A stretch of 37,939 nt of DNA from a virus: the IMG/VR virus record IMGVR_UViG_3300024520_000217, positions 1-37,939 of that record. One strand, given 5' to 3'. Positions 1 to 37,939 of this stretch are shown here, piece by piece. Numbering within the stretch: position 1 is the first letter of the stretch; every line of letters starts with the position of its first letter. The notes below the pieces were generated by a model, which saw only the letters and a list, made by a program, of their open reading frames with translations, made no database searches and was not told the origin of the DNA. A program made the translations under genes and the position numbers.

Positions 1-459
1 TCCGACGCAACTCCGCTACCTACCCCTACCCCTACCCCTACCCCTACCCCTACAAGAGAGGCATCCCCCGCTCCCGTAGGCAACTTCGTCAGAATGTTGA
101 CAGGTCCGGTACCCGTCGGCTTGAACGGAGAAACGTGGAGTACTCGTGAGGACTGGTTCGACGAGAACTGCGAGCTCATCAGAGCCGAAGCCGAGAAACT
201 CACCGGGGAAACGAGGGGTGCTAAGTTTAATGGCGCATTCAAGTCCACTCTCATCAGGTATTGGCGGAACAAGTCACCGAACGGCGCCGGATCCCGCCGA
301 AAACCAGACAAAATCGACAGAATGCGAGAAATCGTGAGGCAACAGGAGGAACAAGATGCGCGACGTGAGCACGAAAGTCCTGAATTTGGATTCGGCAGCG
401 AACCGGGAGCTGAAGCGGAAATCTCTAGCGGTCCTGTTGGCCACCACACCCGGCGGTGA
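1..459 (+). CDS. Partial phage protein with Pro-Thr linker, possible replication initiator
   Basis: The frame is open from the first base, so the gene is cut at its 5' end; the first internal Met is at 94. The start of the visible part is a Pro-Thr repeat linker encoded by the TACCCC repeat. Then comes a charged helical segment with an aromatic patch (KFNGAF...IRYWRNKS) and a Lys/Arg/Glu-rich tail. A flexible linker followed by a basic aromatic helical end is seen in phage O-like replication initiators. Together with the loader-like gene that overlaps its end by 104 bases, this suggests a replication role. That is inference; no catalytic motif is visible and the protein is not recognised with certainty. 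Confidence 0.6.
   Translation, partial: SDATPLPTPTPTPTPTPTREASPAPVGNFVRMLTGPVPVGLNGETWSTREDWFDENCELIRAEAEKLTGETRGAKFNGAFKSTLIRYWRNKSPNGAGSRRKPDKIDRMREIVRQQEEQDARREHESPEFGFGSEPGAEAEISSGPVGHHTRR
21..53 (+). repeat. TACCCC tandem hexamer, five copies plus TAC
   Basis: Five perfect TACCCC units are followed by TAC. They are in frame with the partial gene and encode alternating Pro-Thr. The complementary strand carries five runs of four G spaced by two bases, a textbook G-quadruplex pattern. The repeat sits close to the contig edge and may be why the assembly ended here. Confidence 0.9.
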
Positions 460-775
460 GGCGTCTTTGCGCGCATCGGGCTCGTACCTGGATGCAGCGA
501 AGAACGTCCCGCCTGAGCGATTCTCCGCAGCCTGCTGGGCTATTAGGGACTCATGGACGAATGAGTTCACCAGCCCCCAGCCCGGGCACATCATGTCGAT
601 GGTGAAAACCCACGAAAGGGCGGCTAAGGCGGCTGCCCGAGCGGCCGATATTGAGCGGGAGATGCAGAAGCGTTGCGAGTATCGCCGGGTGTCGATGGCA
701 AAGCGGATTGAATCGGGCGACCTGCAGCCCCTCGGCACTGTTGTCGGGGTGCTGCTTGGGGAGGGGGGTGGCTAG
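356..775 (+). CDS. Possible phage helicase-loader-like protein
   Basis: The protein has 139 residues and starts at an ATG with an AGGAGG site upstream. The middle (residues about 52-90, PPERFSAACWAIRD then FTSPQPGHIMSM) resembles the small helical domain found in phage helicase loaders of the lambda P or G39P type, where a Pro-containing turn precedes a helix. The second half is a charged helix rich in Ala, Arg and Glu. Position directly after a possible initiator fits an initiator-loader pair. There is no P-loop, so it is not a DnaC-type ATPase. The function is inferred from pattern and context only; the gene itself is well supported. Confidence 0.5.
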   Translation: MRDVSTKVLNLDSAANRELKRKSLAVLLATTPGGEASLRASGSYLDAAKNVPPERFSAACWAIRDSWTNEFTSPQPGHIMSMVKTHERAAKAAARAADIEREMQKRCEYRRVSMAKRIESGDLQPLGTVVGVLLGEGGG

Positions 776-981
776 TGTCCCGCACCATTGAAAAGCACCG
801 TCCGAGGCGCGGTGAATTTTACCAACGAACGGTGCCCCATGTGGTGGATGCCTCGGGTCACTCCTTCGCTGAGGACTTGGTTTGCGTATTCAAGGGATGT
901 GGGCAGGTGTATGACAGGCATGTGAAGCCACCGCCTTGCAAGTGCCGGGCGAACGGTAGACGCACGGGGATTGGGAAATAA
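775..981 (+). CDS. Small Cys-rich hypothetical protein
   Basis: A GTG start overlaps the TAG stop of the previous gene by one base and is preceded by a G-rich purine run. The 68-residue product has four Cys in the second half (CVFKGCG and then CKC) with His nearby, suggesting one zinc site. The C-terminus is basic. The family is not recognised. It leads a chain of similarly small coupled genes. Confidence 0.6.
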   Translation: MSRTIEKHRPRRGEFYQRTVPHVVDASGHSFAEDLVCVFKGCGQVYDRHVKPPPCKCRANGRRTGIGK

Positions 982-1121
982 TGGACGCTATCTGCGAGGA
1001 CTGCAAACTAGGCGAGCACCAAGCCTGCGACGGCACTCGCTGGGTACAAACCGACGAAGGTTTGCGCGCCTTGCCGTGTGAGTGTGGATGCCCCGGATGG
1101 CGCATAGGGGAAGGGGACTGA
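981..1121 (+). CDS. 46-residue Cys-rich mini-protein
   Basis: The ATG lies one base into the TAA stop of the previous gene, and the TGA stop overlaps the next ATG (TGATG). The protein begins MDAICEDCKLGEHQAC and ends with CECGCPGW, giving three Cys-x(1-2)-Cys pairs and a His, compatible with one or two zinc knuckles. The precise coupling on both sides is the main evidence that this is a gene. The function is unknown. Confidence 0.6.
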   Translation: MDAICEDCKLGEHQACDGTRWVQTDEGLRALPCECGCPGWRIGEGD

Positions 1122-1384
1122 TGGACAAGCCAACGGCTAAGGAAATCTACGAGGCGGCGCAGCGGTTGAGCGTGGGTTGCCCGTGTTGTGGCGGCAGGCT
1201 GATTCTAACTTGGGGCGCCGATGCCTTGTCCGATATTGACGCGGACGCACTCTTACGTGCCCAACAGTACGGGCAATTGGAACTGGTCCCAGTTGAAGAG
1301 GAAGCGCACAGGGCGGTCGGCACGGAATTTGACGAAGGCATGGTTGCCCGCTTCCACAAGTACACCAGCGACCGGCGGAACTGA
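1121..1384 (+). CDS. Small zinc-ribbon-like protein
   Basis: The start was chosen at the ATG inside TGATG with a GGGGAAGGGG site upstream, not at the earlier in-frame ATG at 1082. The product has 87 residues with a CPCCGGRL knuckle near residue 24 and an acidic second half. Only one Cys cluster is visible, so a full four-ligand zinc site would need a partner or dimer. It lies just before the resolvase gene. The function is unknown. Confidence 0.55.
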   Translation: MDKPTAKEIYEAAQRLSVGCPCCGGRLILTWGADALSDIDADALLRAQQYGQLELVPVEEEAHRAVGTEFDEGMVARFHKYTSDRRN

Positions 1385-1386
1385 CG

Positions 1387-1800
1387 ATGGGCTATTCGGT
1401 GAGGTTGGAACTCGATGGTGGGCCGCCCTCAAACTCCGCAGCCGGCACCCATTGGCGGAAGCGCAAGAAGTCAAAGGACATGTGGCAGTTGCGAGTTCGC
1501 GCAGCACTGGGCACCAAGATACCCGCACAGCCGCTGCAGCACGCCTTGGTGACCATCATCAGGCACAGCAACAAGCCACTGGACGGCGACAACCTGCATC
1601 ACGGCGCCAAGTACCTGTTGGATGCGCTCACCATCTGCGGAGTGATTGAGGATGACAACTACCGGGTGATAGGCATGCCCGATGTCAGGTGGCAGCAGTA
1701 CCGACATCCCGGCGTCAAGACAACCATGAGCATAACTGAGTGCAACGAGGCTGACTTGGATATGTCAGCGTGGGAGTACCAAGAGGATGGGGTTGTTTGA
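1387..1800 (+). CDS. rusA: RusA-family Holliday junction resolvase
   Basis: The 137-residue length is typical for RusA, a dimeric, metal-dependent endonuclease that cuts four-way DNA junctions in the cytoplasm. The diagnostic motif is present: LDGDNL (Asp66 and Asp68), then Asp79 in YLLDAL, then IEDDNY (Asp89, Asp90), matching the family pattern D-x-DN ... D-x-L ... G-x-I-x-DD. Basic residues KRKKSK near position 25-30 could bind DNA. In phages RusA resolves recombination or replication intermediates before packaging, which fits with the annealing ATPase and exonuclease on the far right of the window. The end overlaps the next gene by 14 bases. Confidence 0.9.
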   Translation: MGYSVRLELDGGPPSNSAAGTHWRKRKKSKDMWQLRVRAALGTKIPAQPLQHALVTIIRHSNKPLDGDNLHHGAKYLLDALTICGVIEDDNYRVIGMPDVRWQQYRHPGVKTTMSITECNEADLDMSAWEYQEDGVV

Positions 1801-1999
1801 GCACGAACTCAACGACATCGTGACTGACAAGGTGACCAATGACACCGGCAGAGTCTTGCTGAGGCGGGTCAGGGATGACGACAAGAGCAACGCCTACTTT
1901 GTGTGCTTCAATGCAGGCACCATCGTTGAGGCAAAGATATGGGTGGACGAACGATACCTAGTGCGTGAAGCGCCAATGCAAATGAGGGGGACAGCATGA
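1787..1999 (+). CDS. Hypothetical 70-residue protein
   Basis: The ATG lies inside the end of rusA with AAGAGG immediately upstream, so it is translationally coupled. The product looks like a small beta-rich domain (RVLLRRVRDDD, YFVCFNAGTIVEAKIWV) with no known motif. Its stop overlaps the next start as ATGA. Confidence 0.6.
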   Translation: MGLFEHELNDIVTDKVTNDTGRVLLRRVRDDDKSNAYFVCFNAGTIVEAKIWVDERYLVREAPMQMRGTA

Positions 2000-2172
2000 A
2001 AGACCAACGGAGACTCTGGGTGGTGGAGACTCAAGACAAGAAGTTGCGCCGTTGGTTTCCCGATATCTCGTCTCCCACACGCGAGGAATCAAGAGGCGAC
2101 GCACAATGGCTGCGTAGTCAGGGAGCGAACACCCGCGTCCGCTGCTACGTGCCGCGGGAGGAGGGGAAATGA
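1996..2172 (+). CDS. Hypothetical 58-residue protein
   Basis: The gene is linked by ATGA overlaps on both sides. It starts after an AATGAGGGGG purine run. The protein is basic with several Trp and Arg (MKDQRRLWVVETQDKKLRRW), resembling small nucleic-acid-binding or regulatory phage peptides. The family is not recognised; the coupling supports it as real. Confidence 0.6.
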   Translation: MKDQRRLWVVETQDKKLRRWFPDISSPTREESRGDAQWLRSQGANTRVRCYVPREEGK

Positions 2173-2300
2173 ACGACTACGAACGGAAGATGCTAGCAGC
2201 TACGGAGCGAATCAACCGGAGTGTGCTGCTGCTGGAGATAACGGTGGTCGTGGTGGCTGTTTTCGCGATTGGGGTACTAGCGATAGTGATGCCGCTATGA
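2169..2300 (+). CDS. Single-pass membrane mini-protein, 43 residues
   Basis: A GGGAGGAGGGG site sits just before the ATG, which overlaps the previous stop (ATGA). Residues 1-18 are charged. Residues 19-42 are a continuous Val/Ile/Leu/Ala segment, a clear membrane helix, ending almost at the stop. The stop overlaps the next ATG. The role is unknown; such early membrane peptides may act on the host envelope or in superinfection exclusion. Confidence 0.6.
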   Translation: MNDYERKMLAATERINRSVLLLEITVVVVAVFAIGVLAIVMPL

Positions 2301-2617
2301 CTGAGAAGAGTTGGTGCGCCAAGAAGATGGAGGACCCGGAGTTCCGCGCTGGCGTTGAAGCGGAGCGAGCCAAAGAGCAGCGGGACACAATCCCCTTGTC
2401 CGAGAAGCTAGACGCCTTGATGCGGCAGTACCCGGAGATTGTGAAGTGGGGGCGAAGTCGTTCTAGGTGCGGAGTGTTCATTACGCTGCGCACCCGAGAA
2501 GCGGGGTTTTGGAGCGTGTTCGGATTTTCGCCCATCCTAGACGAAGCCGCCGAGCAAGCGACTCGACGCGCTATGGCTTTGATTAACGAGATGCGGGGCA
2601 ATGACCCCCAACCCTGA
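2297..2617 (+). CDS. Hypothetical 106-residue protein
   Basis: The gene is coupled to the membrane peptide by ATGA. The first half is highly charged and helical (EAERAKEQRDTIPLSEKLDAL). The middle contains a short beta-like stretch (CGVFITLRTREAGFWSVFGF), followed by an Ala-rich helix. No known motif is visible. It is probably a soluble cytoplasmic protein. Confidence 0.6.
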   Translation: MTEKSWCAKKMEDPEFRAGVEAERAKEQRDTIPLSEKLDALMRQYPEIVKWGRSRSRCGVFITLRTREAGFWSVFGFSPILDEAAEQATRRAMALINEMRGNDPQP

Positions 2618-2680
2618 CGAACTGGAAGCGTGGCAAACATGAGGAACTCACAACAGGACGCACCGACCAGGAGGACCAGG

Positions 2681-3112
2681 ATGAGTGAATGCCAAGGGTG
2701 CAGCCAAGAATACGATTCGGAAGCATTCAGGGCGTGCGGAGCATGCGTGAAAACGCTGGCCGAGCAGGTTGAGCGGAACCAGCGGTGCATGAGTGAAGTC
2801 GTCGGCGATGCCAATGTGTACGGCAGGACACTCTGTCTAGACCTGTTCTACCCGAGAGCCGAGGACAGGGTAGACACGGTGGAGTTCGGGTTGTGCGATA
2901 CCAGAGCCGCCGACTCTATCCGAATATCGTACGACTTTGAACGGGATGGCTACTCCATCAAGCAGGCAAGCAAGTTCTGCTGGGCCACCGACGAAGACAA
3001 TGATGAGGACTGGCAGGAAGTGGCATTCGTTGAAGCGTGGGCGCGAGAGGAAACCGAAGAGCAGACAGAGGCTCGACTCGGCGAACGACAGAGCCTGAGC
3101 ATCAAGATATAG
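2681..3112 (+). CDS. Hypothetical acidic protein with N-terminal zinc-finger-like Cys pairs
   Basis: The start at 2681 was chosen because a perfect AGGAGG lies six bases upstream; in-frame starts at 2630 (GTG) and 2639 have no comparable site. The 143-residue product starts with CQGC and CGAC pairs within the first 25 residues, a likely zinc site, followed by a helix and a long acidic, mixed alpha/beta C-terminus. The family is not recognised. Confidence 0.65.
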   Translation: MSECQGCSQEYDSEAFRACGACVKTLAEQVERNQRCMSEVVGDANVYGRTLCLDLFYPRAEDRVDTVEFGLCDTRAADSIRISYDFERDGYSIKQASKFCWATDEDNDEDWQEVAFVEAWAREETEEQTEARLGERQSLSIKI

Positions 3113-3161
3113 ACCGACGACAGGGGGATGGGGTGAGGGAGGAGAGAGGGTGGGGAAATCA

Positions 3162-3611
3162 ATGAAGATACTCGTGTGCGGATGCAGGGACTGGGGCGTG
3201 GTCCACAAAGAGCACAGGGCAAACCCGCGGCTAGATTGTGAGTTGTGTGCAAGAGCCTACGCTGAAGCAGCAACGCTCAACGATGCCCTGTGTGAGTTTG
3301 ACGGCTGCGCTGAGTACGAACACCTGAAGCTCATTCATGGGGCGTGCCCGACTGGAGCCGACGCGCTGGCAGACAGCTTCGCACGATGGCTCGGATGGGA
3401 GGTCGCTCGGTGCCCTGCACAGTGGAAGGTGGACGGCAAGTTGGACAGGTCAGCAGGACCACGACGCAACCAACTGATGCTCGACACGGAGAGGCCAGAC
3501 ATCGTTATCGCATTCTGGGATGGGAAGTCACGAGGCACAATGGATATGATGTCCAGAGCGGCAGCAGCGGGGCTCAGGGTGGAAGTCACTGGGACACGAA
3601 GGGCTACCTGA
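3162..3611 (+). CDS. SLOG-superfamily (DUF2493/YspA-like) nucleotide-binding protein
   Basis: The family hallmarks are clear: N-terminal MKILVCGCRDW, then HGACPTGADALADSFA (about residues 59-74), a PAQW motif, GPRRNQLML, and AFWDGKSRGTMDM. This is a Rossmann-like fold thought to bind nucleotides or nucleotide-derived ligands; the enzymatic activity of phage members is not established. The ATG at 3162 matches the usual family N-terminus; a GTG at 3150 is the alternative. An insertion of roughly 20 residues with Cys-x2-Cys follows the GCRDW motif, which is unusual. Confidence 0.85.
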   Translation: MKILVCGCRDWGVVHKEHRANPRLDCELCARAYAEAATLNDALCEFDGCAEYEHLKLIHGACPTGADALADSFARWLGWEVARCPAQWKVDGKLDRSAGPRRNQLMLDTERPDIVIAFWDGKSRGTMDMMSRAAAAGLRVEVTGTRRAT

Positions 3612-4069
3612 GTACGTTCTTGGGGTGGACTACAAGATCATACTGGAGTAGGGCTTCGGATAGAGGTTTGTCCCATGCACACACCAAGCCCTATGTATCT
3701 GGCAGATACATGCAGCAAAGAAGCTGCACGTGTTCACCAATACATATGGATTGCCCCGGTAATGGTGGGCTGATTGGCCTCGAGGGTGAGCTCGCTCCTC
3801 ATTGGCTGGGTGGCATAACCATCAAGCAAGTGATGCGAGATCCTGAATCACTGCATTCCCGCACACTTGCCGGTACCCATGTCCGATAAGGGCCATTATG
3901 ACAAGTTGAGTGTCGGCCGATACATATGAGCCCGTGGACACATCGATCACGAGGTTTTTCGGGGCGCCCCACCCCCACCCCCCAAAATCGCCGCGCGCTT
4001 GTATTGTTACCTCCCGCCCACGCAAAGACCCTCTCCCCACTAGTCCACTCCCCCCGGGTACTCATTGAG
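3612..4069. other. Convergent intergenic control region without a convincing gene
   Basis: This 458-base gap lies between the rightward SLOG gene and a leftward small gene. It holds an 8-base dyad (3693-3711), a 6-base hairpin (TGCAGC/GCTGCA, 3711-3728) and two copies of ATACATATG (3740-3748 and 3920-3928) in similar 14-base contexts. A GGGGCGCCCC palindrome starts near 3960. Several open frames cross it, the best on the minus strand at 3822-4040, but none has a clear ribosome site. It probably carries promoters and operator sites. Confidence 0.5.
3693..3711. promoter_or_regulatory. 19-base perfect dyad, candidate operator
   Basis: ATGTATCT and AGATACAT flank a three-base GGC centre, forming a perfect 8-base inverted repeat. 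A three-base loop is too short for a comfortable RNA hairpin, so a protein-binding operator is more likely. Related ATACAT motifs recur downstream. Confidence 0.45.
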
Positions 4070-4243
4070 TCATTTAGCCACACGATTGTTCCGTTTGGAA
4101 CACTTCACAGCCTCTCTCCTTTCCTTCCGGTCTTCGGCTGTCCTCTCTGCTTCTTGCTTGCGTACCTTTGGTCTGGGTTCTCCGAACCACCATTGCCACG
4201 GCTTACGTTGTGGCTTGCGTTTCCAGATACTGTGTAGTGGCAT
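4070..4243 (-). CDS. 57-residue basic, Trp-rich protein
   Basis: The minus-strand ATG follows GGAGGTGA, an almost ideal ribosome site. The product starts MPLHSIWKRKPQRKPWQWWF and continues as a highly charged Lys/Arg/Glu helix. This composition suggests a nucleic-acid-binding peptide or an inhibitor of a host enzyme. It is the only leftward gene among rightward neighbours in this arm and is flanked by control regions, so it may be separately regulated. The family is not recognised. Confidence 0.6.
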   Translation of the reverse strand: MPLHSIWKRKPQRKPWQWWFGEPRPKVRKQEAERTAEDRKERREAVKCSKRNNRVAK

Positions 4244-4347
4244 TTTCTCACCTCCCCCCTAACCCTACAAGAATTCCCGAATGAATCCATGTCTTCCCCC
4301 TAGCCTCTGCCCTTCGGGGTGCTACACCTATCGCCGAGGGGGATTTC

Positions 4348-4689
4348 ATGACTGAACCGATTGTATTTTGGGAACTGTGGGACGCGGGTACGCCCATAGC
4401 CGCCATTGAAGATGCGTTTGAATCGCCGGGTGCTCTTGATGGCGCACTGTTGCGATTCGCTGCGTACAGCACTCCAGCCTACGAGGGTTACGCGCTGGTA
4501 GTGTTCGAGCGGGACGGACTGCTCTGGGAGGTGAACGGCAGTCACTGCTCATGCATGGGGCTTGAAGGGCAATGGCAACCCGAAGAAACTTCGTGGGGCG
4601 CATTGAAGACGCGCGATGGCATCTCTTACGGAGAAGACCCCCAATGGGACGCGGCACTTCTCAAGCTCGCCACAGCTGAAGTCGGGTAG
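4348..4689 (+). CDS. Hypothetical 113-residue phage protein
   Basis: An ATG follows GAGGGGGA. The centre has a compact motif rich in aromatics and Cys: YEGYALVVFERDGLLWEVN followed by GSHCSCMGLEGQW. Small phage proteins of this general pattern are widespread but uncharacterised. The paired Cys and His could bind a metal. It stands alone and is followed by a strong terminator, so it is probably a single-gene transcript. Confidence 0.7.
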   Translation: MTEPIVFWELWDAGTPIAAIEDAFESPGALDGALLRFAAYSTPAYEGYALVVFERDGLLWEVNGSHCSCMGLEGQWQPEETSWGALKTRDGISYGEDPQWDAALLKLATAEVG

Positions 4690-4767
4690 TCTGTGCTACA
4701 CAGTGCCTGGGAGTCATTCGACTCCGGTGAGTGCTGCTACTTCCTCGGGTGGTCAGCATTCATCACT

Positions 4768-4821
4768 GGCCTTCGCTCTTTGGTTTGACTCCTGTCCCGA
4801 AGAGCGGGGGCCTTTTATTTT
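4768..4821 (+). terminator. Intrinsic terminator
   Basis: GGCCTTCGCTCTT (4768-4780) pairs along its whole length with AAGAGCGGGGGCC (4800-4812), with only two G-U pairs, and is followed at once by TTTTATTTTCATTT. The G-U pairs exist only in the plus-strand RNA. The surrounding gap 4690-4963 also has a GGAGTC/GACTCC hairpin at 4710-4725 and a CATCAT/ATGATG hairpin at 4837-4852, but no gene. Confidence 0.8.
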
Positions 4822-4963
4822 CATTTCCATGACATGCATCATACCGATGATGTGCCGTCTTGGTAGGATGGATTGGGTCAAGCGGCCGACCAGGTCGCCT
4901 CCGGGCATCCATGGGGGGTAAGTAGGGTTGGTAGCCTGCACTGGGTGTATGAGAGGGGGAATC

Positions 4964-5005
4964 ATGAGCAGTCAATGTTCTGCCGTAGAGAGGGGGAATC
5001 AATGA
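4964..5005 (+). CDS. 13-residue mini-ORF coupled to next gene
   Basis: The ATG follows GAGAGGGGGAATC and the frame ends in a TGA that overlaps the next gene's ATG. The peptide is MSSQCSAVERGNQ. The same ribosome site is repeated 37 bases later before the next gene. It may be a leader peptide for translational coupling or a by-product of a duplicated ribosome site. Confidence 0.4.
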   Translation: MSSQCSAVERGNQ

Positions 5006-5238
5006 GCATTTTCAGTCGCAAGATGGAGGGTCGGTGGGTTTCAGACAACTCAGCCTTACGCGAACCAGGAGGCCACATAGGCTCGGCTGCATGCAGGGCT
5101 GACGCTAGTCGGATTACAGCTGCCCACAATACGCTCGTAGACTCTTACAACTTGAGTCTGATTACGATTGCCGCCCTCTGTGTTCGGTTATGCACAGATG
5201 AGGAAGGGGAGGGGAATCATGAAGAACCGCAAGGCTGA
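5002..5238 (+). CDS. Hypothetical 78-residue protein, paralogue-like to next gene
   Basis: The start at 5002 was chosen for its GAGAGGGGGAATC site; an upstream start in the same frame lacks one. The product has the layout W-V-S-D-N ... G-H-I ... Ala/Asp-rich helix ... ITAAHNTLVD, typical of small phage proteins of unknown role. The next gene encodes a similar pattern (RVITERYNALAD), suggesting a divergent tandem duplication. The tail is acidic and overlaps the next gene by 20 bases. Confidence 0.6.
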   Translation: MSIFSRKMEGRWVSDNSALREPGGHIGSAACRADASRITAAHNTLVDSYNLSLITIAALCVRLCTDEEGEGNHEEPQG

Positions 5239-5578
5239 ACGGTGGACATCAGGAAAGCCGTGCGACACACGGCTATGTGACAACACATCCATTCACAACG
5301 AGGCGGGAGATTTCATAGAGGCTGCTGAGACCGAGGCTGCGGCCCGCGTCATTACGGAGAGATACAACGCCCTAGCGGACGCCCACGATGCGTTGTTGCC
5401 GGAGTCTGTCCGTGGATGGGTGTGGCACCACAATCTGAAAGACCCGCATTACATACTTGAAGGTAGGTTGCTCTGTGGTGCGAATGGTGAGGGCGACAAT
5501 TGGGAGTTTGGAGGCTCATGCGGCGTTTGCGGCCACTGCGCCCTGAAGCGCGAGGAGCTGGAGGAGCTGGAGGAATGA
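5219..5578 (+). CDS. Hypothetical 119-residue protein with C-terminal Cys cluster
   Basis: The ATG follows GGGGAGGGGAATC. The N-terminal half resembles the previous gene product (basic start, DNTSIHNEAGDFI, then a helix ending in NALADAHDALL). A C-terminal extension carries LLCGAN and CGVCGHCALKR, a likely zinc site, and ends in an acidic EELEELEE run. The stop overlaps the next start. The family is not recognised. Confidence 0.6.
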   Translation: MKNRKAERWTSGKPCDTRLCDNTSIHNEAGDFIEAAETEAAARVITERYNALADAHDALLPESVRGWVWHHNLKDPHYILEGRLLCGANGEGDNWEFGGSCGVCGHCALKREELEELEE

Positions 5579-5739
5579 CGGTTACGCAATGGATGCTTGT
5601 CGCAGTGGCGCTTTGTGTCGCGGTGAGGATGTATATAGCTCATCGCGACGGTGACTGGATAGACTTCCTTGGCTGGGTTGGTGCGCTGATAATGGGCATA
5701 GGCCTCGGGGTGACGTTGGTGTTGGAGGCTGCTACATGA
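5575..5739 (+). CDS. 54-residue membrane protein
   Basis: A GGAGGA site precedes the ATG, which overlaps the previous stop (ATGA). Two hydrophobic segments are visible (about residues 5-22 and 32-51), separated by a charged loop with RDGDW, so a two-pass hairpin in the inner membrane is likely. The role is unknown. It is far from the probable lysis genes, so early membrane effects are as likely as lysis. Confidence 0.6.
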   Translation: MTVTQWMLVAVALCVAVRMYIAHRDGDWIDFLGWVGALIMGIGLGVTLVLEAAT

Positions 5740-6086
5740 CAATCGGCAAGCCACGGGGAAAGGAAGCACCTCACTCCGTCAACGGCTGGGGTCAGACCAG
5801 CGAGTTGCATTTCATTGCGCGAGTGGGGACTGCGGCGCATGTCCCGGTGGACCACATGGTTCGGTTTCAATCGATGACTCACAGGGAACGGAGTCTTCGC
5901 AGGGTGGTCATCTTGTCCGGGTATCTGATGGCTTTGCAGAATCGTGCAGTCTGGTGGCCTCGAGCGAGAGTGTATGAACTGGAGAGTGCGGCGTTATCAG
6001 CGATCCAAGACGAGGCAGACCGCTGGGACATTGACGTAGAGAAGTTGAACGGTCGGGAGCCCTCGGCTGTTCTTGAGGGGGTGTAG
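5736..6086 (+). CDS. Hypothetical 116-residue protein
   Basis: The gene is coupled by ATGA. The product is mostly helical with a basic middle (RFQSMTHRERSLRRVVILSGYLMALQNRAVWW) and a more acidic end. No catalytic motif is visible. It is probably soluble and cytoplasmic. Confidence 0.6.
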   Translation: MTIGKPRGKEAPHSVNGWGQTSELHFIARVGTAAHVPVDHMVRFQSMTHRERSLRRVVILSGYLMALQNRAVWWPRARVYELESAALSAIQDEADRWDIDVEKLNGREPSAVLEGV

Positions 6087-6087
6087 G

Positions 6088-6132
6088 ATGATGGGTACTG
6101 TCCTTCCCCGAAGGGAGACCGTGTCTAGATGA
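6088..6132 (+). CDS. 14-residue bridging mini-ORF
   Basis: An ATGATG pair lies one base after the previous stop, behind a GAGGGGGTGTAG purine run. The frame ends in a TGA that overlaps the next ATG (ATGA). The peptide is MMGTVLPRRETVSR. The next gene has only a weak, distant ribosome site, so the mini-ORF may deliver ribosomes to it by re-initiation. Confidence 0.4.
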   Translation: MMGTVLPRRETVSR

Positions 6133-6353
6133 GTGATGGACCGAAATCGCGGGCATCTGTCCACCCTGTCAGCCTACGCAACATGGCCCGATCGATTGCG
6201 GCCAGCTATAGCGACACAGGCGCAATCGTCATCACCAAAGGAGCGGACGGGTATCGATTCGGAGTCGAGGGTATGACTCCCGACGAGGTTGAGCGGGCTG
6301 CATGCCTGCTCATCAACTACAACATCACGTTTCTTGACGATGAGGCTACTTGA
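6129..6353 (+). CDS. Hypothetical 74-residue protein
   Basis: The start overlaps the mini-ORF stop. The sequence suggests a small alpha/beta domain: SYSDTGAIVITKGADGYRF (beta hairpin) then TPDEVERAACLLINYNITF (helix and strand). No known family is evident. Its end overlaps the following small gene by 14 bases. Confidence 0.55.
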   Translation: MSDGPKSRASVHPVSLRNMARSIAASYSDTGAIVITKGADGYRFGVEGMTPDEVERAACLLINYNITFLDDEAT

Positions 6354-6459
6354 CCTTGTCGCCCGTCATGCGCTCGACAGGGAGAACGCTGCCAAGAAAG
6401 CAGGGCTTTCTTTTTCAGCGTGGTCACGTAAGATCTCACTTGCCGCGACCGATAGGTGA
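6340..6459 (+). CDS. 39-residue helix-turn-helix-like peptide
   Basis: The ATG lies inside the end of the previous gene. The peptide begins MRLLDLVARHALDREN and continues AAKKAGLSFSAWSRKI, which reads like a helix-turn-helix pair (a helix, Gly-Leu-Ser turn, then a basic helix). There is no strong ribosome site, so it probably depends on coupling. It could be a mini-regulator; this is inferred from pattern alone. Confidence 0.5.
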   Translation: MRLLDLVARHALDRENAAKKAGLSFSAWSRKISLAATDR

Positions 6460-6537
6460 GGTGGAGAGACGGAGAATCGAACCCCGCGCCCCTAGGTGTA
6501 AAGGCTGGAACGGGAACCATCCCCTCCCCAAGTCACC
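6455..6537 (-). ncRNA. tRNA-like three-way RNA fold
   Basis: The minus strand can form GGTGA/TCACC, an internal loop, GGGGAGG/TCTCTCC (7 pairs, two G-U), a GGATGG/CCAGCC arm, and a T-arm look-alike with CGGGG and CTCCG around TTCGATT. The 3' half is very like the T-arm and acceptor of a real tRNA, including an A where the discriminator base would be. No anticodon arm can be drawn, and the element between the acceptor strands is only 68 bases. It may be a decayed tRNA, an attachment-site remnant or a separate RNA. Confidence 0.35.
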
Positions 6538-6558
6538 ATCATGCAGTTTGTGGCCCTG

Positions 6559-6616
6559 AGCGACCGTTTAGCCTTCCCGCCAAGGATGTTAGCTAGACGG
6601 TCGCTTTGTCATTTGT
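6559..6616 (+). terminator. Long hairpin, possible terminator
   Basis: AGCGACCGT (6559-6567) pairs perfectly with ACGGTCGCT (6597-6605). Inside, TAGC/GCTA and CTT/AAG can pair further. TTTGTCATTTG follows on the plus strand, a modest T-rich tract. It would end the left-arm transcript after the small genes. Confidence 0.4.
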
Positions 6617-6619
6617 GTC

Positions 6620-6739
6620 TTGCATGGAGAGTGGGATGAGGTGTTCCGCGAATCAGTTGGGGTGGAGTGCCCTGTGTGTGGCACCATGGTCCCGGATGGC
6701 ACTCTCTTTAGTTTCTGGTTCCAGGATCCCTACGGGTAA
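6620..6739 (+). CDS. Possible 39-residue protein or gene fragment
   Basis: The frame encodes a convincing acidic, aromatic peptide with a CPVCGTMVP knuckle and a FSFWFQDPYG end. The only start in frame is a TTG without a ribosome site, and the frame closes upstream at 6590 inside the long hairpin. It may be a small gene using a poor start or the 3' remnant of a broken one. Confidence 0.35.
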   Translation: MHGEWDEVFRESVGVECPVCGTMVPDGTLFSFWFQDPYG

Positions 6740-7015
6740 GGACACTACCCAGGAGCTACCAAGGTTTGGTGGAAAGCCCCCAGGCTCGGACTAGCGGAGA
6801 GGGTACTACGCCGGTCCTGTCGCCCGAGGGCTCTCCATAGGTTGGGATTTGGGAGGCGGGCACCATCTTTGAAAGGGCGGATAGCAGGCAAGAACATGGG
6901 GTGATATGATGGTGGCAGTCTGCAGTACTCTGCGCCGCAGCTTGCTTATCACACATTGGTACAGGATCCCAAGGGGATTGGCCTACTATTTGGTCCACGG
7001 CGAGAGGGAGCCAGC
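6740..7015. other. Gap without a supported gene
   Basis: I see no convincing gene here. GGAGAG near 6796 can pair with CTCTCC near 6831. A 42-codon frame (6906-7034) with an SD-like GGGGTGAT before it overlaps the next gene but has little else in its favour. The stretch probably contains the leader or promoter of the gene at 7016. Confidence 0.4.
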
Positions 7016-7210
7016 ATGTATGCGAAACCGTTGAAGAAACGCGGGAAGAAAAAGCGGTCGAAGTCGGCGTACACCCGTCGCAAAAGGGTTTACCAGTACC
7101 TGACCAGCAAGGGCACCACGCACTGCCCTGAGGGCCACAAGTTCACGCTAGACAACTGCCGGCTGCAGGAGCGGCACATCATCTGCCATCAGTGCGAGGA
7201 GGAAGCCTGA
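7016..7210 (+). CDS. Small basic zinc-binding protein, HNH-like zinc half
   Basis: The ATG at 7016 follows GAGAGGGAG; an upstream TTG in the same frame was rejected. The 64-residue product has a very basic start (KPLKKRGKKKRSK) and ends with CPEGHKFTLDN ... CHQC. The pattern C-x2-GH-x4-N ... C-x2-C is the zinc-binding half seen in many phage HNH nucleases, but the HNH catalytic residues are missing. It probably binds DNA. Its stop is followed closely by the end of a convergent gene. Confidence 0.55.
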   Translation: MYAKPLKKRGKKKRSKSAYTRRKRVYQYLTSKGTTHCPEGHKFTLDNCRLQERHIICHQCEEEA

Positions 7211-7213
7211 ACC

Positions 7214-7618
7214 TCACAGCCCCGCATTCATGGCCGCAAGCACGCCTATAGCCGCGAAAATGCACAGCATGACGAAGCCGGCTGCCTTCAGATGCTCCTT
7301 GTTGTCCTCCCGCCGCCGCTTGTCCTGTTCTAGAGCGGAAATCCTGCCTTCAAACGTGAGCGACAAGCTGGGTCTGTAAGTCCTCAGGCTGCTCAAGTGC
7401 CGCGTCTCGATAGCCCGAATCCGCCGATCGTGGTTGTTGTACCTGTCCCAGTGGGTCTGCGTTGGCTTCGGCTTGGCCTCGCAGGCCTCCTCGTACAGCT
7501 CTGCGAATTTGGCGTCTGTCACGTAATGAGTCGCCCCAGACCCGTCCGAAACCTGCCAGCCGCAATCCTTGCGCGATCGCTTCACTGTCAGCGAGTTGAC
7601 CTTCAACTTGACCTTCAT
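7214..7618 (-). CDS. C-terminally membrane-anchored coiled-coil protein
   Basis: The 134-residue product has a basic N-terminal domain, a charged helical centre (residues about 60-108, EGRISALEQDKRRREDNKEH) and a C-terminal membrane helix (about 111-131, AAGFVMLCIFAAIGVLAAM). The ATG overlaps the stop of the upstream gene (ATGA). With its two partners it forms a separate leftward operon just before the packaging genes. An envelope-associated complex is likely; lysis regulation or exclusion are options. The family is not recognised. Confidence 0.65.
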   Translation of the reverse strand: MKVKLKVNSLTVKRSRKDCGWQVSDGSGATHYVTDAKFAELYEEACEAKPKPTQTHWDRYNNHDRRIRAIETRHLSSLRTYRPSLSLTFEGRISALEQDKRRREDNKEHLKAAGFVMLCIFAAIGVLAAMNAGL

Positions 7619-7863
7619 GTCTTCTCCCCCTCCAAGTCCCCCACCCGGCGTACCAATTCCGCAATAGTCTCGCTGTGCTCCGAGGACTTGGCTGCAGCCT
7701 TCAACTGGTTGTTTTCTTGGCGTAGTTGTTGATTGGCGTGTTCCAGCCCCCGGTTAAGCCCCTCCTGCACCACCAAGGCATCGTGAAGCCTCTGGATCGA
7801 ATCCTCGCGGCTCTGGTTCCAGTTCTTGGGCTGCACCTTCCCCTTGCGCCTGCGAGCCAACAT
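7615..7863 (-). CDS. Basic coiled-coil protein, 82 residues
   Basis: The ATG at 7863 was chosen since it overlaps the TAA of the upstream gene (TAATG); longer versions of the frame are shadows. The N-terminus is basic (MLARRRKGKVQPKNW). The rest is a strong coiled coil rich in Gln, Asn, Leu and Glu (NQQLRQENNQLKAA). It sits between two membrane proteins in a coupled operon, so it may bridge them on the cytoplasmic side. That is inference. Confidence 0.6.
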   Translation of the reverse strand: MLARRRKGKVQPKNWNQSREDSIQRLHDALVVQEGLNRGLEHANQQLRQENNQLKAAAKSSEHSETIAELVRRVGDLEGEKT

Positions 7864-8015
7864 TATCGGCGCCCCCACCACCAGCCCGCAAGCTCGCCCC
7901 AGAGAACCCACACGAGGAACCCGAAGGTTCCGAATAGCGCTAGACCGACGAAACAGTTCGCCAGGGCCACGATTGCACCCCAAAACCACCAGAAAAATAG
8001 CTCAATGATTTCCAT
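7863..8015 (-). CDS. 50-residue Trp-rich membrane protein
   Basis: The ATG follows AGAGGGGGTAAGCT. The protein has acidic residues only near its start (MEIIELFFWWFWG), then hydrophobic segments covering most of residues 6-41, and a basic GWWWGRR end. This suggests one or two membrane helices, with the basic end on the inner side. It is the first gene of the leftward operon, whose promoter must lie in 8016-8143. A holin-like role is possible but not shown. Confidence 0.6.
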   Translation of the reverse strand: MEIIELFFWWFWGAIVALANCFVGLALFGTFGFLVWVLWGELAGWWWGRR

Positions 8016-8074
8016 AGCTTACCCCCTCTAGTCCCAGAAAGTACCAAGAAAGTTACCCGGGAGCACCTGTTTTC

Positions 8075-8127
8075 TTGACTTTCTTGCGGATTCTTGTATT
8101 GAATTACGAGACGCACCGTATCGTAAT
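8075..8127 (+). promoter_or_regulatory. Candidate promoter and operator of packaging operon
   Basis: TTGACT (8075-8080) and TATTGA (8097-8102) are separated by 16 bases, a fair sigma70-type match. Right after it, ATTACGA (8103-8109) and TCGTAAT (8121-8127) form a 7-base inverted repeat over the expected start site. CAAGAAAG (8045-8052) and CTTTCTTG (8079-8086) form another. This lies between divergent operons, where promoters are expected. Confidence 0.4.
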
Positions 8128-8143
8128 GGGATTGGGAGCTGGA

Positions 8144-8725
8144 ATGACACGACCTATCGGAAGCCGAGTGAAGGGAGAATCCCCACTCCGAGTCAATCGA
8201 CAGGAGCGATTTGCCATTGGCATGGTGCAGGGTTTGTCAAAGGTCGAGGCGTTCAGGCAGGCTGGCTACACGGGCACGGAAAGGTCGGGCCCCCCGACGC
8301 TCTACAACAGGCCCGGCGTCAAGGAGCGGATTGACTTCTTGCGGTCTCAGGCCGCTGAGCAGGCAGTCGTCGCCGCCGCAGTCACCCGGGGCGAAATCAT
8401 AGAGGGCCTGCGCGACAACGTGAGGAAGGCGAAGGAAGGCACACCGCTCCTCGGTCGCAACGGAGAACCCACCGACATCAGCAAGCCGGATCTCGCCAGC
8501 GCCAACCGTGGCCTCGAGATCATGGCGAAGATGCACGGGTTCATGCTGGACGTGACCCGAGACGACTCCTTCAACGACAGCCTGAACCAAATGGAGCAGC
8601 CCGAAGCCGAAGCCCTCGTCCTGAGCCTCATTGAGCAACTCGACCCAAATGCTCGCAAGATGATGCTGGATGGTCTGTCCAAGAAGAAGGCCGAAACCAC
8701 TGAAGAGGGGGAGACGCTTCAGTGA
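8144..8725 (+). CDS. terS: Terminase small subunit
   Basis: Terminase small subunits recognise phage DNA and start packaging as a ring beside the large subunit. The 193-residue product has the expected N-terminal helix-turn-helix region (VNRQERFAIGMVQGLSKVEAFRQAGYTG), a central helical segment (ITRGE-like VTRGEIIEGL) and a charged C-terminus. The ATG at 8144 follows GGGAGCTGGA; the earlier start at 8075 overlaps the promoter and was rejected. The next gene starts inside the stop (GTGA), matching the usual terS-terL order. Confidence 0.85.
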   Translation: MTRPIGSRVKGESPLRVNRQERFAIGMVQGLSKVEAFRQAGYTGTERSGPPTLYNRPGVKERIDFLRSQAAEQAVVAAAVTRGEIIEGLRDNVRKAKEGTPLLGRNGEPTDISKPDLASANRGLEIMAKMHGFMLDVTRDDSFNDSLNQMEQPEAEALVLSLIEQLDPNARKMMLDGLSKKKAETTEEGETLQ

Positions 8726-10122
8726 ACCTAGGGGAACTCAAAGAGGCCGCGAAGGTGCTCAAGGCTCTCACGTACAACCTAGCGTTGGCGTACAAGCCTT
8801 ACCCAAAGCAGCTTGAGTTTCATACGACGGGAGCCACCAAGAGGGAACGTGCACTTTTGGCCGCCAATCAGGTCGGTAAGACAAGATGCGCCGGCATGGA
8901 AGTCAAATACCACACCACGGGAGAGTACCCGCCGTGGTGGGAGGGGAGGCGTTTCGATGGCCCCACCCGAGGTTGGGCAGCCGGAACATCCGCTGAGGGA
9001 ACTCGTGATGGTGTGCAGAGAATCCTTCTGGGTGAGGGCAGCGAGCACGGTACCGGAACAATCCCGAAAGCGGCCATCATCGACGTGAAGATGGCGCGAG
9101 GCACGCCGAATGCCGTTGCTCAGATATTCATCAAGCACAAGTCTGGCGGGACATCCTATATCGGCTTCCGCACTTACGAGCAAGAGGTAGACAGGTGGGC
9201 GTCTGAATCGCTGAACTGGCTGTGGTGTGACGAAGAGCCGCCCATAAAGCTGTACACCGAAGGCCTCGCACGCCTTACTGCGCGACAAGGCATCGCGTTT
9301 TCCACACTCACGCCGCTCCTCGGCATGACCAAGATGATTCAGATGTTCTACCCGCAGCCGGATACCCTTGACCGGTCGCTCACCATGATGACGCTCGATG
9401 ACGTAGGGCACTTCACTCAGAACGAGAAAGAGCAAATCTACGCCGCCTACCCGCCGCACGAACGGGAAGCAAGAATGCTAGGTATTCCGATGCTCGGCAG
9501 TGGTCGTGTCTTCCCGGTAACCCGTGCGTCCATCATGTGTAAGCCATTCGAGATTCCCGACCATTGGCCGCTGCTCGGCGGCATTGACTTCGGATGGGAC
9601 CACCCGACGGGCTGCGTGTCCATCGCATGGGACCGTGACGCCGATTGCATCTACGTGACCCATGCCTACAAGGAACGCGAGAAAGACCCATCGCAGATGT
9701 CTGTGGAAATCAAGAACTGGAATCCCGGTCAGCCGTGGGCATGGCCTCATGACGGAAACCGCATCGGGGACCGCAGTCAGAACCTGACTGAAGCAGGCAT
9801 GTATCGCAGAGCAGGCGTTCGGATGCTCCCCGAGCACGCGACCTTCGATGACGGCGGGCACAGCACCGAGGCAGGCGTTATGGAGATGCTGCTACGGATG
9901 CGTTCGGGTCGCCTGAAAGTGTTTCACCACTTGGAGGCATGGTTCGCTGAATTCGACTTGTATCACCGGAAGGATGGCAAACTCGTCAAAGAAAACGATG
10001 ACCTGTTGTCGGCTACCCGGATGTGCGTGATGGCTAAGCGCTTCGCGAGAACTGCCGAACCGATGAACAGATTTCCAACATCGGTACCCGACTATGACCC
10101 GCTATCACGGGAGGTGGCGTGA
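8722..10122 (+). CDS. terL: Terminase large subunit
   Basis: This is the ATP-driven DNA packaging motor and nuclease. The 466 residues fit the family. Walker A is AANQVGKT (about 47-54), Walker B is LNWLWCDEE (Asp170, Glu171), and the RNase H-like nuclease domain starts with GGIDFGWDHP (Asp289, Asp293). The opening KQLEFHTTG region resembles terminases of short-tailed phages. It starts with GTG overlapping the terS stop and its own stop overlaps the next GTG. It docks on the portal encoded two genes later. Confidence 0.95.
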   Translation: MNLGELKEAAKVLKALTYNLALAYKPYPKQLEFHTTGATKRERALLAANQVGKTRCAGMEVKYHTTGEYPPWWEGRRFDGPTRGWAAGTSAEGTRDGVQRILLGEGSEHGTGTIPKAAIIDVKMARGTPNAVAQIFIKHKSGGTSYIGFRTYEQEVDRWASESLNWLWCDEEPPIKLYTEGLARLTARQGIAFSTLTPLLGMTKMIQMFYPQPDTLDRSLTMMTLDDVGHFTQNEKEQIYAAYPPHEREARMLGIPMLGSGRVFPVTRASIMCKPFEIPDHWPLLGGIDFGWDHPTGCVSIAWDRDADCIYVTHAYKEREKDPSQMSVEIKNWNPGQPWAWPHDGNRIGDRSQNLTEAGMYRRAGVRMLPEHATFDDGGHSTEAGVMEMLLRMRSGRLKVFHHLEAWFAEFDLYHRKDGKLVKENDDLLSATRMCVMAKRFARTAEPMNRFPTSVPDYDPLSREVA

Positions 10123-10397
10123 GCAGCCTATTTCTGAAAGCGTCGAATCCAATAAATCTCCTGTCACCTCATGGCATCACAAAGGCCTTGTCCGGGAAGG
10201 CTTTCGGGTCAAGCGAGGCTGCCGACGTGCCGCAGCTCCCGACAATCAATGACCCGAAGATTGAAGCAGAGAAACGCAGGCAACTTGCCGCAGCCCTGCA
10301 ACGCGGCGGCCGGCAGGCAACGATTCTCACTGGTGGTCAAGGCGTCCAAGGTCCAATACTCGGCACAGGAGCGCAGCTAACCGGAGGTGTCGTATGA
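10119..10397 (+). CDS. Small head-completion-type protein
   Basis: The 92-residue product is coupled to terL by GTGA. It has a low-complexity N-terminus, a charged helix (DPKIEAEKRRQLAAAL) and the C-terminal motif RGGRQATILTGGQG. Small proteins with an R-G-R-x-(S/A)TIL-T-G motif commonly sit between terminase and portal in podoviruses; their role is not settled. The next gene has a weaker version of the same end, so the two may be ancient duplicates. Confidence 0.6.
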   Translation: MSSLFLKASNPINLLSPHGITKALSGKAFGSSEAADVPQLPTINDPKIEAEKRRQLAAALQRGGRQATILTGGQGVQGPILGTGAQLTGGVV

Positions 10398-10600
10398 GCA
10401 AGGTATTTGACCCGATCGGGCTGTTCAGTGACAAAGGCAAGAAGCAACGGAAGGCTGCGAAGCGAGAACGTGAACGGCTGGAGGCCGAACAGTTGGCCCA
10501 GCAGGAGCGCGAAGACTTCGTCACGCAGGCACGCTCTGCTCAGGCACGTTCCCTGCTGGGTGGCCGACCCGGCAGCACACAAGCATCAATTCTAGGCTAA
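10394..10600 (+). CDS. Small charged protein before portal
   Basis: The 68-residue product is coupled by ATGA. Most of it is a Lys/Arg/Glu/Gln helix (KQRKAAKRERERLEAEQLAQQ), probably a coiled coil. It ends RSLLGGRPGSTQASILG, echoing the ATILTGG end of the preceding protein. It may be a minor virion or assembly factor. The function is inferred only from position. Confidence 0.6.
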   Translation: MSKVFDPIGLFSDKGKKQRKAAKRERERLEAEQLAQQEREDFVTQARSAQARSLLGGRPGSTQASILG

Positions 10601-10607
10601 GGCACTC

Positions 10608-12224
10608 ATGGCAACCGACCCACTGTACAAACGACTGATTGCGAGAGCCGGCGAAGTCGAGGCTGAACGCAAGACCACGGACAACACTTGGCAAGAGATT
10701 GCCGATAACTTGTTTGGCCGGCGTGATTTCACGGTGGTTCGCACCAAGGGCGAACAGAGACTCCGGGAAATCTACGATGACACGTCCAAGGTGTCCGGGT
10801 CATTGCTGTCGGGTGCCATCCACAGTCTCATGACAAGTCCTGCCGCCCGGTGGTTTGGACTGGCGTTTGAAGACCCGAGATTGCAGGATGACGCCGAAGC
10901 GGCTGAATGGCTGGACCTTGCCGAGAAACGCATGTACGCGGCACTCGGCGCACCCGCCGCGAACTTCCATGCACAACTCTCCGAGACCTATTTTGACCTG
11001 ATTGCCTTTGGCACTGGTGCCCTGTTCATTGACGACGTTCCGGGTGCTGGCGTGAGATTCTCAGCGAGGCCACTACAGGAACTGTACCTGGCTGAAGACC
11101 CGAGTGGCCGGATTGACACGATTGCAAGACTGTTCCCGCTGACCGCACGGCAGGCAGTAGACCTGTGGGGTAACAAGGCAAAATCTGCAGCCAAGTCGCT
11201 TGACGGCGACCACTCCGAAGACCGGCAGAACTATTGGCACATCATTGTCCCGAATGACGACATGGTGGTCGGCAAACTCGATTCAACCGGGATGCCATGG
11301 GCTTCCTTCTTCTTGTCGCCGACTGACTCAGCCATCATGGGCCAAGGCGGATACCATGAATTGCCGATGGCGACTCCTCGCTGGGAACAGGATGCCGGCG
11401 AGGTGTACGGCAGAGGCCCCGGTTGGAATGCACTAGCCAACCAGAAGATGCTGAACGAGATGAAGAAGGTCACCCTGAAGGCAGGGCAGAAAGCCGTTGA
11501 CCCGCCGCTCATGGTTGACTCTGAAGGGGTCCTGCCCGGTGACCTCCGAACTCACCCGAAGGCAATCATTCCGATAAACGCAGTCGGCGCGATGATGAAT
11601 CCGCCGATTCAACCGTTGCCGAGTGGGGCCAACTTCAACATCGGCGAAGCGATGATTGCCGATGTACGGAAGGCGGTACAGGATTCGTTCCATCATCAAC
11701 TGATTGAGACCATCCGAGACCCACGGATGACGGCCACGCAGGTCCTCGAGTTGTCCGCGCAGATGACGCGGCACCTGGCTCCGATACTTGGACGCCTGCA
11801 AACGGAGCTCCTCGAGCCTGTCATTGAACGGGTGTTCGCGATCGAGTCGCGTGCAGGTCGCTTGCCTCCAACTCCACCGCACATCAGCGATTTGCCGCTG
11901 AAGATTGATTACGTGAGCCCCGTAGCAAAAGCTCAGCAAACGAGCGATGCGCGGGCAATAATCGACTTCAGCGGCGCAATGGCAAACTTGTCGGCTGTGG
12001 TGCCCGACGTATTGGATGTCGTGGACTTCGACAAGGGAGCGCGTGAACTCGGCGAAGCGCTAGGCGTACCAAAGGGGATGCTCCGCGACAGTCAAGAGGT
12101 TGCGCAACGCAGGGAGGCAGCGGCACAACTCGCCGCCGAGCAGCAAGAACAACAAGACCTCGTCACAGCCACCGACCAGATAGCGAAGCTCGCGAAGGCG
12201 GCTCCGCAGCAAGGGGCAGCGTAA
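10608..12224 (+). CDS. Portal (head-to-tail connecting) protein
   Basis: The 538-residue length and sequence fit the head-tail connector family (PF12236 type) found in T7-like and epsilon15-like podoviruses. The N-terminus LIARAGEVEAERKTTDNTWQEIADNL and the segment GSLLSGAIHSLMTSPAARWF are typical. Twelve copies form the channel at one capsid corner that binds terminase and tail. The C-terminus is Gln/Ala-rich and charged (QQEQQDLV). It starts with an ATG shortly after the previous stop and is followed directly by a TTG-start gene. Confidence 0.92.
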   Translation: MATDPLYKRLIARAGEVEAERKTTDNTWQEIADNLFGRRDFTVVRTKGEQRLREIYDDTSKVSGSLLSGAIHSLMTSPAARWFGLAFEDPRLQDDAEAAEWLDLAEKRMYAALGAPAANFHAQLSETYFDLIAFGTGALFIDDVPGAGVRFSARPLQELYLAEDPSGRIDTIARLFPLTARQAVDLWGNKAKSAAKSLDGDHSEDRQNYWHIIVPNDDMVVGKLDSTGMPWASFFLSPTDSAIMGQGGYHELPMATPRWEQDAGEVYGRGPGWNALANQKMLNEMKKVTLKAGQKAVDPPLMVDSEGVLPGDLRTHPKAIIPINAVGAMMNPPIQPLPSGANFNIGEAMIADVRKAVQDSFHHQLIETIRDPRMTATQVLELSAQMTRHLAPILGRLQTELLEPVIERVFAIESRAGRLPPTPPHISDLPLKIDYVSPVAKAQQTSDARAIIDFSGAMANLSAVVPDVLDVVDFDKGARELGEALGVPKGMLRDSQEVAQRREAAAQLAAEQQEQQDLVTATDQIAKLAKAAPQQGAA

Positions 12225-12497
12225 TTGGCTTATGTGGACCGGCTTACGAAAGACTATCGAACGACATTTGGGACCGCTGCCGGAAAGCATGTCCTCATGG
12301 ACCTGTACGGCCACTGCCACGGCAAAGACACTACGTTCCCTCCCGGCACTGATTCGCATGGGCTTGCATTAAATGAAGGCAAACGCTGGGCGTACCTGCG
12401 CATCATGGGGTTCCTCAGCACCGAAGACGACGCCGCCCGCGAGGCGTGGGCGGAGCACATGAACGAAAGGCGCATCGAAGAGGAGCACAACAAGTGA
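12225..12497 (+). CDS. Bbp19-like phage protein
   Basis: The gene begins with TTG directly after the portal stop, with AAGGGGC upstream. The 90-residue product has the pattern YRTTFGT-x-GKHVLMDLYGHCH and LNEGKRWAYLRIMGFL, matching the small Bbp19 family (named from Bordetella phage BPP-1) that sits beside portal and scaffold genes. The biochemical role is unknown; a minor head-assembly part is likely. Its stop overlaps the next GTG. Confidence 0.75.
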   Translation: MAYVDRLTKDYRTTFGTAAGKHVLMDLYGHCHGKDTTFPPGTDSHGLALNEGKRWAYLRIMGFLSTEDDAAREAWAEHMNERRIEEEHNK

Positions 12498-13384
12498 TTG
12501 AAGGCACAGTTGATATTTCAGGGTCGGCAGAAGCGCCGGCAGCCCCGGTATCAGAACCGGTATCCACCCCAGTAGCCCCGGTTGCAGAGCCGAGTTGGCG
12601 TGATTCGTTGTCAGCGGATTTGAAGGACAATCCGACGTTGACGAAGATTGCAGACGTGGAGTCGCTCGCGAAAGAGCATGTGAACGTGCAGAAGCTCATC
12701 GGTGCGGACAAGATACCGAGGCCTCAGGACGACTGGAACGACCAGCAGTGGTCCGACCACTTCACGAGAATCGGCAGACCCGACAAGGTTGATGGCTATG
12801 ACCTGGGTGGTGTCGAGGTACCCGAAGGTCTGCCTGTCTCCGATGACCTTCAGACTGCAGTAGTCGCGAAGATGCATTCGCTCGGTCTGAATCAGAAGCA
12901 GGTCGCAGGCGTGCTCGGCGAATACTACGCCTTGCAGGGCGACCAATTCACGCAGTCTCAGGGCGACGCGGCGCGCACCACAGAGGCCGGAATCAGGGAG
13001 TTGCAGAACGAATGGGGCAAGTCGTTCGGCGCGCATGTGGACCTTGCGAAGCGCGCGATTACGGCAGCCGCGGGAGATGGGTTTGAAGAACTCGCTGGCC
13101 TCACGATGTCCGACGGCACGCTGTTCGGTGACCACCCGCTGGTCATCAAGGCATTCGCGACTCTTGGCGACAGGCTGGATGAACATGGACTGGTTGGCGG
13201 TGGTCAGCAGGTCCGCACAACCATGACGCCCGCAGAGGCAGCGGCGGAAATCGACGCACTGAACGGCGGGAAAGACGACTTCCCGTTGAAGTACAACGAC
13301 AAGAACCACACGCAGCACGCATGGGCGGTGCAGCGCATGAACGAACTGTTCGAGATGAAAGCCGCCTCTTCTGAAGGGGCATAA
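12494..13384 (+). CDS. Scaffolding protein
   Basis: The GTG at 12494 overlapping the previous stop (GTGA) was chosen. The 296-residue product has the typical scaffold layout: a Pro/Ala/Val-rich flexible N-terminus, then SWRDSLSADLKDNPTLTKIADVESLA and KLIGADKIPRP, a GRPDKVDGYDL segment, long amphipathic helices, and a charged C-terminus. Such proteins guide capsid assembly and leave or are digested before DNA filling. The position between connector and capsid genes supports this. Confidence 0.8.
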   Translation: MIEGTVDISGSAEAPAAPVSEPVSTPVAPVAEPSWRDSLSADLKDNPTLTKIADVESLAKEHVNVQKLIGADKIPRPQDDWNDQQWSDHFTRIGRPDKVDGYDLGGVEVPEGLPVSDDLQTAVVAKMHSLGLNQKQVAGVLGEYYALQGDQFTQSQGDAARTTEAGIRELQNEWGKSFGAHVDLAKRAITAAAGDGFEELAGLTMSDGTLFGDHPLVIKAFATLGDRLDEHGLVGGGQQVRTTMTPAEAAAEIDALNGGKDDFPLKYNDKNHTQHAWAVQRMNELFEMKAASSEGA

Positions 13385-13406
13385 ATAGCGCAGGGAAGGA
13401 ACCAAC

Positions 13407-14258
13407 ATGGGCAATGAACGAGACCTGACATACAAGAGCATCGACCAGATTCCGGTGAGTACGGACACCCCAGCGTCAGGCGATTTCCGCCTGTGGTGGG
13501 ACGCGGTTGCAAAGGAGTGGAAGAAGCAGGACGCCTCCACGGGTGATGCGGCTTTCGATGAGCTTGCCGTTGACGACCTGACGGTGACTACAGGTGCCAC
13601 CTTCTCGGGTGCAACGATTGCCGACCTCGGCACGGTCACTGCGGCAACCTTCGCAGCCGGCACCATTGCCGACCTCGGCACAGTCACGACGGCAACGTCT
13701 ATCACGACCGATGCGCTGGTAGCGGGTACCGCCGCGACGTTTGCAGGCGGGACCATCGCGGACCTCGGCACGGTCTCGGCAGCTACGGCAATCACCACGA
13801 CCGCGTTGACTATCGCAGCCCGCCCAATGGGTCGTGCTCCAGTGGCACTCGATGCGACAGACAGCATCACCGTCGCAGAGCACGCGAACCGCATCATGTA
13901 TTGCACGACAGCCGGAGCCATGACGTGGACCCTCCCCGCAGCAACGGGAACAGGCGACTTCTACATGTTCCTGATGGGCATTCTGGCAACGGGCAACCAC
14001 GTGATTGTCTGCTCCGAGACGACCACACACCGAATGATCGGGTCGAACACCGTAGCCGATGGCGACACGCTGTTCCTCCCTGCCGCGTTCAAGCCCGGCG
14101 CCAGTGACGATACGTTCACATGGAACGGCGGGACCACGGGTGGTGAACTCGGCGACTGGGTGAAGATGACAGACGTTGCAACGAACAAGTGGCTTGTTGA
14201 AGGTGCCGCGCAGACACAGACTGGCGAGACCCCGACAACGCCGTTCAGCAACACGTAA
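13407..14258 (+). CDS. Head decoration or fibre-like beta-repeat protein
   Basis: The ATG follows GGAAGGA. The 283 residues start with a domain containing FRLWWDAVAKEWKKQ, then at least three copies of a motif like (A/G)TIADLGTV joined by Thr/Ala-rich strands (about residues 70-132). The repeats suggest a beta-solenoid shaft. The end resembles a compact beta domain (MTWTLPAATGTGDFYMF). Located between scaffold and capsid, it is probably a capsid surface fibre or decoration, but this is inference. Confidence 0.6.
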   Translation: MGNERDLTYKSIDQIPVSTDTPASGDFRLWWDAVAKEWKKQDASTGDAAFDELAVDDLTVTTGATFSGATIADLGTVTAATFAAGTIADLGTVTTATSITTDALVAGTAATFAGGTIADLGTVSAATAITTTALTIAARPMGRAPVALDATDSITVAEHANRIMYCTTAGAMTWTLPAATGTGDFYMFLMGILATGNHVIVCSETTTHRMIGSNTVADGDTLFLPAAFKPGASDDTFTWNGGTTGGELGDWVKMTDVATNKWLVEGAAQTQTGETPTTPFSNT

Positions 14259-14269
14259 GGAGAATTGCT

Positions 14270-14419
14270 CCGGGTAGCCTTCGGGTCCGGTGCTGACCGA
14301 AAGCAGGTCGTTCGCCCGCACGTAAGCGGGTAGAAGCGGTCCACGAATTGCCACGCGGATAGCCGAAAGGTCCGCAAAGGCTCAGTGGGTAGCCGGTTTG
14401 TTGACTGAGACATCAACAA
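14270..14419 (+). ncRNA. Structured leader RNA of capsid gene
   Basis: The 173-base gap before the capsid gene can form stems at 14270-14290 (CCGG/CCGG with GCC-TTCG-GGT inside), 14315-14330 (CCCGC/GCGGG), 14355-14375 (GCGGA/TCCGC with a GAAA loop) and 14381-14409 (CTCAGT/ACTGAG). The first and third share the core GG(G/A)TAGCC-NNNN-GGTCCG. A further 7-pair stem (14398-14419) competes with the last one and ends two bases before the ribosome site. It is probably a regulatory leader controlling capsid yield. Confidence 0.5.
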
Positions 14420-14431
14420 CTGGAGGCTCTC

Positions 14432-15307
14432 ATGAGCACGCAGCAACCGACCCATTTTATCAACCAGTACACGAACAACATCACCATCCTGCAGCAGCAG
14501 ATGTTTGCCAATCTGCGGAACGCTGTGGACACCGAGACCGTGAACGGAGAGTTTGCATTCTTCGATCAGGTCGCGGCAACCTCGATGAGCGAAATCACGA
14601 CCCGGCACGGCGATACCGAACTGACCGATACGATCCATCGTCGGCGCAGGGTTGGGATGCAGGACTTCGGCGTAGCGGACATGATCGACAATGCGGACAA
14701 GGTCCGCACGCTCAACGACCCGACGAACCCGTATGTTCGGCAGTTCGCTTCGGCAGCAGGTCGTCAGACCGATGACCTGATTATCGCTGCATTCGACGCA
14801 ACGGTCAGCACCGGAAAGACCGGGACTGGCTCGGACGCATTCGACACGGGCACCTACCAGATCGCAGCCGGCGGGACGAACCTGACCACGGACAAGCTTC
14901 GCACTGCTCGTAAGATTCTGGAAGCGGCTGAGAACCCGGAAGATGATTCCGACAATCAGTGGTACGTGGTCTGCTCCGCCAATCAGAGGGCCGCATTGCT
15001 CGCGGACTCCGAGTATCAGAACTCGGACTTCAACAGCGTGAAGGCTCTCGTGGACGGCAACGTCGATGACTGGCTGGGCTTCAAGTTCCTGAAGTCGGAG
15101 CGGCTGTCACTGTCCACGAATGACAGGAGCTGCTGGGCATGGCGCAAGGCGAGCATGAAGCTGGCTATCGGTGCAGACCCTACGGGCTTCATCGATGTCA
15201 TCCCGACGAAGAACCACAGCACGCAGGTGCGCTACGCGATGACACAGGGTGCTGTACGTATGGACCAGGTCGGCGTTGTAGAGATTATCTGCGACGAGAC
15301 CGCGTAG
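14432..15307 (+). CDS. Major capsid protein
   Basis: The 291-residue product resembles the Phage_capsid_2 type of HK97-fold capsid protein found in podoviruses: an N-terminal helix (ITILQQQMFANLRNAV), RRRRVGMQDFGVADMID, VRQFASAAGRQTDDLIIAAF, WYVVCSANQRAALLADSEYQ, and a strand-rich end (QGAVRMDQVGVVEIICDET). It starts at an ATG after GGAGG. Long leader and trailer gaps, both with hairpins, set it apart from neighbours that overlap, as expected for the most highly made virion protein. Confidence 0.85.
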   Translation: MSTQQPTHFINQYTNNITILQQQMFANLRNAVDTETVNGEFAFFDQVAATSMSEITTRHGDTELTDTIHRRRRVGMQDFGVADMIDNADKVRTLNDPTNPYVRQFASAAGRQTDDLIIAAFDATVSTGKTGTGSDAFDTGTYQIAAGGTNLTTDKLRTARKILEAAENPEDDSDNQWYVVCSANQRAALLADSEYQNSDFNSVKALVDGNVDDWLGFKFLKSERLSLSTNDRSCWAWRKASMKLAIGADPTGFIDVIPTKNHSTQVRYAMTQGAVRMDQVGVVEIICDETA

Positions 15308-15320
15308 GAAGTTTGGATGC

Positions 15321-15381
15321 GCTCGGGGTGCGGAGTCGTGCCCCGGGCTAATCCAGCAATGCGATGCGGTGTCGTGTCGCA
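15321..15381 (+). promoter_or_regulatory. Twin hairpins after capsid gene with matching loops
   Basis: GCTCGGGGTGC (15321-15331) pairs with GTGCCCCGGGC (15338-15348) around loop GGAGTC. TGCGATGC (15360-15367) pairs with GTGTCGCA (15374-15381) around loop GGTGTC. Both share a TGC-GG(A/T)GTC-GTG tip. No T-run follows, so they may protect or cut the capsid mRNA, or bind a protein, rather than end transcription. Confidence 0.55.
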
Positions 15382-15397
15382 AAAGGAAACATGAATA

Positions 15398-15946
15398 ATG
15401 TCTAGTTATTTCTCTGACCTCCTCGCCGAGCGTGGCTCCAGTAACGAGGCGGCTACGGCAGTAGTCTCCGGGTTCAAGGCTGCGGTTGGCAACAGCCATG
15501 CTCGTCTTCGTAAGAGCGTGGGCCGCGCCAACACGGCGGACAGTACCGGATTCCAGACGACCGATACCGTTCGCATGGTCACTCTGAAGTCCGGCGACCG
15601 ACTGCACAAGCTGGAGCTGACCGCGGACGGGACTGCAACGGCTGGCGCTGTCAACGTAGGACTCTACCTGTCCGGTGCAGCGCACAACGGCGCCGTGGTC
15701 GATGTGGACCTGTTCGCATCCGCGGTCACCATCAGCACGGAGCTGGACCTCACCGACGTCTTCGCTGAGAGCACTACTCTCGATGGCGTAGACCGAGGCA
15801 GGACGTTGTGGGAGTTGGCGGCACTCGGCGCTGGCTCGGATACCGTTGACCCTCTCGTGAAGTACGACTTCGTCATTGTTCCAAGTACGAACTTCGACGA
15901 TGACACGGAGTTGACGCTGGTGGCTACCTACACCGCAGGCGACTGA
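15398..15946 (+). CDS. Probable capsid-associated structural protein
   Basis: The ATG at 15398 lies after an AAAAGGAAAC site; a nearer ATG at 15391 stops after four codons. The 182-residue product has a helical start and a beta-rich remainder full of Thr, Ala, Val and Asp (DRLHKLELTADGTATAGAVNVGLYL). It is followed by a terminator-like hairpin, so capsid and this gene may share one highly expressed transcript. A decoration or head-completion role is likely but unproven. Confidence 0.6.
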   Translation: MSSYFSDLLAERGSSNEAATAVVSGFKAAVGNSHARLRKSVGRANTADSTGFQTTDTVRMVTLKSGDRLHKLELTADGTATAGAVNVGLYLSGAAHNGAVVDVDLFASAVTISTELDLTDVFAESTTLDGVDRGRTLWELAALGAGSDTVDPLVKYDFVIVPSTNFDDDTELTLVATYTAGD

Positions 15947-15957
15947 TACCAACCACT

Positions 15958-15981
15958 GAGCGGGGGCTTCGGCCCCTGCTC
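15958..15981 (+). terminator. UUCG hairpin after capsid cluster
   Basis: GAGCGGGGGC (15958-15967) pairs with GCCCCTGCTC (15972-15981) around a stable TTCG loop, with one G-U pair. The following bases CTTGGGGG are not T-rich, so termination would be partial; it could also block 3' exonucleases. Confidence 0.5.
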
Positions 15982-15995
15982 CTTGGGGGCTCCAC

Positions 15996-16571
15996 ATGGC
16001 AGCAGGCATCGACATCATCAACGCGGCGCTCAGTAAGCTGGGAGAACAAGCGATTCTCTCGGTTGCGGACGTAAGCGTGCCGGGGCGTCTCGCCAACCGG
16101 ACCTACGCAGACATCCGGGATGCGTTGCTAAGAGAATTCCCGTGGAACTTCGCGACGCAGAGAGCTTCGCTATCGGCTGACGTAGCGACGCCCGTCTGGG
16201 GCTTCGATTACCAGTACACGTTACCGACCGGGTGCTTGAGACTCATCCAAGTGAACACTACCGGAGATGAGGATTGGCGGAACGAGTCCGGCAAGGTTGT
16301 CACGGATATGACGGCACCTCTCGAGATTCGCTACATCGGCTCGGTCGCTGTAGACAACATGGACCCGACATTTCGTGAGGCACTCGCAGCACGCCTTGCA
16401 ATGGAATGGGCAGAGCCTCTTTCGCAGACCACCAGTGTCGGGCAACAGATGGCGACCATGTACCGCAACAAGCTGCAGGTCGCTCGGGTTGCTGACGGAC
16501 AAGAAGACAAGGTTCAACTGCTTGATGCACCGGATTTCATTGACGCACGGTTCGTATCAGCCGCGAGGTAA
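15996..16571 (+). CDS. Tail tubular protein A-like (T7 gp11-type)
   Basis: The 191-residue product has the typical start IDIINAALSKLGEQAI, the marker segment RDALLREFPWNFATQRASL, and the GFDYQYTLPTGCLRLIQV motif found in podovirus tail adaptor proteins. It forms the ring between portal and nozzle. The length fits the family and it precedes the nozzle gene, the conserved order. Confidence 0.88.
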   Translation: MAAGIDIINAALSKLGEQAILSVADVSVPGRLANRTYADIRDALLREFPWNFATQRASLSADVATPVWGFDYQYTLPTGCLRLIQVNTTGDEDWRNESGKVVTDMTAPLEIRYIGSVAVDNMDPTFREALAARLAMEWAEPLSQTTSVGQQMATMYRNKLQVARVADGQEDKVQLLDAPDFIDARFVSAAR

Positions 16572-16574
16572 GCA

Positions 16575-19448
16575 GTGCCGAAGGTTTCACAACTCGTCAA
16601 CTCCTTCAACGGCGGAGAGCTTGCGCCTGAGTTCCACGGGCGCACTGATACCAAGAAGTACAACAGCGGCGCTGCAAGTATCGAGAACTTCGTCGTACAT
16701 CCTGAAGGGGGTCTGCATCGGCGGAGCGGTACTCGCTTCGTAGATGCCGCCTTCGACTCGTCCAAGAAGTCGCGCATGATTCCCTTCATCTTCTCGACGA
16801 CCCAAGCGTACATGCTGGAGTTCAGTGAGTACGTAATCCGCGTATTTGCTGACGAGGTGCGGGTTGACGTAGACGACCACGAGTTTTTGCCTGCAGTGGT
16901 TGACACGACTGCCGAAGAAATAAACATCGCCGACCACGGGTACGTGCACAACCAAGGCCCGTTCCGCTTGACGAACGCTGGCGGTGGATTGCCTGCGGGT
17001 CTCGCTATCGATACCGACTATTTCATGTCGATGCCGCAGGCGAAGACGTACACCGCAGCCGATGTGGTCGCGGGGGCTGGCGGCACAATCACGTTCTCGA
17101 CGGCCCATAACTATTCTCCGCAGCAGGGTCCGTTCAGGATGACGGCGGCTGGCGGCATGATGGTAGGGCACCCACAAGCGATTACAGATTATTATGTAAT
17201 AGTCTCCAGTCCCACTGCGATACAGATAAGCGCGACCGCCGGCGGCGGCGCACTGTCGTTGTCGGTGCCGCAAGACGATGGCACTGGCGTGTACACATTC
17301 GCTCCGACCGGAGATTACCTGCGCGACAAGTTCGCGCTGGCGATTGCTGTAGATGGGGCTCCAATAGACATCACAGGACAGGGCACCGGCACGCACACAA
17401 TCACACCGAATCCACTTGGGACCCCGACGGGTCTGCCGCTTGAGATACCGACGCCGTATGCCGAGTCGGAGTTGTATGAGATACAGTACGTGCAGTCTGC
17501 TGACTTCCTGTTCATCGACCACAAAGACCATAGGCCTGCACAGCTCACACGCGCAGGGAATACGAAGTGGGCGCTGGATTTTACGAATATCCTAGATGGC
17601 GCATTCACGGAGCCAGAAAACGCTGACACGAGTTCCCCTATGCTCTTCTCGGCGACCGCTACGACTGGCGTAACTGCCTTTGCTTTTAATGCCGGAGTGG
17701 TGTTGACGGTGGAGGATATAGGGAGGATTCTCAGGATAAGGCATAGTGCCCAAATCGGTGTCGCAGAGATAGTCGGGATAGATACGAATCTCGGCCCGCC
17801 GTTCCGATTCGGTTCTATGAACGTCATATCCGATCTGGCTAGCACCGGCGCCACCTCTACGTGGCGGATGGGTGCTTGGCATACTGGCAATTGGCCTTCG
17901 TCCCTGTCATTCTTTGAGCAGCGGTTGGCACATGGCGGCGAAGCGGCAACGCCTCAAACTCTGCACGGCAGCAATACGTCCGCGTTCAACTTGTTCGCCC
18001 CATCAGAGGTTGACGAGGAGGTACTGGCTACCAACGCCGTCAACTTCACCATTGCAATCAACCAAGTCAACGCAATCCGCTGGATGGCCCTGCACAATCG
18101 ATTGATTATTGCGACATCAAACGCGCTGTTCACTGCCCGCGCATCATTCGACGGAGAGCCGATAACCCCGACGAACATCCAAGTCCAGAAGATTTCCGAT
18201 ATCGGCGCACTTGGCATCTCGCCTGTCAGCATCAACGATGAATTGGTGTACGTCACCGCGAACAGTCAGAGCCTCCGCGGCTTTACGCTTCACCGCGATT
18301 CAGACACAGTGTCCCCAGTAGACATCACGCTGCTGGCAAAGCACATCTTCGGTAGAACTCTCATCGTCCAAGACATGGCGTACCAGCAGGACCGGCAGTC
18401 AGTCCTTTGGGTGGTCCGGGGCGACGGGGTGCTAGCGGCAGTCACCTACGTGCCAGACCAAGAAGTCTTCGGTTGGCATCGGCACATCGTTGGAGGCAAC
18501 TTCGGGTCGGGCACGGCCACGACATTTGCCGCAGCCACGATCGATGCCGATGAAGACACCATCACGTTCACGCTGGAGCATGGGTGGCGAACCGGGCAAG
18601 GTCCGTTCACGTTGACAACGGACGACACCCTGCCGACAGGCACTGCGGTGAACACGAACTACTATGTGCGGGTTGTCGATGTCAACACCGTGAAACTCAC
18701 GACGATGCCCGATCCAGATGGCGCAGTCATCGACATGACGGATGCTGGAGTAGGTACGCACACCATCACTGAGTCGGGCGCCGCTGTCGTGGAATCAGTC
18801 GCCGTCATCCCGGCACCGAATGCCACACATGACCAAGTCTGGATGAGCGTGAAGCGGACCATCGGTGGCTCAACTGCTCGGCACATTGAGTTCTTCGAGG
18901 ATGAATGGCTGTCAGGCACCGATACGGAAATGCGGTACGTGGATTCCGCTCCCGTTGCCTACTCCGGCGGCGCAGTATCGTCCATCAGCGGACTCGACCA
19001 TCTGGAAGGTGAGACGGTGCAGATTCTCGCGGGTGGCGCCGTGCATCCCTCCCGGGTCGTCTCGAGCGGAGCAGTCACGCTGACCGGCTCGTTCACTGAC
19101 GTTCTGGTGGGGCTCCGGTACATCTCGGAGCTCGAAACCCTCAGGTTTGAGCCGCCCGACCCGGAAGGCTCCTCCATGGGCAAAATGGCGAGAACCGATC
19201 ATGTGGTGTTGCGCCTATTCGAGACCATCGGCGGTGAGATTGGCCCCGACATCGACAGCATGTTGCCGTTGGTCCTCAGGGCTCCCGGAGCTCCAATGGA
19301 TGAATCTACAGCGGCGCTCACCGGGGACCACAAAGTCGCGGTTTCCGGGGCATTCCAACGGGAAAAGCGGCTGTTCATACGGCAAAACCAGCCGTTACCG
19401 CTGAATTTGCTGTCAATGAACATTATGAGCAGCACGGGGCAACGCTGA
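16575..19448 (+). CDS. Tail nozzle / tubular protein B-like, with repeated beta inserts
   Basis: The gene starts with GTG three bases after the previous stop. The 957-residue protein opens with the family signature NSFNGGELAPEF and FVVHPEGGLHRRSGTRFV, followed by FSTTQAYMLEFSEYVIRVF. A repeated domain is inserted: HGYVHNQGPFRL, HNYSPQQGPFRM and HGWRTGQGPFTL mark three copies, two of which have a tail like GAPIDITGQGTGTHTI. These may be exposed binding domains. Near the end it returns to nozzle-type sequence. It builds the tail tip through which DNA leaves. Confidence 0.85.
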   Translation: MPKVSQLVNSFNGGELAPEFHGRTDTKKYNSGAASIENFVVHPEGGLHRRSGTRFVDAAFDSSKKSRMIPFIFSTTQAYMLEFSEYVIRVFADEVRVDVDDHEFLPAVVDTTAEEINIADHGYVHNQGPFRLTNAGGGLPAGLAIDTDYFMSMPQAKTYTAADVVAGAGGTITFSTAHNYSPQQGPFRMTAAGGMMVGHPQAITDYYVIVSSPTAIQISATAGGGALSLSVPQDDGTGVYTFAPTGDYLRDKFALAIAVDGAPIDITGQGTGTHTITPNPLGTPTGLPLEIPTPYAESELYEIQYVQSADFLFIDHKDHRPAQLTRAGNTKWALDFTNILDGAFTEPENADTSSPMLFSATATTGVTAFAFNAGVVLTVEDIGRILRIRHSAQIGVAEIVGIDTNLGPPFRFGSMNVISDLASTGATSTWRMGAWHTGNWPSSLSFFEQRLAHGGEAATPQTLHGSNTSAFNLFAPSEVDEEVLATNAVNFTIAINQVNAIRWMALHNRLIIATSNALFTARASFDGEPITPTNIQVQKISDIGALGISPVSINDELVYVTANSQSLRGFTLHRDSDTVSPVDITLLAKHIFGRTLIVQDMAYQQDRQSVLWVVRGDGVLAAVTYVPDQEVFGWHRHIVGGNFGSGTATTFAAATIDADEDTITFTLEHGWRTGQGPFTLTTDDTLPTGTAVNTNYYVRVVDVNTVKLTTMPDPDGAVIDMTDAGVGTHTITESGAAVVESVAVIPAPNATHDQVWMSVKRTIGGSTARHIEFFEDEWLSGTDTEMRYVDSAPVAYSGGAVSSISGLDHLEGETVQILAGGAVHPSRVVSSGAVTLTGSFTDVLVGLRYISELETLRFEPPDPEGSSMGKMARTDHVVLRLFETIGGEIGPDIDSMLPLVLRAPGAPMDESTAALTGDHKVAVSGAFQREKRLFIRQNQPLPLNLLSMNIMSSTGQR

Positions 19449-19888
19449 TGTGGCGTGAAACCAAATACGAAGATTTGCACCGAATACCGCTATCAGATGA
19501 CCCAACTGATGCGGATATGCGGTCGATTCTGACCGATTCGGACGATACGCGCGATTTGCTGCGTGAGAATGCCAGAACCTGGGAAGAAGAGGACGGCAGG
19601 GTCATCGCGATTGTCGGGGTAGCGCCCATGTGGAAGGGCGTCGGAACCGTCTGGACAATGCTCTCTGATGAGGCTAGGGACCGCGGTGTGCCGCTCACAC
19701 GAGGCGTTCTGAGGTTCCTGCGCATGCTGTACCGGGAGCGCGGCTATTGGCGGTTACAGGCGACTACAGTGCGCCGAGACGAGCCTGCGCGGCTATGGAT
19801 TCTGCAACTCGGGTTCGGCTACGAGGGCACCATGGTTGCCTATGGCCCTGACGGTCAGACGCACGATATGTACGCGAGGGTCGAATAA
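19448..19888 (+). CDS. GNAT-fold protein, T7 gp13-like internal virion protein
   Basis: The ATG overlaps the nozzle stop. The 146-residue sequence fits the acetyltransferase-like family found at this place in podoviruses (T7 gp13, DUF2833 type): VIAIVGVAPMWKGVGTVWTML, then a helix with LTRGVLRFLRMLY, and LWILQLGFGYEGTMVAYG near the end. Whether it is an active acetyltransferase is unknown; in T7 the protein is needed for particle assembly. Confidence 0.8.
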   Translation: MWRETKYEDLHRIPLSDDPTDADMRSILTDSDDTRDLLRENARTWEEEDGRVIAIVGVAPMWKGVGTVWTMLSDEARDRGVPLTRGVLRFLRMLYRERGYWRLQATTVRRDEPARLWILQLGFGYEGTMVAYGPDGQTHDMYARVE

Positions 19889-20289
19889 TGGCTATCGCAG
19901 GGTTGGTTCTTTCAGGCATCAGCGCCGCAACGCCCATGCAGGGCGGGATATCAGCGCAAATGGACGCTGCCGAACAAGCGAAGTTGCTCAGCGTCATCGG
20001 CGAGATCGAGGCGTCTGACAGGCGACGAGCAGGCCGGAAACTGATTGCAGAGCAACAGGTGGCATTCGCAGGCTCCGGCGTGGACATACAGACCGGCTCA
20101 CCGCTTGACGTGCTCGGAGACACGGTGGCGGAAATCGAACTGGATGCACTGAGAGCCAAATTCGCCAGACAGACTCAGGGCTTCGCGACTGCGCAGCGCG
20201 GTCAGCAAGCACAGACTCAAGGGGCTTCTGCCGGTCTCGGTACGATTCTCGGCGGTGTGAGCAGATTCGCATCTAGCAGGGGCAGGTGA
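19888..20289 (+). CDS. Internal virion protein, T7 gp14-like
   Basis: The gene is coupled to the GNAT gene. The 133-residue product starts with a hydrophobic Gly/Ala/Ser region (MAIAGLVLSGISAATP), then a long Ala/Glu/Arg helix and a Gln/Gly-rich end, as in small ejection proteins such as gp14 that form a pore in the outer membrane. The pattern RRAGRKLIAEQQVAFAGSGVD and GSPLDVLGDTVAEIELDAL is typical of this family in podoviruses. Confidence 0.75.
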   Translation: MAIAGLVLSGISAATPMQGGISAQMDAAEQAKLLSVIGEIEASDRRRAGRKLIAEQQVAFAGSGVDIQTGSPLDVLGDTVAEIELDALRAKFARQTQGFATAQRGQQAQTQGASAGLGTILGGVSRFASSRGR

Positions 20290-20292
20290 CGC

Positions 20293-22398
20293 ATGCCTAG
20301 AGTGCCCACAGCCAGAACGACCACGGGAGTGCAGCTGACCCTGCCCGATCCGGCTGCTGCGCTTCAGACTGCTCAGAGCGTTGCTGGTGTGTTTGATGCG
20401 GCTGGCGGGTTGGTTGCCCAGTTCGCCGAGCGGCGAAACCGGCAAAGGGCCATCGATGAATCGAACGAGGCAATCGCTGGATTCACGAGGGGCCTTGACG
20501 AACTCGACCAGCAGGTGGTGCAGGGTGATGTTATCGCAGACATCACTGCCAATTTCGATACAGGCAGCGAGGCGCTCAGGGAGCAGTTTGGTGGTGGTAT
20601 CAGGAGCAAGGCGGGGCAGCAACGATTCGATGACATGTCAACGCGCCTCGTCACCGCTCATCGGGCAATTGTTGGGCAGAAGCAATTCACACGCGAGCAG
20701 GTCGCAGGACGTGCAGTTTTGGACGATGGCCTAGACGCCGCCATCGATTCCGTCATCATTGCGCCGCACAAGCTAATCCGAGACGAAAACACCGCCAACG
20801 GCTTGGCGATGATTGACGAAACAGAGCACCTGCTGGCAGAAGAGAAGCCGGCAGCCCGCGAGGCATTCCTCAAGAATATCGATATCCGCACAATCACCCG
20901 GCTGGTTGACTTGGCAGATGCTTCAAAGGACGAAGCCGAGGCAATGGGACACCTCGGCGTGGCGGCGGAAATCCTGAAGGACCCGGAACGAACGCCGAAC
21001 CTCAGCAGCGCCGAACGGACCACGCTGCGCCGCTCGGTGCAGGCAGAACTCGCCGACGCCACTGCACGATTCAATCGTGGCGAAGTGAGAGCCTTGCGCA
21101 AAGACATCGCTACCGTCGAGACGCCTGAGGAAGCCGCGATAATTACCGACAAGATAACGACCCTCCTGGATGAAGGGGCTATCGGGGACCCCGGAGCAGC
21201 GCAGTTGGACGAATTGCTGCGCAGTAGGCTGGCTACGATGGCATCCGCAGGCGCTGGTGCGATTAGCATCGGGGTTGCGAGGCGTCTCGGGATCCCAGTA
21301 GACCCGAAGAACCGCAAGCAAGTAGACGACTACTACAAGAATATCTTCTTGCCTGAGTTGGCTGGCAAAACGATGGAAGAGGTGGATGACGCCGTTGTCG
21401 AACTCGTCGGTGACATCAATATTCTGCCCCCCACAGTGGAGAGCAACCTGCGGACTGCCGCGAATACTGACAACCCTCAGCTTGTCGCGCAGGCAGCGCA
21501 GTTGTTCGTCGAGTTGAAGCAGGCGTCACCACAGGCAATGCGTAGCGCGGTCGTTTCTGATTCCACTTCGATTCTGCTGGAGAACATCGATGAAGCAGTC
21601 CGGCTGAACGTGCCTGAGGCCGAAGCACTGAAACGGGAGCGGGAACGGGAGGCGCTCAGCCCGTCCGTGTTGGCTGGCAGGCAGACGCAGTACCGGGAAT
21701 TCCTCAAGGAAGAGTCGAACGAGTCATGGATTAACGACAACGTTGGCACTTTTGATTTGGTGCGTCCATTCGCATTCGACCCAGGCGTCGATGTCATTGG
21801 GCCAGACCTCGAGGGGATGTTCGATTCCGAAGTCAAGCGGATGTTCCTGAAGGACCCTAATATCGACAAGGCTAGGACTCGAGCCCTCGAACGGGTGGCT
21901 CGCGTAGTCGGCGTGTCGCAGGTCGGCGGAGAGAACCGGCTCATGTACTTGGCCCCCGAGCTGATGTACCCCGGGTTCAATGGTGACTCCGAAGAGATTA
22001 CCCGGCAACTCATCGAAGACGTGCGCGCCGCGAATCCTCCAGAGATTGCGGGACTTGATGACGAAGCATTGGCGGCCAGACTGATTATCAGCGCGGACTC
22101 AGACAGCATGAGAGAGAACGACGGCTTCCAGTTGACGCCCGGGTACAACGTGTCCCTGAGAGGTCCCGCAGAGGACGATAGCCCGGGGCCGTTGATGGGC
22201 ATTCGCTTCTTCCCGGAGCAGGATGAGTTCGCAGCACGGCAAGAGGTGGACGCGATCAAGGAAGCAGCGGCAGCGCATGAAGCGCAGCAACAGGTGCGAC
22301 GAGCACAGAAGACACGGGCCGCCGCTGGTGACGTTGCGGGCGCAGAGGGAATCAGGCTGCGAGAGGCGGGCATATTCACACCGGAGGCCGGGCCTTGA
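20293..22398 (+). CDS. Internal virion protein, T7 gp15-like
   Basis: The 701-residue, mostly helical and acidic protein lies between gp14-like and gp16-like genes, the conserved order of ejection proteins. It begins MPRVPTARTTTGVQLTLPDP, followed by long Ala/Glu/Asp/Arg helices. No enzyme motif is visible. It is probably packed inside the head and leaves before the DNA to build the periplasmic tunnel. The assignment is from order, length and composition. Confidence 0.75.
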   Translation: MPRVPTARTTTGVQLTLPDPAAALQTAQSVAGVFDAAGGLVAQFAERRNRQRAIDESNEAIAGFTRGLDELDQQVVQGDVIADITANFDTGSEALREQFGGGIRSKAGQQRFDDMSTRLVTAHRAIVGQKQFTREQVAGRAVLDDGLDAAIDSVIIAPHKLIRDENTANGLAMIDETEHLLAEEKPAAREAFLKNIDIRTITRLVDLADASKDEAEAMGHLGVAAEILKDPERTPNLSSAERTTLRRSVQAELADATARFNRGEVRALRKDIATVETPEEAAIITDKITTLLDEGAIGDPGAAQLDELLRSRLATMASAGAGAISIGVARRLGIPVDPKNRKQVDDYYKNIFLPELAGKTMEEVDDAVVELVGDINILPPTVESNLRTAANTDNPQLVAQAAQLFVELKQASPQAMRSAVVSDSTSILLENIDEAVRLNVPEAEALKREREREALSPSVLAGRQTQYREFLKEESNESWINDNVGTFDLVRPFAFDPGVDVIGPDLEGMFDSEVKRMFLKDPNIDKARTRALERVARVVGVSQVGGENRLMYLAPELMYPGFNGDSEEITRQLIEDVRAANPPEIAGLDDEALAARLIISADSDSMRENDGFQLTPGYNVSLRGPAEDDSPGPLMGIRFFPEQDEFAARQEVDAIKEAAAAHEAQQQVRRAQKTRAAAGDVAGAEGIRLREAGIFTPEAGP

Positions 22399-25300
22399 CT
22401 CTCAACAAACGAGTCCTGCTGTCCCCGACCCGGAGTCATATACCGGGCACGCAGCCGCCTGCGATGGTGACTGAGCGGCCTAGCTTCGGTCAGACGGTGC
22501 AGGATGCGTTTGCGGTGCAGAACACTCTGGTTGCTGGCTTCCAGTTTGCTCAGGAGTTGTCTGCGGGCGCCGATGACTTGGTAATCGAAGGCTTCGACCC
22601 GTTCGACGGCATAGAAGGAACCATATTCGAGGAGTTCCCTGAATCTCTCATTGGCGTCGTCACTCCAGACGAGAAGGACCGGGCAGAGGCGAAGCTCAAT
22701 GAGGAGTTGGCAGCACGCGAACGGCTGGCAAACTCCGGGATACTCGGGATTGTCGCTGAATTCGGCGCTGGCGCACTCGACCCGCTGCTGTTGCTCCCGG
22801 TTGGTGGTCAGGTGAAGGTTGCTCGGTCGATGGTGCTCGCAGCCAAAGCAACCCGGACGGCGCGTGCTGCTGAGCTTGGCAAGGTTGCGCTAACGGGCGT
22901 GACGAGTGCCGACCAAGTGAGCCTGCTGACAGCGGGCATCACAACTGCACGCGCTGGCCTGCTCGGCCAAACTGCGTCAGAGGCAGTTCTGCATTCCTCG
23001 CAAGACGCCAGGACATTCGGGGAGAGTGCGGCGAACGTGACGGCGGGTATGGTACTTGGCGCAGTGCTTGGCTCCGGCGTTGCGCATCTATCAGCGAAGC
23101 AACGCAAGGCGGCGCTGCAAGTCATAGAGGAGGACTTTGGAAAGGTCGCTGGTGGCTCTCCCGAATTCGATGCCCCGGTGATTACCCAGCAGGACTTGGT
23201 GCGGCCATCGGACGGCAGCCCCTCCGCTGCAGAAATCAAAATACAGAACGCGCTGGTGAGAGGCATTGAGAGTGCCGCATCTAGCCCAGTTATTCGCAAC
23301 TTGACATCAACGCCACTGATAGAAACGATTTCGCTGAGTCACTCTGGCAAGGCAAAGCAGGTCGGGCTTGAGATGATGGATTCCCCGGTGCGCGTAGAGG
23401 GCTTCAACCCAGGCCCCACGATGGAGTCTGAGATTCGTGGCACTATGGACGCGCTTCGCGCTCAGATGTACGGCGCACGAGATGAACTCTACACGCGGTA
23501 TAGAACTCGCATCGCCAAAGAGAAGGGTGAGGGTGGTGCGTTTGTCTCGGAGGGTGGCAGGGCGAGAGCCGGAATCATCAGGGCAACGGATGCGGTCACA
23601 GGTCGCGCCAAGGAAAGGGGGATTCTGTCTCGTGATGAGTTTGAGGTGCTCGCCGGCAAGTCGTCTCGGTCCGCTGATAGCGGCGTGCCGGAGGTTGACG
23701 AGTTCGCCACGTTTCTAGATGACATCATCGTCAAGCCGATACTTGAGGACGCTACCGCCTTGGAGATGTTCCCGGAAGAAGTGATGGCACTGGGGCCGAA
23801 GGGCTCTCGGCGGTATCTAACCCGCTCGTACCTGAAAGAGAAGCTGATAGCAGAAGAGGACGTCGTCAAGTCCCAGAAGATTAAGCCGTGGTTGTCGGGT
23901 GCTATAGACGACGATGAGATTGACGCGATCCTGAAGGCTGCCAAGTTCAAGAAGAAGGACATCAAGCCGCCACCTCCCAAGGGGGAACTGGAATTCTTGT
24001 CTCCAATGGCTCGCCGTTCATTCACGCCGGAGCAGGCTACGGCACTCGACGAGGCAATCGACCGGCAAGTGTTCTCTACGTTCGAGAACCTCACTGCGAG
24101 TACCCGAGGCAGGTCTCCGTACGAGCGGCAGCCCGTGGGCAAGGGGAGCCCGTTCAAGGAACGTGCAATGGCTTGGGCTGATAGTGAAGTCGAGGAGTAC
24201 CTAGAGCAAAACATCGTGGTGCTGATGGAGCGTTATTTGAACACAATGGTCCCAGACATTGCTGCCATGCGAAAATTCGGCAGCCTCGATTTGGACGTGC
24301 AGTTCAATGGCAAGGGTGGTATCGCCGAGGAGTACGCAGCGGTGCGAGCGGCGGCGAAGACGCCGAAGGAGCGCCTGAAGATTCAGAAGCAACAGGAGCG
24401 GGACAAAGACAACCTTCTCGGGGCGATGGCGGTTCTGCGGGGCACCAACGCCCTGCCGACCGACCGACCCGGCAAGGCGCTTGTGACTGCCGCAAGGGGA
24501 GTCCGTGCGGTCAACTATCTGAGCATGGGCGGCGGCTTCGTCATCAACTCGTTTGTGGACCCCGGAATGATTGCAATGAAGAATGGAGTGGCACGCACAT
24601 TCCGCACAGGGATAGTCCCGTTTGCAACGCATCTCAACGCAACGAAGATGGCGAGGGCTGAGTTGAACAGGCTCGGAGCCGCGTTGGACTTGCAAGTCGG
24701 CACTCGCAGTGCATCTCTCGCTGACATCGGCAACGACTTCGCACAGAACGGCGCCGACCAAGTAGCGCAAGCGATGTCAAACCGAATGTCAATCGTAAAT
24801 CTGATGGCTCCGTGGAATGCGCTGTGGCAGGGTGTGTCCGGCAACGTCAATATGACCAAGATGATTGAATCTCTCATCAAGGAAGGCAAGGGAACTGCCA
24901 CTGCGAGGGAGATTGCAGACCTCGAATTCGTGCGGCTCACCCCCGAAATGCGTGGACGCATCAGGGAGCAGTTGTCCCTTGATGGCGGCATGGTGTCCGA
25001 AGGCCCGCTGAAGTGGTCAGACACCGAAGTCTGGACGGACTTGGAAGTGCGTAGGGCGTGGGGCAGTGCGGTGCGTTCGTCAATCAACTCTCAGATTCTC
25101 GATCCAGGCGTCGGCTCCGTCCCATCCATAATGAATAAGGAGTGGGGCAAGACAGTATTCCAGTTTCAGCGGTTCATGTTCGCCGGTACGCATAGCGTGC
25201 TGATGTCAGGCATTCAGGACTGGCGGTTCGTGTCCACATGGACAGGACTCGCCGGGATGGTCGGTCTCGGCATGATGGTCGAATCGATAAAGAACGCCCA

Positions 25301-25694
25301 GAACGATAGGCCGAACCCCGAAGGCGTCGGTGATTGGGTGCTGGCCGCAATGGACCGCACCGGCCTATTCGGAGCCTATGGTCAGGTTTACAATGTCACC
25401 GCTGGAGTTCTCGGGAAGGAAGGGCTCTCTAGCCGCTTCGCTGCTCGAAATCTCTTCTCAACGGCATTGGGTCCTTCGGCCGGCACTGCACAGACAGCGC
25501 TCCTGCTTCCGTCTAGAGTCAGGGGCGCCGAGGCCACAGGCGGCGACTTCTCAGACAAGGACCTCAACAGAATCCGCCGACTTCTTCCATACAACCAAGT
25601 CCCATACTTCCAATGGGGCGTTGACCAAATAGAGGAAGGTATCGCTAGTGGTCTCAACCTTCCGAAGAAGCGCAAACGGAGGCGCACCCAATGA
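22395..25694 (+). CDS. Internal virion protein, T7 gp16-like ejection protein
   Basis: The TTG start overlaps the previous stop (TTGA) with GGAGG eight bases upstream; an ATG at 22464 is the alternative. The 1099-residue protein is helical, with Ala-rich hydrophobic segments near residues 110-240, a basic middle, and a C-terminal part with many Gly/Met/Trp residues that may enter the membrane. T7 gp16 has an N-terminal murein transglycosylase; I see no such motif here. The protein ends with a basic KKRKRRR run. Confidence 0.8.
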   Translation: MTLNKRVLLSPTRSHIPGTQPPAMVTERPSFGQTVQDAFAVQNTLVAGFQFAQELSAGADDLVIEGFDPFDGIEGTIFEEFPESLIGVVTPDEKDRAEAKLNEELAARERLANSGILGIVAEFGAGALDPLLLLPVGGQVKVARSMVLAAKATRTARAAELGKVALTGVTSADQVSLLTAGITTARAGLLGQTASEAVLHSSQDARTFGESAANVTAGMVLGAVLGSGVAHLSAKQRKAALQVIEEDFGKVAGGSPEFDAPVITQQDLVRPSDGSPSAAEIKIQNALVRGIESAASSPVIRNLTSTPLIETISLSHSGKAKQVGLEMMDSPVRVEGFNPGPTMESEIRGTMDALRAQMYGARDELYTRYRTRIAKEKGEGGAFVSEGGRARAGIIRATDAVTGRAKERGILSRDEFEVLAGKSSRSADSGVPEVDEFATFLDDIIVKPILEDATALEMFPEEVMALGPKGSRRYLTRSYLKEKLIAEEDVVKSQKIKPWLSGAIDDDEIDAILKAAKFKKKDIKPPPPKGELEFLSPMARRSFTPEQATALDEAIDRQVFSTFENLTASTRGRSPYERQPVGKGSPFKERAMAWADSEVEEYLEQNIVVLMERYLNTMVPDIAAMRKFGSLDLDVQFNGKGGIAEEYAAVRAAAKTPKERLKIQKQQERDKDNLLGAMAVLRGTNALPTDRPGKALVTAARGVRAVNYLSMGGGFVINSFVDPGMIAMKNGVARTFRTGIVPFATHLNATKMARAELNRLGAALDLQVGTRSASLADIGNDFAQNGADQVAQAMSNRMSIVNLMAPWNALWQGVSGNVNMTKMIESLIKEGKGTATAREIADLEFVRLTPEMRGRIREQLSLDGGMVSEGPLKWSDTEVWTDLEVRRAWGSAVRSSINSQILDPGVGSVPSIMNKEWGKTVFQFQRFMFAGTHSVLMSGIQDWRFVSTWTGLAGMVGLGMMVESIKNAQNDRPNPEGVGDWVLAAMDRTGLFGAYGQVYNVTAGVLGKEGLSSRFAARNLFSTALGPSAGTAQTALLLPSRVRGAEATGGDFSDKDLNRIRRLLPYNQVPYFQWGVDQIEEGIASGLNLPKKRKRRRTQ

Positions 25695-26701
25695 CCATAT
25701 CCGCAACAGACACATCAGTTCAGTACACGGGAGACGGCACCGACGCGGTACTGTCTACGGTGTTCACGTATTTCGCTGATGGCGATGTGGTCGTTACTCA
25801 GCGCATCACGGCAACGGGTGTCGAGGCCACAATGGTCAAGGGCACTCATTACAGCATTGCAGGAGGCTCTACGACGGGTGCGGTAGGCAACGTGACGGTG
25901 ATTACCGGCGCGACAAACTTCACCACAGCCATGACGTGGACTATCAAGAGAGCCGTGCCGTTGACCCAGAGCACTGACTACGTGGAGAACGATAGATTCC
26001 CGGCGGCTTCCCACGAGACTGCGCTTGACCGTGCAACGATGCAAGCCCAAGACGTTGACTCTCGCAGGTCGATAACGGCTCCAGTAACGGACCTCACGTC
26101 GATATCGCTGGAACTGCCGTCCTCCGTTGACCGGGCAAGCAAGCTGATGTCGTTCGATGCCTCTGGGGCCGCATCGGTGGCGACGCCGACAACCGTCGGG
26201 TATGGCAAGGTTCGTCTGGCAATCAAGATAGCGTCAACCGATACGACCCTTACGCTTACCGCTGAAGACTGGCCGTCCACATACAACAGCGTGGAGTTGG
26301 AATTCTGCGGGCTGCTCGCAGACGCGGTAAGTGCAAAGCTCGAAATCAGACCGATTGACACGGGAGTCGTGCAGACCACAAACATGAGCATCATGGAGAG
26401 CCGCAACGTGGCTGGCACAGTCACGACGCCTACCGGCACCGACTGGATGCTTGACTTTGCAACTTCAACGGGCACCGACGACAGGATGAACGGTAGCGTC
26501 ATATTCACCAACAACAACGGCTTCCTGAACGGGCACGGACAGTTCACGTATCGTTCAACCACGAATCATGTGCATACGATTGTGTCGTATCAGAGGCATA
26601 CAACCATCGGCGCACAGTGGGACGGTTTCACGGTGCACTTCGATGGAGTTTCAACCATCGCATCAGGCGAAGTTAGACTTTGGGGCATCCCCCGAACATA
26701 G
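25691..26701 (+). CDS. Tail fibre with T7-type N-terminal domain
   Basis: The gene is coupled by ATGA. The first 120 residues fit the T7 fibre attachment domain: VQYTGDGTDAVLSTVFTYF, GTHYSIAG, WTIKRAVPLTQSTDY and RFPAASHETALDRATMQAQ. The rest (to residue 336) is beta-rich and short compared with T7 gp17, ending in GEVRLWGIPRT. The fibre binds the nozzle and contacts the cell. The shortness suggests further receptor-binding parts come from the genes that follow. Confidence 0.85.
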   Translation: MTISATDTSVQYTGDGTDAVLSTVFTYFADGDVVVTQRITATGVEATMVKGTHYSIAGGSTTGAVGNVTVITGATNFTTAMTWTIKRAVPLTQSTDYVENDRFPAASHETALDRATMQAQDVDSRRSITAPVTDLTSISLELPSSVDRASKLMSFDASGAASVATPTTVGYGKVRLAIKIASTDTTLTLTAEDWPSTYNSVELEFCGLLADAVSAKLEIRPIDTGVVQTTNMSIMESRNVAGTVTTPTGTDWMLDFATSTGTDDRMNGSVIFTNNNGFLNGHGQFTYRSTTNHVHTIVSYQRHTTIGAQWDGFTVHFDGVSTIASGEVRLWGIPRT

Positions 26702-26711
26702 GAGAAACATC

Positions 26712-27113
26712 ATGCGTTACTTGAACATCGCGATTGCGGCACTCGTGCTGCTCCTCGCTGGGGGTGCCAGCGCTGCGGATTGGACCACTGTGGACGGGGG
26801 CTCTGTGTCATGCACCTCGCTCAAGAAGGACGGCATCTGTTGGCAGAGCGCCATCGCTGCGGATTCGTCTGCAATCAGTGTCCGGCTGTGCAAGACGCTC
26901 ACAATCGTTGTGTATGGAACTGGCGCAGACATCATGCCGCAGACATGTACCAACAGGGCGTGCACCACGGCTGAGGACTTGCTGTCCACTGCGCTCACGG
27001 GCGATTCGCCGAATATGTTCATGACTTCTGGCGCGTCGCCTTGGGAGCTCGTGCGGATTGATTGGACTGCCGGCGGGGCAGCGCCCACCGTGTCCATCAA
27101 GTGCGGAGGCTAG
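26712..27113 (+). CDS. Small secreted Cys-rich protein
   Basis: The ATG at 26712 follows AGGAGAAACATC. Residues 1-21 (MRYLNIAIAALVLLLAGGASA) form a Sec signal peptide with a likely cut after ASA. The mature part, about 112 residues, is beta-rich with Cys in VSCTSLKKDGICW, RLCKTL, QTCTNRACTT and IKCGG, suggesting disulfides formed outside the cytoplasm. Signal peptides are unusual for tail-module proteins. It is the first of four such genes. The family is not recognised. Confidence 0.7.
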   Translation: MRYLNIAIAALVLLLAGGASAADWTTVDGGSVSCTSLKKDGICWQSAIAADSSAISVRLCKTLTIVVYGTGADIMPQTCTNRACTTAEDLLSTALTGDSPNMFMTSGASPWELVRIDWTAGGAAPTVSIKCGG

Positions 27114-27114
27114 T

Positions 27115-28011
27115 ATGCGGCACTTCATTGCACTGCTCGCGTGCCTGTGCCTTGTGAGGGCTGGTCCCGTCATGGGGCAGGGCGCGGGGGTGAGCCTTGA
27201 CCATCCGATTCAATCGGACTCAGCAACCAAGATGTCTCTCGGGATGGTGCCGCAGTTTCGTACTCAAAACAAATTCGGCGAGACGGACAACCTAGACGCA
27301 GCGGCTACGGATATCTGGGATGGCTCCACAGCCGAGATTGTAGCAATCAGCGGGACAATCATATGGGTTCCTCCGAATGCTGCTCGCATTCATGCGCTTG
27401 TGTCGTCTTCCCTTGCTGATAGCGATTCCGGAGGTGCTAACCCGCAATCCACCGGGATGCGAACAGTCGAAGTCTGTGGGTTGGAAACTTGGACATCCAC
27501 ATCCGCAACGACTGAGACAGTCATTCTTGACGGGACCACAGCAGTCAACACTGTGAACTCATACGTCATCATTTACCGGATGACCGGGTTGGCTTGGGGT
27601 TCCGGTGGTGTGAATGCCGGAAGCATAACGGCAGACGCCGCAGTGGATGGCACCACGACTGCGGCAATTACCATAGGCAACAACCAGACCCAAATGCTGA
27701 TATACGGCATCTCCAGCACGATGAAGTTGCGCGTGGACAATTTCAGGTCGTCCCTCATCAAGACATCGGGGGCGAACCTCCGGGCGACTGGCAAAGTCCT
27801 TTGGATGGCTGACCCTGCTGCGAACGCAGCTGCCAACACTGCTTGGGTGAACAAGGAAAGTTTTGAATTGACCACTGACGACAGTTGGATAAGGCCATAT
27901 TCACCGCCAAAGAAGTTCGACGGTCCCGGTATTATCAAGCTGCAACTCGTGGGCAGTGGAAACGACATCGATGCGATTGCCACGTTTGATGCCACCATCA
28001 AGGACGACTAG
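27115..28011 (+). CDS. Secreted structural-type protein
   Basis: The ATG at 27115 lies just after the previous stop. A signal-peptide-like N-terminus (MRHFIALLACLCLVRAGP) is visible. The mature part is beta-rich and resembles a widespread but uncharacterised phage tail-region family: a GMRTVEVCGLETWTSTSAT segment, ETVILDGTTAVNT, YVIIYRMTGL, NAGSIT and a strand IGNNQTQMLIYGI. It may be a fibre part or an exported surface protein. Confidence 0.65.
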   Translation: MRHFIALLACLCLVRAGPVMGQGAGVSLDHPIQSDSATKMSLGMVPQFRTQNKFGETDNLDAAATDIWDGSTAEIVAISGTIIWVPPNAARIHALVSSSLADSDSGGANPQSTGMRTVEVCGLETWTSTSATTETVILDGTTAVNTVNSYVIIYRMTGLAWGSGGVNAGSITADAAVDGTTTAAITIGNNQTQMLIYGISSTMKLRVDNFRSSLIKTSGANLRATGKVLWMADPAANAAANTAWVNKESFELTTDDSWIRPYSPPKKFDGPGIIKLQLVGSGNDIDAIATFDATIKDD

Positions 28012-28020
28012 GAGAACGAC

Positions 28021-29121
28021 ATGAGACACCTACTGACAATCTTGGCGTTGCTCCTGATGGCTACGCCTGCTTGGGCATACAGTACGGGGCAGTCACTCGC
28101 GATGGCTCGTATCGACATCACGAATGCCGACGCGGTGACCGGCATAACGACTACGTATATCCCGTATGGAGCGTCGGGGGCACTCGCCGCCAACTCAGGC
28201 TTCACGTACACAGTGGCAACGGGTGACGTCCGGGCGACGTCGTTCACGGCAGACAACGTGGACGGTACGAATTCGCACGGGTTCTTTGACAACCCCGGCG
28301 GCTATACCTGCGCGGCTCCCGGCGACAACACGGGCTCGCTTGCGATGGACTCCAGTATTGATGCCGATGGAGACCAACTGTACTTCTGCGACGAGAACGG
28401 CAACATGATGCGAATCGTCCGGGAGGACACTGGCGGAACCACGATCCTAGTCGGGAAACTCAGCGTGCCCGGACAGCTCAACATCACGGGTACGGATGAC
28501 TTTAAGGCTGCGCAGTTCGTTTTGACCGAGACCACCCCTAACACTGAATACATCTTGAAGATGCGCGTGTACACGAACGGCAACAAGTCAGACCGCATTT
28601 GGATTGGAAACGGCCCGACACAAATCAAATCTGGCGGAGAGGCAGGAGATGCGGGTCTGGAAATCTTCGATGAATCCGATGGCGCTGAGACCATTACGAT
28701 CACGCCTCCAACGTCGATAGGCGCTAATTACACACAGACTCTACAGGAGATTACGGGGTCTGTTGGAATCGAAGAGAAGCGCCCCGAGGCGATTATTGGC
28801 GCCACTCTTGGCCCAAGTGATATCTTGGACAAGTGGTATCTCTGCACGAATGCAGGCGGCTGCAATATCACGTTGCCTGCCTTGGGTGCCGGAGACCATT
28901 TCTGCGTATACGATACTGATGGCACTGTAGGCATCACGTTGACCCCTGCAGCCGGAGTTACATTCTGGTTGCCAGATGGCACTACGACAGACTCGGCGGG
29001 CGACGTAATCACTTCAGACACGGGCAATTTGGCAGGAGACCGGATATGCGTAGTCGCGCTTAACGCCACGACATTCTTCACGTATGCCGAACGAGGCACA
29101 TGGACGGACGGTACGCCATGA
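28021..29121 (+). CDS. Secreted beta-rich protein, fibre-like
   Basis: The ATG follows AGGAGAACGAC. A very clear signal peptide (MRHLLTILALLLMATPAWA) ends at a typical AWA cut site. The 366-residue product has Gly/Thr/Asp-rich strands, a DGDQLYFCDENGNMMRIV segment and a C-terminal domain starting near TLGPSDILDKWYLCTNAGG with CNITLPALGAGDHFCVYDTDG, a pattern seen in phage fibre ends. Its stop overlaps the sulfatase start (ATGA), linking the two genes. Confidence 0.65.
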   Translation: MRHLLTILALLLMATPAWAYSTGQSLAMARIDITNADAVTGITTTYIPYGASGALAANSGFTYTVATGDVRATSFTADNVDGTNSHGFFDNPGGYTCAAPGDNTGSLAMDSSIDADGDQLYFCDENGNMMRIVREDTGGTTILVGKLSVPGQLNITGTDDFKAAQFVLTETTPNTEYILKMRVYTNGNKSDRIWIGNGPTQIKSGGEAGDAGLEIFDESDGAETITITPPTSIGANYTQTLQEITGSVGIEEKRPEAIIGATLGPSDILDKWYLCTNAGGCNITLPALGAGDHFCVYDTDGTVGITLTPAAGVTFWLPDGTTTDSAGDVITSDTGNLAGDRICVVALNATTFFTYAERGTWTDGTP

Positions 29122-30788
29122 TTGCTAGGCTACTCATCTGCGTACTGCTCCTCATCGCTGCTCCAGCGGTAGCGGTTGTTGACCAATTTGTGGTCATCTT
29201 CTTGGATGACGATAGAAGCAGAGCGATGGCTGGGTACAGCGTTGCAGCCGGAGTGGATAGCATCACCGGAGCGTTGCCTCTGACGCCATCACTTGATGCA
29301 ATCGCCTTGGCGGGATTCGCTCATGCCAACATCAAGACCAGTGCCGTATGTTCACCCTCTCGCGCAAGACTGCTTGACTACGGACCCGTGGGCAATCCGC
29401 AGAATCCATACGGCCGGACAGTAGTACCAGAGGACCCGGACACGACCGTCCAAGTCGAGTTGGGGTTCCACAACTTCGCACGGGAGGCAAAGGCTGACGG
29501 GTGGAATACAGCCTTCTTCGGCAAATGGCATATCTCAAACTACAAGTTCCTGAACGATGGAGTCACTGCCGTCAAGCAGGCTGGATTCGATGAAGCGCAG
29601 GCTGTATTGGTGGGAAACCCAACAAATGAAATCCCGGGAATCGACTACGACGACTCGGCGACCATCGGTGACGTATGGGCAGACTGCCAGGGTCACAAGT
29701 TCTTTCCGTACACAGACATAGACGGGACTATCACTTGGACGCATACCCATTCCTCAAAGGTCATCTTCGATGCGGTTGACACGTACATGACAGCAGCCGC
29801 AGCGACGGGCAGTGGCAAATACCTGATATTCGTGGAAACGTCAGCACCACATATACCGCAAGAGACCGGCGAGGGTGGCGCGGTAGAGTGCAATGGCAAT
29901 ACAGAAACGCAAAACGATTACCCGCCCGGCGAGTCGTTCGATGCTGGCGAAACCAAGAATGATGTCTATTTGGCGAATATCGAGTATATCGATACGCGAA
30001 TGGGAACACTCATCACTGACCATATCTTGTCGGACAACGGGTACACGGACCACATGGTCGTATCGCTGACGGACAACGGAACTCAAGGAAGCATCAGCCT
30101 GATGGCCGAATGTGATGCGTCCCCAGGGAAAAAGAACACGCCGTACATATGCGGGACCACAAGCCACTTCGTCGCTGCGGGTCCAGGGATTATAGCTAAC
30201 GAGCATCTGACGAATCGGTTGAACTCCATCGATGACATACCCGCGACACTGCTTTCACTGATGGGCAGCAAATCGACCACTCCATGGGGATTGGACTTCA
30301 GCGATTGCATGACGCAGGAGAACTCGCAGTCTGCAGCATCTTGCCGGCACACCCGAGATTCAGTGACATGGGCTGAGTGGAAGGAACTTGGCGGCAGCGA
30401 TGGAACTCTCACCAGGCCGCCGAGGCTCACGGATGCCAACGGCGTATGGACAAACTACGAGGTGGCTTCAGAGGTGTGGCTCGAGGGCGGTGCTCACGTC
30501 ATACTGCATCGAATCTACGATCCATCGAACAGCATGAACTTCGTGAAGGAGAGTCTGTACCCAGTAGATGACGGCGAGGACGGCGGCGCACTCGGCGGAA
30601 TGTACTCAACCGAGGATACAGTCTGGGACGTAGTGGCCGGCGGCGAGATTGCCGAGGACGGTACAGACTGGGACATCACTGCAACGGACGCTGCTAAGGC
30701 GGCGCTAGTCCGAGCACACCGAGACCTCGACCACCAGTGGGACCGAGACGGAGCCCCTACCCCGACTCTCGGCGGCGGGTCATTCTAG
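29118..30788 (+). CDS. Secreted arylsulfatase-family enzyme
   Basis: Sulfatases (type S1, alkaline phosphatase fold) remove sulfate esters. The 556-residue product has a signal peptide (MIARLLICVLLLIAAPAVA) and the full set of motifs: metal ligands IFLDDD (30-32), TPSLDAIALAGF, the signature CSPSR (Cys78, the formylglycine site) followed by ARLL, AFFGKWH (135-138), APHIP near 244, and SLTDNG (318-321). Host formylglycine-generating enzyme would be needed to mature Cys78. It follows the fibre and three secreted proteins, suggesting action on sulfated host polysaccharide. The substrate is unknown; sulfatase homology is very clear. Confidence 0.92.
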   Translation: MIARLLICVLLLIAAPAVAVVDQFVVIFLDDDRSRAMAGYSVAAGVDSITGALPLTPSLDAIALAGFAHANIKTSAVCSPSRARLLDYGPVGNPQNPYGRTVVPEDPDTTVQVELGFHNFAREAKADGWNTAFFGKWHISNYKFLNDGVTAVKQAGFDEAQAVLVGNPTNEIPGIDYDDSATIGDVWADCQGHKFFPYTDIDGTITWTHTHSSKVIFDAVDTYMTAAAATGSGKYLIFVETSAPHIPQETGEGGAVECNGNTETQNDYPPGESFDAGETKNDVYLANIEYIDTRMGTLITDHILSDNGYTDHMVVSLTDNGTQGSISLMAECDASPGKKNTPYICGTTSHFVAAGPGIIANEHLTNRLNSIDDIPATLLSLMGSKSTTPWGLDFSDCMTQENSQSAASCRHTRDSVTWAEWKELGGSDGTLTRPPRLTDANGVWTNYEVASEVWLEGGAHVILHRIYDPSNSMNFVKESLYPVDDGEDGGALGGMYSTEDTVWDVVAGGEIAEDGTDWDITATDAAKAALVRAHRDLDHQWDRDGAPTPTLGGGSF

Positions 30789-30796
30789 GAGACCAG

Positions 30797-31045
30797 ATGC
30801 TAGACCGAACACCGCAGGCCAAGACCAAGACGGCAGCCACGGCGGCTGTGTCGGCTCCCATGATCGCGCTGGCGCTCGAGGAGTTCACTCCCGAGCTCGG
30901 CCCCGGCAAGGTGACCCTTATAGTCTATGCCGTGACGGTCCTCGTGGGCTTCGTGGGCTCCACGGCAAGGGACTGGCAAAACGACGTTGAGACCCGTGGC
31001 GAGAAGCCCGGGTTCTTGCTGAGACAGATTGCCCATATAGGCTAG
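30797..31045 (+). CDS. Holin-like small membrane protein
   Basis: The ATG at 30797 follows TAGGAGACCAG. The 82-residue product has a weak hydrophobic segment (about 15-28), a strong one (residues about 38-56, KVTLIVYAVTVLVGFVGS) and a charged end. The size and place between tail genes and spanin-like genes fit a holin that opens the inner membrane, but no family signature is certain. Confidence 0.5.
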   Translation: MLDRTPQAKTKTAATAAVSAPMIALALEEFTPELGPGKVTLIVYAVTVLVGFVGSTARDWQNDVETRGEKPGFLLRQIAHIG

Positions 31046-31054
31046 GGGGTTGGC

Positions 31055-31309
31055 GTGTCTGATGATGACCGAATGCTTGGCGAGTTGGCCCAGTCCGTGA
31101 AGACGCTCACGGGAGAGGTGCAGATGTTGCGGAAGGAGACGAAAAAGCACGGCGAGGCATTGGCGGTGCTCGCGTCTACTTGCAACAATATCGTCGGGTC
31201 TCGGTCATTTTCGACCAAGGCTATGGGTGGCGCAGGCGCTGCAGGCGCTGGGGTAACAGCATTCTGCCATGGCGTCTGGTCATTCCTAACAGGGGGGACG
31301 CAGCAATGA
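31055..31309 (+). CDS. Coiled-coil membrane protein, possible lysis component
   Basis: The gene starts with GTG after AGGGGGTTGGC. The first 45 residues are a coiled coil (LAQSVKTLTGEVQMLRKETKKHGEAL). The end has a Gly/Ala-rich hydrophobic segment (GGAGAAGAGVTAFCHGVWSFL). This layout, soluble coiled coil then one membrane segment, resembles XhlA-like lysis-associated proteins. The stop overlaps the next ATG. Confidence 0.5.
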   Translation: MSDDDRMLGELAQSVKTLTGEVQMLRKETKKHGEALAVLASTCNNIVGSRSFSTKAMGGAGAAGAGVTAFCHGVWSFLTGGTQQ

Positions 31310-31557
31310 CAAAGGAACTCATCACACTGCTGACCATCGCGGCGCTATCGACCACAGCCTGCAAGACGTTCTCACAGGAGAACTGCGAGGACCTCATTGG
31401 CACGCTGACGAGTCTCGCTGCGGAAATCAGTAACGATGTGGCGAAGGATTCGGTCGCCGAGAAGGTTGGGCGATATGCGGACATCATCGGCAAGGCTCGC
31501 CGGCTTGGGTGCTCGCTTGCCGACTTGCCCACCGAGGCGGAACTGGGAACTGACTGA
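31306..31557 (+). CDS. Possible lipoprotein, outer-spanin candidate
   Basis: The ATG is coupled to the previous stop. The 83-residue product begins MTKELITLLTIAALSTTACK, a signal-like segment ending at Cys19 that could be lipid-attached, although the box (TTAC) is weak. The mature part is helical with two more Cys. Its place directly before a membrane coiled-coil gene fits an outer/inner spanin pair, which fuses the membranes in Gram-negative lysis. This is inference. Confidence 0.5.
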   Translation: MTKELITLLTIAALSTTACKTFSQENCEDLIGTLTSLAAEISNDVAKDSVAEKVGRYADIIGKARRLGCSLADLPTEAELGTD

Positions 31558-31787
31558 TGGAGGTGTCTGCAGGACAGGGCGGCATCGTGGCGTTGCTCCT
31601 CACTGCCATCACAGGCGGCGGGACGATGTACGCCACCAAGACGGAGACGGCTAGTCAGGACCGCTGTATTGAGATTGTGCAGGCCCGGGTAGCAGCCGCC
31701 GAAAGTCAGCGTCAGGCCGACTTGGAGGCTCAGAGAATCAGCTACAACGCGCTGCAGTCGATGTGCGTGGAGATGTGTGGGCGTTAA
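31557..31787 (+). CDS. Inner-spanin-like coiled-coil protein
   Basis: The ATG overlaps the last base of the previous stop. The N-terminal region has a hydrophobic segment (GGIVALLLTAITGGGTMYA), then a coiled coil (VQARVAAAESQRQADLEAQ) and a Cys-containing end. This N-membrane plus periplasmic coiled-coil layout fits an inner-membrane spanin. The length, 76 residues, is short for the role. Its TAA shares a TTAA with the stop of the convergent next gene. Confidence 0.5.
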   Translation: MEVSAGQGGIVALLLTAITGGGTMYATKTETASQDRCIEIVQARVAAAESQRQADLEAQRISYNALQSMCVEMCGR

Positions 31788-32212
31788 CGGTTCGACGTAA
31801 TCTCAAGCAGGGGGTTCTCAATCTGCAGGAGCATTGCGTCGATGCGTGCGAGGGTCGAGGTTGAGCTCGTGACGCCTACGACTCCTCCGATGTTCGCAAT
31901 TGAATTGCCCACGGCAATGCAGCCTTCAACCTCGAGGGCGAAGTTCGCAGGGTGGATGAGACAGCCGAACCGTGGCATGTTCTCAAACTCGTACAGCGAT
32001 ACACTGTCTCCGATGATTGCCCATGACGCCGGATGCGCCTCGCTATCGTGCCGCTTCAGGTGGTACATGCCGGTGGGGATGCAGCTCTCGTTTGGCCTGT
32101 TGTGAGCCCACGGCCGTTCAACCGTGAAGAAGATGTCGCCCCAGATATAGAGCCTACCCCATGTGGCGTACACGTCGTGTCCGAATCTCTCGAGCCTGAC
32201 TATTTGAGTCAT
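31784..32212 (-). CDS. DUF5675-like protein, possible cell-wall enzyme
   Basis: The 142-residue product has the family pattern TVERPWAHNRPNESCIPTGMYHLKRH and LIHPANFALEVEGCIAVG. The His87 ... Gly97-Cys98 arrangement recalls the catalytic His ... Gly-Cys of L,D-transpeptidase-like folds, though this link is my inference. It adjoins the lysis cassette, and no standard endolysin is visible in the window, so it is a candidate for the missing wall-cutting activity. It is the last gene of a leftward operon. Confidence 0.7.
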   Translation of the reverse strand: MTQIVRLERFGHDVYATWGRLYIWGDIFFTVERPWAHNRPNESCIPTGMYHLKRHDSEAHPASWAIIGDSVSLYEFENMPRFGCLIHPANFALEVEGCIAVGNSIANIGGVVGVTSSTSTLARIDAMLLQIENPLLEITSNR

Positions 32213-32493
32213 AGTCCCTCCTGCCCTGCCGGTTCCAACCGATACTCATACAATCCGCCGTTGACATGACGCCGAGAGACTTCCCACTTCCCGAACCGCA
32301 CCTTCCGTAGATTGCGGAGTTGAGCGGAGGCACTCGCTTCAGGAGCCCCGGTGGCTGCCGCTATCTGAGCCAGCGTATGCCACTGCCAATCAGTCATGAA
32401 CTGGTGCACCCGCAGAATCTGCCCGGTCAGTCTCGCCACGTCCCGCGTGTGAACGTAGTCGTCTCCATCGAACCGCAGTTCTTCTTGAGTCAT
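32209..32493 (-). CDS. Winged-helix DNA-binding protein
   Basis: The ATG at 32493 follows GAGGAGGGGGAG. The 94-residue product has the phage winged-helix pattern: RVHQFMTDWQWHTLAQIAAATGAPEASASAQLRNLRKVRFG, then VSRRHVNGGLYEYRL. The helix-turn-helix sits near residues 38-62 and a beta wing follows. It is probably a transcription or replication regulator. It is coupled by ATGA on both sides within the operon. Confidence 0.7.
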   Translation of the reverse strand: MTQEELRFDGDDYVHTRDVARLTGQILRVHQFMTDWQWHTLAQIAAATGAPEASASAQLRNLRKVRFGKWEVSRRHVNGGLYEYRLEPAGQEGL

Positions 32494-32702
32494 CTCCCCC
32501 TCCTCATAGCGGCCAACCCCACCGCCCCCACCACAAGCGACAGCGCAAGGCTTGGCTCGGGCACAGTCAGCACGCCACTCTGCCACGCGCCCACCTGCGA
32601 GTCGCTTGCCGTGCTGTAGGTGACGGTGGTCTCGCATTCCGTGTGAACGTGCAGTTCTCCCACGCACTCGGCGCCCGGCAAGTCGATGCGGTAGCGGGGC
32701 AT
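32490..32702 (-). CDS. 70-residue protein with PEP-CTERM sorting tail
   Basis: The ATG at 32702 overlaps the previous stop (TGATG) with AGAGGG upstream. The first 46 residues look beta-rich with two Cys and two His (HVHTEC). The end is a near-perfect PEP-CTERM signal: VPEP at 47-50, a hydrophobic helix, then a basic RRGR at the very end. In bacteria such tails are cut by exosortase while proteins are exported to the surface. No N-terminal signal peptide is visible, so export is unclear. A phage-borne sorting tail is unusual. Confidence 0.65.
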   Translation of the reverse strand: MPRYRIDLPGAECVGELHVHTECETTVTYSTASDSQVGAWQSGVLTVPEPSLALSLVVGAVGLAAMRRGR

Positions 32703-32845
32703 CAATGCACCCTCTCTTCTTTGACGCGGCAATCCTTTCGCCGGCAGAGACGAGCGTAATTGCCGATGTGTCGATAAGGCCACCCGTACCAAGGCGACCA
32801 GCGGTGCCTGCCACGAGAGCACAACCACCGGCCCATGCGCCCCAT
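32702..32845 (-). CDS. 47-residue basic Trp/Cys protein
   Basis: The ATG overlaps the upstream stop (TGATG) and the TGA overlaps the next ATG, with GGGGGGAG before the start. The product is rich in Trp, Arg and Cys (MGRMGRWLCSRGRHRWSPWY) and contains IGNYARLCRRKDCR. It may bind nucleic acid or zinc. The exact double coupling is the main evidence. Confidence 0.55.
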   Translation of the reverse strand: MGRMGRWLCSRGRHRWSPWYGWPYRHIGNYARLCRRKDCRVKEERVH

Positions 32846-33714
32846 CACTCCCCCCGCGCCGCGTCGATGGCTGGTTCGCCGGGGCGACCCGGATGGTTCA
32901 CGTTGTCCGCAATCATCATTGCGTAGTTCGCGAGGTTCACCGCCGCTCGCGTTACGCTCCAGCAGCGTTCGCCTCGGTCAGGTTCTTCAAGGTTGTCATA
33001 GAGTTTGTCGCGCTGCCTATCCATGAGCGCAGCAAGGTCACTTGCTAGCATCCCAGACCAATGCGACTTGCCGTCATTTCGCTTCAGCACCAGCTCCATT
33101 TCTACGACGAATTCCTGAAGCGGGTGTCTCAGTTCATTCCACCTCGCCACGTCCGCCTCCGCCTCACGCACACGCTCCTCTCCGGCGGCGAGGCGGCTTG
33201 TCTCTGGACTCGGTGCCTCTTCCTGCGAGTCGCAAATACACTCGCCCTCGCAGCGCGAGCACTCCCGCACCCTCTCCGGTGCTGTAAGTGGCTTTTGTAG
33301 TACAGCCGGATCCAAGACACTTAACTTGTCTATCTCCCTACGTGCTTCGTCACCTAACTGCCGACCATCCTCGAGAGGCTTAACGAGGTTCGGCGCGGTG
33401 GATGCGTTGAGGGCTCGGAGGCGAGCGATTTCGGTGGTGAGTGTTTGCACGGCCCCGTAGGTGACAGACTCCCTGACCCTCTTGAGTGCTGCCTTGGCTT
33501 CAAGCATTGCAGGCACCCACGCACGCTCATCGTCCGGGTGGTTGGGTGGGCCTACCTCGTCAATCCACTGCTGCTGCTGCTTCAGCCCCTCCACCTCCGC
33601 CTCCCGCTCGGCGAGCTGGGCTTCGAGTTGAGCAACAGCCTCAACCATGTGCTGCTTGGACACACGTTGCCCTTGGTGGTCGTAGAACTTCCCGTGCCGC
33701 AGTTCGATTCCCAT
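32845..33714 (-). CDS. Hypothetical phage protein with coiled coil and conserved C-terminal domain
   Basis: The start at 33714 overlaps the upstream stop (TGATG); the longer frame was rejected. The 289-residue product has a coiled coil (residues about 22-52, LEAQLAEREAEVEGLKQQQQ), a Cys cluster CSRCEGECICD near the middle, and a C-terminal helix ending AAVNLANYAMMIADNV, a pattern often seen in phage hypothetical proteins. Its place after the recombination ATPase suggests a DNA-metabolism link, which is unproven. Confidence 0.65.
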   Translation of the reverse strand: MGIELRHGKFYDHQGQRVSKQHMVEAVAQLEAQLAEREAEVEGLKQQQQWIDEVGPPNHPDDERAWVPAMLEAKAALKRVRESVTYGAVQTLTTEIARLRALNASTAPNLVKPLEDGRQLGDEARREIDKLSVLDPAVLQKPLTAPERVRECSRCEGECICDSQEEAPSPETSRLAAGEERVREAEADVARWNELRHPLQEFVVEMELVLKRNDGKSHWSGMLASDLAALMDRQRDKLYDNLEEPDRGERCWSVTRAAVNLANYAMMIADNVNHPGRPGEPAIDAARGE

Positions 33715-34760
33715 CACTCGCTCTCCCCGACTTCCCAGATGCCCTCGCGGTTCTGGTGGTTGTCGTGCGGTCCTTCGATTACGCACTTGGCCCCGGTGGC
33801 GTCTTCGGCGGGGCAGGGGATGTGCTCAGGTGTTGAGTTGACAACGCGCTCCCTCGCCTGAATCACCGCAGCCTTGAGCTTCTGCGTCTCCGATGCAGTC
33901 CACTTGCGCTTGCCGAACCTTGCGCGCACAGCCTCAACCTCGTCGGTAGACTCACACTTGCCGAATTCGACCACCGCTGCCTCAAGATCGGGGCTATCCT
34001 TCCCATCCCCCTCCGCCCACTTCGCCAAAGCCTCGCCGGTATCCTCGGAGAGCGGACCTTTGTTCTTGAACACACCCTCTAGGTGCTCTGGCAGCTTCAA
34101 CATTATCTTCTCACCCGGCTCGTTCGGTGCCCAATTCGGCACTCCGTTAGACCGGGGATACAGAAGACAGTTCACCGTCATCTCGTAGACGAACTCGTCA
34201 CCACTGATAGGCTGCCAGCCGAGGCTGATGGGGTCTTCGCCCTTCACGATCTTGATTTTTTCCTTGGCCCTGAAGCAGAAGATGGCGTTCACGCCGAGCC
34301 GCAGAACCTCATTGATGAGCTTGCGACGCTGCGCCTTTGGCTTTATCCATGCGGAGAACTTCACCCTCTGGCGCTTCGCGTAGTCGCTCCCTGCCATCCG
34401 GTCAAGTTCGGCTTCATGTGTCTCGAGAAAACCACCGGGGCCTTCGTGCTCGTGACTGGCAGAGTCAATAACAAGTACGCCAGCCTTCTTTTTCACGCAA
34501 TGCTCGATCGCTGCCATGTAATCGAGCGACGAGAACGGCGCCCCCATTTCGATGTGACGGAACTCATGCTCATCAGCGTAGTGGAGCGCGCGTCGGGCCT
34601 CAGTGTCAATCACGAACACCTCGCCGCCCGTGACCCTCACCATTCCTTCAGCCAACCGCAGAGCACTCTTCGTCTTACCCGAACCACTCGGCCCCACCAG
34701 CCCCACCAGCATCGGCACTCGCTCTCTTGTGGCGAACTTGTCTTCAAACGTGCGGGTCAT
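33714..34760 (-). CDS. RecA-like P-loop ATPase, Sak4-type annealing protein
   Basis: The ATG at 34760 follows GGTAGGAAG. The 348-residue protein has Walker A GPSGSGKT (23-30), IDTEARRALHYADE (about 51-64) and Walker B GVLVID (94-99), with the compact phage AAA_24/Sak4 architecture. Such proteins help pair single DNA strands in phage recombination. A C-terminal extension carries CPAEDATGAKC and a His-rich end, possibly a zinc site. It sits with a RecE/Cas4-like nuclease two genes upstream, a classical exonuclease-annealer partnership. Confidence 0.8.
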   Translation of the reverse strand: MTRTFEDKFATRERVPMLVGLVGPSGSGKTKSALRLAEGMVRVTGGEVFVIDTEARRALHYADEHEFRHIEMGAPFSSLDYMAAIEHCVKKKAGVLVIDSASHEHEGPGGFLETHEAELDRMAGSDYAKRQRVKFSAWIKPKAQRRKLINEVLRLGVNAIFCFRAKEKIKIVKGEDPISLGWQPISGDEFVYEMTVNCLLYPRSNGVPNWAPNEPGEKIMLKLPEHLEGVFKNKGPLSEDTGEALAKWAEGDGKDSPDLEAAVVEFGKCESTDEVEAVRARFGKRKWTASETQKLKAAVIQARERVVNSTPEHIPCPAEDATGAKCVIEGPHDNHQNREGIWEVGESE

Positions 34761-34764
34761 CTTC

Positions 34765-35184
34765 CTACCCCCAAAGGCTTGACAGCAGCCAAGCCCCTCG
34801 CTGGTCGTCATTCATCTCAATCCCGCTATCGGCGCAGAACTTCAGTATCGCGGCGTCATCTAACGGCGTAAGTTCGACTTCGATCGCCGTTGGGTACCCA
34901 CGGGATGCGCTCTTGGAAGTCCCTGGCAGCGCTAGGATATACATCGGGTAATCGAAGCTGCAGTGAAGTACGCACTCAACGGGTGCTGGGTGCTCCTTGT
35001 CGAACTCCCGCCGCCTAGCAAAGAACGTCTCATCTCCATCGGACCATTGCTGCGTCCAGCCTCGCTGCTCCCGCCACCAATCCTCAAACTCGTATTCGTC
35101 GTCGTCATCACGAGTCCACGGAAACATAAACTCCTCTTCAAACGCGATGCCGAAGCACAGTTGCCCGTCAGTTGAAACTCCCAT
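34765..35184 (-). CDS. Hypothetical acidic phage protein
   Basis: The 139-residue product begins MGVSTDGQLCFGIAFEEEF with a stretch of Asp/Glu and EDWWREQRGW, a pattern common in uncharacterised phage proteins found beside recombination genes. The strands FDYPMYILALPG and a C-terminal helix follow. Its ATG abuts the stop of the nuclease gene. The function is unknown; a helper of the nuclease or ATPase is possible. Confidence 0.65.
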   Translation of the reverse strand: MGVSTDGQLCFGIAFEEEFMFPWTRDDDDEYEFEDWWREQRGWTQQWSDGDETFFARRREFDKEHPAPVECVLHCSFDYPMYILALPGTSKSASRGYPTAIEVELTPLDDAAILKFCADSGIEMNDDQRGAWLLSSLWG

Positions 35185-36003
35185 TTACTTCAAAGCCTCC
35201 AATTCGATTTCCTGGCTGAGCATCCAGCCGGGCGGATGGACGGCCACACATCCCTCTACGGGACCGGGCCAGTGTTTGCGGTCGGTCCCTTTCGCGAGGC
35301 ACTCTGCCCATGTGTCTACGGCTCGCTGCCATCGGAGTACCGAGAGTTCCTGAAATTCGCCGGACAGGTATACGGGCGTCACGGAGTACGGCTCACGGGT
35401 CTGCACGAACACAAAGCGCATTGTGGTCCGCTCCATCTCGTACCCGTGAATCGCGCAGATGGCGTGCCGGTAGGCTGTGTCCTGCAACAGCGCGTGACTT
35501 CTCGCGATGAGCATTGATGCCATGTGCTCGGTGGTGCAGGTCTCTCCCGTCTTCAGGTCGTCAATCACAGTCTCGATTCTGTGGTCGATGTAGCCTGAGC
35601 ACGGAACCGGAGCGCCACTCGTAGAGAATTCGTCCCACTCAATCCGCTCCTCCACTTTGCCGTCAAGGAACACGCCGAAGTCTGCAAGTTGGTTCTTGAT
35701 GCGCTTCATGCCGACCTGCATCGCCTCCCACTTGTGCGCGACCATCGGGATCTTGCCGTCATGCTCGGCGCGGTCTCGTGCCTCCCGTGCGTCCTTCGTG
35801 CGAAAATCCTTGAAGTCCAGCACCTCAATCCCAGCGCCATCTTCTAGTAGCGCGGCGTGCCACAATCGCCCCTCACGCTGCGAATCGGTCGCCTTGACCT
35901 TGTGGTTGCCAAGCAACCGATGTGCCGACCACGCGCTCAGCGGACACTCGTCCAGCAGTTTCTGCGCGATGCTCGGTGACAGTCTCGGTGTTTCGCCCAT
36001 CAT
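35185..36003 (-). CDS. PD-(D/E)XK exonuclease, RecE/Cas4-like
   Basis: The 272-residue product has the RecB-nuclease family motifs: GRLWHAALLE (45-54), the catalytic core GYID (Asp140), VIDDLKTG (Asp149, Lys151), and the LLQDTAYRHA motif (Gln174, Tyr178). It is probably a 5'-3' DNA exonuclease that makes single strands for the annealing ATPase. Two ATG codons in tandem (36003 and 36000) follow GAGGGGGA; the second has better spacing. A strongly structured leader lies before it. Confidence 0.85.
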   Translation of the reverse strand: MMGETPRLSPSIAQKLLDECPLSAWSAHRLLGNHKVKATDSQREGRLWHAALLEDGAGIEVLDFKDFRTKDAREARDRAEHDGKIPMVAHKWEAMQVGMKRIKNQLADFGVFLDGKVEERIEWDEFSTSGAPVPCSGYIDHRIETVIDDLKTGETCTTEHMASMLIARSHALLQDTAYRHAICAIHGYEMERTTMRFVFVQTREPYSVTPVYLSGEFQELSVLRWQRAVDTWAECLAKGTDRKHWPGPVEGCVAVHPPGWMLSQEIELEALK

Positions 36004-36227
36004 TCCCCCTCATTGCCCGCCCCAGGCACGAACCCAGGACGGGCTGCCCGGATTTCCGGCGAACTGCGGCTAGGGTCGAGTCTGACCGCAGTGAAATCGT
36101 GACCGGCTCCCAGCCACGTATCTCTGTACGCACCCTGAGAGCCGGTTGCTCCTCTATGGAGCACTCTCCAGCCCCTCACTCACAAGACCCCCAGTATTGA
36201 TCCCGTTAGGGGAGTGGGCTGGGGAAT
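36004..36227 (-). ncRNA. Stem-rich intergenic RNA before exonuclease gene
   Basis: The gap holds many inverted repeats: 36015-36044 (12 pairs including G-U pairs that exist only in minus-strand RNA), 36048-36059 (CCGG/CCGG), 36063-36092 (ACTGCGG/CCGCAGT), 36102-36146 (ACCGGCTC/GAGCCGGT), 36147-36163 (TGCTCC/GGAGCA) and CCAGCCC near 36168 with GGGCTGG near 36217. This density suggests a folded leader or small RNA. A GTG-start frame (36133-35873) and a 25-codon frame (36231-36154) also cross it; I judge both weak. Confidence 0.45.
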
Positions 36228-36647
36228 TCATTTCGGCTCCAGTGGCAGTGACCACATATGGGATCGCATGGGGCAAGACACTGTGCAATTCTCATCGGTC
36301 GCGAAGTCCATGGCGTCCCACATGCTGATAGGCTCCAACTCCAGCATCTCAATCACAAGCCGCAGTAGGTCCACTGTGGAGGTGGCGGAGCGGCTTGCGT
36401 AACCGCCAACAAGATCACTGAGCGCGAACGTCTTCTTGCCGTCCGCGTCGTGCGCGACCCGAATGGCCAGATAGCGCGGCTCTTCCTTCTCAGGCTTCGG
36501 CTTATCCCACGTCACGGTGGGGTCCGCGGTGAGCTGGACAACGGTTGGCGCGTTCATGCCCGGTGCGTCCTCGGTCTCAACTTCCTCCCCCCAAGCACAC
36601 CCGCAGCACATCATGAATATCGTGGTTGTTGCTAGTAGTTGTCTCAC
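36228..36647 (-). CDS. Secreted or lipoprotein-like hypothetical protein
   Basis: The gene starts with GTG after AGGAGGAGACACC, overlapping the upstream stop (GTGA). The 139-residue product has an N-terminal hydrophobic segment MRQLLATTTIFMMCCGCAWG, a signal peptide that may end at a Cys. The mature part is acidic and mixed, with DLLRLVIEMLELEPI and two late Cys. It is probably exported. The family is not recognised. Confidence 0.6.
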   Translation of the reverse strand: MRQLLATTTIFMMCCGCAWGEEVETEDAPGMNAPTVVQLTADPTVTWDKPKPEKEEPRYLAIRVAHDADGKKTFALSDLVGGYASRSATSTVDLLRLVIEMLELEPISMWDAMDFATDENCTVSCPMRSHMWSLPLEPK

Positions 36648-36859
36648 GGTGTCTCCTCCTTGAATGCGTCAGCGAAGCACTCCATCAGAAATATCGACAA
36701 GGTTGTTTCGTTGTCCTCTGAGAACTCCCTGCTGCAAGCCTCCACGAGAAGCCTCATCGCCTCGGATATGTTCGCCCGATGAGAAGGGCCTTGCACGACG
36801 ATGCGAACAAAGACGTGGCACAGCATCCAGCGGTGCACCTTGCCGATGTTGTTCCTCAC
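36644..36859 (-). CDS. Hypothetical 71-residue protein
   Basis: The GTG at 36859 was chosen because it overlaps the upstream stop (GTGA) and follows GGAGACACC. The product is helical with several Cys, His and Phe (HRWMLCHVFVRIVVQG) and ends ADAFKEETP. The same 15-base junction (stop, start and ribosome site) is found at the next gene border. The function is unknown. Confidence 0.55.
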   Translation of the reverse strand: MRNNIGKVHRWMLCHVFVRIVVQGPSHRANISEAMRLLVEACSREFSEDNETTLSIFLMECFADAFKEETP

Positions 36860-37020
36860 GGTGTCTCCTTTATCACATAGTCCAACCCGCAAGCGAACAA
36901 GTACAGCAGGCAGAACACGACGGTCAAAAACACCACGGTCTTCGCGTAGTACTGCTCCCGGCGCGCCTCAAACTCGTGGATGCGGGGTGGCATCTTGGGG
37001 ATTGTGTTGCGGGTGGTCAT
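36856..37020 (-). CDS. 54-residue single-pass membrane protein
   Basis: The ATG overlaps the upstream stop (ATGA). A basic N-terminal half (MTTRNTIPKMPPRIHEFEARREQYY) leads into one membrane helix (about residues 28-45, VVFLTVVFCLLYLFACGL) and a short DYVIKETP end. The membrane helix probably has its basic side inside. The role is unknown. Confidence 0.6.
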   Translation of the reverse strand: MTTRNTIPKMPPRIHEFEARREQYYAKTVVFLTVVFCLLYLFACGLDYVIKETP

Positions 37021-37433
37021 CGCTCCATCTCCTTCATGAGAATCTTGCGGCAATCCACTGCCATGGTGTCCAAAGCGACGATTGCGGCCATCCGATGCCC
37101 CGCGTCCCAATCCTCGAGGGCGTGCACCACGATATCTCGAGCGATCATGATGATGGCGATATTGGCATCTGCAGACCCACGTCGCCTCTCAATCCATAGC
37201 GACAAACACGACGGGTCACACCAGACGCGCCGTTCTGGGTCGGGCCACGAGTGCCACTCCGTCAACTGCTGAGTGCCCTCGGGCAAGTAGAACCCCTCCG
37301 CGCCACAATGCAAGCACTTGACTGTGCAGGCAGGACAGGGGACCGTTTCTGGCGGGACCCTATGGTGATTCGACTCAGGGTCAAACCACTCAACCGTTCG
37401 GTCGTTGTCGCAGAGGGTGCAGTGCTTGGGCAT
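37017..37433 (-). CDS. Zinc-finger-type hypothetical protein
   Basis: The start at 37433 overlaps the TAA of the upstream gene (TAATG). The 138-residue product carries CTLC, then CPAC-TVK-CLHC and a later CDPSC, enough ligands for two zinc sites in the first 80 residues. The C-terminal half is helical (AGHRMAAIVALDTMAVDCRKILM). It probably binds nucleic acid or protein. The family is not recognised. Confidence 0.6.
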   Translation of the reverse strand: MPKHCTLCDNDRTVEWFDPESNHHRVPPETVPCPACTVKCLHCGAEGFYLPEGTQQLTEWHSWPDPERRVWCDPSCLSLWIERRRGSADANIAIIMIARDIVVHALEDWDAGHRMAAIVALDTMAVDCRKILMKEMER

Positions 37434-37648
37434 TAGAAGTTCTCCGTCCTGCACGTAGAAATCACCCCGGTTCTGCGATCATAACGGCAGAACTCATCCT
37501 CTGGTTTGTTTGAGCAGTGCACAACCTTGTAGTGAATTGAACCGTCGTCACAGAACGCCAACTCCAAGGACGACTCACCATCCACCCAAGTAGCCACAAT
37601 GCTGTCATCGTTGCGAACCACGTCGCCTATGCGTAGCGTGAAGCCCAT
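37433..37648 (-). CDS. Hypothetical 71-residue beta-rich protein
   Basis: The ATG at 37648 overlaps the upstream stop (TGATG) behind AGGAG; a GTG one codon earlier is the alternative. The product reads as a small beta barrel (FTLRIGDVVRNDDSIVATWV, LELAFCDDGSIHYKVV) with four Cys in total. The function is unknown. Confidence 0.55.
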   Translation of the reverse strand: MGFTLRIGDVVRNDDSIVATWVDGESSLELAFCDDGSIHYKVVHCSNKPEDEFCRYDRRTGVISTCRTENF

Positions 37649-37752
37649 CACCCACTCCTCTCAATCAACCCGCGCGGCACCCACCCACCTTCACTGCTCG
37701 GCATCCCAACCAGCCACCGTTCGGGTGTTGTCGCAGGGGCTGCAGTATTCAT
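37648..37752 (-). CDS. 34-residue mini-protein
   Basis: The gene is coupled on both sides (ATGA at its start, TGATG at its end). The peptide begins MNTAAPATTPERWLVGMPS and ends GLIERSG. The exact overlaps are the evidence. The function is unknown. Confidence 0.5.
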   Translation of the reverse strand: MNTAAPATTPERWLVGMPSSEGGWVPRGLIERSG

Positions 37753-37939
37753 GGCTGGGGGCTCTCTTCTACCGACTGCTCGCAATTGTCCCACTCAAGG
37801 CCGAGCGTTTCGGCCAGGTGGCGGGATTGCCAGTTGCGTTCCGCCGACCCCGCCGACCCCGCCGACCCCGCCGACCCCGCCGACCCCGCCGGCCCCGCCG
37901 CCGCCGCCGCCCCCCCCCCCCCCCACGCCGACCCCGCCC
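37749..37939 (-). CDS. Partial protein with Gly-Ser-Ala repeat linker
   Basis: The minus-strand frame runs in from the contig edge and ends with a TGA overlapping the next ATG. The reliable end reads ERNWQSRHLAETLGLEWDN and then an acidic tail. Upstream of it, a 9-base repeat encodes repeated Gly-Ser-Ala, probably a flexible linker, before the sequence dissolves into C-runs that are likely read errors. The N-terminus is missing and the family unknown. Confidence 0.5.
   Translation of the reverse strand, partial: AGSAWGGGGAAAAAGPAGSAGSAGSAGSAGSAERNWQSRHLAETLGLEWDNCEQSVEESPQP
37842..37939. repeat. 9-base tandem repeat and homopolymer at contig end
   Basis: CCGACCCCG-type 9-base units repeat about six times, then change into CCG units and a run of about 17 C, followed by the 9-base unit again. 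The first copies are in frame with the partial minus-strand gene. The long homopolymer is probably a sequencing or assembly artefact. Confidence 0.85.

Follow-up and report, generated by a model that had tools for sequence, protein, structure and literature searches.

Late genes and a block of predicted exported proteins

The window analysed here, the whole 37,939-base stretch of IMG/VR virus record IMGVR_UViG_3300024520_000217, is the genome contig of a T7/HTVC010P-like podophage of lytic type. Its genes follow a T7-like order, with terminase (phrog_2), portal (phrog_332), a protease-like protein, capsid (PF19821) and tail proteins A and B (phrog_394 and phrog_376), then internal virion proteins (phrog_308, phrog_418 and phrog_342), a gp17-like fibre and small membrane-like proteins. 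It is this set of portal, tail, internal virion protein and terminase families that identifies the podophage. The nearest isolates are HTVC010P-like pelagiphages, to which the portal protein is 35–36% identical. The gene preceding the major capsid gene contains three degenerate 60-nt repeats (13589–13786), and no tRNA gene was found in the window. The features from the tail genes onwards, with coordinates that count the stop codon of the sulfatase, are as follows.

16575..25694 (+), tail tubular protein B and internal virion protein genes (phrog_376, E 2.8e-163; phrog_342, E 1.4e-60; phrog_308; phrog_418)
25691..26701 (+), tail fibre of only 336 aa, T7 gp17-like over its N-terminal 120–130 aa (phrog_13893/6518/1640, E 3.5e-14 to 1.7e-13)
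26712..27113 (+), secA, small Cys-rich protein, predicted exported, 133 aa, 6 Cys; conserved homologues of 58% and 43% identity follow the fibre gene of two related phages
27115..28011 (+), secB, predicted exported protein, 298 aa (phrog_8198, function unassigned)
28021..29121 (+), secC, 366 aa with 6 Cys, predicted to be exported; 4-bp overlap of its stop with the ATG of the sulfatase
29118..30788 (+), S1-type sulfatase (P0001), 556 aa (PF00884, mapped residues, homologue in a related phage)
29118..29174 (+), predicted signal peptide of the sulfatase, MIARLLICVLLLIAAPAVA, cleaved after about residue 19 as judged by eye
29349..29363 (+), CSPSR formylglycine motif, sulfatase residues 78–82; Cys, Pro and Arg are identical in the related-phage homologue (CTPTR)
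30797..31045 (+), small protein containing a hydrophobic stretch and resembling a holin in appearance only, no family match
31306..31557 (+), small protein that looks like a lipoprotein, a possible spanin on appearance alone, MTKELITLLTIAALSTTACKTF, no family match
26712..29121, exported block by predicted signals; the corresponding blocks lie at 19282–21335 (L012), 1014–2082 on the minus strand (L016) and 12835–13727 (L027)

Four genes in a row carry predicted Sec signals, and the sulfatase closes the series. The initial annotation had placed it in a phage tail module; a place in the late module is supported, with the fibre on one side and putative lysis genes on the other. It had further put the gene directly after the tail fibre, which is incorrect as secA, secB and secC intervene. 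It had also described coupling to one secreted protein; this holds for secC, but understates a block in which all four genes bear predicted signal peptides. The signals were called by a hydrophobicity heuristic, which found none on the upstream structural genes. For the sulfatase the mean KD was 3.65 over 10 residues, with a positive n-region. The Sec signal peptide claimed earlier is thus retained as a prediction from this rule and from inspection by eye, and not from SignalP.

The Cys counts were six in secA, one in secB, six in secC and seven in the sulfatase, as against none in the portal, tail protein B, protein p701 and an internal virion protein. Across the predicted exported proteins of the window and of related phages the counts were mostly even (6, 6, 12, 6, 4, 4 and 4); secB has a single Cys, so that the disulfide pattern across the block is not uniform. 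From the predicted signals and Cys counts, we read the block as proteins that would fold in the periplasm or outside the cell.

A mostly Cys-rich block with predicted Sec signals was observed past a short T7-like fibre in four related phages, with secA in three of them. In one related contig (G005) the order is a fibre adaptor of about 165 aa, secA, a secC-like gene and a sulfatase; in another (G006) two fibre genes are followed by secA and a different exported protein, with no sulfatase; and a third (G007) has a pair of genes for exported proteins past its fibre gene. The N-terminal 128 aa of secC match the G005 gene just upstream of its sulfatase, and the secC C-terminus resembles a domain of an exported G007 protein (E 2.8e-4). 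No secB homologue was found in the related phage contigs examined, and secA, secB and secC had no match in the phage collection. The AlphaFold model of secA had a pLDDT of 50. We know of no description of such an exported block in phages. As a separate observation, the exported protein that precedes the G005 sulfatase (P0002, L012 19674–21335) carries a DUF3383-like stretch at residues 154–261 (E 1.9e-10); elsewhere, DUF3383 is known from the tail proteins of phages.

The sulfatase and its family

The open reading frame at 29118–30788 is intact. A second possible start exists at an in-frame ATG at 29100; 29118 is preferred, since a protein begun there opens with the signal peptide MIARLLICVLLLIAAPAVA and its ATG shares 4 bp (ATGA) with the stop of the upstream gene. 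The product matched PF00884 with E 3.7e-17 and 63 bits against a cut-off of 25 (E 1.1e-19 in a search of the whole virus record), and the alignment covered residues 25–383 of the protein and positions 4–300 of the 301 in the profile. The codon fit to phage core genes was −1.145 in frame, equal to that of the core genes themselves, as compared with −1.38 in the two other frames. The family match and the codon fit together indicate that this is not a chance reading frame.

Alignment with six bacterial-type sulfatases was used to map the active site, and 10 of the 10 expected residues were present: D30, D31, C78, R82, K136, H138, H245, D319, N320 and K339. They lie in the motifs D30-D31 (VVIFLDDDR), C78-S-P-S-R82, G135-K136-W137-H138, H245 (PHIPQ), T318-D319-N320-G321 and K339. 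Catalytic roles were assigned to these positions from what is established for S1 sulfatases, the Pseudomonas arylsulfatase among them. The intact motifs reported in the initial annotation (CSPSR with Cys78, the paired Asp, GKWH and TDNG) were therefore confirmed by the PF00884 match and the mapped residues, and the gene encodes an S1-type sulfatase that is catalytically complete in its residue set. An AlphaFold model built from a two-sequence alignment had a pLDDT of 30.

The enzyme shares with characterised S1 sulfatases (PF00884) the full N-terminal catalytic domain, CxPSR, GKWH, the metal-binding Asp and Asn residues and, by prediction, a signal peptide. It differs from them in several respects: identity is only about 25%, six of its Cys are specific to the phage lineage, about 130–150 C-terminal residues can be aligned to the phage homologue alone, and it is encoded by a phage lacking a gene for the formylglycine-generating enzyme (FGE). 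No FGE gene was found in the 15 phage records searched, so that a host maturase would be needed. The closest solved chains, by sequence only, were 7ALL (an arylsulfatase) and 7STT (an N-acetylgalactosamine-6-sulfatase), and the best PDB matches spanned mixed subfamilies. The protein did not match the NCBIfam sulfatase models. It matched PHROG 19870 with E 4.2e-8, and is much more distant from this family than ordinary bacterial-type sulfatases, which matched it at E 5e-42 to 3e-50. These last matches show that PHROG 19870, although labelled as of unknown function, is in effect a sulfatase family, and hence that ordinary-type phage or prophage sulfatases are present in the PHROG collection.

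A syntenic homologue and the rarity of the gene in phages

The G005 contig (IMGVR_UViG_3300024520_000416, 27 kb) was found through its tail tube protein B, which is 53% identical to that of the window. Its tail and internal virion proteins are 52–55% identical to those of the window, and its portal 63%. Its homologues of the fibre, secA and secC genes are immediately followed by a PF00884 gene whose product aligns with the window sulfatase over its full length at 31–33% identity. All ten active-site residues are identical in the two proteins (naive chance 1.2e-5 if conservation were random). All seven Cys of the mature protein are also common to both, and the six that are non-catalytic, C190, C258, C332, C345, C397 and C409 in the window protein, are absent from the six bacterial-type sulfatases compared. 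This identity at the active site and at the Cys points to selection for activity in the phage lineage, although two sequences are too few to permit a formal selection test.

The G005 homologue bears equally on whether the gene belongs to the phage at all. An assembly chimera, or bacterial DNA contaminating the contig, had been named initially as what would overturn the annotation, and such an origin has some precedent, since the sulfatase matches that we inspected in a public phage collection do resemble contamination. In the window, however, the sulfatase ATG overlaps the secC stop by 4 bp, the next gene begins 8 bp past the sulfatase stop and the codon fit is that of the core genes, while a homologous sulfatase occupies the same place in G005. 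We consider a chimera barely conceivable.

The initial annotation regarded sulfatases as rare in phages, and the searches agree. A tblastn search with P0001 of 50,697 phage records returned nothing at E ≤ 0.01 and only weak matches at E ≤ 10, with no credible relative. Single-protein scans of IMG/VR and GTDB contigs confirmed no close relative, and scans with a two-sequence profile recovered only the G005 contig, which was already known, and nothing in genomes. When a bacterial sulfatase was the query, 33 of the 50,697 phage records matched, 22 of them unannotated human faecal scaffolds. Four of the 33 were inspected. Three look like bacterial DNA: L007, which has four sulfatase genes; L051, in which chromosomal genes lie beside an anSME-like gene; and L050, labelled as a Campylobacter phage, with an AraC–transporter–sulfatase block. 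This last record (MG065691.1, 83118–83969; Campylobacter phage A11a, UNVERIFIED) seemingly holds a piece of enterobacterial chromosome that includes an arylsulfatase gene, and is likely to be contaminated. The fourth, L006, has a bacterial-like sulfatase.

Virus records whose tail, portal or internal virion protein links them to the window are mostly fragments that stop short of the region; among them, the sulfatase gene was present in the window and G005 only. The only two phages known to carry it are both metagenomic contigs. They suggest that some phages remove sulfate from the sugars around their hosts; in the open literature we found no published description of this activity in phages, or of such an exported block. 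Sulfatase chemistry in phages has been hinted at before, by phage genes resembling FGE (PMC10232697) and by sulfatases that a study of fish-gut cultures listed as auxiliary genes in putative prophage regions (PMC11077953); these cases are FGE-like proteins or metagenome annotations, without a conserved sulfatase of a late module. A ‘viral sulfatase’ from deep groundwater is soxB, and not an S1 sulfatase (PMC7940616). The window enzyme is an unusual, new form of a known family, and we found no description of such a setting in phages.

Possible roles

The reading that we prefer, to which we give about an even chance, is that this late podophage sulfatase acts outside the cytoplasm on a sulfated glycan as a member of an exported set, rather than as part of the tail. 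The protein would be made late, and a host FGE or anSME would convert Cys78 to formylglycine in the cytoplasm, before export. Sec would then export it, and it would fold in the periplasm with disulfides, to be freed there and at lysis. Its substrate would be a sulfated glycan on or around the host, from which it may strip sulfate esters, and desulfation may allow progeny to spread or to reach receptors more easily. The sulfatase would thus be one of the exported proteins encoded at the fibre locus. Capsule or matrix as the substrate is a guess. The crossing of the outer membrane before lysis, for which this reading does not account, speaks against it.

The initial annotation had instead suggested a tail-associated depolymerase. 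That label fits poorly, because S1 sulfatases remove side groups and do not cut the polymer backbone. Removal of capsule sulfate during adsorption by a virion-borne enzyme is still worth weighing, given that the gene lies after a T7-like fibre gene, that the fibre is short (336 aa, and about 165 aa in G005) so that other proteins may supply host binding, and that secC ends in a domain with a counterpart in a further phage of the same clade. Tails are assembled in the cytoplasm, however, and the predicted Sec signal, the six lineage-specific Cys and the Cys-rich exported neighbours all point to export; family searches (Pfam and PHROG) found no fibre-anchoring domain in the sulfatase. The four consecutive genes with Sec signals, and similar ones in three related phages, favour an exported enzyme, and we regard the virion-borne one as unlikely. 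Podophage tailspike depolymerases and deacetylases are likewise phage enzymes of surface glycans encoded near the fibre gene. They differ in lacking Sec signals and in being carried on the virion, as trimeric beta-helix or esterase proteins, whereas the sulfatase is predicted to be exported. Phage endolysins with a signal peptide or SAR sequence, such as Lys44 of fOg44, offer a precedent for a late enzyme exported through the host Sec system (PMC6116005); Lys44 differs in that it targets peptidoglycan for lysis and does not have a sulfatase fold.

An exported sulfatase might also destroy receptors by desulfating them on the infected cell and its debris, which would keep progeny from being trapped and bar rivals from adsorbing, by analogy with viral neuraminidase. 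Predicted export, late position and a host-recognition region would suit such an enzyme, and the sulfatase has diverged faster (33% identity to G005) than the portal (63%), tail protein B (55%) and an internal virion protein (53%), as host-interaction genes do and as would fit a role in host interaction more generally. A sulfated receptor is an assumption, however, and we judge this function improbable. Somewhat more doubtful still is an auxiliary metabolic gene, whose product would release sulfate or sugars from a sulfated polysaccharide to feed the infected cell. Bacterial S1 sulfatases are mostly catabolic, and the fish-gut prophage cases were listed as auxiliary; against this, the gene is late and beside putative lysis genes, its exported neighbours are without assigned function, and no sugar-degradation or transport gene accompanies it. 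The enzyme may, finally, have another activity of its superfamily, such as that of a phosphonate monoesterase or phosphodiesterase, in place of sulfate ester hydrolysis. Phosphonate hydrolases that use formylglycine exist, and the strong divergence (about 25% identity to characterised enzymes) and the lack of an NCBIfam sulfatase model match allow for this, but the TDNG Asp–Asn metal pair and GKWH are features of classical arylsulfatases, and we think such an activity very unlikely.

If active, the exported sulfatase would be a phage enzyme that acts on sulfated glycans without cutting chains and that relies on the formylglycine machinery of its host. Sulfated polysaccharides are common on the surfaces of algae and microbes, and their breakdown is often controlled by sulfatases, so that such phages could influence access to hosts and the turnover of matrix. 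The exported block at the fibre locus may be of wider interest than the sulfatase itself, and raises the question of whether proteins exported by Sec take part in host recognition or release in podophages. A broader conjecture, possible but tentative, is that this podophage clade has swapped or supplemented its long fibre with a Sec-exported, mostly Cys-rich cassette, including the sulfatase, whose members would work jointly on sulfated glycans outside the cell, or be added to the virion only once the cell has lysed. Such a cassette would be a host-surface-remodelling module of a kind not described for phages.

Two further features lie beyond the late operon. Just past it, on the opposite strand, 31784–32212 (−) encodes a DUF5675 protein (PF18925, E 2e-19). 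At the contig end, a short array of 9-base repeats (CCGCCGACC) at 37841–37921 runs into a stretch of C, possibly an assembly-end artefact.
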